64,000 bases of DNA from Mesostigma viride (lineage: Eukaryota; Streptophyta; Mesostigmatophyceae; Mesostigmatales; Mesostigmataceae), in contig RPFO01000015.1 of the NCBI GenBank assembly GCA_009746045.1, forward strand, positions 1,636,529-1,700,528. Direction: 5' to 3'. Under the pieces are notes generated by a model. The model saw only the letters and a program-made list of their open reading frames with translations, searched no databases and was not told where the DNA came from. Below, piece after piece: positions 1 to 64,000 of the stretch. Within the stretch, counting starts at the first letter, position 1, and every line of letters starts with the position of its first letter. A program made the translations under genes and the position numbers.

Positions 1-2869
1 GTGAGGCCAGCCCAACGGTATCAGTCACCCGCAGGTACACGCGCAATTGAAGAGGAAAACGGCAATTCGAAGGCACACATAAGATGCCGAGCGCAGAAAG
101 CACCATGGTATTGAAAGCCTTCAGAGAATACATATTCAAAGCTCTCAAAGACATGGCCAGCTTTACCCGGCCGCCATGAAATGGCCTCATACACATGAGC
201 ACGGCATGCTAACCGCTGTAAAAGAAGCTGGCAGAATTTTGCTAACCTTAGCGGCTAAGGAGCTTGGCGGCAGGTTCCGGAGATCTTGCTTGCGCTGTGT
301 TTCAGCGTAAAGAACGGCTTGATTCAGAACTGGATATGATGTGTCTCAGTCCCTCATTGCTACCTCCATGCTTAATTAAACTCGACATACATCCTAAGTG
401 CACCTACATCATGATCCAAACTGCTACGCCGCAATTGCTAGAGAAATCACGTCGTTTCGTGGACCTGCAGCCCCGTTTGTTATTGCACACTCTGTGGTTA
501 CATAAAACTAGGTGGCCCCTTCGCTCGAGCGTACCCTCAGCCCCTCACTGCCTTAGCCATTGCGTGCACCTAGTCGTTTGCCATCGGTTTCGGCGTAATA
601 TTTGAATTTTGCGCAAGGATCCTGACGGGTTGATTCCAGACTTGCGCATGTTGCGAAAGATTTTTGTCCATTCATTCCAGACTCCCAAGCTAGGGGCTGC
701 TGTGGACTGTAGTCTGAACGGTACGGCTAACAGTTACGATGCCAGGCCAGCGGTCCCAACCAAGCGATACTAGAGAGTCATGTCAGTCGTCTTTTTACTA
801 GTTTCGTCAGTCAGTTATTCCTAATGTATGGCAAAATGCAAACTTCTACTTGGGGCGAGATGTAGTAGCGGCGAAATCGGAAGGGGACGTGGGCAGGGGG
901 GGGGGCGGGAAGTACGACTGATGCCATCTACCGTACGTTATTATCGTCACAAAGCGAGTGACTGACGATAGTAAAGGCCTAAAGGGCCTCTAATGACGAC
1001 AGTAATGACGATAGTATTTGGCACTAATGATTGATGACAGGAAGAGCGACGACACCAGACTTTGCGACGTTGATGGGACTTGGCGAATTGCGAGCCCTAA
1101 TTCCAGTGGTTGCGCGGGTGTTACGTTGAAGTTGAAGTTAAGACGACGCGAAAAAAAAAAGACCTTAGAGTTGCACATCTATCCACGCTGCACAGGTGGG
1201 AAAGGTGGAAGGGAGCTGCGATCGGCTCGCAGCCAAGGCGGGATTATGTGCCTTTTGATTTCCAGCAATGTCGCTTCTGTATGAACGCACGTGGTGGTTG
1301 GAATAGGAGCATAGGCTCACTGATGACCGTCGTGATTTATGTAGCCATTAGGGCGTCGTCTCAAATGAATTCAGGAGCGAGCTCGGACAAGGCTACAAGC
1401 AGCCATCGGGGGAGAAACATAGGCATGGTCTAGAATAAAGCTTTAATCGATCTGTTCGCTCAGTGGTACGCACAGCACATTCGGACATCCAGAAGCTGCC
1501 CACTCTTTACCAGTTGAGGTGAGCAAGGAATTCCTCGCCTGAAATACTAATAAGTTTGCATCGACTTTAACATGCATGCCGTACGCACGTGGCATTCTCA
1601 CGTATCGCCCTAGGGCCAAGGCTGCTGGGCCGCTCGGTTTCATGCCAAGTTAGCCGTGCTTGCCATGAATGCTGCAGCAGTTTCACTATCTCATTCGTAC
1701 AAGGTCAATAGACTATGCAAACGACATCTGATTTAGTTTTCATGAAGGGCATAACCTTGTTCAGATTGAGAGTTGCATGACATGGGCTGCTCTTGCGCCA
1801 CTTTCCTTGTCTTAACCAACTGATTCTCTGTTTATGCTTTCGGTCGTTATACATTCGTATGTGTGCATCTGTGTTGCCATTGTGGTGTCAATTTTGCGCG
1901 TGTACTTGTGATGCCTAATACCGTTGGGCTTGCACGCGGCCCCATCGCATGTGGCAGCGACAAGCTCTTGGTCGCCTGTCCAGCGCGGCGAATTCTTGAT
2001 GGTGAGCAACGGTGATCATTCTTTATGTAGTGCTCATTCCTCAAATTATCAACGTGCTGTGCGCGTCAGCCACCATTGGCCTTGTTCTTCCAGCTTCCGT
2101 GCATGATTTTTTTGTAGCCCGCTGGTGATGCTCTCAGCTACAAATAGTTGGCATTATTCGTACCAATTCCTTCGCTGTCGGTAGAACCTTCTTTGCAATC
2201 CAGTAGCCTCGGCTGACATTCGTGGCATTGCTGGACTATGTCTCGCTTCCTTGCATGGGTAGCATCTTTGCATATTTATCCTTTTTGCTCAGATCACAGC
2301 TTTTTGTCATTCCCTCCCCCCCACACCCCACCCTGAACGACTCCTGCTAGTGTCAATTGCAGACGTAGAGCCTTCAGCCTCGTTAGAGTTCATCCTACCT
2401 GTAACGGGGCATATTGTTGGTTGATTGGCCTTGCTTTTTCTTGGCACTAATCAGGCGTTTCTTTCTTATTGCCGTATTAACCATACAGAGATTGCAATGA
2501 AGTAGATTGTGAGGCCTCTTGGCATGTTAGGGAACCTTTGCGACTCCAGGATTCCTGGGTGTGCAGTTCCCTACAACTTGTGAGGCATGTAGATACAATT
2601 TAGGTGAACATCCATGGCCAATTTTTTTCTCGAGCACCCCTGTCTCTCTCTTGGCCCAGTATCTCACCTTCTTTGTCCTAAAACTAGGCCGGTACTCATA
2701 GATAGCCACGCAACTGCTGCGATCTCCCCCGCATCCTTACATACAAGTGAACTGAAGTCATGCAAAGTTGACAGTTGTTGGCGCGTCCAGCGCGTGGCTT
2801 CATCTCACTAACAAATTTTTGTGTGTACCGATGCGTGCTTTGCCGGATGATGTATTTTTGTCTTGCATG
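1..2869. other. Flanking sequence, no gene recognised
   Basis: I see no LTR, TIR, zinc knuckle or enzyme motif in this stretch. The open frames are short, overlap in several frames and have no coherent composition. The 3' part (about 2200-2870) is T-rich with pyrimidine runs and ends in a TGCAG acceptor-like site, which is how an intron before a last exon would look. It may be intron or intergenic sequence of a cellular gene, or an old unrecognised repeat. Confidence 0.4.
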
Positions 2870-3109
2870 CAGGCAATATACCTAACACAGTCGGGCTGGG
2901 CACATCCGTCAGTCCAACACGGCGAGAGGCCACATGCGGATGCAGATTTTGTAGGCTCTGAGCCTTGGTCACATTGCCGTAGCACTCGACAGTGTCCTGT
3001 GATTGTTTCTAGAGAGTCATCCAGATATTTCAGCAATGGTGGCTGGGACAGCCCTCGTAATGGTTTCAGTGATGATGAGGATGATGACTTTGATGACGAG
3101 GACTGTTGA
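2870..3109 (+). CDS. Possible last exon of a cellular gene with an acidic C-terminus
   Basis: After a T-rich stretch ending TTGCATGCAG (acceptor-like) the frame stays open to a TGA at 3107-3109. The encoded tail is basic/Ser-rich and then strongly acidic, ending SDDEDDDFDDEDC. Such an Asp/Glu run before a stop is common in nuclear or chaperone-like proteins, but I recognise no family. An alternative acceptor, TTTCTAG, near 3010 would give a shorter exon. No upstream exon could be assigned, so this may be a chance open frame. An AATAAA-like site (GCAATAAACC) occurs about 400 bases downstream. Confidence 0.25.
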   Translation, partial: QAIYLTQSGWAHPSVQHGERPHADADFVGSEPWSHCRSTRQCPVIVSRESSRYFSNGGWDSPRNGFSDDEDDDFDDEDC

Positions 3110-3845
3110 GCCCCGTTGTGCTTGTCGGTCAACAGATTTTATATTGCATTTGTGAGATGATTGTGGGTGTCCATTTTGCACACCACCCACAGCCATGCTT
3201 GAGTGCACCGTTCCTTGTGTGTGTATCAATACAGTTGGTGTTCGTATTTGATCAGTTGTGCCATTTCATCGGGTTGTTGCATGCCATCTGAACATGTTCA
3301 CTCCCCGTTGCCATTTTATCATACCAGTGTTGTGAGCTCAGAGCAATGGATGCATGATGCAGTGTTGTGATTTAGTGTAGATATTGACGATGCCACCTTT
3401 GATCAGCATGATGGATGCTTGGCCAGCGATGGGTCGGAGGTTGACACTTGATGACCGTGATGACGATTGCCCTGAATGTTCAATATTGGTGTTTTTCTTA
3501 ACATCCCAGTCGATATTTTTGCAATAAACCATGTCTCCCACGGCTCATGACATTGTGGTGCATATTATCATGCACCTGAGGTGTTTCCAGCTTGCTTTGT
3601 CAGTTCCTTTCAGTACCCCCCTCTGGTTTTTCAAGTTGTCACCTGCAATTAAGAACTTTCTCACTGGCGAGTTCTTGGTGTCATCCTTTGAAAGCTTGCC
3701 CCGTACCGCTGCACGTGTTGTCTCTCCTGGCATTGCCACCTTGCCGTGTCCCACCTTGGCCTTTTCCTTCTCCATCTCTGCTGCGGCATGCACGCACTTC
3801 CTTGCTGCGGATGTGCATTATGCGTGCTTTGTGATATATCACTCC
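3110..3845. other. Non-coding stretch after the candidate exon
   Basis: There are no convincing coding frames, repeats or element ends. It could be a 3' UTR followed by intergenic sequence, and it leads directly into the TGTCACA-rich repeat. Confidence 0.35.
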
Positions 3846-4125
3846 CCCTGAGTGGTTGTGATTTATCACCTTATCACATTTTGTTTTTCTGTGGGTTTGT
3901 GACATTTTGTGACACTTTGACATTTTGTGATAATGACGTTATCACAAAATATGCTGGTTTTATCACGTTTGTCACGTTTTGTCACAATCATGACATGTCT
4001 CGATCACAATTTGTCACAGTTTTATCACATTTTGTCACATTTTGTCACGTTTTATCATTTTTTTATCACAAAATGTCACAAAAGTGACATTTTGTGATAA
4101 AAAAATATCACAAAATGTCACAGAC
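3846..4125. repeat. Degenerate array of TTTTGTCACA / TGTGACAAAA units on both strands
   Basis: About 280 bases consist largely of a roughly 10-base unit, TTTTGTCACA or its complement, with small changes (TTTATCACA, TTTTGTGATA). Neighbouring units face both ways, so the stretch can fold into many short hairpins; near 4065-4120 the two orientations alternate. It directly abuts the truncated K3 copy and may be a local satellite or an end of that fragment. Confidence 0.7.
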
Positions 4126-4137
4126 CCCTTCCTAGTG

Positions 4138-4750
4138 TGCCCCGGAGCTGTGCTGACCGAGCCACCAGCTGGCTCAGTCGCCACGGTGGCTGCGCCACTC
4201 CCATCCGCCGGAGTTGATGCTTGCGTTCCCTGGTCCTGGGTTGCAGCTGGCGTTCGCTCCGCGCCACGCGCCATGAGCCCAGAAAAATGGTCAACGGTAA
4301 TGTTGACTGTTGTGAATACAAGTTTGAATGCCCTTCACCGCTGGCTAGCACGCCGGCGATGGAGACGGGATTTTTGTTGTTTGGGGAACCGATTGTGGGA
4401 GGCTGAGCCCGCAGCCGCCACTGATTGCTATTGAACCCTTGCAGCTGGCCAGGCCGCAAGGAGCTCAGCGGCGCTGCGCTAACCGATAAGGCATGCTCGA
4501 GCCTCTAACCCGAGACTACCGGTAGGCTACCCGATAGTGCATGCTCGAGCCTCTAACCCGAGACGACCGGCACTCAGCGGATCTGTGCTACCGAGGGCGA
4601 CGGTTCTCTGACCGTCCCGGCGCGCACTGGCTTCCGTACCTTGCTTAGGCACCGACTAGCATCTAGACACCAATCTTTGATGCCCACCTGACTAGGCGCC
4701 CAGGCCGGCGACTACCGGCCAGCGGATAGATGCCACTCGGGAGCACAACT
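4138..4750 (-). mobile_element. Truncated 5' end of a K3-type copia-like element
   Basis: Read on the minus strand this begins AGTTGTGCTCCCGAG and matches the first ~620 bases of K3 (11409 to about 12027) with small differences, including the start of K3 gag. Similarity stops abruptly at CCGGGGCA. It interrupts the downstream accessory ORF of G1 and replaces G1's 3' LTR, so G1 is incomplete here. No TSD can be read because the far side runs into the TGTCACA array. Confidence 0.8.
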
Positions 4751-5741
4751 CGCCACGCTCGTGGCGCGGGGCAGGGCGGGTCTCACCGTGTCTCTCCCCG
4801 GACCTGTCCCGCGGGGCCACCACCACACTTGGTCGACCCCGAGGACGCCCCTTAGTAGGGAACCTCCTGGTGCGAGCCATCACCGCCTCACGGTTGTACA
4901 CAATGAGGCGGCGGGGCGGCTGTGTACCGACCTGCGCCGCCCAAGGGACACCATCCTCCTCAGGATCGTCACGGCGGACCCGTGGCAGGTCGTCATCCGA
5001 CCCGTCGTCAGCCAGCTGCCTGTCACCCTCGCCTTCGGGGTCATCTCCCTCCGCCTCATCCATCTTCCAGATCCTCCGGCACGCCTCCCGCAAGGACCAC
5101 TCCCAGCACCCCGTGCAGAGCGCGCCTCGTAGGGTAACTCTCCTAAACGCGTCCGGCAATCGGTTGCGAACGCGTTCAGGGATCAGTAGCAGCGCCAGGC
5201 GGGGGTACGCTATTAGAGCCTCCAGAACGTCCTGGCAGTCGCCGCAAGCACAGAGTGGCGGATGCTGCTCCCACGCCACGGCCACCACCTGGCCCTCGAC
5301 CGAGGTTGTCCTCCACTCCACCTCGCTCAGGAATCCCACCTGTCTGCTGATACACAGCTTGAGCTCGGATACCGGATCTGACTTGGAACCGGGGGCGCGG
5401 TCAGGACAATAGGGTTTAGAAACAAAGTTCGATTCCGCCCGCCCATGTCTCTTGCGGCGACGCCATAGAACCTCGTCAGAGTCATAACCGGAGACATGCC
5501 ACTTCGGATAGTAGCATTCCTGATTCTCCCGGGACGAGGTCTCCCGTTGCCGAATCTCCTCTTGCAGCCGAGCCTGTGCCTTCAGCTCCTGGGGGCCGCT
5601 GGCACCAGGCGTCGAGTGTCGCGGCTGGCTGATAGACGGCACAGCAGCCGCCTGAGCCCGCCCTAGCTGCCCATCGTCATCCGTCCCTATATCCACCATG
5701 TCTGCGAACAACGAAGAGTCCTCGTCTCCCGACGGCTCCAT
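4751..5741 (-). CDS. G1 downstream accessory ORF, unknown function, CxCxxC motif
   Basis: This ORF follows pol and is not a known retroelement domain. The chosen start is the ATG at 5741, just after a TTGCAG acceptor-like site; the frame is open farther upstream without an ATG until about 5864. Roughly 330 residues lie before the K3 fragment, where the frame runs on to a stop at 4692. The core reads AWE-x-HPPLCACGDC, then ALIAYPRLALLL, then CTGCWEW, suggesting a small metal-binding module. A long Glu/Asp-rich stretch and a basic Arg-rich tail follow. G3 has a diverged homologue at 43578-44181 in the same place. Donor-like GTATGT sites nearby suggest it could be expressed by splicing. Function unknown. 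Confidence 0.65.
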
Positions 5742-5987
5742 CTGCAACCGCCAGGTGAGGGGCACCCAGTCAGGAACAGTATCGGGACCATAGCGTCTTG
5801 TAAGAAAGCCTGTACGGCTGTCTACATACCCACCTACCCTGTCAATATGGACATACCTGTACATACCTCGTGTAGGACCCAGCTGGTCCCCTACATACGT
5901 GTCCTGCAGCCCGTGGCGGCTGCCCACGTACCTTACCTGGACCTGTACGGCCCTGCATGATGAACACCTTTCTTACTATCTACTGCC

Positions 5988-7127
5988 CTAGTGTAGGGCA
6001 CACCTCTTCTTGTATTCCCGTAGCAGGCGCTCACATCCGCCTAGCTCGTTCTCCGTACGCCATGAGTCCTCATAGTCGTGCTGGGTAAAACGCCATCGTA
6101 CTCGGTACTGTCGCTGTCTGCTTCTCCCGCGCTGGATGTCCCGGTGGTCCACAATCTCGGCCACCTCGTCTTCCTGTTCACCGGTCTCAGGGTTGTATTC
6201 GACGGGGGCCGGCGGAAGGAGGCGACCTTGGATGGAGTTCTGGTGATACAACTTGAGTTGATCGCGGTGGAAGTTGGGGGAAGTGTTCCAGGAGCTTGGG
6301 ATGTCGACCTTGAACATCACATCGCCCAGCTTCTCCAAGACCTTGTGAGGCCCCAGGAACATAGGACGGAGCTTGGTCTTGAGCTCACCTCCTACCTTCT
6401 CGGAGAAACGTCCTAGTCGGGGGCCTTCCACCAGAACCCAGTCGCCTGCCTCAATCGACGGGGTGCGCGCGTCCAGGCGACTAGCGGTCCTCGCCATATA
6501 GCGCTCGGCTGCGGCTCGGTAGCCCCTGACCGCGATGTCATGGGCCTGACGCATCTGAACCAACAGCTTCTCCACCCCTTCCAGGGTGTCCCGCCGGACC
6601 GTTTTCTCTGCCAAAGCGGGGCTCGTGAGAAGGTCGGTCGGCGTAAGCGGGTGCCTGCCAGTGTTGAGGAAGAACGGCGTGAAGCCATGGGCCGCCTGGG
6701 GGGCGTTGTTCAAGGAGAATTCCACCAAGCCCAGAAACTCCTCCCAATTGCCTCCCACCGCGTCAGTGTAGTGTCGCATGGTCTCTTGCACTGTGCGGTT
6801 CAGTCGCTCCACCAGGTGAGAGGACGAGCTGTGGTACGCTGTCCCCAATGACACCTTGGTGCCCAGTCGTTCAAAGAACTCCTGCCAGAAGCGAGCCGTG
6901 AACAACTTGTCACGGTCCGATATGAATTGCCGGCTGAGTCCGTGGTACCGAAACACGTGGTGGAGATACAACTTAGCGCAAGCCTCAGCCGTGAGCTCGG
7001 CCGGGCATGGGGCCAAGTGACACATGCGCGTCAGGCGGTCCAAGAAAACCAAGATCATGCTGTTGCCGTGCTTGGTCTTCCGGAAGGGGCCAATAAAATC
7101 CATCATCAATGAGTCCCAAGGCGCCAT
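5988..7127 (-). CDS. G1 integrase catalytic core and chromodomain
   Basis: This is the C-terminal part of Ty3 Pol. The first catalytic Asp lies in MDFIGPF, the second in FISDRDKLF, and the Glu in SSSSHLVERLNRTVQ, giving the DDE triad. It is followed by the GPY/F-like region and then a chromodomain (VAEIVDHRD ... YRVRWRF ... SWRTENELGG). Such chromodomains bind histone marks and steer integration. It is continuous with 9502-10584 once F1 is removed: the split falls in the sequence PDPMAPWDS. There is no internal stop, and pol ends in CALH and a TAG. Confidence 0.95.
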   Translation of the reverse strand: MAPWDSLMMDFIGPFRKTKHGNSMILVFLDRLTRMCHLAPCPAELTAEACAKLYLHHVFRYHGLSRQFISDRDKLFTARFWQEFFERLGTKVSLGTAYHSSSSHLVERLNRTVQETMRHYTDAVGGNWEEFLGLVEFSLNNAPQAAHGFTPFFLNTGRHPLTPTDLLTSPALAEKTVRRDTLEGVEKLLVQMRQAHDIAVRGYRAAAERYMARTASRLDARTPSIEAGDWVLVEGPRLGRFSEKVGGELKTKLRPMFLGPHKVLEKLGDVMFKVDIPSSWNTSPNFHRDQLKLYHQNSIQGRLLPPAPVEYNPETGEQEDEVAEIVDHRDIQRGRSRQRQYRVRWRFTQHDYEDSWRTENELGGCERLLREYKKRCALH

Positions 7128-7272
7128 AGTTAGAATATTGCGGCGTCAATATTCTGATCACTCTTGAAGGAATAGTGCCGGGTGCCAGAGCCTAGAGAGC
7201 GCAGGGCTATTGCGCGGCCCAGGGGCCGGAGGCGTAATTAGGCTTAATTACGGAGGCCAGGGGGCCGGCGTA
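7128..7272 (+). repeat. F1 left terminal inverted repeat
   Basis: Inverted match to 9351-9496 over about 145 bases. The outermost 30 bases also hold a small hairpin (AGAATATTG, six-base loop, CAATATTCT). Confidence 0.9.
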
Positions 7273-7290
7273 ATTTGCCCCAAACTCACA

Positions 7291-7308
7291 TGTCCTCAAT
7301 TGAGGACA
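7291..7308. repeat. F1 left 18-base perfect palindrome
   Basis: TGTCCTCAATTGAGGACA is its own complement. The same 18-mer followed by AAAA recurs near 9009-9026, on the other side of F1's interior. The pair may mark the ends of an element nested in F1, or be paired protein-binding sites. Confidence 0.7.
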
Positions 7309-7510
7309 AAATCCTCCCAATAAGGACAGCACCTTCAGCAGCAGGTATTGGCGCGAAACCTTGGTCCCAACGGTCATCTGACCCTTTTCCCGCGAAAATG
7401 GACTCGGTACCCGGCGCGGCGCGGTACTGGGGTCGACAGGACCCGTCCGTACCTGTAAATTATGTGGTGGAGAAAAGTACCTATTTTGGTGGGAACGTTG
7501 CAATGCGTGC

Positions 7511-8110
7511 GTGTGTTCCCGCAAATTGCGGCTATGGGGTCGAGCCAGGTCCGAGGCTTGCCTGAACTATACAGGCGATCGTTTTGCCCCGGACCAAGAC
7601 AGAATTATAGATCGACATCTAGAGCTTCCGCCCAAGCTGTTTTTAGGGGGCAGTCGCTTTTTATTCTCTAAAAAATTCTTTGATAAACGGAATTTGTCTA
7701 GTTTGCAGAAAAACGGGAGGCGACGTAGATTGCATGACAAGCCGGTACACTGCTCTGTGATGCGCGCTTTTTTCTTGAAATTAGCAACGGATACCGTGAG
7801 GATGGGTATTGTTACGCTTTCGGGTTCAAGGGCGAGTTCTGGGTACAAGTATTTTGGGCGGTTGGAAGCGTTAAATATACCCAGTTTTTATGTCGTCAGA
7901 TCGTCGTTGCGCCTGGCGACGACGGCGGTGGGCGCGAGCCATAGATTTCATTTGCCGCAAGGCTGGGTGCTGCCCACGCGTCCCCATGCTTTCTTTTATA
8001 ATTTTCGAGCCTTTCCGCGCATCTGGCCGGCTGGGAGCACGTCGAGAAGCCGTCTCCGGACATCATCCGCATCCGTTTCTTCATATAAATTACGACAACA
8101 CATGTCGTAG
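7511..8110 (+). CDS. F1 interior open frame, unrecognised
   Basis: An open frame of about 200 codons is the longest in F1. It is basic (KNGRRRRL segment) and has no domain I recognise and no DDE or Helitron motif. It may be a captured host fragment or a chance frame. The rest of the interior (8111-9008) is richer in AT than G1 and shows no gene. Confidence 0.15.
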   Translation: MCSRKLRLWGRARSEACLNYTGDRFAPDQDRIIDRHLELPPKLFLGGSRFLFSKKFFDKRNLSSLQKNGRRRRLHDKPVHCSVMRAFFLKLATDTVRMGIVTLSGSRASSGYKYFGRLEALNIPSFYVVRSSLRLATTAVGASHRFHLPQGWVLPTRPHAFFYNFRAFPRIWPAGSTSRSRLRTSSASVSSYKLRQHMS

Positions 8111-9047
8111 GTTGTTATTCGATTACATTGTATGATTTCGATTGTGTATTATGCCCAGCCCCTTCATTTTCATGCCGCTGTTGAATGGGGAGAGGCGAGT
8201 GTCAGCTGGCCACCGTTTTTTCCTTCCGTTCCGTCAATGCAAAGGTAATCGTTATCTGCATGGCCAACGCTGGCGTTAGAAGCAATGCCTTGCTTGCTAT
8301 GGTAAGCGTACGTGTGGATAGTTTCTTGTTGCTGCCTTGAACATTGCTGAAAGTTTTTCCCAGGCTTTCTGGGATCTTGCCTATTTGGTTTCTGACATAT
8401 AACCCTTTTTCTAGAGGGAGCTAGGTAGAGGAGTTGACCTTGTCATGTTGGCATTCTGCTGCTGTGATAGCCTCTTCGTCTTTGCGATACCTATAATGAG
8501 CCCTTTATATTGCATGCATGGCTCTACTTAGGGTGCTAAAGCACAATGGTGTCACCTAAGCGTCCTACGAAGACCTAGGACCTTACTCGGCCACTGAAAA
8601 CCTGTCCTTACCCTAGTTTGGCATAGCTAGCTTTCCTTGTGCTCTGCCAAGTGCAGCTGCTCGTATCGGGTTCCTGGCCATATGTCATAGCTGTCCGTGG
8701 GGTGGCCAAGCATGGGCAGCCCCGGGGTGGCTGCCACATGTTAGGGAGGTGTCCTATGGGTTTGGTGACCGCTTGTGGTCCTTGGAAGCATGGTCTTTGT
8801 GTCTCATTCTCTCGTGCATTATAGTGGAGGGTTTTCCTTGGTTGCCGATGCAGGCCCCCCTGCACGTAACAATTCATAATTAAATAGGAAATGCGCACAT
8901 ATGGATGATGTTAAGCATTGGAACTCTCAAACACATCATAAATGATCGTGGTTCAAAGCCCCATATTTAATTTTTTTTGTGTGTGAGAGTTATTAACAGC
9001 ATTCCACTGTCCTCAATTGAGGACAAAACTGTTGGGTGTGAGCCAAA

Positions 9048-9349
9048 TTAGTCTGCGGAGGCTGGGAATTCGTGAGTGCGCGGGCTGGCAGTGGGCTAGC
9101 GGCGAGCGAGCGATCCTCTTCCCGCGTGTCAAATTTATGTTAAGCAATTAGCCCGGCTAACTGCTTTTATACGTCGAAGGTTCACTTCGACTACTTGCGC
9201 AAGTAGTCGAAGTGAACCTTCGACGTATAAAAGCAGTTAGCCGGGCTAATTGCTTAACATAAATTTGACACGCGGGAAGAGGATCGTTCGCTCGCCGCTA
9301 GCCCACTGCCAGCCCGCGCACTCACGAATTCCCAGCCTCCGCAGACTAA
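9048..9349. repeat. 302-base near-perfect palindrome in F1
   Basis: Arms 9048-9198 and 9199-9349 meet at TTGCGCAA with no spacer. I see one internal mismatch (GAGCGAGCGATC against GATCGTTCGCTC) and edge differences. It is present only at the right end of F1, between the interior and the right TIR. It could extrude as a cruciform. A spacer-free arm this long usually means a recent origin or active maintenance. Confidence 0.9.
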
Positions 9350-9350
9350 G

Positions 9351-9496
9351 TACGCCGGCCCCCTGGCCTCCGTAATTAAGCCTAATTACGCCTCCGGCCC
9401 CTGGGCCGCGCAATTAGCCCTGCGCTCTCTAGGCTCTGGCACCCGGCACTATTCCTTCAAGAGTGATCAGAATATTGACGCCGCAATATTCTAACT
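9351..9496 (-). repeat. F1 right terminal inverted repeat
   Basis: Complement of 7128-7272. It ends CAATATTCTAACT directly against the GCCAT TSD. Confidence 0.9.
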
Positions 9497-10616
9497 GCCA
9501 TGGGGTCAGGCAGCGTCTTGGGGATCGCTTGTGACCCCGTGTTGCGGGACTTCATGATCTGGCATGATGGACACTCGCGCACGTACGTCTCGATGTACTC
9601 CCGCATACCTGGCCAGTAGAAGTTCTTTCTGGCCCGCGGCAGCAGGCGATGGATTCCTTGGTGGCCACCGGTGAGGGAGTCGTGGAGCTCATGGAGCAGA
9701 GCCGCTCTACATATCTCCGGGACGTACAGGCGCCAGCAGTCAGGTCTCACCATGACATAGAGTCGTCCGTCCTGGAACTTGCACGGGAGCTTGCCCATCT
9801 GCTGAGGGTGCGACCTGATCGCCTCCAGGGCTGCTGCTTCCGTGACGGTGAATCGGCTGATCAGCGTCTCCAGAACGGAGGTGACGGTGTACGCATCCGC
9901 CTCCTCTTCAGTCTCGAGGGTTTGGTATACGTACTCCGAGAAAATGGTGGGGGACCCAATGGGCTGCAAGTGAAAAATTCCCTGAGCCGGGACCACGTGG
10001 CTGAGTGGCAAGCGCGAATGGGACCCCTCCCCTTCCCCGGGGGCGCGCACGTCCTCGTGCGAACCCCAGTCGGGGGATAGGTCGTCCATGGTGGTACGAC
10101 CCGTGTGAAACAAATAACGAGCCTGCGGCGACCGCGGAAGGTCACCATAGGACGTGCCGGGCGCCTGAGCTGGGACGCAAGTGGTATGTAGTACTCCCAG
10201 ATCTTCATAGAACCAGTAGTCCTCCCGCCGGGAAAGGGCGTCTGGGACCACGTTCTCTGCACCCTTGACGTACTGAATCTTAAAGGGGGCGAACTGGGAC
10301 AAGTACTCCAGCCAGCGTGCTTGACGGGGCACCAGGTTGGGTTGGGCGAGCAGATGCGTGAGGGGCCGATGATCGGTGTGGATGATCAGCCGGTGGGGAT
10401 CAAGATCCCCCTGCTCGCTGATGGCAACGTCAAACTGGGCCCCGAGAAGATGATGGCGCCAGGTATGGCAGCAGTAGACCACGGCAAGAAGCTCCTGCTG
10501 GTGTACCGGATAGTTGCGCTCGGCAGGGATCATAGTCCGGGAGATGTACTCGACCGGCTGCAACCCCTGACCCTGGTCCTGCAATAGGACACCGCCGATT
10601 GCAACCTTGCTCGCGT
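9497..10616 (-). CDS. G1 RNase H and integrase zinc-binding domain
   Basis: Continuous G1 Pol segment. It starts in RNase H (SKVAIGG ... NYPVHQQELLAVVYCCHTWRHHLLG), contains DHRPLTHLL and PDALSRR, a variable linker, and then the integrase HHCC zinc domain (HELHDSLTGGHQGIHRLL ... CPSCQIMKS). RNase H degrades the RNA of the RNA-DNA hybrid; the zinc domain positions LTR ends. It is bounded by F1 on one side and a solo LTR on the other, each with a TSD that keeps the frame. Confidence 0.93.
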
Positions 10617-11271
10617 AGTTGGAACGAGTCTAACGACGATGGACAACTGCCGAAAGCTGAAATGGAAGGATGGTTGTATTAGCAATAATACATTGAGAGT
10701 AGTGTAAGCTTGCGGGCTCAGAATGGAACGTCTGGGCAAACTCGGGTGCTGCGGCACTCCCCAGTGCTACGCCTATATGCCTATGGCAGTGCTACCTGCA
10801 GCACCTACCAGTGGACAACTGTACACTGCAATGCCATGCGACCACGTCACTAGCATCAACTACACTCGGCCCGTCAGACCCGGATAACCCGGATCTGGCG
10901 GGTCGAGCTAGAGTCTAGGCACAGTCTGGCACTAACCGCACATCGGTCCACATGACGCCTCAGTACCGTACACCCTGCCGTATGTACAGTACTGAGGTGT
11001 CCCGCTCAGCCGCGGTAGGCAATACGCGGCGCGCAGGCCGGAAATCCGTGTGTCAGCCTAAGCATCTCATCTAACTCCCATTATGTTTTCCTTTCAGGTT
11101 GAAGGCTAGCGACTTCAAGCCTGATCCTGCCCAGCTAGGAGACTGACTCCAAGCTGACTGAGGTGCTGAGCAACTGACACCCATACTGCAACATCTGGAC
11201 TGAAAAAGATGGGCCCCAGAACTCGTGCAAATTATACTTGTGAGGGCATCACGTTTAGCTCAACATCGACA
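10617..11271 (+). mobile_element. Solo LTR of the AGTT copia-like lineage
   Basis: A 655-base insertion between GCGT copies (10613-10616 and 11272-11275). A 4-base TSD is the only length that restores the G1 Pol frame (PFVVATDA joined to SKVAIGG). It starts AGTTGGAACGAG, like the K1, K2 and K3 LTRs, and its length equals the 654-base K1 LTR. No coding frame is seen. The right end (CATCGACA) departs from the expected AACT, so family membership is likely rather than proven. Confidence 0.65.
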
Positions 11272-11408
11272 GCGTCCGTTGCGACCACAAAGGGCTTGGA
11301 CGGGTCCGAGATAACGAGCACGGGGGCCGTGGTCAGGCTGCGCTTGAGGGCCTCAAAGGCCTGTTGGCACGGTTCCGACCAAACGAAAGGAACACCCTTC
11401 TTGAGGAG
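11272..11408 (-). CDS. G1 RT thumb / RNase H junction fragment
   Basis: Short Pol segment between two insertions. It encodes LLKKGVPFVWSEPCQQ and then FEALKRSLTTAPVLVISDP and PFVVATDA, the usual link between the RT thumb and RNase H of Ty3 elements. It joins in frame to 13857-15667 upstream and to 9497-10612 downstream. Confidence 0.9.
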
Positions 11409-11599
11409 AGTTGTGCTCCCGAGTGGCATCTATCCGCTGGCCGGTAGTCGCCGGCCTGGGCGCCTAGTCAGGTGGGCATCAAAGATTCTAGATGCTAGTC
11501 TAGATGCTAGTCGGTGCCTAAGCAAGGTACGGAAGCCAGTGCGCGCCGGGACGGTCAGAGAACCGTCGCCCTCGGTAGCACAGATCCGCTGAGTGCCGG

Positions 11600-11690
11600 T
11601 AGTCTCGGGTTAGAGGCTCGAGCATGCACTATCGGGTAGCCTACCGGTAGTATCGGGTTAGAGGCTCGAGCATGCCTTATCGGTTAGCGC
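11600..11690 (+). repeat. Tandem pair of a CTCGAGCATGC-containing repeat in the K3 leader
   Basis: TCGGGTTAGAGGCTCGAGC followed by ATGC occurs twice, about 45 bases apart, each time followed by an ATCGG-type tail. The same pair is present in the truncated copy at 4480-4570, so it belongs to the element and may be regulatory. Confidence 0.65.
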
Positions 11691-11890
11691 CGCGCCGCTG
11701 AGCTCCTTGCGGCCTGGCCAGCAGCAAGTGTTCAATAGCAATCAGTGGCGGCTGCGGGCTCAGCCTCCCACAATCGGTTCCCCAAACAACAAAAATCCCG
11801 TCTCCATCGCCGGCGTGCTAGCCAGCGGTGAAGGGCATTCAACTTGTATTCACAACAGTCAACATTACCGTTGACCATTTTTCTGGGCTC

Positions 11891-13108
11891 ATGGCGCGTG
11901 GCGCGGAGCGAACGCAAGCTGCAACCCAGGACCAGGGAACGCAAGCATCAACTCCGGCGGATAGGAGTGGCGCAGCCACCGTGGCGACTGAGCCAGCTGG
12001 GGGCTCGGTCAGCACAGCTCCGGGGCAGCAGTCAGCACCAACTGCCCGGAAAGTTTTCAAGAAAGAAGAGCTGCCAAGTAAGCTGCCAGAAATTCTGACG
12101 CCGTCCGCCGTGGAGGAGTTTATTAACAGCCTGGGCGAGCTCCGGCAGGACTACAACGAACTGTCCGACGCAGTTTTCCTCACCAAGCTGCGCCGGTCAG
12201 AGGTATGCAACGAGTCTTCGGGTAATGCGGACGTGCGCGGGGTCATTATCAACGCCAGCAAAGAGGCGTGGACCTGGCCCGACACAGTGAAGGCCCTGCA
12301 AGAGGTGCTCGACACCTCAAGCTTTCCTGACGAGGAAAAGGAGGGGCAGGCGCTGGTGCGCAACCTGTCGCTTGACCCCAATTACCTCAGCTCGGACATG
12401 GCCAGATTCGCGGCCCAGGTCCGGAGCAAGGGTGTCTTGAAGCACATGAGTAGCGAATATTTACTCAGCGCAGTTCTGGATGCGCTGGGGCTGACGCCAG
12501 AGAGCCGTGCCAATGTCAAGGCCGGTCTCGGCATGAAAATTGCGCTAGCGTCTTCCGTGGTAGTGGGCACCCCGGACGACCAGAAACGGTTCAACGCAGC
12601 CATGGCGCACCTCCGAGAGATGTTCAAGGACCGGGGCGGCCCCAGGCGTAACAACAAGCTGCCAACAGTTGCTCAGGTAAACCCTGTGCCTGCCTCGACC
12701 CCGCCAGCAGCTTCTCTGTCGGACTTGACCACTCTTCTTACCCAGCTGTCCACGACGGTGGCCGACAACGTGGTGCGAATGTTGGGTGGCAAACGCCGAG
12801 CTCGCGGTGGTCGGCACAACCAGAACGCGTCCAGCAAACGCGGGCCGGGAGGCGGTCAGGGCAAGCAGCCTCGACAGGAGGGCGGCGCTGGCAGGCAGCA
12901 ACAGCAGCAGGGTGGCGTCCCCAAGGAGAAGGTCGTCTGCGAGCGGTGCACCGGCGTGGGGCACACCGAGGACAACTGCACGCTGCGGCTGGACCTCGGC
13001 AAGGCGACTCGAGTGTACGTGCCGGCGCTGCTGGGCGGTTCGGCTTCCTGGACACGACCCCAACACATGCCGCGCCCCATGGCCAGCCATGCCCAAGTGA
13101 CGTCATAG
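11891..13108 (+). CDS. K3 Gag
   Basis: A structural capsid/nucleocapsid protein of about 405 residues counted from the ATG at 11891; the frame is open upstream, but this ATG starts the conserved MARGAERT segment shared with the fragment at 4138-4750. A low-complexity N-terminus is followed by a helical capsid-like middle, a Gly/Arg/Gln-rich basic region, and a CCHC knuckle, CERCTGVGHTEDNC, near the C-terminus. It ends in a TAG; pol follows within about 8 bases in another frame. There is no aspartic protease motif between the knuckle and integrase. Confidence 0.85.
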   Translation: MARGAERTQAATQDQGTQASTPADRSGAATVATEPAGGSVSTAPGQQSAPTARKVFKKEELPSKLPEILTPSAVEEFINSLGELRQDYNELSDAVFLTKLRRSEVCNESSGNADVRGVIINASKEAWTWPDTVKALQEVLDTSSFPDEEKEGQALVRNLSLDPNYLSSDMARFAAQVRSKGVLKHMSSEYLLSAVLDALGLTPESRANVKAGLGMKIALASSVVVGTPDDQKRFNAAMAHLREMFKDRGGPRRNNKLPTVAQVNPVPASTPPAASLSDLTTLLTQLSTTVADNVVRMLGGKRRARGGRHNQNASSKRGPGGGQGKQPRQEGGAGRQQQQQGGVPKEKVVCERCTGVGHTEDNCTLRLDLGKATRVYVPALLGGSASWTRPQHMPRPMASHAQVTS

Positions 13109-13115
13109 AGGTGAT

Positions 13116-13856
13116 GTGTGTCGCGGTGAGTCGGCTAGGCGTGAGGATGCTGTGCCTTGTAGTCCTAATGTTCCCACGTCCGTGGTTCAGAATGGAAGTG
13201 CAAGTGCTGCAGCTGATCAGGAGTGCGTGCCCAGCGTGGTCGCAATAGAGCCTGAACACGCCCTTCCGGAGCTCACCCCTTCAGGTGAGATAGTGCCGGC
13301 AGATGCCAAGGTAGCCCCTCACGTAGACGTGGAGTTGGGTCGCCGCCTCAGTAAGGCCTCATTAGAGCACATTGCCGACAGGAATGCACATGCAGAGAGC
13401 TTGGCGGGGCAGGTGCCTAGCATAGAAGGGGATGGCACCACCTCCACGGCCATGGGATTGCGGATGCTTGCTCACCAGATTCACCTTGCGGTGGGTCATG
13501 TGGCGGGGCAAACGCTAGACTGGGCGACTAGGCTTATGGGGGCGCCGGGGTTGAAGGTCGCTCAGGCGGAGTTAGAGGAGTGCCACGCATGCGCAAGTGT
13601 CCGGAAGAAGCGTAGGCGCTGGCATGCTAAGACTCCTTCCCCGTACCGGGGGAGGTTAGTGGGGGATGTCATGCATTTGGAGGAGGGGGACTATTATTTG
13701 GTCTTGATGGATCGCTATACCAAGTTCCTAGCCATCGAGCCTCTGCCAAGCATGGTAGAGGAGTCCTTGTGGCGGGGGCTGCGCATTGCCATGTCTTGAA
13801 CTTCTTTCCCATTTCTGAGGTCATGTTGGACCAACAATTTGATTGCATTGTCAACT
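13116..13856 (+). pseudogene. K3 integrase N-terminal part, truncated
   Basis: Encodes a linker, then a copia-type pre-integrase zinc region (HQIHLAVGH ... CHACASVRKK) and the first part of the core with the first Asp (GDVMHLEEGDYYLVLMDRYTKF). A one-base shift near 13770 moves the frame, and the coding similarity continues to QQFDCIV at the element's end. The second Asp region is cut at the boundary and the Glu is absent, so it cannot be active. Confidence 0.85.
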
Positions 13857-15667
13857 AGGAGGGCGTTAATGGGGGCAGCGATCGTCGCGAAACGGGGGAT
13901 GAAACGTCGGTAATACGACGCGACACCCAAAAAGCTGCGCACGCCCTTGACGTTGATCGGGGTCGGCCACTGCTGGATGGAGGCGATCTTGGAGGGGTCC
14001 GTCGCGACGCCGGCAGCGGACAGGGTATGACCGAGGAACGGTACGCTGCGACCAGCGCGGACCTTGGCCTTGCGGACCGAAAGATTCTCCTCCTCCATGA
14101 TGCGCAATACCGTGGCGACGTCCTCGAGGTGATCCTCAAAGGTCTTGGAGTACACCAAGATGTCATCCAGGTATGCGAGCGCACAAGTGCGCTTGTAGGA
14201 CCACGGGGGCTTCGCGCCCCGGTTGGGGTCCTCGAGGTCACGGGAAACCTGCGGGAGATGCGCGGTTCCCATGACTGGGCGGAGGATGTCATTCATGAGC
14301 ATCTGAAAGCTCGCAGGGGAATTGCACAACCCCATGGCGGCCACACGGAACTGATAGTGGCCGAACGGCGTGTTGAACGCCGTTTTATGACAGTCCTCCG
14401 GCGCAATCCTTAACTGCCAGAACCCGTCTGGGCAATCAAGGACGGTGAAACATGTGGCGCCCTGCACGCGGTTGAAGATATCGTCGATGCGGGGGAGAGG
14501 GTACTTGGACTTTACCGTAATAGCGTTCAGCTTACGATAGTCCGTGACGAGCCGCCACTTGCCCCCAGGCTTGGGGACCAACAGCACGCCTGCTGAGAAG
14601 GGGCTGTTGCTGGGCTCGATGAGACCCCGCTCCAGAAGCGCCATCAAGATCTTCTTGAGCTCCACCAGCTCCACCGGACCCATGCGGTACATAGGGGACG
14701 TCGTAGGGCCATAGCCCTCCTGCAATTGGATGCGGTGGAGCACCGAGCGCGGCGGGGGAAACTCTTGCTTACTCTCATCAAAGAGCTTCGTGCGTGCTGC
14801 CAACACCGCATTGTAGCGCTCAGTCTCCTCGGGGGTGAAGCCCACACCGACCTCATTGAGCATGAGCTCCACGGCAGCGAGGTCGAGGCGATACATGTAG
14901 TATTCCTTGCCCTGACGCAACTTGCCCTCCAACGACTTGATGCTCATGAGGATCTGTGAGGCTTGGCGGGGTTGGGTAAATTCCCGCTCGTGCGTGACGT
15001 TGTGCACAGTGGGACCCTGCGCCTGATATTCGCCAACCGGACTCCAAAAGGAGCCGTCGGGGAACCACACCACGCGACGCTTAATGCTGATGTCAACATC
15101 CTGAGCGTCCATCCAGTCAATGCCAATAATGATATCGGCTGCGCCCAGCGGCGCGACAGTGGCGGTAAGCTCCACAGGGATGCCCTGAATCACCGCCTTG
15201 ATGTCGACTAGACCTGGCGAGGGGTTCTTGCGACCATCTGAGTAAGTCACATTTACCACTGTCGCGTGTGGCCGTATAGTGTAGCCAGCGCGACGCGCCA
15301 GTGCCTCATTGATGAATGACGTGGAAGCACCCGTGTCGACCATGAACTGCACGTCCATGACAGTCTTGCCCTTGAGGAAGGGGTCCAGTGCTGTTGATGG
15401 CACTGCCAGACCCCCTCGAAAGAGGAGCAAGCTGCGGGCCGCACTCCTCGGGGCTGCATGCGTCGGCGGGGCGTCCGCGTTGCTGCCCGAAGCCGGAATT
15501 GTAGCCGTGGCTGGAGCCTCACCAACTGGCTCCATACTCGCGCCGGTATCCGCAACTAACGGTGCCTGTACGGCGGAGCTACTGCTATCTACACTATTCA
15601 CTCCTACTACGCTATCTACCCTATCTACCTGAGCTACCGCTACTTCTACCCCCAAGGGGAGGGACAC
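13857..15667 (-). CDS. G1 protease and reverse transcriptase
   Basis: N-terminal part of Pol. The aspartic protease has FMVDTGASTSF near residue 108. RT has LVPKPGGKWRLVTDYRKLNAIT, FTVLDCPDGFWQLRI, the catalytic ALAYLDDILVYSK and FLGVASYYRRFIP. Protease cuts the polyprotein and RT makes cDNA in the particle. The first codon of the open segment is GTG, and the same frame is open upstream over the end of gag (GGLPAIRSSR). The related G3 sequence is conserved across this stretch, so translation probably enters from gag by a -1 shift. K3 interrupts it after PINALL. Confidence 0.95.
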
Positions 15668-15699
15668 TACGCGCGAGGAACGGATGGCCGGGAGGCCGC

Positions 15700-16302
15700 C
15701 TAGTTCAACCGCCCGGTCCGCTCTTCCCCCTCCTCCACCGGTTCCTCCTCATCGTCGTCGCCATACGCATAGCCTGCGATGGCCTGGGCATCCAGCCGCC
15801 CACTGTCCGAGTCGTGATCGGCCGCGCCTCGTTGCTGCGCTAGCACCTTGTTCACCTCGCGGGTCACCCGTTGGAAGGATGGACCTGAGGCCCGAGGCGT
15901 TTGATACTGCGCGGGCTGGCGGCGGGCATTCTGCAGCTTGGCTGCACGTGCTCCCGCATTACGGGGCCGATCGCCTCGCTGCGCAGGGTCCGGACGTTTG
16001 CCGAAGGCGGGGCCAGAGAACTGGGGTACATGCGTCTCCTCATCCTTGCGGGCGCGCAGGCGAGGGCACTCGCGCTTGAGGTGGCCAACCTCGCCGCACG
16101 CAAAGCAGCGGGAAGTGGCCGGATCGATCGCATTGACCTGGAAATCAGGGTCATAATCGCTCTCCGCTGGCAGCTCGTAGTCATACGCGTCCTCCTGTGC
16201 GACCTCAGGGTCCGCGGTGGTGAAGTGGACGCGCCGGGGTGCCGCGAGCGGGAAGCGCCGTGTAGATGCTGCACGGCGGCGGGCGATCACATCCGAGACT
16301 TG
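15700..16302 (-). CDS. G1 Gag, C-terminal part with zinc knuckle
   Basis: Encodes the end of Gag: SDVIARRRAAST, an acidic stretch, the CCHC knuckle CFACGEVGHLKREC, then a basic Gln/Arg region and an acidic tail ending in TGRLN. It continues in frame from 31765-32777 after G2 is removed (QQYLLQ joined to VSDVIA, TSD ACTTG). The CCHC knuckle binds genomic RNA during packaging. Confidence 0.92.
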   Translation of the reverse strand, partial: QVSDVIARRRAASTRRFPLAAPRRVHFTTADPEVAQEDAYDYELPAESDYDPDFQVNAIDPATSRCFACGEVGHLKRECPRLRARKDEETHVPQFSGPAFGKRPDPAQRGDRPRNAGARAAKLQNARRQPAQYQTPRASGPSFQRVTREVNKVLAQQRGAADHDSDSGRLDAQAIAGYAYGDDDEEEPVEEGEERTGRLN

Positions 16303-17191
16303 TGTTGCACGGATGCAACATGCCATTTGTGGTATTAAATTATCCGTCCCGGTCGATCGGCGCCGACCGTAATCCGGCGCCAGTGCCGAGGCCATAGTAT
16401 AGTTGGCAGCCGAGGCAATCCGTGTGGAAGTAAGTGTAGAAGTTTTGCTGACGAACTTGGCCTTTGCGCCGTAGGCAGACCTAGCGCCTTAAGGATTGAG
16501 AACGAATGCGAAAGACCTTTGACTTCCTATGCGTCACAGCGCACGATGGTGGCTTAAGAATACTCGTCACACAATACGAATAAGCTCAAACCCGGAAAAC
16601 CGGTTTCGTATATTACAATGTTACCACACAGATTAAAACACTCAATGCGGGAAGACTTACACCCAGTAGGCGAGGGATTCACACTCGAGCCCACAGGAGA
16701 TTTACACTCCAGGATTAAGCGATGGTAAATAATCTGTAGAGCAACGTGGTAAATTACGATACAAGGTCCGGGATTGCTGGCATAGCTCGTGCCTTCCTAT
16801 TTTGTCCCTTCGTCCCCGTTGGTGGCTGCGCCTGGCGCTGCCAACCAGGCATGACGTGAGGTCCGCGGGGACGGGCTTCTCGAACCGTCTAGAACACATT
16901 AAAGACCAGTACGGCTAGAGGCCTCTCCTGAAAATATCCAAATGTCCGTAGGTACCATCATAACGCATGTGCAGTGCCACTTGGCTGTCCCGTAACTCCC
17001 GTTCAGGCGCTAGGTCTGCCTACGGCGCAAAGGCCAAGTTCGTCAGCAAAACTTCTACACTTACTTCCACACGGATTGCCTCGGCTGCCAACTATACTAT
17101 GGCCTCGGCACTGGCGCCGGATTACGGTCGGCGCCGATCGACCGGGACGGATAATTTAATACCACAAATGGCATGTTGCATCCGTGCAACA
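16303..17191 (-). repeat. G2 3' LTR with 187-base inverted arms
   Basis: 889 bases, ending TGTTGCAC...GTGCAACA against the TSD. The outer arm 16303-16489 is the inverted copy of 17005-17191, 187 bases each. The other LTR (31056-31764) matches 16482-17191 but lacks nearly all of the arm at 16303-16489. Confidence 0.88.
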
Positions 17192-17207
17192 CACCTCCCC
17201 CCCCCAA
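17192..17207 (-). promoter_or_regulatory. G2 polypurine tract
   Basis: On the minus strand a run GTTGGGGGGGGGAGGTG lies immediately before the 3' LTR. It is the expected primer for plus-strand DNA synthesis. Confidence 0.85.
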
Positions 17208-17322
17208 CAAAAGAGGCGGCTACTCCTGTAGCCGGGACTTATAAATGACTGTATACATGGTCACTGTTCCCTTCCAGGGCACGCATTGATCGTGCCAATT
17301 GTCACCGTCCGTTGGCGATGGT

Positions 17323-17562
17323 TTACGGCGCCGGGCGGTAAGGGCTCGGGCGGTGACCCCCACGAGCGGAGCCCCCACGGCCATGCCCGCGCAGAGGTGC
17401 GGCCGGGCGTTGACGCCGGGGGACACGCTCAGCCGGCGCGGCCTCAGCCGGCTCGGGAAGAGGCAGGCCATTGGCCTGGACTAGGGCGGGCTGGAAGGTG
17501 AGTTGCCGCTCGCCGGCGCGTGCATCATGGCGTTTGGCCAGGTTGACATCCCGCAGCGCCTC
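17323..17562 (-). CDS. G2 downstream accessory ORF, C-terminal part
   Basis: Second half of a 132-residue ORF that begins at 24559 and is split by N1 at TSD GCCTC. This part encodes LRDVNLAKRHDARAGERQ and a Pro/Arg/Gly-rich tail ending YRPAP. Both halves are whole numbers of codons after removal of one TSD copy. I recognise no family, and it is unrelated to the G1/G3 accessory protein. Confidence 0.6.
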   Translation of the reverse strand, partial: EALRDVNLAKRHDARAGERQLTFQPALVQANGLPLPEPAEAAPAERVPRRQRPAAPLRGHGRGGSARGGHRPSPYRPAP

Positions 17563-18007
17563 TGTTAGGGATATAATATCCACCTGGCCACAATGTATCC
17601 CAGCCTGATTTATTTCTTGTTGGATTTATTCCATATGGACTGGGAATTCGATAGCTTTGATAAGCTAGATGGATTGGGCTCAATGAGCTGATCAATATTC
17701 ATGTGCCATAGTCGTATACTTGGACATGGATGACTTGTAACCTGAGTCAGCCTAGTAGCATCACGTATTTGATTGACAAGTGGTGCTATGGCCTATTGGA
17801 CAAGTGTTTGGTCCATGAGCTGACAAGTGTTGGCAGCTTATGATGACACATGTTATGACTTACATGATGACAAGTGGGTAGACTCATTGCATGACACTTG
17901 TCACTCCAAGGAGAAGAGATGTGTCACTTTATTAATCATGTTATGTGGCACATTATTATGTAGACACTTGGCATCTAGCTATTATGCCAGCTCATTGGAT
18001 CATGTCT

Positions 18008-18118
18008 AGAATGTTCTAGGAATGTTCTAAGAATATGCCAGGAATATTCCTGGAATATACTGAGAATATGCTAGGAATATGCTAGGATGTTTCTACAAGC
18101 TTCTGTGATGATGTCATT
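18008..18118 (+). promoter_or_regulatory. U3 array of GAAnnTTC motifs and a TGATGTCAT site
   Basis: The U3 region holds AGAATGTTC, GGAATGTTC and GGAATATTCC plus several GAATATGC variants, followed by TGATGTCATT; after U1/U2 the next LTR bases give a second GATGTCAT. GAAnnTTC is the core of heat-shock elements. In the uninterrupted 3' LTR the array (about 24047-24130) lies some 60-140 bases before the TATA box. Its regulatory role is inferred. Confidence 0.5.
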
Positions 18119-20098
18119 CATACACCCGTTTGCTCACCATAGTCACCAGCATCTTTGTTGAAACAATAAGTAGATGCATACAGACAGGTAGCGGTTACAG
18201 AACCGCTATTAAGAACTCCTTAGGCATGGCTCGCGATTACCCGCGCAGACCAGGCCACCAAAGAGGGTGGGTGGGTGGGACAAGAAAAAAGACCACAACA
18301 ATGTCACTACGCCGCCAAAGTAGTCAAACTGCCCTAGCACGGGGCTGACATCAGCAACCGAGCTTAACTTAACACGCTAACCTGAGAATGTAGCGACACC
18401 TACCGTACCACAAAAACAACAACCAATCAAATACCCTTTCCGAAAGGTTCTAATTATCATTCAACAAACCGGTTCAACAAACCCGGCCCTGTCAAACTTT
18501 AAGCATAAGATTGTTTCGAGATTGTAGCACAATAGGGCCACTGCCCCTACTAACAATTCCAGGTCGCCAGCCATTAGCCAAATCCGGTTACATCTGCCAA
18601 ACCCGCCCGGTTCAGCCGACCATCCAGGCGGCTCCCGTGAGCGGCCTTATTCCCCGCCTCACTTCGAGAAACTCTTTTCAAAGAAATCCGATTCATACAC
18701 CCGTTTGCTCACCATAGTCACCAGCATCTTTGTTAAAACAATAAGTAGATGCATACAGACAGGTAGCGGTTACAGAACCGCTATTAAGAACTCCTTAGGC
18801 ATGGCTCGCGATTACCCAACCTCCCCTTCCTGGCCCTCCGGTCCGCTAAAGAAGCACCATTTCCTTTCCCGTCAAAAGCTGTCCTGTCGCGATGGGCGCT
18901 CTCCGTTACCAGAAAACAGATTTGATTCCCAGCGACTGTGAATGCACAAAAATTCATGCACTGTCGATCGACACAGCTCGCATTTTTGACCCCACTCGGG
19001 GGCCCCCGCTGACCTCGTTCCCGACCTCTTCTCTGGTCCGCTAAGGGGTGCTGTCGCGGAACACAAAGTCAAAGCAAAAGCTGCTGACTGGCACCGCTGA
19101 TTCCAGCCGACGCCCAGTTTACAACTTTTTTGAAGAGCAACCAACCTAGTGCCGAGCACATAAACACTCCTTCCGTACAAAAAAGTGGAAATACCACTGA
19201 ATACGAAATCAAGTTGGTTTTCAGCCCTTGCCTCCTGCGCCGAGGCTCCGTGTCCCACAACGGTGACTTAAATTTTTTACCCCCCCGAGCCGCGGCGGCC
19301 CTCAAGCCAAGCCCAACCCGGAATGCAAGCATTTCCAGGTACGAGACAACTTAAAGGCAGGCCAGCCTGCCGACAGCCCAACCCGAGGCGCAAGCATCCC
19401 CAGGTACGGAACCATCAAGCAAGCTAGCCCTTGCCCAACCCGGCCAGCTGGCCGTTTCTTTCAAACAAACCAGCCATGCATCAGCCCCCGCTTCGCATTT
19501 AAACCCCGATCACCCGGACATTAATTCCGGGCCAGTGGCAGCCATGAATCCTTAAGCAGCCAGGGATCATGGATGCCGGAAATTTGGTCAACAAATTTTA
19601 GCCCCGCACCCATGCTGAGCGCAAGGCTGGTGAGGCACTTCTTGTACCGCCATAGCCTCAGCCGTCGGCGCTCAGCCAACGTTTACAAGAAAAAAGACCA
19701 CAACAATGTCACTACGCCGCCAAAGTAGTCAAACTGCCCTAGCACGGGGCTGACATCAGCAACCGAGCTTAACTTAACACGCCAACCTGAGAATGTAGCG
19801 ACACCTACCGTACCACAAAAACAACAACCAATCAAATACCCTTTCCGAAAGGTTCTAATTATCATTCAACAAACCGGTTCAACAAACCCGGCCCTGTCAA
19901 ACTTTAAGCATAAGATTGTTTCGAGATTGTAGCACAATAGGGCCACTGCCCCTACTAACAATTCCAGGTCGCCAGCCATTAGCCAAATCCGGTTACATCT
20001 GCCAAACCCGCCCGGTTCAGCCGACCATCCAGGCGGCTCCCGTGAGCGGCCTTATTCCCCGCCTCACTTCGAGAAACTCTTTTCAAAGAAATCCGATT
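18119..20098. mobile_element. U1/U2: head-to-tail pair of an unclassified element
   Basis: Two units lie in tandem in N1's 5' LTR. U1 18119-18693 and U2 18694-20098 share a 5' block of about 125 bases (CATACACCCGTTTGC...) and a 414-base 3' block (18280-18693 and 19685-20098). U2 has 866 bases between the blocks and U1 only 36. ATT is found before, between and after the units, perhaps a 3-base TSD. The ends have no TIR. An 8-base-stem hairpin (TAGCGGTT / AACCGCTA) lies in the 5' block. No coding region is seen. The head-to-tail arrangement recalls Helitrons, but TC...CTRR ends are not evident. Confidence 0.75.
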
Positions 20099-20337
20099 GC
20101 TGATGTCATCCTTCCTAGCCTAAATTAGGTATAAAAGGAAACTGCCCCCTAAGGGCAGGTACCTCCATTTAACCTCTATTCAACCTCTATTCCTAACCTC
20201 TGAAATAAAACTCTTTTTCTGGTCTCTCTTCCATTGTCTTCAAGCTCAGTCTTTCATCACCTGCAAGGTGCGAGGGTAGCAAGGCCAAGCACAAGGCATT
20301 GTGTAAAACCCATTAGTTTCCTCTCCCTTTTCCAACA

Positions 20338-20349
20338 TGGTATCGGAGG
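20338..20349 (+). promoter_or_regulatory. N1 primer-binding site
   Basis: TGGTATCGGAGG lies directly after the 5' LTR. Its complement ends in CCA, as a tRNA 3' end does. Identical or near-identical sites follow the LTRs of N2, T1 and G1. Confidence 0.85.
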
Positions 20350-20408
20350 ATTGTTCATGAGCTCCAAGAAGACCACCAAGAAACCCAGCCCAGTTACAAG
20401 CTCCATGC

Positions 20409-21239
20409 ATGGCAAGCGAGGTGGACTACACTCCTATGCTGAATGTGTGCTCCAAGATGGTGCTGAAATTCGATGGCACAAGTCTACGTGGCTGGGAGGA
20501 GACCAAGACATCCCTTGAGGGCTTCTGTCGCTTCTACGGGGTTAAGGATGTTCTGCTTGGCACCAAGGAGGACCCGAAGGCTGACATGGCTGTCGGCCTT
20601 GTTATCTCAGCTGCACTTGTTGGAGAAGCGAGGCGCATCCTATCGCTCGTGCCAGACCAATCTGGCAGCAAGCTCTACAAGACGCTGAGGGAGGTCTACG
20701 AGCAGCAAAAGCTCACCAAGAGCCACCGGATGGACCTCAGGGTCCAGCTGCACAGGCTGCAAATGAAGCCAGGGGAGACCATGGGGCAGTATATCCTAAG
20801 GGGACTACTGCTGCTGGCGGAGTACCGTGCTGTGGGGGGAGTCATGAGTGACCAAGACTTCGCAGCCATTCTCAAGAGCAGCCTGCCAGACAAATATCGC
20901 CCTGCGCTGATATCGGTGCATTTCAAGGAGGAGGACAACTTGGAGGAGGTAAAGGCTGCGCTGCTGGAGGCGGAGGACATGCTGATGGGAGGGCGTTCTG
21001 CTGAAGCAAAGAAGGAGAGCTCATCGGACGGCCAAGCTTTCCACACTACTACCAAGAAAAGTGGAGGAAAGCGGTGCTATCACTGCAAGAAGCTTGGGCA
21101 CGTGGAGGCCCAGTGCTGGGAGAAGCATCCGGAGCTGAAGCAAGAACGCAAGAACCAGGCGACGCGACGGAACCACGCGACATCAGCGGCGAAAAAGGGG
21201 CACTCACCAGGTGCCAGCGAGGCGCACATCACCAAGTAG
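20409..21239 (+). CDS. N1 Gag
   Basis: 276 residues from the ATG at 20409 to a TAG at 21237. It has the Ty1/copia Gag (UBN2-type) layout: KFDGTSLRGWEE near the N-terminus, then helices typical of the family (LYKTLREVYEQQ, MGQYILRG), and a CCHC knuckle CYHCKKLGHVEAQC near residue 221. The TAG sits where N2 has a GAG codon, so it is a nonsense change between Gag and the in-frame protease, unless it is read through. Confidence 0.9.
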   Translation: MASEVDYTPMLNVCSKMVLKFDGTSLRGWEETKTSLEGFCRFYGVKDVLLGTKEDPKADMAVGLVISAALVGEARRILSLVPDQSGSKLYKTLREVYEQQKLTKSHRMDLRVQLHRLQMKPGETMGQYILRGLLLLAEYRAVGGVMSDQDFAAILKSSLPDKYRPALISVHFKEEDNLEEVKAALLEAEDMLMGGRSAEAKKESSSDGQAFHTTTKKSGGKRCYHCKKLGHVEAQCWEKHPELKQERKNQATRRNHATSAAKKGHSPGASEAHITK

Positions 21240-22451
21240 GCTGCAGAGCTGCCGTCCGGCTTCGTCTTCGCCACCATCGCCGAGTCGCCATCGCCGTCGG
21301 ACACTGCTGCACTCACGCAATATGAAAAGAAGGCGCCGACCAGCTGGGTGCTGGATTCTGCAGCGAGCTGTCACATGACGCCATGCCCGTCGGATTTCGT
21401 GTGCCTGCACCCTCACAACAGGGAAATCGCCGGCTCAGGCGGCAAACTGAAGGCGAAAGCCATCGGGACTGTCAAGCTGAAGCTGCCGGGCCAGGAGGCA
21501 GACGTGCACCTCCAAAACGCGCTGCTCGTTCCAAAGCTGAGCACCCGACTTTTATCTGTCGGCCAGCTCGTCAAGGATGGCCACAACGTCGACCTCGCCA
21601 AGCGGGTTGCTGTGCTGGACAGCAGTCCCTGCAGCATCGTGACGAGGAACAACACCTACTTTTTGCCCGCGCGCGTTGCGGACGCAGCGATGGACGCCAT
21701 CCCAGAGCTGAAATCTTCGGCGACGAGCTTCAAGGACGTCGACGCTGCCTGTCAAGGGCAGAAAATGGCGAGCAGCGAGCGCAGCATCTCACGTGCCTCG
21801 GGACACGCGGCGGAGTGGCTGGCCGTGGGCCTAACGGTCATACTGGCCATGCTTGCCCGTGTATGCGGGATCGGGGGCGGCCTACTGGGCATTACTCGCA
21901 CACTGCGTGGCTTTTTATACTCTGCGCCGGCCCAGTGGAAGTTCACGCCAATTCGAGAAGTTTCCAGCGCAATGGAGAAGTCCGTGTCAGACGCTGAAGT
22001 ACTTCCAGAAACTGCGGTCCAGAACAGCCCAGTGCAGGCGGAGCGCGTTGTCGCCGCCAGCATACCAGGTGACGCTGGTGCTCGTAACCCAAGTCCGGCG
22101 ACCAGACCAAAGGCGCGGCGCATGAACGCTGCCAGCCTAACTGAGGGGGAACAAATTCGTGACGCGAGGGCGAAATCGACCAAGCTGCAAAATTTTTCCA
22201 AGTCCTGGACTGCCAAGTCCGGTGCTGGCGCGAGACCTCGAGCGAGCCGACAACGACGTGGACAGCGACCTGTCAGCCACAGTGCTGTCAAGCACCAACG
22301 GTCAACTCAGGTGCAAAGTGCTGCCAAGGTATCACGTCGGTCAGTTTACGGTGTTCGGCCAGGCTATGGCATTTGCAACTGCGCTAGCTGCAACGACCCT
22401 TGGAAATTGTCGCCCAGGATGCACAGACCCCACTTCTCAAGGTTGCCCTAA
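21240..22451 (+). CDS. N1 protease followed by a membrane-segment region
   Basis: Same frame as gag after the TAG. A copia-type protease domain begins WVLDSAASCHMT (D-S-A in place of D-S-G) and continues with LLSVGQLVKDGHNV, typical of this family. Where integrase would normally follow there is instead a hydrophobic segment (WLAVGLTVILAMLARVCGIGGG and on), probably one transmembrane helix, and a basic Ser/Arg-rich tail. The N2 copy keeps the same segment (35952-36330, minus). Its origin is unknown and it may be captured sequence. Confidence 0.75.
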   Translation, partial: AAELPSGFVFATIAESPSPSDTAALTQYEKKAPTSWVLDSAASCHMTPCPSDFVCLHPHNREIAGSGGKLKAKAIGTVKLKLPGQEADVHLQNALLVPKLSTRLLSVGQLVKDGHNVDLAKRVAVLDSSPCSIVTRNNTYFLPARVADAAMDAIPELKSSATSFKDVDAACQGQKMASSERSISRASGHAAEWLAVGLTVILAMLARVCGIGGGLLGITRTLRGFLYSAPAQWKFTPIREVSSAMEKSVSDAEVLPETAVQNSPVQAERVVAASIPGDAGARNPSPATRPKARRMNAASLTEGEQIRDARAKSTKLQNFSKSWTAKSGAGARPRASRQRRGQRPVSHSAVKHQRSTQVQSAAKVSRRSVYGVRPGYGICNCASCNDPWKLSPRMHRPHFSRLP

Positions 22452-23602
22452 TGTTTTGTCTGTGGGAAATGAACTTGTATGTCGACTTTTGTGTCGTGTT
22501 TGCTGGAAATTGTGAGGCGCCGTAAGCCTGCGTTTTCTGGTTCTTTCTTTGTGTTCTTCCAGCAATTATGTGTTTATTTTGCCATGCGTTCAGTGGCAAT
22601 GGCCCACGCATTTTGGTATTGTTCCCACGAGACGTTTTCTACGTACCTGGGGTGTATATCCAGAGTTTTTGCACGCTATTTGTGGCACTGGTCTGCGGCG
22701 TAGTGAAGCGCCGTTGTATCGTCGTCTACGACTTGTTTTCGTAAGTTTAAGTGCCTGTGACGCGTGTGTTATTTTGTTTTGTGCTGAGAGCATTGCTTTT
22801 ATGCAAGTGTTTACGTCCTCTGTGTCGAGTTCGGCTGTGCATTTCGGCATAGCCTGTAATGTCGGACGTTATGTTTACTCTCGGGCTGATTTGTGAATCG
22901 TGACGAAGTAATCGTTACTTATGTGTTCGCCTTTGTGGCGGTAATGTTTTGCACGTCCTGTTTTCTTTGCTATGAAGCGCGTTTATCTGTTATGGCCACT
23001 GTGTTTTGTGTTGAAGGTTGTATTGCACCTTGTTTGTGTGGCATGTGTTGCCAATATATATGTTTGTTTGCTCACCCCGTTTATTTGGCGTAAACGTGAT
23101 GTTGGTGTCATATATTTTGTGAGATGGCGTACGTTATGTTGCTCCGTGTGTGTACAGCACGTGTTGTTGCCGTTACCCTACCTCTATACCGTTTGGGTTA
23201 GCTCATAGGGACTTTCTTTGTTGGCATGTGTTGCCGTATTATATTTGTGGGACTGTGTGGCCCTATTGTGTCCATGGGCAGCCGCTTTGAGTGAGGGGGG
23301 AATGTAGCATCTAGAGCACTTTTTCCAACTAAGGGTTGGGTATCAGCCATCCAGGATGGGCAGCTAGTGCGTTGCTGCTATGGCAGGACACTCATTCGCG
23401 TTGCCGGGGGGGGGATCAGTGGCGGTAGTGCGGCTCATGACCGCATGTCGGAGCTTCAAGCGTTTCACGAGGACGGCATCTTCATTTTCAGTTGCACCAT
23501 GCTAGCAACTGGACGACATGCTACGAGCATGTGGTTAAGGGGGGTGTTGAGATTCCACCTACCCAGTCATCTTTTGCATTGTGCCCATGTGGCTAAGGGG
23601 GG
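22452..23602 (+). other. N1 non-coding internal region before the 3' LTR
   Basis: About 1.15 kb without integrase, RT or RNase H motifs, rich in T and G. N2 has the matching complement at 33872-35130. It ends with two PPT-like G runs: TAAGGGGGGTGTTGAG (about 23538) and TAAGGGGGG (23594-23602), the latter directly at the LTR. Confidence 0.8.
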
Positions 23603-24395
23603 TGTTAGGGATATAATATCCACCTGGCCACAATGTATCCCAGCCTGATTTATTTCTTGTTGGATTTATTCCATATGGACTGGGAATTCGATAGCTTTGA
23701 TAAGCTAGATGGATTGGGCTCAATGAGCTGATCAATATTCATGTGCCATAGTCGTATACTTGGACATGGATGACTTGTAACCTGAGTCAGCCTAGTAGCA
23801 TCACGTATTTGATTGACAAGTGGTGCTATGGCCTATTGGACAAGTGTTTGGTCCATGAGCTGACAAGTGTTGGCAGCTTATGATGACACATGTTATGACT
23901 TACATGATGACAAGTGGGTAGACTCATTGCATGACACTTGTCACTCCAAGGAGAAGAGATGTGTCACTTTATTAATCATGTTATGTGGCACATTATTATG
24001 TAGACACTTGGCATCTAGCTATTATGCCAGCTCTTTGGATCATGTCTAGAATGTTCTAGGAATGTTCTAAGAATATGCCAGGAATATTCCTGGAATATAC
24101 TGAGAATATGCTAGGAATATGCTAGGATGTTTCTACAAGCTTCTGTGATGATGTCATTGCTGATGTCATCCTTCCTAGCCTAAAAGGTATAAAAGGAAAC
24201 TGCCCCCTAAGGGCAGGTACCTCCATTTAACCTCTATTCAACCTCTATTCCTAACCTCTGAAATAAAACTCTTTTTCTGGTCTCTCTTCCATTGTCTTCA
24301 AGCTCAGTCTTTCATCACCTGCAAGGTGCGAGGGTAGCAAGGCCAAGCACAAGGCATTGTGTAAAACCCATTAGTTTCCTCTCCCTTTTCCAACA
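23603..24395 (+). repeat. N1 3' LTR (reference copy of the TGTT family)
   Basis: 793 bases, TGTTAGGG...CCAACA. U3 carries repeated TGACAAGTG or CACTTGTCA motifs, the GAAnnTTC array (about 24047-24130), paired TGATGTCAT and a TATA box (GGTATAAAAGG, about 24187). R/U5 has an AATAAA-type site near 24263. Other copies: 33031-33871, 37459-38299, 47968-48778 and 48988-49810. Confidence 0.93.
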
Positions 24396-24559
24396 GCCTC
24401 CAGTGGGAAAACGCTCAAGAAGGCGGCGAGGAACTTGTGTCGGGTGAGGGACACCGAACCTCCTGTCCAAACGATACCGCACCGAATAACTCGCCCATGG
24501 CCGGACCCCTGGGGCGGGGCGGCCTGCATCAAGGCTGCCAATGCACATGCAAGGAGCAT
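24396..24559 (-). CDS. G2 downstream accessory ORF, N-terminal part
   Basis: Begins with ATG at 24559, 28 bases after the pol stop. It starts hydrophobic (MLLACALAALMQAAPP), which could be a signal-like segment, then VIRCGIVWTGGSVSLTRHK. N1 splits it after the first ~53 codons; the rest is at 17323-17562. No family recognised. Confidence 0.6.
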
Positions 24560-24587
24560 TACGCAAAAGGTAGGAGAAGGGCCGGAA

Positions 24588-26246
24588 TTATGCCAACCCT
24601 GCCCGGGCTTTATACTCCTGTAGCAAGCGTGCGCAGCCCGTGAGTCCAGCCTCAGCTACCCATGAGTGCTCTAGCTCTGTTTGGGAGAACTTCCACTTAA
24701 GGAGGTACTCGCGGCGGCGGCCTCGATTGCGGTGGGCTACAATGTCCTCGACCTCATCCTCGGGTTCGCCCGTCTCGGGGTTGAACTCCAAGGGGGTGGG
24801 TGCCATGACACGACCTGGGAAGGTGCTCTTGCGGTAAAGCTTCAGCTGGTCAACGTGGAAAACATTGGACTTCAGCTGCCACGAGTCCGGGATGGCGACA
24901 GACACCATCACCTCATTGAACACCTTCTCCACCAGATACGGTCCAAGGAATAAGGGGCGGAGCTTGACCTTCAGGCTGTCCTCGAACTTGTGCGAGAAGC
25001 GGCCTTGGTGGGGGCCCTCAATTAAAACCAAGTCACCTGCTTCGATTGCAGGGGTGCGCCTGTCCAGGGTACTTTGGACTCGCGCCATGTACTTGGCACG
25101 CGCCTGACGTAGGCCACTTATGGCGCTGGAATGAGCTTGCACCATCCGTTGTACCAGCTCCCGCGCCCCTGCGACTGTGGAGCGTAGCTCCGTTGTCGTG
25201 GTGATGGCTGGGGCGGTCAAGAGATCGGTGGGGGTAAGGGGATGCCTGCCTGTATCAAGAAAGAACGGGGTATACCCGTGGGCAGAATGGGGGGCATTAT
25301 TGAGTGAAAACTCAATGAATCCCAGCACTTCGTCCCAATTCCTCCCGTCTCGATCCAGGTAGTGCCGCAGTGCCTCTTCCACCACCCGATTCACTCTCTC
25401 CACCATGTGAGAAGAGCTACTGTGATAGGCCGTACCCATAGACAACTTAGTCCCGACGACCTGAAAAAATGAGGTCCAAAATTTCGACGTGAACAGCTTG
25501 TCCTTGTCGGTGATAAATTGTCGGGGCATGCCATGGAGCCGGAACACATTGTTTAGGAACAAGTGGGCACACTCTTCCGCCGTCAGGGTGGCCTTGCAGG
25601 GGATTAAATGGCATCTCCGCGTGAGCCGGTCCACCACTACCAGGATCTGAGCATTGCCCGCCTTGGTCTCTGGCAAGGGCCCAATGAAATCCATCATCAC
25701 CGAGTCCCAAGGGAACATGGGGTCTGGAATTTCCTTTGGAACGCCCTGTTTGCCCGTATTCCGTGGCTTCATGTGCTGGCAGCTGTCACAGGTACTGACA
25801 TACTCCCGCACATCCCGAGCCATCTTAGGCCAATAGTAGGACCTCCGGGCCCTCGCTAACAGCCTGTCCTGGCCTTGGTGTCCCCCCAAGACGGAGTCAT
25901 GTAACTCAAATAATACCTCAGCGCGGCATATTTGGGGGACATACAAGCGCCATGAGTCTTGACGGGCCGCCTGGCCACTGACATTCACGTAAAGGAACCC
26001 GTTTTGAAACTTGGCTGGGTAGCCGTCCATGCTCTGAGGGCGGGCAGCTATGGCTTCATTTGCCTTGTCCTCAGTGACCGTGAAGCGCGAGATGAGGCGC
26101 TCTAGGTCCGAGCTGATGACGACCGTTGTTGCAGTATTTGCCAACGTGAATGCCTCTCCAACGGGCTGCATTGGAGGGTAGACTCCTGTCGCCGGCACCA
26201 TATGGCTGTACGGGGCCGAAGTCCTTCCCCCCCTGCGGCTGCGCAC
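24588..26246 (-). CDS. G2 integrase with chromodomain
   Basis: Starts in the linker after RNase H. It contains the HHCC zinc domain (HDSVLGGHQGQDRLL ... CDSCQHMKP) and the DDE core (MDFIGPLPETKAG, FITDKDKLFTS, SSSSHMVERVNR), then the chromodomain (VEDIVAHRNRGRRREYLLKW ... HSWVAEAGL). It is one frame away from 26102-28627. The shift falls in a G run near 26230, where the sequence resumes as RTSAPYSHMVPATG. Otherwise intact, ending ARAGLA and TAA. Confidence 0.95.
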   Translation of the reverse strand: MRSRRGGRTSAPYSHMVPATGVYPPMQPVGEAFTLANTATTVVISSDLERLISRFTVTEDKANEAIAARPQSMDGYPAKFQNGFLYVNVSGQAARQDSWRLYVPQICRAEVLFELHDSVLGGHQGQDRLLARARRSYYWPKMARDVREYVSTCDSCQHMKPRNTGKQGVPKEIPDPMFPWDSVMMDFIGPLPETKAGNAQILVVVDRLTRRCHLIPCKATLTAEECAHLFLNNVFRLHGMPRQFITDKDKLFTSKFWTSFFQVVGTKLSMGTAYHSSSSHMVERVNRVVEEALRHYLDRDGRNWDEVLGFIEFSLNNAPHSAHGYTPFFLDTGRHPLTPTDLLTAPAITTTTELRSTVAGARELVQRMVQAHSSAISGLRQARAKYMARVQSTLDRRTPAIEAGDLVLIEGPHQGRFSHKFEDSLKVKLRPLFLGPYLVEKVFNEVMVSVAIPDSWQLKSNVFHVDQLKLYRKSTFPGRVMAPTPLEFNPETGEPEDEVEDIVAHRNRGRRREYLLKWKFSQTELEHSWVAEAGLTGCARLLQEYKARAGLA

Positions 26247-28627
26247 GTGCCCTCACGTGCAGGGGTGCTGCCGGCGAGGCGCACGGAATGGTCAACAGTG
26301 TCAACCTCCGCGGTTGTGGCGCCACAGAAGAGGAAGGGGCTCATCGGGTCGCTCAAGCGGTCGCCAAAGGGGGCGACGGGACCATGGGAGGGGATCAACG
26401 TCGTGGCCAAAACGTCAAGATCCTCATAAAACCAATAGTCGGGGCGACGCGACAGGGCGTCAGGGACCGTGTTGTCAAGGCCCTTGACATATTCGATCTT
26501 GAACGGACCGAACTGTGCCAAATATTCAAGCCAACGGGCTTGGCGTGGCGTAAGCGTGGGCTGCGTCAACAAGTGCGTGAGGGGCCGATGGTCGGTCTGG
26601 ATGATCAAGCGGTACGGGTCCGCAGGGTCGGGTTCGGCCATGGCCACGTTGAACTGAGCACCCAGAAGATGGTGCCGCCAAGTATGGCAACAGTACACCA
26701 CGGCCAACAACTCTTGCTGATGGACCGGGTAATTTCTTTCGGCCGGGATCATCGTCCGGGAGATATACTCGACCGGTTGGAGACCGAGACCATGGTCTTG
26801 GAGCAGCACACCGCCAATAGCAACCTTGCTAGAATCGCTATTGACCACGAATGGCTTGGTGGGATCCGGAAGGATGAGGACAGGCGCAGTGGCGAGCCTG
26901 GCCTTCAGCAGGTCAAAGGCCTGTTGACACAGGCCTGACCATTCCCACGGTACGTCCTTCTTGAGGAGGTGAGTAAGCGGGGCCGCAATGGTCGCGAAAC
27001 GCGGGATGAAGCGGCGATAATACGATACCAAGCCCAAGAAGCTGCGCAAGGCGCGAACATTCGCGGGAACAGGCCACTGTTGGACGGCGGCGACCTTATC
27101 GGGGTCCGTGGACACGCCCTTGTCCGAGAGAATGTGGCCTAGAAAGGGGACGCTGCGGCCTGATTCTACCTTGCTGCGGCGGGCGGACAGTTTATTATCC
27201 GCCATGATCTGCAGAACCGCGGCAACATCCTCCAAGTGCTCCTCGAACGTGCGAGAGAAAATGAGGATGTCATCCAAGTAGATGGCCACGCAGGTGCGTT
27301 TGTACGGCTGCGTCCCCGGGTCCCACGGGATAGTCGGGTCGCGCAGGTCTGCCGAGACCTGGGGCAGCCGACTAGTGCCCATCACCGACCTAAAGAGGTG
27401 GTTCATGAGCATCTGAAAAGAGGCAGGGCTGTTACACAAGCCCATGGCCGCCACGCGGAATTGGTAATGGCCAAAAGGCGTGGCAAAGGCTGTTTTATGG
27501 CAATCTTCGGGGGCGATCCGAAGTTGCCAAAAACCGTCTGCACAATCGAGCACCGTAAAGTACTTTGCGCCCTCCACCTTATTAAATATATCATCGATGC
27601 GGGGGAGGGGATACTTGGACTTCACGGTGATCGCATTGAGTTTGCGATAATCCGTAACCAGACGCCACTTCCCATTGGGTTTGGGCACCAGCAACACGCC
27701 CGCGCTGTAAGGGCTATTGCTGGGCTCGATCAAGCCGGCCTCCAACAAGCCGACCAAGATCTTCTTGAGCTCTGCCAACTCCACGGGCCCCATGCGAAAA
27801 ATGGGTGAGGTGGTAGGTGGGTGCCCCTCCTGCAAATGAATGCGGTGGAGCACCGGTCTGGCCGGGGGAAACGTAGGTGTTTTCTCCTCAAACACGGCTG
27901 AATACTGATCGAGCACTGCGTTGAGTCGTTTCACCTCGTCTTCCGACAAGTCCATGCCAAGCGAGTTTAACGAAACTCCAGCCTGTGCATGCTGGGCGCT
28001 GGGCCCGCGCGCGTGGGCAAGGGCGTCCAGACGAATGGAGTAAACGGGAGGAGGCTGCCGGGCTCTCATCATCCGCTTGAACTCCCTTTTGGACATGAGA
28101 ATGTCCGCAAGGCGACGACGGTCACTCTTGAGGGCAGGCGTGTCATCGGTGATGGTCATGCCGTTGGCCGCATACTGCCGCTCAGGTAACCAGAATGACC
28201 CATCTGGGAAGTGGGTAACCATGGTACCAAAAGAGACGGTCACCTTGGATATGTGCAGCCAGTCAATCCCTAGGATGATATCAGCCGCTTGTAAGGGAAT
28301 GACCGTGGCGCGAATGGGCACGCTGGTGCCTTGTACGATAGGGGCCAAGTCCGCATAGCCCGGGGATGGCTGAGTGTAGCCATCCGAGTATCGCACGCGC
28401 CGAGCAATGGTATGGGGAGTCGGGGTTACTCCCAGGCGCTGCACTATGGCCTCACTGACGAAGGTGGTAGCCGCACCACTGTCAATGAGGACCTTGATGC
28501 CCTCCAAACAACGCCCAGAGCCCTGGGGGTCTGGTAGGCTTCCAGTGAAGAGGAGTAGTTGCCGCGGGCCTTCGCTAGGCTCCGCTTGCCATTCCTGGGT
28601 CTCTGTCACCACATTACATGGTAACAA
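26102..28627 (-). CDS. G2 protease, reverse transcriptase and RNase H
   Basis: Protease has LIDSGAATTF at residues 48-57. RT has LVPKPNGKWRLVTDYRKLN, FTVLDCADGFW, the catalytic IYLDDILIFSR and FLGLVSYYRRF. RNase H follows (FVVNSDSSKVAIGG, NYPVHQQELLAVV, PDALSRR). After about residue 790 the frame leaves the coding line because of the G-run indel. The frame is open upstream through the end of gag without an ATG, so pol is probably made by a -1 shift. Confidence 0.95.
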   Translation of the reverse strand: MLPCNVVTETQEWQAEPSEGPRQLLLFTGSLPDPQGSGRCLEGIKVLIDSGAATTFVSEAIVQRLGVTPTPHTIARRVRYSDGYTQPSPGYADLAPIVQGTSVPIRATVIPLQAADIILGIDWLHISKVTVSFGTMVTHFPDGSFWLPERQYAANGMTITDDTPALKSDRRRLADILMSKREFKRMMRARQPPPVYSIRLDALAHARGPSAQHAQAGVSLNSLGMDLSEDEVKRLNAVLDQYSAVFEEKTPTFPPARPVLHRIHLQEGHPPTTSPIFRMGPVELAELKKILVGLLEAGLIEPSNSPYSAGVLLVPKPNGKWRLVTDYRKLNAITVKSKYPLPRIDDIFNKVEGAKYFTVLDCADGFWQLRIAPEDCHKTAFATPFGHYQFRVAAMGLCNSPASFQMLMNHLFRSVMGTSRLPQVSADLRDPTIPWDPGTQPYKRTCVAIYLDDILIFSRTFEEHLEDVAAVLQIMADNKLSARRSKVESGRSVPFLGHILSDKGVSTDPDKVAAVQQWPVPANVRALRSFLGLVSYYRRFIPRFATIAAPLTHLLKKDVPWEWSGLCQQAFDLLKARLATAPVLILPDPTKPFVVNSDSSKVAIGGVLLQDHGLGLQPVEYISRTMIPAERNYPVHQQELLAVVYCCHTWRHHLLGAQFNVAMAEPDPADPYRLIIQTDHRPLTHLLTQPTLTPRQARWLEYLAQFGPFKIEYVKGLDNTVPDALSRRPDYWFYEDLDVLATTLIPSHGPVAPFGDRLSDPMSPFLFCGATTAEVDTVDHSVRLAGSTPAREGTCAAAGGEGLRPRTAIWCRRQESTLQCSPLERHSRWQILQQRSSSART

Positions 28628-28686
28628 AACTTGGGCGACTTGTTCATGGCCGGGTAAGGTGTCGCCCGGAGTGCCCTCCCGGCCTC

Positions 28687-30561
28687 TCAGTCCAACGCCT
28701 CTCCTGCAGGCCCCTCGTCCACCGGTGTGCCTCGCAGGTGGCCGGATGCGGCCGCGGAAGAGCCATCATCAGGCTCGGCCGCGTCTGCGGCATCCAGTTG
28801 GTTGAGGGCATGCCCAGCTTGCTGGTAGGCGCTTGGGGGCGCCTTGGGTTGTTGGTACAGCCGGGGCTGTTGGCGCGCTTGTTGCAAGCGTCGGGCACGC
28901 TCACCCGCACTGGGAGCTGTGCGCATATTTCGCGCCGGTGGTGGCCTCGAGGCCATTTGCGGGGAGGCCGCTTGGAAATTGTTGCGTTGCACAGGCGGGG
29001 CCTGGTCCAGCGGAGGGAGATCAGGGCACTCACGTTTGATGTGCCCCACGCGGTTGCAGTGGTAGCACTGAATCCGGGAAGTGTCCAAGGCATTAATGTC
29101 CAGGACCTCGCACTGTAGCTCATCCACCCACACGGGGGCGAATCCCAGCTCATTGAGTTCCAGTGCATTCACGCGGGGTTTTGGGGTCCGCTGCACCAAG
29201 GGAGCTATCTCCGCTAGGTAGGTCTTGATGTCCTGCAGGTTCCATTGAGCCCAGGAGAGGTGGGCGAATTTCCGCTTCACCTCATCCCGGAATTCGGGTT
29301 GCAAGCCCTCATAGAACCTTGCCAAGGCTTCTGGGCCCATCAGGTCATCAACCCGCCCAGCTAGAAGCTCGAACTTGGTCATATATTCCCGATAGCTCAG
29401 GTTCCCCTGCTTGAACGCCCCAAAAGCCTCCCGGTCCAGCTTGTCTTGGTCGGGTGGCAGGTACTTGGCCCGTGCTCGCCGAAATAATTCAGCCAAGCTG
29501 CTGGGGAAGCCATTGGCCAGGGCGCTTTCGCAATGGAGAGCTTGTCTCACATCGGGAGCCAGTGCCTCGCTGGACACCAGCTTGACCTTGATATCCTCGT
29601 CCAAGAGCTTGCGATTGTATGTCTCCCAGATGTCGATCTTCTGAGACACTGCAATCTCCCAAGCCTCAAACTCTTGGTACGAGCAGTCGGGTTTAAACTT
29701 GGGAATATCCGACAGCTTGGGCAACGGTGGTAGTCGCCCTGCATTGTGAGTATCATCGTCATGATGGCCCATGATACTCGCGGGTCTCCCGGGCCCGGCC
29801 ACACCTTGCGAGGTGTGCCCACGCGGGTAACCTGCCGGGGGGCTGCACTCATCCTCACCCGGGTGCTCATACCCATGTGGGTAGTGGGCGCGGCTTGCAT
29901 AATGATGGGCGGCGGTGGCCGCTGGGTGCTGCGCTCGTGGGTCACCCGGAGCCAGGCGGTCGTATGCTGAGTTGGGGAGGGGAATCGCCTCCCCTGCGAC
30001 CCCGAAGGAAGACCGACCGGTCCGTGCGGTGCCCTGGCCCTGCCCAGCCATATTTGGCGAGGCATGGCCGAAGGGGCTAGCCCCAAGGGGTCCAGGCGCA
30101 TGATAGGACGCCCGATTCGCAGCGCGGCGAGACCGCGATCGGCTATCATACAAGGGTGGCGCCGGGGCGCTGCTGGGCCAAGTGGCCAATGTAGGTTGCG
30201 GCAGCACCGTAGGCAGGGCCCCACTCCTACCGTAGTGCAGGGTAACATTATTCCCCTGCGCCCCCGCGCCGGCTCCTACACCAAGGGCCGGACCCGCCGA
30301 CAATCCCGCGATGGATGTTCCACTTGGTGGTCCATTAAGGGGATTCACTACAGGGCTATCAGGTGGTGCACCGGCAGCCGCCGAGGAATTCCCTCCCAAA
30401 CGTGGGGTTTGTGCTGGGGATGACCCCCTAGAGCCACGCTCACTACTCGGGCGTGAGTGATTTTGGGTAGCTCTCTCTGCCGCCTCGAGTGCTGCCACGA
30501 GGGAAGGGGCAGGAGAGAAGCGATGGGCCTCTCGTCGCCCTCGCTCAATACCGTCAGCCAT
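28687..30561 (-). CDS. G2 Gag
   Basis: 624 residues from a true ATG at 30561. A long disordered N-terminus rich in Ser, Pro, Ala and Gly is followed by the capsid region (FKPDCSYQEFEAWEIAV ... YREYMTKFELLAGRVDD) and the CCHC knuckle CYHCNRVGHIKREC, with a basic then acidic tail. It forms the particle in which reverse transcription occurs. Pol follows in the -1 frame. This Gag is intact and much longer than the N1-type Gag. Confidence 0.93.
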   Translation of the reverse strand: MADGIERGRREAHRFSPAPSLVAALEAAERATQNHSRPSSERGSRGSSPAQTPRLGGNSSAAAGAPPDSPVVNPLNGPPSGTSIAGLSAGPALGVGAGAGAQGNNVTLHYGRSGALPTVLPQPTLATWPSSAPAPPLYDSRSRSRRAANRASYHAPGPLGASPFGHASPNMAGQGQGTARTGRSSFGVAGEAIPLPNSAYDRLAPGDPRAQHPAATAAHHYASRAHYPHGYEHPGEDECSPPAGYPRGHTSQGVAGPGRPASIMGHHDDDTHNAGRLPPLPKLSDIPKFKPDCSYQEFEAWEIAVSQKIDIWETYNRKLLDEDIKVKLVSSEALAPDVRQALHCESALANGFPSSLAELFRRARAKYLPPDQDKLDREAFGAFKQGNLSYREYMTKFELLAGRVDDLMGPEALARFYEGLQPEFRDEVKRKFAHLSWAQWNLQDIKTYLAEIAPLVQRTPKPRVNALELNELGFAPVWVDELQCEVLDINALDTSRIQCYHCNRVGHIKRECPDLPPLDQAPPVQRNNFQAASPQMASRPPPARNMRTAPSAGERARRLQQARQQPRLYQQPKAPPSAYQQAGHALNQLDAADAAEPDDGSSAAASGHLRGTPVDEGPAGEALD

Positions 30562-31055
30562 CGCGTGGTGGCTGGTAAAGTGTGAACAATGTGCCTCTAG
30601 TCACCTTGGCGGGATGACAAATTAAGCACAAAAATACGTCAATTAAAGGACGTGAGATATTACTGCAGCTTGCCGGAGCTGACAGTATGTATCCCAGATA
30701 TAGGGTGTGAGGCAATGGCCAAGACGCCAACTAATGCGTGAAATTGCAACCCACAAAGCGTTTCCGTTTAAAGCACGCAATATAAGGAGATTCGTTTCCG
30801 GACGAATCCCTTAGGTCAACCGGACAAGGCCAGGTTGGGGCATGCAAGAACCGCAATATGGGTAACGGGTATGGGCAGTTAGGATTGTGGGGATCCGACC
30901 CCCACAATGAATTACTGCAAGCGGAATTAGTAAGGGTTCCGGCCCTTATATAATTCCGTTGCTGATCCGGATCAGATTACAGAAAAACGGGACGGGATAG
31001 AGGCCACTAGGAAAGTTTCCTCCGAGTCCAGTTTAACACGTATGGCTATTTAAAA
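30562..31055 (-). promoter_or_regulatory. G2 5' leader with two strong hairpins
   Basis: About 490 bases between the 5' LTR and gag, no gene. Hairpin 30884-30908 pairs ATTGTGGGG with CCCCCACAAT; hairpin 30921-30958 pairs CGGAATTA-TAAGGG with CCCTTA-TAATTCCG. Stem-loops here could serve dimerisation or packaging. I could not find a clear PBS next to 31056, consistent with this LTR end being altered. Confidence 0.5.
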
Positions 31056-31764
31056 TAGCGCCTTAAGGATTGAGAACGAATGCGAAAGACCTTTGACTTC
31101 CTATGCGTCACAGCGCACGATGGTGGCTTAAGAATACTCGTCACACAATACGAATAAGCTCAAACCCGGAAAACCGGTTTCGTATATTACAATGTTACCA
31201 CACAGATTAAAACACTCAATGCGGGAAGACTTACACCCAGTAGGCGAGGGATTCACACTCGAGCCCACAGGAGATTTACACTCCAGGATTAAGCGATGGT
31301 AAATAATCTGTAGAGCAACGTGGTAAATTACGATACAAGGTCCGGATTGCTGGCATAGCTCGTGCCTTCCTATTTTGTCCCTTCGTCCCCGTTGGTGGCT
31401 GCGCCTGGCGCTGCCAACCAGGCATGACGCGAGGTCCGCGGGGACGGGCTTCTCGAACCGTCTAGAACACATTAAAGACCAGTACGGCTAGAGGCCTCTC
31501 CTGAAAATATCCAAATGTCCGTAGGTACCATCATAACGCATGTGCAGTGCCACTTGGCTGTCCCGTAACTCCCGTTCAGGCGCTAGGTCTGCCTACGGCG
31601 CAAAGGCCAAGTTCGTCAGCAAAACTTCTACACTTACTTCCACACGGATTGCCTCGGCTGCCAACTATACTATGGCCTCGGCACTGGCGCCGGATTACGG
31701 TCGGCGCCGATCGACCGGGACGGATAATTTAATACCACAAATGGCATGTTGCATCCGTGCAACA
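31056..31764 (-). repeat. G2 5' LTR (short form)
   Basis: 709 bases matching 16482-17191. It carries the GTGCAACA terminus against TSD ACTTG but lacks the 179-base outer part, ending at TAGCGCCTTAAGG and preceded by GGCTATTTAAAA. Confidence 0.88.
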
Positions 31765-33030
31765 ACTTGTAGCAGGTACTGCTGAATTTTTATCACATCC
31801 CACTCCTCCCATGGGACCTCGGCATAGTGCTTGAGCACCTCATCCAAGAGGTCCGGGTGCAGCGCCTCGATGAACCGTGCCTTGTACTCGGTCCAGGTCA
31901 TGTCGTCAAGCCGGGCAGTGTACGCCTCAAACTCGGTGAGGAATTCGCGAAAAGGCGTGCTGCCCTGACGGAACTTGCCAAAGGCCAGGCGCTCATGGAG
32001 CTTGTAGTCCGGTGGCACCAACTTGCGCCGGATGCGGGCCATCAGCTCCTCGACCGTGCGCAGGTAGGTGCGTGACGCGACGCTCTCACAGTGGAGGATG
32101 CCGACAACGGACGGATCCATGCACATCGCTACTAGATAGGGAATTAGCACATCAGTGGCCAACTCCCAATCGTGATGCTCGCACCATGCCCAATAGACCG
32201 CCAACACCATGCGTTCCCACTCATCGATCTCGCGCGGGGTCATGTCCGCGCGCAACTTGGGCACGGTTTTGAAATCGGGCATGGGCGGAGCCTTGACCGT
32301 GGCCGCCCGCGGGCCTCCTTGAGCGCAAAAGGGCGGACGGTTAAAGGACGCCGGCAGCGATGGGGGCCCAGCAGCCCGCGGCTGGCTGCGCGAGGTCTCA
32401 GCGCCTCGCCGCAACCAAACGGATGTCGGGTGTTCGTAACCGGGATCGTTGAGGTCTAACCGGCTCAGATTCAGGTTGGGGCCATGCGCCATGCTAGGAC
32501 GCGCGGGGCCCGTCGCTGGGAAGGACTGACCCAGGCGCGTCTCAGGGCGCTCCTCGGCATCCTCATCGTAGCGGGGGGGAAGTTCGTCCTCCCCCTCTTC
32601 CATCGACCACGGTGAGGTGCCCATGGATTGTGGCTCGCTGCTGAATGATACACGACGCGCGGGTTCCGGCCGGGATGGGCTACCGCGACCGCGTCCGCGT
32701 CCGTTTACTGACCATGGGTGCTCTAATCGTTGGGCCCGTTGCGCATGGTAAAAGGCCGCGTTCTGGCTAAGTTGCACTCATTGGATCTCATCTGGGAGAC
32801 TCCCGCCTCGAGCCGGTCTCCACCCGTTCCGACCTACTGAACAATTCTCCCTGCACATGCTGCTGCTGCTCGCTATCTATGAACATTCCGGCCTGTGGTC
32901 TGTACGACTCACGGGCGGGACTAGCCAGCACACCTGGGTGACCTGCAGAGCTGCCCTGCTGGGAAGCTGGGCTCCGCTGTGATCTCTCCTCATGTGCCTG
33001 TACGGCCGGACTATCTATACCCGTCTCCCT
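31765..33030 (-). pseudogene. G1 Gag, middle part with a stop
   Basis: From 33030 (TSD of N2) the frame continues from 38305-38352 for 80 codons (RETGIDSPAVQAHEE ... SRRESPR) to a TGA at 32788-32790. Coding then resumes in another frame at 32777 and runs through the capsid region (DFKTVPKLRADMTPREIDEW, FREFLTEFEAY) to QQYLLQ at 31765, where G2 is inserted. The stop plus frame change makes this Gag non-functional. Confidence 0.85.
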
Positions 33031-33871
33031 TGTTTGGATTGGGAGAGGAAACTAATGGGTTTTACACAATGCCTTGTGCTTGGCCTTGCTACCCACACAC
33101 CTTGCAGGTGCTGAAAGAAAGAGAGGTTGAAGACAATTTACGTGGAAGAATAAATGGCTTTATTAGAATATAATAGTTGGAGAAGAGCTTGAATGGAGGT
33201 TGAATGGAGGTTGAATGGAGGTCGAATGGAGGTTGAATGGAGGTACCTGCCCTTAGGGGGCAGTTTCCTTTTATACCTTTTAGGCTAGGAAGGATGACAT
33301 CAGCAATGACATCATCACAGAAGCTTGTAGAAACATCCTAGCATATTCCTAGCATATTCCCAGCATATTCTCAGTATATTCCAGGAATATTCCTGGCATA
33401 TTCTTAGAACATTCCTAGAACATTCTAGACATGATCCAATGAGCTGGCATAATAGCTAGATGCCAAGTGTCTACGTAATAATGTGCCACATAACATAATT
33501 AATAAAGTGACACATCTCTTCTCCTTGGAGTGACAAGTGTCATGCAATGAGTCTACCCACTTGTCATCATGTAAGTGATAACATGTGTCATCATGAGCTG
33601 CCAACACTTGTCAGCTCATGGACCAAACACTTGTCCAATAGGCCATAGCACCACTTGTCAATCAAATACGTGATGCTACTAGGCTGACTCAGGTTACAAG
33701 TCATCCATGTCCAAGTATAGGACTATGGCACATGAATATTGATCAGCTCATTGAGCCCAATTCATCTAGCTTATCAAAGCTATCAAATTCCCAGTCCATA
33801 TGGAATAAATCCAACAAGAAATAAATCAGGCTGGGATATATTGTGGCCAGGTGGATATAATATCCCTAACA
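33031..33871 (-). repeat. N2 3' LTR
   Basis: 841 bases, same family as 23603-24395 read in reverse. A short run of tandem GAATGGAGGTT units (about 33190-33245) makes it longer than the N1 LTR. Confidence 0.93.
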
Positions 33872-35273
33872 CCCCCCTTAGCCACATGGGCACAAAGCAA
33901 AAGATGTCTGGGTAGGTGGAATCTCAACACCCCCCTTAACCACATGCTCGTAGCATGCCGTCCAGTTGCTAGCATAGTGCAACTGAAAATGAAGATGCCG
34001 TCCTCGTGAAATGCTTGAAGCTCCAACATGCGGTCATGAGCCGCACTACCGCCACTGATCCGTCCCCCCCCGGCAACGCGAATGAGTGTCCTGCCATAGC
34101 AGCAACGCACTAGCTGCCCATCAATCCTGGATGGCTGATACCCAACCCTTAGTTGGAAAAAGTGCTCTAGATGCGACATTCCCCCCTCACTCAAAGCGGC
34201 TGCCCATGGACACAATAGGGGCACTCAGTCCCACACATATAATACGGCAACACATGCCAACAAAGAAAGTCCCTATGAGCTAACCCAAACGGTATAGAGG
34301 TAGGGCAACGGCAACAACACGTGCTGTACACACACGGAGCAACATAACATACGCCATCTCACAAAATAAATGACACCAACATCACGTTTTACGCCAAATA
34401 AACGGGGTGAGCAAACAAACATATTGGCAACAAATGCCACACAAACAAGGTGCAATACAACCTTCAACACAATACACAGTGGCCATAACAGATAAACGCG
34501 CTTCATAGCAAAGAAAACAGGACGTGCAAAACATTACCGCCACAAAGGCGAACACAAGTAACGATTACTTCGTCACGATTCACAAATCAGTGTCTGAGAG
34601 TAAACATTACGTCCGACATTACAGGCTATGCCGAAATGCACAGCCAAATTCGACACAAAGGACGTAAGCATTTGCATACAAGCAATGCTCTCAGCACAAA
34701 ACAAAATAACACACGCGTCACAGGCACTTTACTTACGAAAACAAGTCGTAGACGACGATACAACGGCGCTTCACTACGCCGCAGACTAGTGCCACAAATA
34801 GCGTGCAAAAACTCTGGATATACACTCCAGGTACGTAGAAAACGTCTCGTGGGAACAATGCCAAAATGCGTGGGCCATTTCCACTGAACGCATGGCAAAA
34901 TAAACACATAATTGCTGGAAGAACACAAAGAAAGAACCAGAAAACGCACGCTTACGGCGCCTCACAAGTTCCAGCAAACACGACACAAAAGTCGACATAC
35001 AAGTTCATTTCCCACAGACAAAACACTAGGGCAACCTTGAGAAGTGGGGTCTGCGCATCCTGGGCGACAATTTCCAAGGGTCGTTGCAGCTAGCGCAGTT
35101 GCAAATGCCATAGCCTGGCCGAACACCGTAAACTGACCGACGTGATACCTTGGCAGCATTTTGCACCTGAGTTGACCGTTGGTGCTTGACAGCACTGTGG
35201 CTGACAGGTCGCTGTCCACGTCGTTGTCGGCTCGCTCGAGGTCTCGCGCCAGCACCGGACTTGGCAGTCCAGG

Positions 35274-35943
35274 TAGGGCTGGGACATCCGGGTCATTTCG
35301 CGACCCGAACACGAACACGAACACCTGGGGAGAGTACCCGAACCCGAATACCGAACATGTTCGGTACATTTCCAGGTGACCCGAACCCGAACACGAACAT
35401 GTTCGGTACAGGTTGAAGGTGACCCGAACCCGAACACGAACATTACCCGAACATTTTACCGAACATTTTACCGAACACGAACAATTCATAACGATACACT
35501 TGTGAGTAGGATACGGACACCATCGAGGACAATTGAACTGTCACAAAAGAATTTAGAAAGCAAAATGCTAGCTAGCTGTCGTCTGAACTTCTGAAACCGA
35601 TAGAAATAAACCTTCGTACTTTGTTATCTTCTTCATTGGCTGGTACTAAAATGTCGAATGATAAGTGAAAAGTTCTGCGGTTGCTACTGAAAAATTCGGC
35701 TGAAAGCAATAACAACAACCGAAAAGTCTGTAAATGTTCGGTACCGGGTGAGAGGCGAACATGTTCGCCCGGTTCCCAGGGTGACCCGAACACGGACACG
35801 AACATGTTCGGTAAGTTTCCAGGGCGACCCGAACCCGAACAGCACATGTTCGGCCGAACATTTTAGGCGACCCGAACACCGCACATGTTCGGTATTCGCC
35901 CGAACATGTTCGTGTGCGGTATGCGGCGGATGTCCCAGCCCTA
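35274..35943. mobile_element. H1: non-autonomous hAT-type element
   Basis: Ends TAGGGCTGGGACATCCG and its perfect complement (17 bases). An 8-base TSD, AGTCCAGG, lies at 35266-35273 and 35944-35951. TIR form and 8-base TSD are those of the hAT superfamily. There is no transposase. The subterminal parts carry many GACCCGAAC and CCGAACATGTTCGG motifs in both orientations, as expected for transposase binding arrays; the middle (about 35480-35730) lacks them. Confidence 0.92.
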
Positions 35944-35951
35944 AGTCCAGG

Positions 35952-36330
35952 ACTTGGAAAAATTTTGCAGCTTGGTCGATTTCGCCCTCGCGTCACGAAT
36001 TTGTTCCCCCTCAGTTAGGCTGGCAGCGTTCGTGCGCCGCGCCTTTGGTCTGGTCGCCGGACTTTGGTTACTAGCACCAGTATCACCTGGTATGCTGGCG
36101 GCGACAACGCGCTCCGCCTGCACTGGGCTGTTCTGGACCGCAGTTTCTGGAAGTACTTCAGCGTCTGACACGGACTTCTCCATTGCGCTGGAAACTTCTC
36201 GAATTGGCGTGAACTTCCACTGGGCCGGCGCAGAGTATAAAAAGCCACGCAGTGTGCGAGTAATGCCCAGTAGGCCGCCCCCGATCCCGCATACACGGGC
36301 AAGCATGGCCAGTATGACCGTTAGGCCCAC
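35952..36330 (-). pseudogene. N2 membrane-segment region
   Basis: Encodes the same hydrophobic stretch as N1 (GLTVILAMLARVCGIGGG) and the same Ser/Arg-rich tail up to NFSKSWT, where H1 is inserted. A 7-base duplication (CGAGCGC) just upstream puts it out of frame with the protease. Confidence 0.7.
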
Positions 36331-37375
36331 GGCCAGCCACTCCGCCGCGTGTCCCGAGGCACGTGAGATGCTGCGCTCGGCGCTCGCTGCTCGCCATTTT
36401 CTGCCCTTGACAGGCAGCGTCGTTCTTGAAGCTCGTCGCCGACGATTTCAGCTCTGGGATGGCGTCCATCGCTGCGTCCGCACCGTGCGCGGGAAAAAAG
36501 TAGGTGTTGTTCCTCGTCCCGATGCTGCAGTGCCTGCTGTCCAGCACAGCAACCCGCTTGGCGAGGTCGACGTTGTGGCCATCCTTGACGAGCTGGCCGA
36601 CAGATAGAAGTCGGGTGCTCAGCCTGGGAACGAGCAGCGCGTTTTGGAGGTGCACGTCCGCGTCCTGACCCGGCAGCTTCAGTTTGACAGTCCCGATGGC
36701 TGTCGCCTTCAGTTGGCCGCCTGAGCCGGCGATTTCCCTGTCATGAGGGTGCAGGCACACGAAGTCCGACGGGCATGGCGTCACGTGACAGCTCGCTGCG
36801 GAATCCAGCACCCAGCTGGTCGGTGCTTTCTTTTCATACTGCGTGAGTGCAGCAGCATCCGACGGCGATGGCGACTCGGCGATGGTGGCGAAGACGAAGC
36901 CGGACCGCTCCGCAGCCTCCTCGGTGATACGCGCCTCGCTGGCACCTGGTGAGTGCTCCTTTCTCGCTTGGTTCCGTCGCGTTGCCTTGTTCTTGCGTTC
37001 TTGCTTCAGCTCCGGATGCTTCTCCCAGCACTGGGTGTCCACGTGCCCGGCCTTCTTGCAGTAATTGCACCGCCTCTTTCCTCCACTTTTCTTCGTAGTA
37101 GTGTGGAAAACCTGGCCGTTAGGGGAGCCCTCCTTCTTTGCTTGAGCAGAACGCCTTCCGTGCAGTAGCTCCTCCGCCTCCAGCAGCGCAGTCTTGACCT
37201 CCTTTAGCGAATCCTCCTCTCCAGTTAGGACCTTGACCAGGTCACAATAGGCCGATGCTAAGGCCTTCAACACAGCCTTGATTTCTTCCCATTTCCTCAG
37301 AGACCGCCCATCAAACGTTGTGATGGACTTGCTTGTTGCCCGGAATTGCTTGTAGCACGCTTCCTTGGTAGCCAT
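36158..37375 (-). pseudogene. N2 Gag-protease, internally deleted
   Basis: Starts at the ATG at 37375; the open frame also runs 18 bases upstream. FDGRSLRKWEEIK is followed directly by EDSLKEVKTALLEAEELL, so about 110 residues of the Gag middle are missing relative to N1. The CCHC knuckle CNYCKKAGHVDTQC and the protease (VLDSAASCHVT) are kept. There is no stop between Gag and protease, unlike N1. After MASSER the frame is shifted by a 7-base duplication. Confidence 0.85.
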
Positions 37376-37446
37376 GGTGTCTTCAGTCGCCAATGGAACT
37401 GGATGTCTCTGGGTTCACAGTGGTCTTCTTGTTCCTCAGTAACAAA

Positions 37447-37458
37447 CCTCCGATACCA
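37447..37458 (-). promoter_or_regulatory. N2 primer-binding site
   Basis: TGGTATCGGAGG on the minus strand, directly after the 5' LTR; identical to that of N1. Confidence 0.85.
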
Positions 37459-38299
37459 TGTTTGGATTGGGAGAGGAAACTAATGGGTTTTACACAATGC
37501 CTTGTGCTTGGCCTTGCTACCCACACACCTTGCAGGTGCTGAAAGAAAGAGAGGTTGAAGACAATTTACGTGGAAGAATAAATGGCTTTATTAGAATATA
37601 ATAGTTGGAGAAGAGCTTGAATGGAGGTTGAATGGAGGTTGAATGGAGGTCGAATGGAGGTTGAATGGAGGTACCTGCCCTTAGGGGGCAGTTTCCTTTT
37701 ATACCTTTTAGGCTAGGAAGGATGACATCAGCAATGACATCATCACATAAGCTTGTAGAAACATCCTAGCATATTCCTAGCATATTCCCAGCATATTCTC
37801 AGTATATTCCAGGAATATTCCTGGCATATTCTTAGAACATTCCTAGAACATTCTAGACATGATCCAATGAGCTGGCATAATAGCTAGATGCCAAGTGTCT
37901 ACGTAATAATGTGCCACATAACATAATTAATAAAGTGACACATCTCTTCTCCTTGGAGTGACAAGTGTCATGCAATGAGTCTACCCACTTGTCATCATGT
38001 AAGTGATAACATGTGTCATCATGAGCTGCCAACACTTGTCAGCTCATGGACCAAACACTTGTCCAATAGGCCATAGCACCACTTGTCAATCAAATACGTG
38101 ATGCTACTAGGCTGACTCAGGTTACAAGTCATCCATGTCCAAGTATAGGACTATGGCACATGAATATTGATCAGCTCATTGAGCCCAATTCATCTAGCTT
38201 ATCAAAGCTATCAAATTCCCAGTCCATATGGAATAAATCCAACAAGAAATAAATCAGGCTGGGATATATTGTGGCCAGGTGGATATAATATCCCTAACA
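37459..38299 (-). repeat. N2 5' LTR
   Basis: 841 bases, nearly identical to 33031-33871; ends CCTAACA against TSD TCCCT. Confidence 0.93.
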
Positions 38300-38304
38300 T
38301 CCCT

Positions 38305-38352
38305 AACCTCTGACCCTTTAGGTTTACCTTTACCCCTTGTTTTAGGCGCCAT
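38305..38352 (-). pseudogene. G1 Gag start
   Basis: The ATG at 38352 begins MAPKTRGKGKPKGSEV, sixteen codons, then N2 interrupts. Without N2 it joins in frame to RETGIDSP at 33030. The basic start resembles that of G3 Gag (MPKKRGGG). Confidence 0.85.
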
Positions 38353-38477
38353 GGTTACCGTACCACAACCACAAGAAGAGAAGGAAGCAAAAACAAAGGT
38401 CAAGACAACATCTACTGTCTATTATTATATAATACTATTACTATTATAGATGAGCCCCTCTAATCACTATGGCCCCG

Positions 38478-38906
38478 TCACTGGGTGCTGGGTGGCTGGC
38501 TAGCGTGCGTGCTAATCGACAGCTGGTTAAAGGTGACGGTAACCTGCTGCGTGGCTGTAGTGTCCTCTACCCTAGCCAGTGCACTGGTATGTGCGTACCT
38601 ACGCCCCCTAGATGCAGGACGTGCCCTGGGCCTAATCTCTAGCGGTGGGGCTTCTACATGTAATCCTACGGGACGTGTCATGTGTGCCTGGATAAACAGA
38701 TCTGCTTCCCATGCTGTCCCGAACCCCTTAAAAATAGCCCTATGTCTATCTACTATGTTGTTCCTGCAGTCTACCCAGCTATAAAAAATCCCTACCTTGC
38801 CTGTGCCCCCATCATGTGCCAATGCGTAGTATAATTGCCTAGACCCATCACTGTCCCATCCCCTAATAAGTGCCCCAGTATGCCTAATATTATTATTATT
38901 AGACAT
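38478..38906 (-). CDS. G1 upstream ORF with an RNase H1 N-terminal (viroplasmin-like) domain
   Basis: 142 residues, ATG at 38906, located between the leader and gag. Residues 26-71 carry the pattern of the hybrid-binding domain found at the N-terminus of eukaryotic RNase H1 and in viroplasmin-type proteins: YYAL, GIFYSWVDC at 39-47, FKGF at 59-62 and EA at 67-68. This domain binds RNA-DNA hybrids. The rest is basic and disordered. G3 has an ORF ending in the same position (63857-64000). A Ty3 element with this domain in a separate gene before gag is unusual. The family call rests on motif reading only. Confidence 0.65.
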   Translation of the reverse strand: MSNNNNIRHTGALIRGWDSDGSRQLYYALAHDGGTGKVGIFYSWVDCRNNIVDRHRAIFKGFGTAWEADLFIQAHMTRPVGLHVEAPPLEIRPRARPASRGRRYAHTSALARVEDTTATQQVTVTFNQLSISTHASQPPSTQ

Positions 38907-39457
38907 GCCACGTCTGTTGCATGCAGGCAGGGATAGGCAGAGAAGAAGGAACCTTGAGTACCTCTAGTGAGTGACCATCACCTGCTCACAAGGGTTGCCA
39001 ACAGGCCCTATAATCTAAGAACGCAACGACATTACGTAGACAGGAAAACCTGTCAGCACAAGGGAGTAACAACGTGACAACCCGCCCGTGTACCGGGCCC
39101 CAGCACGTAAGCCACTCCCGCGGAGTCCCTCGCAAGCCAGCCTGTACGGTTATGGCCTGCGTGAACCAACGAGCGAGGCCGGTGTACCCAGAGCCAGCGC
39201 TCACAGCACAAACATGAAAACGACAAGAAAACAGGGCGGGGAGCACACAACACCGCTCTACGCGTGCAGAGAGAGACGGGACAGAGCGAGCAATATGGCT
39301 GCTGCGCGCCCTACAACCACCATGGCTGCGTGCCCACCTATTTGCTGCGGATGCGATATTATCGTTTCTTGCCGTCTTGGTGCAGATCACCGATTCTCGT
39401 CAGGCAGATCACGAGGCCCTGCCCGCTCTGTACGAGCTAGGGCGGCCCTAGACGAAT
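38907..39457 (-). other. G1 5' leader
   Basis: Sequence between the PBS and the upstream ORF. It has no open frame of interest on the minus strand and no clear repeat. Confidence 0.6.
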
Positions 39458-39469
39458 CCTCCGATACCA
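39458..39469 (-). promoter_or_regulatory. G1 primer-binding site
   Basis: TGGTATCGGAGG on the minus strand, one base inside the 5' LTR end. The same 12 bases serve N1 and N2 although G1 is Ty3-type. Confidence 0.85.
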
Positions 39470-39470
39470 G

Positions 39471-40081
39471 TGTTACGAGCCGCACCAGCGGCTCTGAAAG
39501 ACCCTGGTCTAGCGTGGGTTACGCCTGAATGAACTCGGAATCTGCTATCCGCCCGGACTACGTGAATGTAGCCCTGAATTCTAGCCAGTACGCGGAATTA
39601 CTAGCTAGGCCCTGAATGCACAACTAGATAAATTATGCATATACATGGAATGCACGAAGGGCGTTAGTGCAGCCCAGATTTGACCCCTGGTTCGGCAGAC
39701 GAGTTTTACTCAAGTCGATTTCATTCCAAACCAAAGATAGGAAGCCATTGTCACCTACGACATTTGTCCAAGACGGCGTGCATGCCAGCGGGTCGGCCGG
39801 GGGCCGAACCTCTAGCGCTGCAATGAATATCAGCCGTAGATGTACATAGTATCCGCCAGTCTGGCACCCGGAACCTGGCAGTCCCGGGTACAGACCAGTA
39901 ACACACCAAACCGACAGCAAAGCCACGGGTATTTGGCCGGCTGATGGAATAACTCGGCCAAGTCCCCGAATCTAACGTAATAACCATCGAAAGTCTCAAA
40001 CAATATCAAAATGACTTTCGACTGACCAAACTAATTTATTTTAGGAATTGTTACGCCCAAACATGGGTTAGGGCCGTAACA
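39471..40081 (-). repeat. G1 5' LTR
   Basis: 611 bases with termini TGTTACG and CGTAACA. One side is the PBS; the other abuts K2 protease coding sequence (CCAGC). Confidence 0.85.
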
Positions 40082-40086
40082 CCAGC

Positions 40087-42009
40087 TATCAGTTTGTGTC
40101 TGACTTCAGTGGCCGGGTACACGTGAAGGTACTGGGTGAGGTATCTATTCCTATCCTTGGACAGGACACTGCTTTTTGTGTCTTGGAGGGCTATCAGGGA
40201 CCTGCTCTTCTGGGGCAGAATTTCCTATGCCAGGATGGGGTAGTGATCACGTCCTCTCTCCTGACTCAGGAAGGGGCTGGTCAGGTCCCACTGATTACTT
40301 TCAGGACCACTCATCTATCACGTGCAGTAACCAGGACGGTTAAGCGTGTGCAAGTGTGCCAGGGGCAGGAGCCCTTGGTTGATGACCTCATATTGCCAGC
40401 TGCTAGTCATCCAAGCAGTTTGGGCATTGGTCCTCACTCACTTGCTGGACACAGCCCTATCAACTACCAAGGCCTGGTGAAGCTCATGTCCTCTCCCATT
40501 ATGTGTCCCCAGGTCACACTGGGTCTGATTAAATCTGGGGAGGACTGGATCTCCAAGAAATGCGTGGAACCTGTCAATGACCTGCCTCCTGCACGACGTC
40601 TACTCAAGCTCAAGTTTGTCATCAAGATGAAGGAGGTGGACGGGGTCAAGGTACCACATGTCAGGCCAGTGCTGAATGAGTTCAAGGGTACTGGTGAGTG
40701 CACTGCTGAGGAGTTATATACCCCTGGCATGCTGCATGACACTTGGAGGCTGCTGCTGTGTGTATTTCTAGGCCTTCTCAACAAGGGCTTGGACTATGGC
40801 TCAGTGGTGGTAGACTTCAAGAGGGCATTTCTGGAGGAGGATGCAGAAGATGTGGCACAGGAAAAGTGGGAGGGCAAGACGCCTTTCTATGTTAGGGTGC
40901 CTGCTGTATGGAAAAGGGACATCCACACGGAGTTCCTTAAAATCCTCAAGGGCCTGGAGGGCCTGAGGTCAAGTCCAATAATCTGGAGGGAGACTCTCAA
41001 CCGTTTCCTGAAGGAGCATTGCAACTTGAAGATCTCTCCTGTAGACCCCTGTCTGTTTCTGGGGCAATGGGAAGGCCTACCAGTGTATGCTTCGCTGCAC
41101 GGAGATGACCTGCACCTGCTGGCTCCCACGTCGTGGCTTAAGGAGCTAATCTCCATCATTAAGTCCAAGTTTCCTCTGGGTAGGGAGCAATGGCAGGTGG
41201 AGAATGAGCCTCTGCTGTTTGTGGGCATGGAGGCCACACTGGTGAAGAAGGGGGGGAGTGGCGTATGCTGCTGGTGGGGGGTTAATGATTATCAAGAAAC
41301 CCTCATTAGCAAGCTTCCTCCAACCATCACACAGGCACTGTGTCCTATGGTCAGGGGCATGGTTGCTTGGGTGGCAGGCATTTCCAGGCCAGACCTTATG
41401 GTCATAGCCAGGTTGCCTGATGACATGCTGATGGAGCTAGGGTCTGCCAAGGTGGCTGATCAGGTCAGGGCTTCATCTGGCATTCTGTTGTCTGCAGTGG
41501 ATTTATCACAACCCATTTGCATGGAGCTGTATGTGGATAGCTCAATGGACAGCAGGCAGGTCTCCAAGGTCAGGGGCAGGGCTGCAGGGCTCTTTGTGCT
41601 CAGACAGGAAGGCCTGGGGAGTTTGGTGAGCTGGTTTAGTCGCCTGCACAAACGGGTGGCTGTCAGCAGTGATGTGGCAGAATGCAGGGCTATTTGTGAA
41701 GGCATTCACACAAGCCTTTATCTGAAGGAGTTGCTTCATCAGATGACTTCTAACACTCCTTGGCCACTTCAGGTTACCACTCTTCTCAAAACAGACTCCA
41801 TGGGGATGGTGCAATTTGTGCACAGGCAGATGGCCAGAAGTAGGGACTTGGATTATCTCCTTCTTAAGGAATTGTCCTCCTTGGCCAATATTGAGCATAT
41901 CCCTGGGGTTGACAATCCTGCTGATGCTTTGACCAAGCTAGTGCAGAAGGCAGCAGTGCAATACAAGGTTCTTCAGTCTCTGATGGACCCATCTCAGCAA
42001 GCTGTCTAA
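40087..42009 (+). CDS. K2 protease C-terminal half, reverse transcriptase and RNase H
   Basis: The frame is open from G1's edge; the first ATG is at 40096. Residues 12-44 match the end of an aspartic protease (VLGEVSIPILG ... GPALLGQNFL, compare ILG-x-x-FL). Copia-type RT follows: VVDFKRAFLEE with the first Asp at about residue 240, GLEGLRSSPIIWRE, SPVDPCLF, and the catalytic box LHGDDLHLL at 335-338, where copia normally has YVDD. RNase H: YVDSSMDSR, SSDVAECRAICEG, TDSMGMVQF, PGVDNPADALTK. No stop. K1 has the same order, with integrase before the protease. Confidence 0.9.
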   Translation, partial: YQFVSDFSGRVHVKVLGEVSIPILGQDTAFCVLEGYQGPALLGQNFLCQDGVVITSSLLTQEGAGQVPLITFRTTHLSRAVTRTVKRVQVCQGQEPLVDDLILPAASHPSSLGIGPHSLAGHSPINYQGLVKLMSSPIMCPQVTLGLIKSGEDWISKKCVEPVNDLPPARRLLKLKFVIKMKEVDGVKVPHVRPVLNEFKGTGECTAEELYTPGMLHDTWRLLLCVFLGLLNKGLDYGSVVVDFKRAFLEEDAEDVAQEKWEGKTPFYVRVPAVWKRDIHTEFLKILKGLEGLRSSPIIWRETLNRFLKEHCNLKISPVDPCLFLGQWEGLPVYASLHGDDLHLLAPTSWLKELISIIKSKFPLGREQWQVENEPLLFVGMEATLVKKGGSGVCCWWGVNDYQETLISKLPPTITQALCPMVRGMVAWVAGISRPDLMVIARLPDDMLMELGSAKVADQVRASSGILLSAVDLSQPICMELYVDSSMDSRQVSKVRGRAAGLFVLRQEGLGSLVSWFSRLHKRVAVSSDVAECRAICEGIHTSLYLKELLHQMTSNTPWPLQVTTLLKTDSMGMVQFVHRQMARSRDLDYLLLKELSSLANIEHIPGVDNPADALTKLVQKAAVQYKVLQSLMDPSQQAV

Positions 42010-42959
42010 GCTGGTGCCTGGTTATAGGGCATTGGAGAGCAGATTGTGTGGTAGTGTCAGCATTGTGACTGGCATAATACCTGTATTCTAGTCTGTACTA
42101 AGGCTCATGGACCATGGTACACCCACTCTGATTTTATTCAGGATACAGCCAGGTTTTGGCTGGGGTTCATGCTGTTGACTACACAAGGTTGACAGGTCCA
42201 TTACAGACCATGTATTCTATTTTAAAAGAAATGTATATTTGTACATACTTCTCACAATGGTCTGGGAACCTTCATACTGGGGTTTATAGGGCAGGGTTCG
42301 ATTCCCTGGTATTATGTTTCTACAAGCTGGCCTGTTCAGGTGTTTGCCTGTTCAGACTTCCCTAGTTCCTTAGGGCAGGATTTAATTGTTGCCTATGTGT
42401 TTCATTTTGTCATTTGTATACTGTGGCAGTTTACCATCTGGCAAGTAGACGGGCGCCGTAAGACGGGCGCCAATAGACCCCTGTTGAGAGAATGACAGGC
42501 AAACTATTGTAATACGCCTTACTTTGTCAAGTGGTATTTTAATTGTCATGGATTTATTGTACTTATATTGAATATGTACTGGGTTTTATGGGATTAGTAT
42601 CTGGGATTAATGTAACTCACCGCCAGAAGGTCATTGTACTGGAGGCTCTACCGAGGTGATGGGATTAATTATTGGAGAAGACCTCATAGAATTAACCTGT
42701 ATGTATTTAATTTTGTGTGTTTCTAATATCTGGTGGTACTCTGTAATGCCACTTCCATAGGTTTTTATCCATTTCTCATGGAATGGTTTTCCCTGTGGCA
42801 GATCTGTTTCTTTTCCAGTTCCTTAAAAGAAAAGGCTGGGGGAATGGCAATGGCCATTAAAGACATCTGTCCAAGCTTCAAGCTGGAGTGAAGGACATTT
42901 CAAGCTACTTCAAGGGTCCCTGGCAGGGGATGTGATCCCTAAAGAAAAGAAGGGATTGG
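42010..42959 (+). promoter_or_regulatory. K2 3' UTR with T-arm-like hairpin, twin GGCGCC boxes and PPT
   Basis: At 42292-42308 CAGGG-TTCGATT-CCCTG forms a hairpin like a tRNA T arm. At about 42449-42470 CGGGCGCC is repeated after 6 bases. PPT-like runs occur at about 42823 and just before the LTR (AAAGAAAAGAAGGGATTGG). K1 has the same three items in the same order. No gene is seen. Confidence 0.7.
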
Positions 42960-43577
42960 AGTTAACGTAAAGGATTTACATTAGATGGATAGAGATTGTT
43001 ACGCTCTTTCCAACGTACGGCACCTTGAACGCCTCATTTGGTTACGGGACGTAAAAGTTATGACGTTTCCTAGGCTGTGCCGACAGTACCCGGCGCGCCA
43101 CTGTGGGCGCGTACGGACACAGGATGTACAAGTGTCACTTTGATAGTCCGCAGGACGTTGACAGGACTTGTACAGGACTTGATGGTCAATTGATAGGTAG
43201 GCGCGCTGTAGCGCGCCAGGACCTATGAGACAATTGATGCTGAGCAGCGTACGGATAGGTCCACAGGACTAGCCGTATGGACAATTGATAGATCTGCGCG
43301 CCAAAGACGTGCCAGAGTCTGTGTAATCAATTGATTGACAGTTCAGCTGTGACAGTGCAGCTGAATACTTGGACGCGTCCCTAGCAACCTATATGTGTGA
43401 CTTGGTAGCACCGGGACGCTAGTTCTTGCGTGCACGTTCTCTTGGCACTGCGACCCTGTCGCCTGTGCTGCGTGCAGTCTTGGAAGTGACGTGACTTACG
43501 TCTGTGTTCCTTATTCATAATAAAGGCAACATTCCTGCAAGAACCATGGCGGAATTCTGTGCAACCCTCTCACAACT
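42960..43577 (+). repeat. K2 3' LTR
   Basis: 618 bases, AGTTAACG...CACAACT. The beginning is similar to the K1 LTR (AGTTAGCATATTGG ... AGATGGAT ... TTTCCAACG). An AATAAA-type site lies near 43520. Confidence 0.75.
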
Positions 43578-44181
43578 CCCGGTAGGCACACTGCAGGGTC
43601 TGACGTCGTGCCGGTGCGACGAGCAAGAACATGAGGCGCGGATAGGCCATGAGGGCCGACATCGTAACCACGCAACGGTTGCAGGCGCAGCTGGGTGCGT
43701 GGTCCTCCCAAGCTGTCCCTACCGCCACATTCCCTCGAGTCGCCGTCCGGGTCTCGACTTTGAACCCGCAGTGCCTTTGCACGGATTTGCGGAACTTCTC
43801 GTGTAGATCGCGGGGCCACTCCAGAACCGAGGCGGCCAGGTAGTCTTGGTCGGCCTTGCCATGCCTGCGCCATCGACGCGCCAAGAACACGCCCTCCTGG
43901 CCGTAGTCGGGCAGAAAGACCCGCGGATTAAAGGTCTCACGGTTGTTCTCGTTGGCGGTCGCAGCTATATCCGACCCCTGCTCCTTCATGTCTTCCGACC
44001 GTCGTCTCTTGCCACAACTGGAAGTCGGCGCGAACCCTGCAGGCTCCTCCGGGGAGGCTGGGGGTGTGAACCGCACCAAAGGACTGCTGGAGTCACTACC
44101 TATGGGGCTGGGGCGGAATCGGGTCTCCTCCGGGGAGTACGCCTGTTGTACAAGGAATGACCACGAGCAGCAAGGCAACAC
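43578..44181 (-). pseudogene. G3 downstream accessory ORF, cut by K2
   Basis: Homologue of the G1 accessory ORF at 4751-5741. Shared pattern: RRWRRHGKAD (G1: RRRKRHGRAE), G-F-x-x-E, then AWEDHAPSCACNRC followed by ALMAYPRLMFLL. The CTGC part is lost where the K2 LTR begins. Upstream the sequence has repeated GAGGTATGTACA donor-like sites and acceptor-like TACTCACAG and GTACAACAG, suggesting a spliced message. Function unknown. Confidence 0.65.
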
Positions 44182-44260
44182 CTGTGAGTACCGGTGTCAT
44201 ACCGACTAGTGTACTGTGTACCTGTGGTATGTACATACCTCTATATGTGTATGTACATAC

Positions 44261-44834
44261 TGTCAAAATTCCAGACGGTGGCAAGGCTTAAAGATCGAAT
44301 GTATATTGCTTTACTGATTTAATAATTATTGACTTTGTATCTGGAACCAAACCGGTGCTGCGACAAAGGAGCATCCGAGGCTAAATGGAAAGCACTTTGC
44401 AAGGGCAAAGGTGGCGGCTCAATATTGGCCGTTGATGCACATCATTCACCACGTGATTCTAGTCTAAGACAGGTACTCTAACATGTATGTTTGTTTTCTT
44501 TCCCTGACTTGTAAAGAGACCAGAATTAATAGCTCAACTTTAAGTGTCGCCAGACACTGCAGGTTATTACCCCACAGCGGTACACAGTATGTCTGACGCA
44601 TAATTCAGTCCCACATTAATGCTGTCCACTGTGGGCCATAACTACACAAATGGTCATATCTTTTCAACCAGTTGTCAGAATGAGAAAATTCCACTTGCAA
44701 AGTTGATCAGCTCAACGAGCTTGATCCAACCATGATGTCAAATGTAGCAGAAAGTAGTCATATAAGTTCCGGTATACCCGAAACTAGCACACTCAATAAT
44801 AAGACTGTCAGGCATATTGGGGCATATCCTGACA
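44261..44834 (-). repeat. T1 3' LTR
   Basis: 574 bases, TGTCAAAATTCC...ATATCCTGACA. On its inner side CCCCCCTT is the complement of the PPT. Confidence 0.95.
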
Positions 44835-44973
44835 CCCCCCTTGCATACAATGTGCCTGTTCCCCCCTTGCTCAGAGAGACCTATAGCTAGTGAGGGTATA
44901 GCCGGGTACACTCCCCTGGCACCCCCCTTACACGGCTATCTGGTTGGTGCTGAGAGGAGACTGGATGACTGTA

Positions 44974-45082
44974 GCCCCCAGGTGTCCCTGGGAGTGCGCC
45001 ACAGTGGCTGTCGCTTGGAGAATGCCGGTGACCCTAGAAAGACATCCGGTGGCCCCCAGGTGTCCCTGGGAGTGCGCCACAG
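44974..45082. repeat. Pair of 31-base direct repeats in T1
   Basis: GCCCCCAGGTGTCCCTGGG plus AGTGCGCCACAG occurs at 44974-45004 and 45052-45082, 78 bases apart. It is non-coding. Confidence 0.85.
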
Positions 45083-45195
45083 GAGGAAAGAACACAGGTT
45101 GACTGGTTGATGCTGGTACTGCAGTACTGGTCACTGCTGGCTGCTGGCATGGAGACCTGTCGCCTGTCACGTCTGGCAGGGCGGGCTACTAGCCG

Positions 45196-46236
45196 CTAGC
45201 GATGCAGGAGGGCCAGGGGACGGGTTGGGGGGGGCTGGCTGCTGTCGCCTGCTGCAGTGCAGGTTGAAAAGCTCCAGGGCCCACGTCTGGTGCTAGCTGG
45301 GCCCAGCTGGCTGCTACCCCTTGTTCCCGGTCCCGGAGGGAGCTGGATAAGACGTTTAGAAGCAGAAACCGGGGGGGAGGTCGGGGGCCTCCTGGGAGGG
45401 CGCAGGGGTGTCGGTGGTGTGGTGGACGCCGGTGTTGCCGCGAGTGTTGCGCAGGTGGGGATACTTCCACCAGCAGGTCGGCTCCTGGTGGGAGGTGCGA
45501 CCGCAGTGGGTGCAGCTGGGCCGCTGGGCCCCGCCATTGTGACCGCCACGCCCCCTGCCACGGCCGGTTCCACGGCCACCGCGTCCAGAGTGGGAGGTAT
45601 GATACACCCCGGTGGCCTCCGCGGAATCTTTGTTACCGTGAACGAGGTCCCATGCCTTAAGAAGTGCCGCCTTAGTTTCCTGTAGGGTGATACGTCCCCG
45701 AGGTTTAATTGTGCAAGGGACGGAAGCAAATCCTCGGTCACGCCGGCGAGCAGATTCTCGTCCAGATCCTCGGGTGCCATTTTGGCGCCGGTGGCAATCA
45801 GGTCGTTATAAGTTAATTCCCCGTCGGTTATATATTGCCGCATTGTGACGCCGGGTTCCAGTTTCATACGATTGAGCTTGCGGCGTAGTGCTCGCCGGTT
45901 GCTCATCTGCAGTTTGAGATGCTCATATTCTTCACAGATGCGATGATATGCCACGCTGCCAGTTTTCTGAGTAACACTGTTTGCCACTTTGAGTGCCGGT
46001 CCAATGAGGCACTGACAAAGGGCCGCAAAAAGAATCAGGTCGCGTTCCTCATTGACCTCGGTGCCAAGCAGGACAGACAGCATCCCGAATGCTGTCACTA
46101 CGGCCAGAAAAGGAATCTTCGTGTTATCCCACTTTACTGGGTCGAGGCCGTCGAACTGTGTAATATTTTTGCAGGCCTGTAAGATGTTGAGATCTTTCGT
46201 CGCTTTCGTAGCTGCTGCTGTCGCGGCTGCGGACAT
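45196..46236 (-). CDS. T1 Gag (frameshifted before the zinc knuckle)
   Basis: Copia-type Gag: ITQFDGLDPVKWDN, LGTEVNEERDL, VTMRQYITDGELTYNDL. A one-base change near 45710 moves the true line into another frame, where it continues (ITLQETKAALLKAWD) to a Gly/Arg-rich stretch and the CCHC knuckle CTHCGRTSHQEPTC (about 45485), stopping at 45356. No protease, integrase or RT follows. The similarity to N1 Gag is distant. Confidence 0.8.
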   Translation of the reverse strand: MSAAATAAATKATKDLNILQACKNITQFDGLDPVKWDNTKIPFLAVVTAFGMLSVLLGTEVNEERDLILFAALCQCLIGPALKVANSVTQKTGSVAYHRICEEYEHLKLQMSNRRALRRKLNRMKLEPGVTMRQYITDGELTYNDLIATGAKMAPEDLDENLLAGVTEDLLPSLAQLNLGDVSPYRKLRRHFLRHGTSFTVTKIPRRPPGCIIPPTLDAVAVEPAVAGGVAVTMAGPSGPAAPTAVAPPTRSRPAGGSIPTCATLAATPASTTPPTPLRPPRRPPTSPPVSASKRLIQLPPGPGTRGSSQLGPASTRRGPWSFSTCTAAGDSSQPPPTRPLALLHR

Positions 46237-46502
46237 GATTGTCTCGGCAAGGTTAAAATCTGGTCACAACCGAGAAAACCGGAGACGCTCAATCCGTAAT
46301 GGTAAAGATTAATATTAATATGCGACGATGGTTGAGAACAGCGAATACGAGATAGAGACGATCGTCCAAATACTGGAGTTCTTGAATTTCGATACAGGGA
46401 AGCCCTTCAAGAATATGCACGACTGGCATAAAGTGCCGTCGGATTCAGGGAGTCAATTTGCCCGATAAATGGGACCAGTTGTAGCAATTTAGTTGGCCAC
46501 CC

Positions 46503-46514
46503 CGCTCGATACCA
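46503..46514 (-). promoter_or_regulatory. T1 primer-binding site
   Basis: TGGTATCGAGCG directly inside the 5' LTR; shares TGGTATCG with N1, N2 and G1. Confidence 0.8.
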
Positions 46515-47088
46515 TGTCAAAATTCCAGACGGTGGCAAGGCTTAAAGATCGAATGTATATTGCTTTACTGATTTAATAATTATTGACTTTGTATCTGCGA
46601 CCAAACCGGTGCTGCGACAAAGGAGCATCCGAGGCTAAATGGAAAGCACTTTGCAAGGGCAAAGGTGGCGGCTCAATATTGGCCGTTGATGCACATCATT
46701 CACCACGTGATTCTAGTCTAAGACAGGTACTCTAACATGTATGTTTGTTTTCTTTCCCTGACTTGTAAAGAGACCAGAATTAATAGCTCAACTTTAAGTG
46801 TCGCCAGACACTGCAGGTTATTACCCCACAGCGGTACACAGTATGTCTGACGCATAATTCAGTCCCACATTAATGCTGTCCACTGTGGGCCATAACTACA
46901 CAAATGGTCATATCTTTTCAACCAGTTGTCAGAATGAGAAAATTCCACTTGCAAAGTTGATCAGCTCAACGAGCTTGATCCAACCATGATGTCAAATGTA
47001 GCAGAAAGTAGTCATATAAGTTCCGGTATACCCGAAACTAGCACACTCAATAATAAGACTGTCAGGCATATTGGGGCATATCCTGACA
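46515..47088 (-). repeat. T1 5' LTR
   Basis: 574 bases, almost identical to 44261-44834. Confidence 0.95.
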
Positions 47089-47093
47089 CATAC

Positions 47094-47967
47094 CTCTAGT
47101 GCAACCTGTGGACCTTCTTGTACGCGTCTAGCAACCGCTTGCAGCCAGAGAGCTCCTTCTCCGTCCGCCAAGAGGCCTCTGCCCCATATCTAGAAAACTT
47201 CCACCAGATCCGATATTGGCGTTGACGACCATGCACGCCCAAAATCGCGATGGGCGACAATCTCCTCGACCTCGTCCTCCTGTTCCCCTGTCTTCGGGTC
47301 GTATTCCACCGGAGCCGGGGGATTGAGTCTACCCTGGATCGAGTTCTGGTGGTACAGCTTGAGCTGGTCGCGGTGGAAGGTTGTCGCGGTGCCCCATGAG
47401 ATGGGCACGTCCACCTTGAACATGACATCATCCCATTTCTCCAGCACTTGGTGGGGCCCCAGGTACATGGGCCGGAGCTTCGTTTTGAGCTCCCCTTCCA
47501 CCTTCTGGGAGAATCGACCGAGCTGGGGTCCCTCTACAAGGACCCAGTCCCCGACCTCGATGTCCGGTGCTCTAGCTAGAGTCCCGCTTGCCTTCCACGC
47601 GAGCCATGTTGCGCTCGGCGGCGGCCCAGTACCCTTTTACCGCACTGTTGTGAGCTTGGCGCATCTTTTCCAGCAGGCTGCTCACGCCCGCCAGAGTAGT
47701 GCGCAGCACCTCCGGTTCCGCCAGCGCCGGACTCGTCAGCAAGTCTGTCGGCGTCAGCGGATGCCTTCCCGTGTTGAGAAAGAACGGGGTTAGGCCATGG
47801 GCTGCCTGTGGTGCGTTGTTCAGGGAGAACTCCACCAAGCACAGCAACTCCTCCCAGTTGCTGCCCACCTCGTCGGTGTAATCGCGCATGGTTTCCTGTA
47901 CTGTGCGGTTGAGCCGCTCCACCAGTCGATGGGAGGACGAGCTGTGATAAGCCGTCCCTAGCGACAC
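47094..47967 (-). pseudogene. G3 integrase C-terminal part and chromodomain
   Basis: Encodes SLGTAYHSSSSH and the catalytic Glu region (extra Arg in HRLVERLNR), the linker and the chromodomain (VEEIVAHRD ... YRIWWKF ... SWRTEKELSGC), ending VHRLH and TAG. Stops and frameshifts near 47572 and 47220 break it. Confidence 0.9.
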
Positions 47968-48778
47968 TGTTGGAAAAGTAGAGGAAACTAATGGGTTTTA
48001 CACAATGCCTTTTGCTTGGCCTTGCTACCCTTGCACCTTGCAGGTGATGAAAGACTGAGCTTGAAGACAATGGAAGAGAGACCAGAAAAAGAGTTTTATT
48101 TCATAGGCTTAGAGGTTAGGAATAGAGGTTCAATAGAGGTTAAATGGAGGTACCTGCCCTTAGGGGGCAGTTTCCTTTTATACCTTTTAGGCTAGGAAGG
48201 ATGACATCAGCAATGACATCATCACAGAAGCTTGTAGAAACATCCTAGCATATTCCTAGCATATTCCCAGCATATTCTCAGTATATTCCAGGAATATTCC
48301 TGGCATATTCTTAGAACATTCCTAGAACATTCTAGACATGATCCAATGAGCTGGCATAATAGCTAGATGCCAAGTGTCTACATAATAATGTGCCACATAA
48401 CATGATTAATAAAGTGACACATCTCTTCTCCTTGGAGTGACAAGTGTCATGCAATGAGTCTACCCACTTGTCATCATGTAAGTCATAACATGTGTCATCA
48501 TGAGCTTCCAACACTTGTCAGCTCATGGACCAAACACTTGTCCAATAGGCCATAGCACCACTTGTCAATCAAATACGTGATGCTACTAGGCTGACTCAGG
48601 GTACAAGTCATCCGTGTCCAAGTATAGGACTATGGCACATGAATATTGATCAGCTCATTGAGCCCAATCCATCTAGCTCATAATAGCTATCAAATTCCCA
48701 GTCCATAAGTAATAAATCCAACAAGAAATAAATCAGGCTGGGATACATTGTGGCCAGGTGGATATAATATCCCTAACA
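47968..48778 (-). mobile_element. Solo LTR of the N1/N2 family in G3 integrase
   Basis: 811 bases, TSD GACAC (47963-47967 and 48779-48783). Termini TGTTGG and CTAACA. No internal region, so it probably arose by recombination between two LTRs. Confidence 0.93.
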
Positions 48779-48987
48779 GACACCTTGGTTCCCAGGCAGT
48801 CGAAGAACTCCTGCCAGAACCGGGCGGTGAAGAGCGTGTCCCGGTCCGAGATGAACTGGCGGCTGAGCCCGTGGAACCGGAAGACGTGGTTGAGGTACAG
48901 TTTGGCACACCCCTCAGCCGTGAGGTCAGCTGGACAGGGGGCCAGGTGACACATGCGCGTGAGTCGGTCCACGAACACCAAGATCTT
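48779..48987 (-). pseudogene. G3 integrase core, middle piece
   Basis: Encodes LVFVDRLTRMCHLAPCP, KLYLNHVFRFHGLSRQF and ISDRDTLFTARFWQEFF with the second catalytic Asp. It lies between two solo LTRs that were inserted only about 200 bases apart. Confidence 0.92.
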
Positions 48988-49810
48988 TGTTGGAAAAGGG
49001 AGAGGAAACTAATGGGTTTTACACAATGCCTTGTGCTTGGCCTTGCTACCCTTTCACCTTGCAGGTGATGAAAGACTGAGCTTGAAGACAATGGAAGAGA
49101 GACCAGAAAAAGAGTTTTATTCCATAGGCTTAGAGGTTAGGAATAGAGGTTCAATAGAGGTTAAATGGAGGTGAAATGGAGGTACCTGCCCTTAGGGGGC
49201 AGTTTCCTTTTATACCTTTTAGGCTAGGAAGGATGACATCAGCAATGACATCATCACAGAAGCTTGTAGAAACATCCTAGCATATTCCTAGCATATTCCC
49301 AGCATATTCTCAGTATATTCCAGGAATATTCCTGGCATATTCTTAGAACATTCCTAGAACATTCTAGACTTGATCCAAAGAGCTGGCATAATAGCTAGAT
49401 GCCAAGTGTCTACATAATAATGTGCCACATAACATGATTAATAAAGTGACACATCTCTTCTCCTTGGAGTGACAAGTGTCATGCAATGAGTCTACCCACT
49501 TGTCATCATGTAAGTGATAACATGTGTCATCATGAGCTTCCAACACTTGTCAGCTCATGGACCAAACACTTGTCCACTAGGCCATAGCACCACTTGTCAA
49601 TCAAATACGTGATGCTACTAGGCTGACTCAGGTTACAAGTCATCCATCTCCAAGAATAGGACTATGGCACATGAATATTGATCAGCTCATTGAGCCCAAT
49701 TCATCTAGCTTATCATAGCTATCAAATTCCCAGTCCATATGGAATAAATCCAACAAGAAATAAATCAGGCTGGGATATATTGTGGCCAGGTGGATATAAT
49801 ATCCCTAACA
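48988..49810 (-). mobile_element. Second solo LTR of the N1/N2 family
   Basis: 823 bases, TSD ATCTT (48983-48987 and 49811-49815). It differs from the first by point changes and by one extra GGTGAAATGGA unit. Confidence 0.93.
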
Positions 49811-50250
49811 ATCTTGCTGTTGCCGTTGTTGGTCTTCTTAAAGGGGCCGACGAAATCCATCTGGATCGAGTCCCAGGGACCCAGGGGATCAGGTAGCGTC
49901 TTTGGGACAGCCTGAGTACCCGTGTTCTGGGACTTGGCTATCTGGCACGACGGGCATTCGCGTATGTAGGCCTTGATGTAGTCCTTCATACCAGGCCAGT
50001 AGAAGTGGCCGCGCGCTCGTGGTAGCAGCCGATGAATGCCCTGGTGACCGCCGACAAGAGAGTCGTGGAGCTCGTGGAGCAAGGCTGCTCGACAGAGCTC
50101 GGGTATGTAGAGGCGCCACGTGTCCGGGCGCACCATGACGTACAGGCGTCCCTCTTGGAACTTGCACGGGAGCTTGCCCATCATCTTGGGATGTGACTTG
50201 ATCACCTCCAAGGCGGCCGGCTCAGTAAGCGTGAAGCGGCTGATCAGCAA
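49811..50250 (-). pseudogene. G3 integrase zinc domain and first catalytic Asp
   Basis: HHCC domain (HDSLVGGHQGIHRLL ... CPSCQIAKS) and MDFVGPFKKTNNGNSKI. A one-base shift at about 50253 separates it from the RNase H part. Confidence 0.92.
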
Positions 50251-50957
50251 TTCTCCAGGGGGGAAGTGACCGTGTACGCATCGGTCTCCTCCTCCTCCTC
50301 CGGTTGGTCCAGCGCCGAGTGTAGGTACTCAGACACGACCACCGGAGATCCAAGAGGTTCCAGATGAAAAATGTTCTGAACCACAGCCCCAAGGGGAACC
50401 CACGTGTGGGATCCCTCCCCTTCCCCGGGGGACCGCGCGTCCACGCGCTGGTCGTCGTCGCCATCGGGGGGCGACAAGGCATCCGGAGTGGTATGACTCA
50501 TGTGGAACAGGTAGCGCGCCCGCGGCGACCCTGGGAGGTCATCGTAGAGCGTGGCGCCAGGCGCCTCCTCGCAGGTGGTGTGGAGCACCCCCATGTCCTC
50601 ATAGAACCAGTAGTCAGCACGACGGGAGAGGGCATCGGGCACCACATTGTCCGCACCCTTCACATACTGGATCTTAAAAGGGGCGAACTGGGAAAGGTAC
50701 TCCATCCATCTGGCCTGACGGGGCGTCAGATTTGGCTGCGTCAAGAGGTGAGTCAGGGGCCTATGGTCCGTGTGAATAATCAAACGGGCGGGGTCAAGGT
50801 CCCCCGTCTCACTGACCGCAACATCAAACTGCGCGCCCAACAGGTGGTGGCGCCATGTGTGGCAACAGTAGACCACAGCCAAAAGCTCTTGGTGGTGGAC
50901 CGGATAGTTCCGCTCCGCAGGGATCATTGTGCGGGAGATGTACTCAACCGGTTGCAA
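50244..50957 (-). pseudogene. G3 RNase H and linker
   Basis: QPVEYISRTMIPAERNYP, HHQELLAVVYCCHTWRHH, DHRPLTHLL and PDALSRRAD, followed by the acidic linker. Frameshifts at about 50253 and 50970 isolate it from its neighbours. Confidence 0.92.
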
Positions 50958-52996
50958 GCCCTTGCCTTGGGATCCTGCAGGAGGACCCCGCCGATGGCCA
51001 CCTTGCTCGCATCCGTCGCAACCACAAAAGGAAGGGACGGGTCTGGGAGCACGAGCACTGGGGCCGCAGTCAAACTGGCCTTGAGGGCCTCAAAGGCCTG
51101 CTGGCACTGTGCCGACCAGACAAAGGACACGCCCTTCTTGAGGAGAGCGTTGATGGGCGACGTGATCGTGGCAAACCGGGGGATGAAGCGCCGATAGTAT
51201 GACGCAATCCCCAGGAAGCTACGCACGCCCTTCACGTCGGTCGGAGCTGGCCACTGTTGGACAGAGGCGATCTTCTCTGGGTCCGTGGCCACGCCTGCTG
51301 CAGAAAGCGTGTGGCCCAGGAACGGGACGCTGCGCCCCGCGCGGACCTTGGCCCTGCGGGCCGAGAGATGCTCGTCCTCCATGATGCGCAGGACCGTATC
51401 GACGTCCTCCAGGTGCTCCTCAAAAGTCTTTGAGTACACCAGGATGTCATCCAGATGGGCCAAAGCGCAAGTGCGTTTCCAGGACCAGGGCGGCTTGTCC
51501 CCCTTGCGAGGGTCGCGCAGGTCACTGGATACCTGTGGCAGGTGTGCGGTCCCCATGACGGGCCGCAAGATGTCGTTCATGAGCATCTGGAAGCTGGCGG
51601 GTGAGTTGCAGAGCCCCATCGCCGCCACGCGGAACTGGTAGTGTCCGTATGGCGTATTGAAGGCCGTCTTGTGACAGTCCTCTTCAGCGATGCGGAGCTG
51701 CCAAAACCCATCGGCGCAGTCGATCACCGTGAAGCAGGTGGCGCCCTGCACCCGATTGAAGATGTCATCAATGCGCGGGAGCGGGTACTTGGACTTGACA
51801 GTGATCGCGTTGAGCTTCCTGTAGTCGGTGACGAGCCGCCACTTGCCCCCAGGCTTGGGCACAAGGAGTACCCCAGCTGAGAAGGGGCTGTTACTGGGCT
51901 CAATCAGACCACGCTCATGGAGGGCCATCAGGATCTTCTTGAGTTCCATCAGCTCGACTGGACCCATCCGATACATCGGGGACGTGGTGGGCCCGTAGCC
52001 TTCCTTGAGGCGGATGTGATGCAGCACGGAGCGAGGCGGAGGGAACTGCGGCGTGGTCTCGTCAAACAGCTTCTCTCGTTTGGCTAGGACCGCGTTGTAG
52101 CGCGTGACCTCGTCCTCGGTGAAGTCCGTGCCAATCTCCATCAGCTCCTGAAGCAGGGGCACAGAGTCAAGGCGGTACATGTAGTACTCCTTGCCCTTCT
52201 GCAGGTTGCGCGCGAGCGTCTTGCTGCTCATCAGCATCTGAGAAGCATGACGTCGTGGCTTCTCGGGCCCCGAGTCGTGCTGAACACTGTGCACCTCGGT
52301 GCCGTGCGCCATGTATTCGTGTCGCGGGCACCAAAAGGAGCCATCAGGGAACCAAACCACCCGGCGCTTGACACTGATCGTCACGTCCTGGGCGTCCTGC
52401 CAATCCACGCCCAGGATGATGTCGGCTGCGCCCAGCGGCACCACTGTGGCTGTTACCTCCACTGGGATGCCCTGGACAACCGCCTTGAGGTCCACGAGGC
52501 CAGGGGACGGGTGCTTGTTACCATCGGCATACCGGACGTTGATGGGCGTCGGGTGTGGTCGAATCGTGTAGCCCGCACGTCGCACCAGGGCCTCATGGAT
52601 AAAAGATGTGGTCGCCCCCGTATCCACCATAAACTTAACATCCAGGATCGTCTTCTCCTTCAGAAACGGGTCAAGTGTTGTGGTAGGGAGCGCCAGTCCA
52701 CCACTGAAGATTAAAAGTGTTCTGGTGCTTGGTGAAGCATAGGGCGGCGAGGCCTCCGGGGCCTGTCCGCTAGACCTATCTACACTATTGGCTGAAGCGG
52801 GGTCAACCGCGGTCGCCGACACGCCTGCATCTGAAGAGGGCGAGGAGACCGCTGGGGCCTGCCCGCCCGTCCTATCTACATTATTGACTAACGCTACATC
52901 GGCCTCAGGGGTGGCCGCGCCCACATCCGGTGCAGGCTTCTGTTCTATCTGGTTGACTAAGTCTACTCCTACTTCTACCCCTGTGGGAAGGGGCAC
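50924..52996 (-). pseudogene. G3 protease and reverse transcriptase
   Basis: Protease FMVDTGATTSF; RT LVPKPGGKWRLVTDYRKLN, FTVIDCADGFWQLRI, FLGIASYYRRF. The catalytic box reads AHLDDILVYSK: the usual Tyr before LDD is His. The frame is open upstream across the end of gag (GGLPAPRSSR), as in G1. The region as a whole is a pseudogene because of downstream frameshifts. Confidence 0.93.
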
Positions 52997-53233
52997 TATG
53001 CGCGAGGATCGCGGGGCCGGGAGGCCGCCTCGTCCGACCGCCTGGTCCCCCCTTCCCCCTCATCCGAGTCGTCGTCATCACCGTGGTTGAGTGCCTCATA
53101 CTTTTCACCCGCAGCCTCGGATGCCTGATGCTGCGCCAGAATTTCATTGAGCTCGCGCACCGTCCGAGAGAACGACGCTGGGAGGTCGGGTGTCTGGAAC
53201 TGGTTGGGCTGCGTGCGCGCCTCGCGCAGCTTG
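52997..53233 (-). CDS. G3 Gag C-terminal piece
   Basis: KLREARTQPNQFQTP, FSRTVRELNEILAQHQA and an acidic NHGDDDDSDEGEGG tail, ending in a TAG just before the pol segment. Without K1 it joins to NAGARAAK at 61638. It corresponds to the G1 Gag end. Confidence 0.85.
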
Positions 53234-53887
53234 AGTTAGCATATTGGGGCACCAATGTGCTAGATGGATGCAGGTTGAGGAGACCTTTCCAACGCCGTGT
53301 CAACCGCCTAGAACAGACAAGGGACGAGAAAGATATCAAGTCCCGAAGTACTGCCGACCGGTGGGCGAGGGCGGGGCACACTCAGGGCATAGTGGACAGG
53401 ACACGTGGCAGGCCGTGCCTGCACAGGCTTAGCCTGGACTCTCACGTGACTGGGACACAGTGTACTGAGGACTCAACGGTACTGTGGCTAGTAGAAGCCA
53501 GTAACCAGCCAGCAGGTCTGCAAGGATGTAAGTCCTTGCAGGACTGTGGCAGGTCCTGTGCTGTCCTAGACACAGGATAGCCAGAGATTCCTGTATGCTG
53601 CCTGCAACGAGGATGCAAGGCAGCGATACGAGGCTCTGGCAATGTAGCGTTGCCCAGCGTTGCTCATGACCGAGGAACAAGGATGGAACGAGGTTGCATA
53701 TAGCTCGAGGCTCAACGAGGCAACGAGCGTCTTCACACACGAACCTTGGTCGTCACGACGAGTGGCGAGCCTATCGAGGGTCGTAGGCCTGGTGTGAGGA
53801 TAAAGGTTGCTAGCCAGCAGCCTAGGGTCATTCCAGCCGGCAAGGACCAGGAGCTCACAAGCTCTGCTGACGAGTTGCTGCGCAAAT
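53234..53887 (+). repeat. K1 5' LTR
   Basis: 654 bases, AGTTAGCATATTGG...GCGCAAAT. The bases that follow (CGTACTATTGCTTCC) do not resemble the TGGTATCG primer site of the other elements. Confidence 0.92.
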
Positions 53888-53910
53888 CGTACTATTGCTT
53901 CCACGCTTTC

Positions 53911-55046
53911 ATGTCTGGTTCATCGTCAAGCAGCCACGGTGCTGGTGAGGCGAACGAGCAGAGAGACGCGCAAGCGTTTTTCCCCTACCGTAACCAAGCA
54001 AACGCTCCAACATTCGTGCAAGCGGCCTACGTAGCGAGGCACTTGGCAGAAGAGGGGTGGGTGGCGGTGAGTGGGGGAGGCAACAGGCCAGCGGCGGCGG
54101 ACCCGATTATTCAACGGGCTCGCGTCGTGATTTCTCCAGGTGAGACGGGGCGAGTGGCGGTGGAAGAGTTGGTGCGCATTCGGACGCGCTAGCTGAAACT
54201 GCTAATCGTGTGGAGGTCGCTTATCAGGGCGCCCATATCACGCTTGCCGGTCTCGACCTAGCCAGGGAGGCGCTTAGCCAGATCGTGGCAACAGCGCTCG
54301 GCAGCACCAGACTGTTCAACCACTGGGTGGCGACAGCAGTGCTAGGAGAGGGGGTACCAGACGCCGACATCATCCGGAACGCGCGTGCTCGGGAGACGGT
54401 AAATCCTTGGAGCACGGCGGAGGTATTTGCCCAAACCATTGAGAATCTTGTTGCTGTCTTTTTGCAAGAGTCGAGAGGGTACGCAGACAGGTTCTATATT
54501 ACCACGCAGCCTTTCGGGGTATACTCCAGGCTTGATACACCGAGGCCGGAAACCACCACTGCGTGGGGTCCGGAGGTGGAGATTGTCGCAGGGGTCGAGA
54601 AGACGCCTGAAGACGTCCATTTTGAGTGGACTGACAAGCCAGAGGGCTCCGTCAAGCGCTCAGCCCAGCAGATAAACGAGGGCGACGGCACTACCGAGAC
54701 CTACGAGGCAAGGCAGAGAGCTGATCTGCATATCCCTCGTGAGGTGACTCACGAGTAGGACCGTTACGGCCGAGGCGAGCAGAACGAGCTTGTCGGCGGC
54801 GGTAAGCGGTGGTTGCGCAATCTTGCTTGGCATCGCAACCCAGGCGAGACACAACATCCAGTCGAACGCAAGGAAGACGGGCGACCTGTGACCTGCGTGC
54901 TGGGAGAGTTTAACCCAGACCTCCAGATTGTCGCAGAGGCAGCAGCAGCCACAACGGTTGCTGAGGGTGTTGAGCAGCGTCCAGACCGTGAGGAGGGGCA
55001 GGCGAGTGCAAGCCAGGAGGCGACCTCGTCTGGAGTAAGTGCGTGA
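53911..55046 (+). pseudogene. K1 upstream ORF, unknown function
   Basis: Begins with ATG at 53911 (MSGSSSSSHGAGEANEQR), 24 bases after the LTR. One frame runs to a TAG at 54190; a second continues as DALAETANRVEVAYQG ... to a TAG at 54756, then in the same frame to the TGA at 55044. The protein would be about 375 residues with ordered-looking segments (PTFVQAAYVARHLAEEGW, NPWSTAEVFAQTIENLV). A GTAAGT donor near 55033 and a downstream open stretch with an NRKRKEV basic patch (about 55199-55423) suggest a spliced leader to Gag. I recognise no family. Confidence 0.5.
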
Positions 55047-55485
55047 GCCTGAGTGGGTTCCAGCAGCCATATCTGCGTGTGTTTTCTGTGGTATTCTATA
55101 ATGCTTCGTAACACGCGCGGGGCGGCAGCGGGAGCGGGGCGGGAGCGGGGGATGGCGGGGGTGAGGCAAGGGCAGACACGGGAGGCCCCGCCAACGTCGT
55201 GCCAGAGGGACAGGCAATCCCAACGGCAGAGGGCGTCAATGGCAGGAGGGCGTCCAACCGGAAGAGGAAAGAGGTGGCACAAGGGGAGGAGCGTGCAGGG
55301 TGGCCAACCGACGGCGTGGTGCTGACGGGGGAGGGCCAGAATGATGCTGAACGGCAAGCACCTGGTAAGAGACCATGTGTGCCTCCGTCTGGTGTTCCTG
55401 CAGCTATGTTCCTGCGCCATTAGCACCAGTAGGAGCTGCTGTCATTGGCAGTGACCCTCGTGCTTTGCCTGGGACTAGACCTCAT

Positions 55486-56448
55486 ATGAGTGCTGTGGCT
55501 GTGATGAATGGCCAGAAGCCTCTCAAGCCTCCTGTGGGACAGGAAGAGCTAGACAAGTGGTTGGAGGATATGGAGCTAGTTTCATGCTCTGTAGATCCCA
55601 CTGTCAACCTTGTGCAGGTATTCCACACATCCACGACTAATAGGGATTCAAGTGAGCGGGTGAGGGACAAGGCTAGGCAGGCTGTCAAGGACAAGCTGAC
55701 TTGGTCTCAGTTCCTAGAGGGCCTACGTCAGGAGTTTTCTGATAAGGTACTCAACCTCACTAATCACTATAAGCTCAGCTATGATACCTTTGAGATCAAG
55801 GGCACAATAGCTGAGGAGCTGCAGCGGCTCACACGCATCAGGGAGAAGGGGGCCAAGCATGGCTTCAATCTGACTGATAGAGCAGTGGCAGATTACTTCC
55901 TGGATCGCATGGGGCTGAGTGTGGATGGGAGAAATGCAGCTAGGATGTTTGCTGATCAGACAGATGGGACGTGGCCAGCCTTGCAAAAGGTTATTTTCAA
56001 TATCCGTCCATCTGACAATGCTGCTTGCAAGGCAATCCAGGTGACTGGTGCCCCTTCAGCCTCCGCTCATCAGGTCCATGGTGACGCCCCTGGGCAGGGT
56101 GCTCAGGGAGAAACCAGACCTAGTAGGCGTCAGAGGGCTAACAGGCGCAGGCAGAATGGTAACCAGGGTGGCAAGGGCCAGCAGCAGGGATCCAAAGGCA
56201 AGGGTCAGCAGCAGGCTGGTGGTCACCAGGGTGGTCAGCAGAACAAGGGTGGCCAAGGGCAAGGCAAGAGCCAGGGCCAGGGCACCCAGGCCAGTCAGAG
56301 CAGCCAGAACCAGGGTGGCCTGAAGAAGGCTGCTGCTGGGAAGGATGACAAATGCTTTGGATGTGGCAGGACGGGTCATTGGCGACGTGACTGCCCAGAC
56401 CAGGCCAAGTCTGCTGGAGCAGGCTCTGGCCAGGTGGGTAAGCCATGA
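55486..56448 (+). CDS. K1 Gag
   Basis: The frame is open from 55375, but the ATG at 55486 (MSAVAVMNGQKPL) is a good start. The capsid-like part contains LDKWLEDMELVS, LTWSQFLEGLRQEF and YFLDRMGLSVDGRN. A long Gly/Gln/Lys-rich stretch follows, then the CCHC knuckle CFGCGRTGHWRRDC. It ends in a TGA directly in frame with pol, so read-through could make Gag-Pol. Confidence 0.88.
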   Translation: MSAVAVMNGQKPLKPPVGQEELDKWLEDMELVSCSVDPTVNLVQVFHTSTTNRDSSERVRDKARQAVKDKLTWSQFLEGLRQEFSDKVLNLTNHYKLSYDTFEIKGTIAEELQRLTRIREKGAKHGFNLTDRAVADYFLDRMGLSVDGRNAARMFADQTDGTWPALQKVIFNIRPSDNAACKAIQVTGAPSASAHQVHGDAPGQGAQGETRPSRRQRANRRRQNGNQGGKGQQQGSKGKGQQQAGGHQGGQQNKGGQGQGKSQGQGTQASQSSQNQGGLKKAAAGKDDKCFGCGRTGHWRRDCPDQAKSAGAGSGQVGKP

Positions 56449-56454
56449 CTTGAG

Positions 56455-59400
56455 ATGTTGTCCCCTGTAAATAGTCAATCACCCCTAGTGGGACGAACAG
56501 TTGTACATAGTAATGGGGGTGTCCCTCTTGTGCAGCAGCAAGGGGTTGGGAATGATGAGGTGCTTCCACTCAATGATTGCAATAACGCTGCTGCAGCAGT
56601 GGAATTCCCTGTGCCTGTGGCAGGTGCAGGGTCTCCAGTTGTTGGGGTTGACTCTGGGAGTCAAGCCGCCAGACTGGAAGGACCTGCAGCTTCTGTGGGA
56701 ACCGGGGCTGGCTCTGGGAGCCGAGCTACCTTGGAGGAGGTCCCTGGAGCAAGAGAACAGCAGGTGGGTCGTGCTATCCCAAGCACACAGTCTTTGTCAC
56801 GTTCCTCTCTGTGCAGCCAGGCTGACAGGGGGTTGAGCTATGCTCAGGCTGGAAACACTCTACACCATATCTTTGGTCACTCTAAGCAGGCAGAGATGTT
56901 TGCTTGGAAGATTGGCAAGGAGCCTTTGCTAGAGGCCTGCAGTGCAGCTGCTCAGAATTGTGTCTGTCAGGAGAATGCTGTTCGCCTCCCACAGTCCCAT
57001 GCCAGAGAACCTGCTAGAGAGCGGGGGGATATCCAGGTGGACATCCAACACATCAGGGGCATGTATCTGTTGGTGGGGGTGGATAGGTTTAGCAGATATA
57101 GGTTGCTGACCATTCTTCCTGGAATGCAGGAGCATCAGCTGTTGATGGGTCTCCAGTCTTTGTTGCCAGGCTTTGGGGTGTACACCAAGGTGCAAGCTGA
57201 CTTGCAGTTTGACTGCTTGATCAAGCTGGCTGACCAGCTTCCTTGTAAGTTGGTAGTGGTCCCTAGGGAATGCCATGGGCAGCAGGGAGCTGTAGAGAGA
57301 TCTATACGTGAAGTAAAAACAGTGGTGCTAGCAGCTAGGAGTGTGCCTGTTGTGGCATCAGCTCTAGAGAAAGCAGCTTGGTGTAAGGGGATTGAGGAGC
57401 AGCTTAACCACAGGGTAACCTATTACTATGATGGTGTGGCAGTCTCTCCCCTGGCATTGCAGTTTGGTATGCTATCACAGGACGTGGTGGCAGCCTGCCT
57501 GAAGAAGGCAGACAGGGTGTTTTCCAGATTGAGGCGTAAGGACAAGGGTTGGAAAATGCTGAGGCCCCAGGTGGGACTGAGGGTCAGGATGTGGAAGGAA
57601 CCGTCATTACCAGGCAAGCGTGGCAAGTGGCAAGATGGGCAGGTAACCCATGTTGAGGAAGCTAACCATTCTTGTCTGGTGGCTTTGGAGAGTAATCCCA
57701 AGCACGTGTACAGGCTATCCTGGGCTCACGTCAAGGAGAGAAGGCCAACTGCAATCTGGCCTGAAGACGGCCCTGATCCTCCCTTGGAGGGAGATGAGCA
57801 GGATGAGAGCCAGGCAGCAGATGCTAACCCACCATGCTTGGATTATGGTCTGTCCTGGATGGATGAGGGTGAGCAGGAGTCTGCTGAGACGTCTGTCACA
57901 AGGCCAGAGGTGGCCAGGGCTGCACCACAGTCCAGGGGGCTGCTTATGGCGGACATCATTCGAGCTCTGCAGAACAGCAAGCGTGATCCCAAGGTATCTA
58001 AGCTCACGGGATGGGGGTCATGTGGGGCACCAGCACTAGAAGTGGATACCAACTCACAGGTGTCCATTCTAAGGGTAGAGGATGCTGCAGGCTTGCAGTG
58101 GTCATCCCCTAGCTGCCTAGCTGTGTCTGATTTCTCTGGGAATGTGTCCATGAAGATCTTGGGAGAAGTGAGTGTGCCTATCCTGGGGGTGCCCACCACG
58201 TTCAGTGTGGTTGAAGGGTATCAGGGGCCTGCCATTCTAGGTCAGAACTTCTTGTGCTTACCAGGGGTGAGGATATCCTCTGAGGAGCTAGCATTAGAAG
58301 GGCAGGGCCGCCTTCCCTTGCAGAGATATCGCTACTCCCAGGGTCTTAGTGTGGCTGTAAGGGCTGTGAGGGGTCTAGAGGCAGAGGGTCCTGATACAAA
58401 GGAGCCCATTGCTGGGGACCTGCTGATCCTCCCTACTACGTTTGACCCACGTGAGTTGGGTGTGCAGAGGTACCAGATCCCAGGAACGAGTCCTGTACCT
58501 TGGCGCAAGCTAGTGGAGATGATGCAAAGCCCCAAGATGGCTAAGGCATGGACTCTTGGCTTTGTTGCTTCTGGGCATGAGTGGATAGTTGCCAACTGTG
58601 CAGAGCCTGTGGATGTCCTCCCTGAGGATCACCAGCTGCTCAGATTGATGTTTGTCCTCAAGCTCAAGGAGGTAGATGGCGTGCAGGTGCCACATGTTAG
58701 ACCAGTTGTGACTGAGTACCATGGCACTGGACAGTTAGCAGATGAGGAGCTTTACACACCAGGGATGCTGCATGATACATGGAGGATTTTGTTGTGCATT
58801 TATTTGTCTTTTCTGCAGAAGGGGATACCCTATAGCTCTGTGTTGGTAGATTTCAAGAGGGCTTTTCTTAAGGGTGATCAGCAGGAAGCACAGGATACTT
58901 GGCGCACAATACCCCCTTTCTTTGTTAAGGTGCCTGCAGTGTGGAGGGCAGAGCTGAAGACGAGGTATTTGAGGATTCTCAAAGGCGTGGAAGGCCTTAG
59001 ATCGAGTCCCATCATCTGGAGGAAGAGCTTGGAGAAGTACCTCAGGTCTGTCTGTGGTCTCTCAGTCTCTCCAGTTGATCCTTGTCTGTTTCAGGGTAGC
59101 TATGAGGGGCTGCCAGCGTTTGCCTCCCTGCATGGTGATGATCTGCATCTCCTGGGCCATCCCACTTGGCAAGAGTTGACTCTGGCCAGGATCCAGAAAC
59201 GGTTTGAACTGGGTAAGATCCAGTACATGGTTGAGAATGAGCCCATGGTGTTTTGTGGAATGCAGGCGACCTTGGTCCATCAGCAGGGTACATGGTCCAT
59301 CCAGCTGGAGGGTGGTAAGGATTATCCTCAGCAGATCATAGATGCCTTGCAGGAGCCCATCACCCAGGCCAGATGTGCAACAATACGAGGTATGTTGGCA

Positions 59401-59688
59401 TGGCTGGCCAGCATTTGTGCTCCTGACCTGTTGGTACTGAGTCGGTTGACCGATTCCCAACTGGTTGAGGTGGGTGCTGAGAGAGTGGTAGAGGCTGTTC
59501 GCATGTCTCCCCCTCTCATGCTGGGTCCTTTGGATTTGTACAGGCCTTTTGACATGATGCTCTATGTGGACAGTTCTATGGATAGTAGGAAGGTCACAGA
59601 GGTCAGGGGCCGTGCAGCAGCATTAATATCCCTGGTGCAGGAACAGTCCTCTCTGGTCTGCTGGTACAGTCGGTTGCAAACAGGGTAA
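56455..59688 (+). CDS. K1 Pol: integrase, protease, reverse transcriptase, start of RNase H
   Basis: Domains by residue. Pre-integrase zinc region about 136-170 (LHHIFGHSK ... CVCQEN). Integrase core with D196 (VDIQHIRG), D249 (VQADLQFD) and E281 (GAVERSIRE). Then an aspartic-protease-like domain at about 525-605: ALEVDTNSQVSIL (D531-T-N instead of D-T/S-G) through VVEGYQGPAILGQNFL. Copia RT at about 690-960, with D799 (VDFKRAFL) and HGDD at 893-896. RNase H begins at about 1035 (LYVDSSMDSR). In standard copia elements protease precedes integrase; here it follows. The frame ends at a one-base loss in a G run (about 59683). Confidence 0.9.
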   Translation: MLSPVNSQSPLVGRTVVHSNGGVPLVQQQGVGNDEVLPLNDCNNAAAAVEFPVPVAGAGSPVVGVDSGSQAARLEGPAASVGTGAGSGSRATLEEVPGAREQQVGRAIPSTQSLSRSSLCSQADRGLSYAQAGNTLHHIFGHSKQAEMFAWKIGKEPLLEACSAAAQNCVCQENAVRLPQSHAREPARERGDIQVDIQHIRGMYLLVGVDRFSRYRLLTILPGMQEHQLLMGLQSLLPGFGVYTKVQADLQFDCLIKLADQLPCKLVVVPRECHGQQGAVERSIREVKTVVLAARSVPVVASALEKAAWCKGIEEQLNHRVTYYYDGVAVSPLALQFGMLSQDVVAACLKKADRVFSRLRRKDKGWKMLRPQVGLRVRMWKEPSLPGKRGKWQDGQVTHVEEANHSCLVALESNPKHVYRLSWAHVKERRPTAIWPEDGPDPPLEGDEQDESQAADANPPCLDYGLSWMDEGEQESAETSVTRPEVARAAPQSRGLLMADIIRALQNSKRDPKVSKLTGWGSCGAPALEVDTNSQVSILRVEDAAGLQWSSPSCLAVSDFSGNVSMKILGEVSVPILGVPTTFSVVEGYQGPAILGQNFLCLPGVRISSEELALEGQGRLPLQRYRYSQGLSVAVRAVRGLEAEGPDTKEPIAGDLLILPTTFDPRELGVQRYQIPGTSPVPWRKLVEMMQSPKMAKAWTLGFVASGHEWIVANCAEPVDVLPEDHQLLRLMFVLKLKEVDGVQVPHVRPVVTEYHGTGQLADEELYTPGMLHDTWRILLCIYLSFLQKGIPYSSVLVDFKRAFLKGDQQEAQDTWRTIPPFFVKVPAVWRAELKTRYLRILKGVEGLRSSPIIWRKSLEKYLRSVCGLSVSPVDPCLFQGSYEGLPAFASLHGDDLHLLGHPTWQELTLARIQKRFELGKIQYMVENEPMVFCGMQATLVHQQGTWSIQLEGGKDYPQQIIDALQEPITQARCATIRGMLAWLASICAPDLLVLSRLTDSQLVEVGAERVVEAVRMSPPLMLGPLDLYRPFDMMLYVDSSMDSRKVTEVRGRAAALISLVQEQSSLVCWYSRLQTG

Positions 59689-60041
59689 CTCCCAGCAGTG
59701 ACATTGCTGAGTGCAGGGCAATCTGTGAAGGGCTTCATACTGCTCTTTACTTGAGGGAGCTATTTTACCAGCTATGTCAAGTGGCTTCCTGTCGGTTGCA
59801 GATGCACACACTGGTAAGAACTGACAGCATGGGCATGGTGCAGTTTGTGCACAGGCAGCTGGCCAGGAGCAGGGACCTTGATTATTTGTTGCTCAAGGAA
59901 ATGTCTTGCTTAGCTAACATTGAACATGTGGCTGGCGTGGACAACCCTGCAGATGCTCTCACCAAGCTGGAGGAGAAGGCTGAGCTGCAATACCCTTTGC
60001 TTCGTGGGCTCATGGCCTCCAAGGGGGGAGGGCCAGAGTAG
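59686..60041 (+). pseudogene. K1 RNase H C-terminal part, after a frameshift
   Basis: Continues the RNase H line in a second frame: SDIAECRAICEG, TDSMGMVQFVHRQLARS, HVAGVDNPADALTK, ending SKGGGPE. Alignment with K2 shows one base missing near 59683. Confidence 0.88.
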
Positions 60042-60978
60042 ACCAAACAGCCTTGCTCTAGGTGGGAGGCATCCCAGTGGGCTGGGCAGCCACGTGGTGG
60101 CTGACAGCAGGTCCTTCAGAGTTCAGACACACTCTGCTGGACAGGGGTCAGGGTGGAGTCACTCCCCTGGCTGAGAATTTCGCCTGGCTCTGTCATGGAG
60201 CTGCAGAAGAGTCTTAAGGACTTTGTAATGGGCCTTGGGTCTTCATGGAATGGACCCTGCAAGGGCAGCCCAAGTGTTGGCTCTAACAGGTTGCTGTACA
60301 TTTGTATATATTCTCTGTAACCAACCTGTTGCATGCTAATAAAATCCCTGGTTGTGTGACCATGTTGGACGTGGTTGCCAGGGGCCTCACTATGGGTTAT
60401 ACTCCTTTATAATAAAACATAATCTTGTTATTGTCATGTCTTGTTGTTTGTGATGCTCAGTTCCAGGAGCTGATCCAAACCTGGAGGATATGGGGTGGGG
60501 TTCGATTCCCCAGCTGACCTCAGCCTGGCATGTATGAATCCTGAGTTTATCCCTCAGTGAGGACATGGGCTCCCCATGTGTTGGCTAACATTTGTCAGGG
60601 CTCTCTCAGTCTTTGGAAGGATTTAAAAGATAAAGGAGGCTCCGTGGCGGGCGCCATATGAACGGGCGCCTGTGATAACTGGATGACCAGGAACTCACAA
60701 TAGTACGTTCATGGACTCCTCTATCCAAACTCCTCTGACTAAGTGAAGACCTAACTTTAATCTACACCAGGTTCCCAAAGAAAGGGTTGGGATGTCATGT
60801 GGGTCAGAGGGCAACCTTTGAACCAATGAGCAGGCCTAGCTAATATTTGGAGGCACCTCAGGTTCCAAAAGAAAAGGCAGGTCTGGTCTCTGGGAGGGAT
60901 CAGATGTCTGAAGGCTTGTGGGGACAGTGGCTGATAGGTTCTCAGGCTGGTCCAAGCTCCAAAACAAGAAAGGGTTGG
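60042..60978 (+). promoter_or_regulatory. K1 3' UTR with T-arm-like hairpin, twin GGCGCC boxes and three PPT-like tracts
   Basis: TGGGG-TTCGATT-CCCCA at 60496-60512 folds like a tRNA T arm. CGGGCGCC is repeated after 7 bases at about 60648-60670. Purine tracts resembling the true PPT occur near 60770 (CCCAAAGAAAGGGTTGGG), 60866 (CCAAAAGAAAAGG) and 60958-60978 (AAAACAAGAAAGGGTTGG), the last at the LTR. AATAAA-type sites lie at about 60340 and 60410. Confidence 0.7.
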
Positions 60979-61632
60979 AGTTAGCATATTGGGGCACCAA
61001 TGTGCTAGATGGATGCAGGTTGAGGAGACCTTTCCAACGCCGTGTCAACCGCCTAGAACAGACAAGGGACTAGAAAGTTATCAAGTCCCGAAGTACTGCC
61101 GACCGGTGGGCGAGGGCGGGGCACACTCAGGGCATAGTGGACAGGACACGTGGCAGGCCGTGCCTGCACAGGCTTAGCCTGGACTCTCACGTGACTGGGA
61201 CACCGTGTACTGAGGGCTCAACGGTACTGTGGCTAGTAGAAGCCAGTAACCAGCCAGCAGGTCTGCAAGGATGTACGTCCTTGCAGGACTGTGGCAGGTC
61301 CTGTGCTGTCCTAGACACAGGATAGCCAGAGATTCCTGTATGATGCCTGCAACGAGGATGCAAGGCAGCGATACGAGGCTCTGGCAATGTAGCGTTGCCC
61401 AGCGTTGCTCATGACCGAGGAACAAGGATGGAACGAGGTTGCATATAGCTCGAGGCTCAACGAGGCAACAAGCGTCTTCACACACGAACCTTGGTCGTCA
61501 CGACGAGTGGCGAGCCTATCGAGGGTCGTAGGCCTGGTGTGAGGATAAAGGTTGCTAGCCAGCAGCCTAGGGTCATTCCAGCCGGCAAGGACCAGGAGCT
61601 CACAAGCTCTGCTGACGAGTTGCTGAGCAAAT
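60979..61632 (+). repeat. K1 3' LTR
   Basis: 654 bases, nearly identical to 53234-53887, ending GAGCAAAT against TSD GCTTG. Confidence 0.93.
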
Positions 61633-61637
61633 GCTTG

Positions 61638-63669
61638 GCAGCCCGCGCGCCCGCGTTGCGCGGGTGGGCATCCCGCGCTGCAGGCGTTGGGCGCTTCTCA
61701 AAGGCGGGACCAGAAAACTTGGGGGCCTCCTTGGTGGCCTCCGTCGCCGTGCTGGTGCGGTGCGCGCCTTGAGACGCGGACAGTCCTTCTTGAGGTGTCC
61801 GACCTCGTGGCACATGAAACAGCGGGCCTTGGACGCGTCGATGGCGTGCAGTTGGATGGCCGGCTGCTCGTCGTCATTAGACTCCTCCCCTTCCGCAGGG
61901 ACGGGTTCCACCTCCGTGAAGTGGACGCGGTGAGGCGCCGGGGGCGGTATGAACCGCCTTGTGCTGGCTGAGCGCCGGCGCTTGATGACATCGGCCACCT
62001 GGAGGAGGTACTGCTGGACGGCATGGATGTCGAGGCGTTCCCAAGGGACCTCAGCGTAGTGTTTCGTAACCTCGTCCAAGAGGTCAGGGTGAATAGCCTC
62101 CAGAAACCGAATCTTGTACTCGGTCCACGTCAGGTCCCCGGTCAGCCGCGCCGCAAAGGAGTCAAAGGTGGTGAGGAACTCCGCCAAGTCAGTGTTGCCC
62201 TGACGTAGGCGTCCAAACTCAAACCGCTCGGTCAGTCGATAGCCGGGAGGGATGAGCTCGGGCCGGATGCGCGCCAGCAGTTTCTCCACTGTCTGCGGGT
62301 AATAATGACTGAGACGCCACACTCTCGACGTTAAGCATCCCTACCACTGATGGGTCCATACACGTACTTCACCACCACGTAGGGGATCAGAACCTTGGTG
62401 GCCAGCTGCCACTCATGGTGTTCACACCATACAGTGTACAACTGTTGCCACATACGAGCCCACTCGTCAATCTCACGGGGAGTCATGCCCGCATGGAGCT
62501 TGGGCACCGCCTTAAAATCTGGCATAGGCGGCGCCTTGACAGGGTCAGGTCGCAGGGGGCCACCCTTGCTGCAGTACGCGGGGCTAGAAAAGGTGAGGGG
62601 CTGGTGACACCGCGCCCGCATCTCCTGGTGCGAACCCCTTCCTGCAGTCTGGTCATGCCCACGTCGGGACACGAAGGTGTCCTCCTCACGCTCGGGATCG
62701 AAGTCGCCGGATACTTAGCGGGGCGCGTAGTCAGCGGACACCGGCTGTGACGCAAAGGGGGCCGACTCACGCCGAACTCGAACGGACGTGGGATGCTCAT
62801 AACCGGGGTCATCCAGGGGCAGCCGGCTGAAGTTAGCGTTGGTGGGCGCGCTCCTTGCTGGGAGGGAGGTGGGTATGTAAGGAAAGGGGCCCGGGGGAGC
62901 ATAGTCCTCCTCGGGATCGTACTGCACGTACGTGGGCCGACCCTGACGTCTGCGGTGGGGATCTGGACCAGCTCTCGTGCGCTCCAAAGGAGACCCGACG
63001 CGGATCCCTTCCAGGGCCCGGCCCCGGCCCGCCGCGGCCACGCCCTGCCCAAGGGTGAGTCAGGCTCGGGCGGCCACGCGCGTATGCCCCCAATTGAGAG
63101 GGCTGCACGAACTCAGGCGGCGGAGCGAACGGCGAGCTAGCTACCAGGCTATCAGCGACCTCTATATCTTCATCTTCCTCCGGCACAACTTCCACGGATG
63201 GTGGTCGCTGCGTGGGAGGTACCCTGTTCCATTCGCCCAGATGCTCAGTCGGTCGTGGCCGCGATTGCTGCTGGGGCTGTCGCTGTTGCTCCGACTGCTG
63301 CTGCTGCTGCGACTGCTGCTGCTGCTGCGACTGATGCTGTCTCTGCAGCGACTGCTGAGACTGATGCTGTCGCTGCGGCGACTGCTGAGGCTGATGCTGT
63401 CGCTGCGGCGACTGCTGAGGCTGATGCTGTCGCTGCGGCGACTGCTGTTGCTGACCAAACCCTAGGGCAGCCTGTTCTAGCTGCGTCTCAAGAGTCGTCT
63501 GCCGTTGTGCGGTAACCCTAGCGGCTGCCTCGGATCTCCGGGACCCACTGGAACTCCAACTAGACGTGCTAGCTATTTCCTGTTCTTCCCTGCTATTGTC
63601 CTCCGGGGACTGTGTCTCTCTACGGCCCTTTGGGGGCTGTGCATTACCACCACCTCGCTTCTTAGGCAT
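61638..63669 (-). pseudogene. G3 Gag, N-terminal and middle part
   Basis: ATG at 63669 (MPKKRGGGNAQPPKG). A Gln-rich low-complexity part is followed by LPLDDPGYEHPTSVRVRR, the capsid region (DFKAVPKLHAGMTPREIDEW, LAEFLTTFDSFAARL), the CCHC knuckle CFMCHEVGHLKKDC and NAGARAAK, where K1 is inserted. The line changes frame at about 62850, 62700 and 62330, and again beyond the knuckle, so it is not functional. Confidence 0.88.
63331..63450. repeat. Four tandem 30-base repeats inside G3 gag
   Basis: Units at 63331, 63361, 63391 and 63421, each a whole number of codons, encode a ten-residue unit close to SPQRQHQPQQ. A CTG/CAG-rich stretch (63285-63330) adjoins. Typical of replication slippage in a disordered Gag N-terminus. 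Confidence 0.92.
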
Positions 63670-63856
63670 TTTGGGCCCGAGTACCGTACCAGCACCAGTA
63701 CCTTACACAATACCTCCCCAACACAGGCAAGCAAGAGAGAGAAGAGGAAGCCACAACTACTGCTTCTAATAGTAATTATATATTATCTGCTAACTATTGT
63801 AGCTAAGCTAGTAGGTAGTATCACTATATACTGGTATCTAGTAGTGATAGTGGTGC

Positions 63857-64000
63857 TTATGCTCTAGAGGATGGGCCCAGGTGAAGCTGCTCCAGTGCAC
63901 GCAACACATCCTGTGCTGGGATCTGGGTGACACTCCTATGCTGATGCAGCCTGTATTCTACCGGCTTTAGCGCTCGGTTTCTTTTTATGTCGATCTGGGA
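63857..64000 (-). CDS. G3 upstream ORF, C-terminal end
   Basis: Open from the window edge for 47 codons (RNRALKPVEYRLHQHR ... LEQLHLGPSSRA) to a TAA, 188 bases before gag. Its place matches the G1 upstream ORF (stop about 125 bases before gag), and its tail loosely resembles that ORF. The domain itself would lie beyond the window. Confidence 0.45.
   Translation of the reverse strand, partial: SQIDIKRNRALKPVEYRLHQHRSVTQIPAQDVLRALEQLHLGPSSRA

Follow-up and report, generated by a model that had tools for sequence, protein, structure and literature searches.

A Ty1/copia-class LTR retrotransposon group of Mesostigma viride with a retropepsin-like domain between integrase and reverse transcriptase

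The order of the Pol domains is used for defining and annotating the superfamilies of LTR elements, being Gag-PR-IN-RT-RH in Ty1/copia (Pseudoviridae) and Gag-PR-RT-RH-IN in Ty3/gypsy (Metaviridae), where PR is protease, IN integrase, RT reverse transcriptase and RH RNase H. The accessible text of PMC2774666 presents the Gmr1 lineage as Ty3/gypsy with a copia-like IN order, and one plant survey, according to the accessible part of PMC6317226, discarded elements of unexpected domain order as mispredictions, so that real exceptions are easily lost. The order IN-PR-RT was not found reported in the titles and abstract openings of the top-ranked papers, most subscription journals lying outside the scope of this search.

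The window analyzed here, a stretch of 64,000 nt of Mesostigma viride (assembly GCA_009746045.1, contig RPFO01000015.1, 1,636,529-1,700,528, forward strand), contains a complete LTR retrotransposon, K1 (53233-61632), inserted inside a gypsy element (Table 1). Both LTRs and a target-site duplication, the hallmarks of LTR retrotransposons, are present, and when K1 is removed in silico the surrounding host frame reads through the emptied site. The extra 5' ORF has 301-306 open residues in copies L042-L044, and the TGA-C arrangement between Gag and Pol is common to K1 and to the related families F2 and F3.

Table 1 Features of K1 and of its truncated relatives K2 and K3 in the window
Feature	Position	Strand	Details
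K1 target-site duplication, left copy	53229..53232		GCTT
K1 5' LTR	53233..53887	+	655 bp; 647/655 identical to 60978-61632
K1 extra 5' ORF	53909..55045	+	lies between LTR and Gag; window copy has a broken frame
K1 Gag ORF	55375..56448	+	357 aa; one CCHC knuckle, zf-CCHC E 2e-5
K1 in-frame TGA between Gag and Pol	56446..56448	+	next base C
K1 Pol ORF	56455..59688	+	1077 aa
K1 integrase zinc domain	56839..57009	+	H137 H142 C169 C171
K1 integrase catalytic core	57010..57489	+	D196 D249 E281
K1 integrase C-terminal beta domain	57490..57774	+	AlphaFold strands, segment residues 249-295
K1 retropepsin-like domain	58030..58290	+	VDTNSQ ... ILGQNFL
K1 copia-class reverse transcriptase	58660..59334	+	DFKRAFL, LHGDD; RVT_2 E 0.002
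K1 RNase H	59572..60041	+	single frameshift in window copy, other frame to 60041
K1 PPT-like purine-rich stretch	60961-60977		adjoins 3' LTR directly upstream
K1 3' LTR	60978..61632	+	pair comparison with 5' LTR
K1 target-site duplication, right copy	61633..61636		GCTT
K2, 5'-truncated relative	40084..42009 (about)	+	PR-like end, RT, RNase H in one frame
K3 Gag ORF (F3 family)	11828..13108	+	Gag knuckle
K3 Pol start, truncated	13101..13799	+	linker, integrase zinc domain, core start

In Pol of K1, integrase is followed by a retropepsin-like domain (aa 526-612) and then by RT of the copia class and RNase H. The alignment confirms the positions that the initial annotation had given for the integrase triad D196, D249 and E281 and for VDTNSQVSIL (530-539) and PAILGQNFL (592-600), followed by RT. 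The integrase assignment is secure, with a match of the core to a retroviral integrase in a PDB profile search (E 0.015) and a Foldseek match at E 8e-10; the profile of the whole Pol returned two PDB matches, both unrelated. By hhalign, the RT of K1 scores 97.6% (3.9e-12) against the canonical copia Pol P0004 versus 0.2% against gypsy RT, and RVT_2 is found on K2 at 2e-5, under Pfam's own cut-off. As judged by sequence comparison, RT and RNase H of the K1 group are of the Ty1/copia class. A programmed frameshift in RNase H is rejected, since the frame is open there in 26 listed K1 copies.

The order IN-PR-RT-RH recurs in five diverged lineages, namely K1, F2, the database protein P0001, F3 (the family of K3) and F4, in which IN and PR are separated by a frame change; Gag precedes IN in K1, F2, F3 and F4, the sequence of P0001 being without a Gag part. 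Because it recurs at an RT amino-acid identity of only 35-76% and with a constant spacing of the two PR motifs (motif starts 66-67 residues apart in every case where both occur), this order is not due to chance. The Gag-IN-PR-RT-RH order with a copia-class RT is borne out, and the same order exists in other open genomic copies of K1, F2 and F3, which the initial annotation had named as support: the Pol frame is uninterrupted in at least 26 K1 copies of the 440-Mb host genome (26 of the 44 listed; 1195-1205 aa), in 38 of 38 listed F2 copies (1196 aa) and in at least 13 listed F3 copies (1249 aa). K1 copies differ from that of the window at 0-1 of 3177 nt (10 loci) and F2 copies show differences at 1-22 of 3588 nt (12 loci), in agreement with a recent amplification of the K1 group; against it stands the divergence of the K1 LTR pair (1.2%), which exceeds that of Pol between copies. 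Within the window, K2 does start inside the protease-like domain and run into RT, with 52.6% identity to K1 over 521 aa and pN 0.22 versus pS 0.77 in the shared PR part (49 codons), and K3 has the Gag knuckle, the linker without protease match and the integrase start ascribed to it, its integrase part being found at E 4.3e-13 by a profile built without K3. No relative was confirmed in the viral and prokaryote contigs searched.

K1 is probably best explained as a recently amplified copia-class LTR group of order Gag-IN-PR-RT-RH, with a retropepsin-like domain of the hydrophobic-hydrophobic-Gly (hhG) type between IN and RT. Gag-Pol would be translated through readthrough of the single in-frame TGA-C stop (K1, F2, F3), and the central PR-like domain would dimerize in the packaged precursor and cleave the Gag/IN, IN/PR and PR/RT junctions, so that the protease which frees IN would itself lie downstream of IN. 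Catalysis is the weakest step of this explanation, because the triplet lacks glycine: the protease-like domain of the initial annotation keeps its position between IN and RT, but its triplet is DTN rather than DTG, and DTG never occurs at this site in the five lineages (DTN in K1, F2 and P0001, DTM in F3, DTQ in F4). In a survey of genomic loci, with K2's family outside the count, the first motif was found in 44 of 47 loci (40 of 43 distinct places), each of which has N, M or Q where glycine would stand, as does P0001. According to the accessible text of PMC4140852, retropepsins carry the motif hydrophobic-hydrophobic-D-[TS]-G-[STA]. All lineages retain D-T and the A/S after the triplet, and the first of the two residues preceding D is E in K1, F2 and P0001; D-[TS]-G is absent and the downstream hhG present. 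A pseudoprotease, which has kept the retropepsin fold (perhaps for dimerization or Pol packing) and lost catalysis, Pol being cleaved by a host enzyme or working uncleaved, would account for the absence of the motif's G in all five lineages despite the kept D-T. We regard this as possible but doubtful, as D and T are invariant at only 30-37% PR identity between lineages, where a dead enzyme needs neither, and the copies are near-identical with no other protease found. We lean slightly towards the PR-like domain being an active enzyme; the altered processing of Pol expected in the initial annotation depends on such activity. If active, it would be the only glycine-less retropepsin known to us.

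The retropepsin assignment itself derives from several weak but concordant tests on sequence. The hhG motif follows in 41 of the 44 loci with the first motif, the frame ending earlier in the remaining 3. Pfam gag-asp_proteas matches the PR segment of P0001 (E 0.0023), F2 (0.16) and F4 (0.26). In the profile check proposed in the initial annotation, the PR profile matches retropepsins weakly and the linker profile does not, and the PR segment of K1 itself, like those of K2 and F3, has no Pfam match (E up to 10 in one scan, up to 1 in another). In the PDB, the PR profile has seven matches (E 0.27-1.1), of which six fall on retropepsins, including four ASPRV1 sequences, and D and hhG are both in register in the ASPRV1 alignments displayed; a six-sequence profile leaves two matches (E 1.7-2.2), and the reversed profile gives one, a non-protease. 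Aligned by hhalign with the gypsy proteases of the window, the six PR-like sequences are in register over 83 columns at a probability <1%; 12 of 300 column permutations equal or exceed this score, but none of the 300 extends to 80 columns. Reversal of the profile lowers the score from 16.4 to 13.4, over 12 columns. PR identity is higher than that of the IN core in nine of ten lineage pairs (equal in the other) and than that of both flanking linkers in seven of ten. An unrelated beta domain mimicking both motifs would agree with the weakness of every homology score and with AlphaFold, the structure prediction asked for in the initial annotation (pLDDT 31.9), and Foldseek (nothing below E 1.8 from this low-confidence model) yielding nothing for the PR segment. 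It is nevertheless improbable, as Pfam in three lineages, the PDB profile and the gypsy PR alignment all lead to retropepsins with D and hhG in register, and the linker and reversed-profile controls give no retropepsin signal. Three renin-containing entries (E 6.5-8.2) stand among the best 50 of the Foldseek search, and are not taken as evidence. The IN-PR-RT-RH order combined with a retropepsin-like fold is, in our estimation, very likely.

If the usual copia protease persisted cryptically in Gag or in the Gag-IN linker, the domain before RT would be an addition, and a few glycine-containing motifs could be read in this way. VDSGS occurs at K1 Pol 66 and is absent from F2 and P0001; in the F4 copy L037, Gag carries VDTGA and the linker LDTGA, and the F4 copy L041 keeps the linker LDTGA but reads VDAGA in Gag. 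However, all of them lack an hhG partner at a distance of 55-85 residues (a pattern blind to the copia form LLSVGQL), and no retropepsin-like motif pair precedes integrase in the one copy examined from each of the five lineages. Scans of Gag together with the linker gave no Pfam protease match in K1, K3, F3 and F4, nor did scans of the linker alone in P0001 and F2, although Pol_BBD readily detects the canonical copia copy of the same window (1.5e-13), and the linker profile has no match in the PDB or to gypsy PR. A cryptic upstream copia protease is therefore largely excluded, and we consider it most improbable. An artefact, whether through nested insertion, a chimeric assembly or an accident of frame, is suggested by the crowding of the window with nested elements and by the frameshift of K1. 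It is refuted by the LTRs, the target duplication and the continuous host frame, and by the repetition of the order both in P0001, which comes from a public protein set, and in dozens of copies spread over many contigs.

For the broadest statement, belief and doubt weigh about equally: that the K1 group represents a distinct copia-class clade of streptophyte algae whose protease was moved or replaced between IN and RT, with very recent transposition and a DT[N/M/Q] triplet, giving either an active retropepsin without the glycine or an LTR retrotransposon that thrives although it encodes no active protease. The moved domain and the missing glycine raise the question of how these elements cleave their own proteins. 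Whether a retropepsin functions without its active-site glycine or an LTR element amplifies without its own protease, either answer bears on the maturation of Gag-Pol precursors.

Compared with Ty1/copia, the K1 group shares the class of RT and RNase H, IN before RT and an HHCC and DDE integrase (K1, F2, P0001), but has PR after IN instead of before it, a second motif of the form hhGxxF (ILGQNFL) where the canonical copia copy of the window has LLSVGQL, and a triplet without Gly. With Ty3/gypsy it has in common PR directly before RT and an ILG-type PR motif as in the gypsy copies of the window, while IN precedes PR rather than following RNase H and RT is not of the gypsy class. In Gmr1, as far as its accessible description extends, a Pol domain of an LTR element has likewise moved; there, however, IN stands at the copia position of a gypsy element, whereas in the K1 group it is PR that takes a new position, within an element of the copia class.

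In each family, Pol of the copies read runs from integrase (IN) through a retropepsin-like domain (PR) to reverse transcriptase (RT) and RNase H, and the order Gag-IN-PR-RT-RH, which the initial annotation had proposed for a copia-like element of the window, holds elsewhere in the Mesostigma viride genome. The residues it had read in the main element, K1, are also right, both for IN (D196, D249 and E281, numbering checked on the alignment) and for PR (VDTNSQVSIL at 530-539, PAILGQNFL at 592-600). K1, 8.4 kb long, is a complete LTR retrotransposon that interrupts gag of a gypsy element on the minus strand; the K1 borders are real, because the host frame obtained by joining the flanks with one GCTT (...AAKLREARTQPNQFQTP) agrees with that of an uninterrupted relative (...AAKLQNARRQPAQYQTP). 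Gag is followed by an in-frame TGA and a 1077-aa Pol frame, unbroken from IN to RT. The LTR termini (53233, 61632) are GAGTTA...GCAAAT, the usual ones being TG...CA, and the 3' LTRs of three further copies (L042-L044) have the same terminus. In these copies the extra 5' ORF has 301-306 open residues over the parts examined; for the 54210-54755 part of the window's ORF, no Pfam family exceeds its cut-off.

Features of K1, its host site and the canonical copia fragments in the window
Feature	Position	Strand	Remarks
K1 LTRs	53233-53887 and 60978-61632		647 of 655 positions match
K1 target duplication			GCTT, 4 bp, both flanks
Gypsy element split by K1	50924-53232 and 61633-63669	-	Gag knuckle, PR, RT
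Extra ORF between 5' LTR and Gag	53909-55045		broken in the window K1 copy
K1 Gag	55375-56448		CCHC knuckle
Canonical copia fragment	36158-37393	-	protease (DSAASCH) right after Gag knuckle
Canonical copia fragment	20409-22451	+	protease (DSAASCH) right after Gag knuckle

The domain between IN and RT is, with good confidence, likely to be a retropepsin. A PR profile of K1, the database protein P0001 and K2 (a 5'-truncated relative of K1) matched seven PDB sequences, six of them retropepsins and the seventh NFAT: two tethered-dimer proteases, which we take to be those of HIV (E 0.27-0.33), whose alignment is confined to the second half, plus four ASPRV1 sequences (E 0.69-1.1) aligned through both motifs, with EVDTNAQVSV over LVDSGAQVSV and ailGqn over aiiGtd. 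The reversed profile, used as a control, gave one unrelated match, and a six-sequence profile including the related families F2, F3 and F4 gave just two, both proteases (E 1.7-2.2). When compared with the gypsy proteases of the window, the profile of three sequences aligned 21 columns at the downstream hydrophobic-hydrophobic-Gly (hhG) motif and that of six sequences 83 columns in register; in both cases the probability is low. Of 300 permuted profiles, 12 reached the score of the 83-column alignment and none extended to 80 columns. In Pfam, gag-asp_proteas ranks first with the P0001 segment (0.0023, or 0.086 with the full-length protein), is the sole match of the F4 segment (0.26) and ranks second with the F2 segment (0.16), the K1, K2 and F3 segments having no Pfam match. 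The AlphaFold model of the segment has a pLDDT of just 31.9, too low to be informative.

The claim that no protease lies between Gag and IN was borne out by a motif-pair scan of one copy each of K1, F2, F3 and F4 plus P0001 (Pol only), whose single match is the domain before RT. Isolated triplet look-alikes occur—VDSGS at K1 Pol 66, missing from F2 and P0001, and VDTGA and LDTGA in F4, the former being VDAGA and the latter kept in copy L041—and none has a partner motif under the motif-pair pattern, nor did Pfam find a protease ahead of IN (Gag and Gag-IN linker of K1, K3, F3 and F4, linker of F2 and P0001). Pfam does detect Gag-PR of the window's minus-strand canonical copia fragment, by Pol_BBD at 1.5e-13. 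The Gag-IN linker profile had no match in the PDB.

The PR triplet carries no glycine. A search with any third residue allowed covered 47 loci, four pairs of which are the same place, leaving 43 distinct places including the window K1. The motif is present in 44 of the 47 (40 of the 43 places), being absent from L021 (the window's truncated F3-family copy, K3), L023 and L028. The triplet reads DTN in K1, F2 and P0001, DTM in F3 and DTQ in F4, with DTG in none of the 44; hhG follows in 41, and the frame ends earlier in the other three. Retropepsins are described in PMC4140852 by hydrophobic-hydrophobic-D-[TS]-G-[STA] plus a downstream hh-G; in contrast, PR here lacks the Gly, and the remaining features are present apart from a Glu at one of the two preceding residues in K1, F2 and P0001. 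The main rival reading, a pseudoprotease in which the DT[N/M/Q] domain does not cleave, draws on this missing Gly. The domain is under constraint: across the five lineages (K1, F2, P0001, F3, F4) pairwise PR identity is 30-62%. It exceeds the identity of the IN core in nine of the ten pairs (F3-F4 being equal after rounding) and that of both flanking linkers in seven. The PR-RT linker equals PR in F2-F4 (32%) and exceeds it in F2-P0001 (70 vs 62%) and P0001-F4 (34 vs 30%). Over the 49 PR codons shared by K1 and K2, pN is 0.22 and synonymous change is saturated (pS 0.77).

K1 IN has the zinc residues H137, H142, C169 and C171. A profile of K1, P0001 and K3 matched 50 PDB sequences (E up to 1.2), 40 of them integrases and the top five retroviral Pol/integrase chains (E 0.015-0.052), the remaining ten being mostly ISCU-type proteins matched elsewhere on the profile. 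With the AlphaFold model (pLDDT 59 overall, 61-82 for segment residues 61-140), the best 50 of 1244 Foldseek rows are all retroviral integrases (top 8e-10, probability 1.00); TM-scores are just 0.20-0.34, and the arrangement of the three integrase domains is therefore not predicted. The catalytic Glu of K1, F2 and P0001 (GAVER, GVVER, GLVER) is D in F3 and F4 (GLIDR in L033, GMIDR in L037), so that two catalytic motifs are variable within the group.

An RT/RNase H profile built from K1, K2, P0001, P0002 and P0003 aligned with the canonical copia Pol P0004 (97.6% probability, E 3.9e-12, profile alignment) and gave no alignment with the window's gypsy RTs (0.2%). Since the RVT_2 match falls under Pfam's own cut-off, the lineage is, judged by sequence, a divergent copia.

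A search of 5.8 billion proteins, scoring only the 7990-odd candidates with most shared words, found among these one relative, P0001, with K1 Pol or the first profile, and additionally P0002, P0003 and the distant P0004 with K2; the EukProt gene model P0003, from Mesostigma viride, has 84% identity with K1 across 345 aa. In the 440-Mb assembly, K1 Pol gave at least 44 rows, with 43 of its 9518 candidates scored. A stop-free frame of 1195-1205 aa is present in 26 of these rows; 10, including the window's copy, have a shorter 1077-1079 aa frame at full or nearly full coverage, and 8 are shorter or damaged. P0001 gave at least 38 rows (F2), all 63-64% identical with the 1196-aa frame open, and the K3 integrase 151 matches, those listed including at least 13 with a 1249-aa frame (F3) and at least 42 at 40% identity (F4, five read). 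These counts are lower bounds because scoring was restricted to the best candidates.

Copies are close: Pol of the window K1 differs from 10 loci at 0-1 of 3177 nt, F2 Pol within 12 loci at 1-22 of 3588, F3 within 4 loci at 0-2 of 3747, and the F4 copies L037, L038 and L039 at 9-13 of 4700. The 709-718 differences of L040 from other F4 copies, compared without gaps, are probably an indel offset. The window K1 LTR pair has 8 differences in 655, more than Pol between copies, and K1 LTRs vary by 0.3-1.2% from copy to copy with Pol nearly identical. The window's 5' LTR is nearest to that of L047, and its 3' LTR matches L007 exactly over the initial 209 nt; mixed parentage via template switching is possible.

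Among the copies read from K1, F2 and F3, Gag and Pol share one frame interrupted by a single TGA-C, which suggests stop-codon readthrough; re-initiation at the ATG six bases downstream of the TGA is a possible alternative in K1. Within F3, Gag and Pol lie in separate frames overlapping by at most 8 nt in K3 (13101-13108) and L034, and an in-frame TGA separates them in L033, L035 and L036. In the F4 copies L037-L040, Gag and IN form one 934-aa frame, and a run of 8 C precedes a second frame that holds PR and RT; in L041 the run is 9 C long, and an insertion lies ahead of PR. Programmed slippage, decay and sequencing error are all possible there. With readthrough of the in-frame TGA-C, Gag-Pol would be produced, two precursor copies would meet within the particle, and the predicted protease, placed mid-Pol, would cleave the precursor from its centre.

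No report of the order IN-PR-RT was found among the best-matching literature searched. A known case of a moved Pol domain is Gmr1 (PMC2774666); there the relocated domain is IN, whereas here it is PR.
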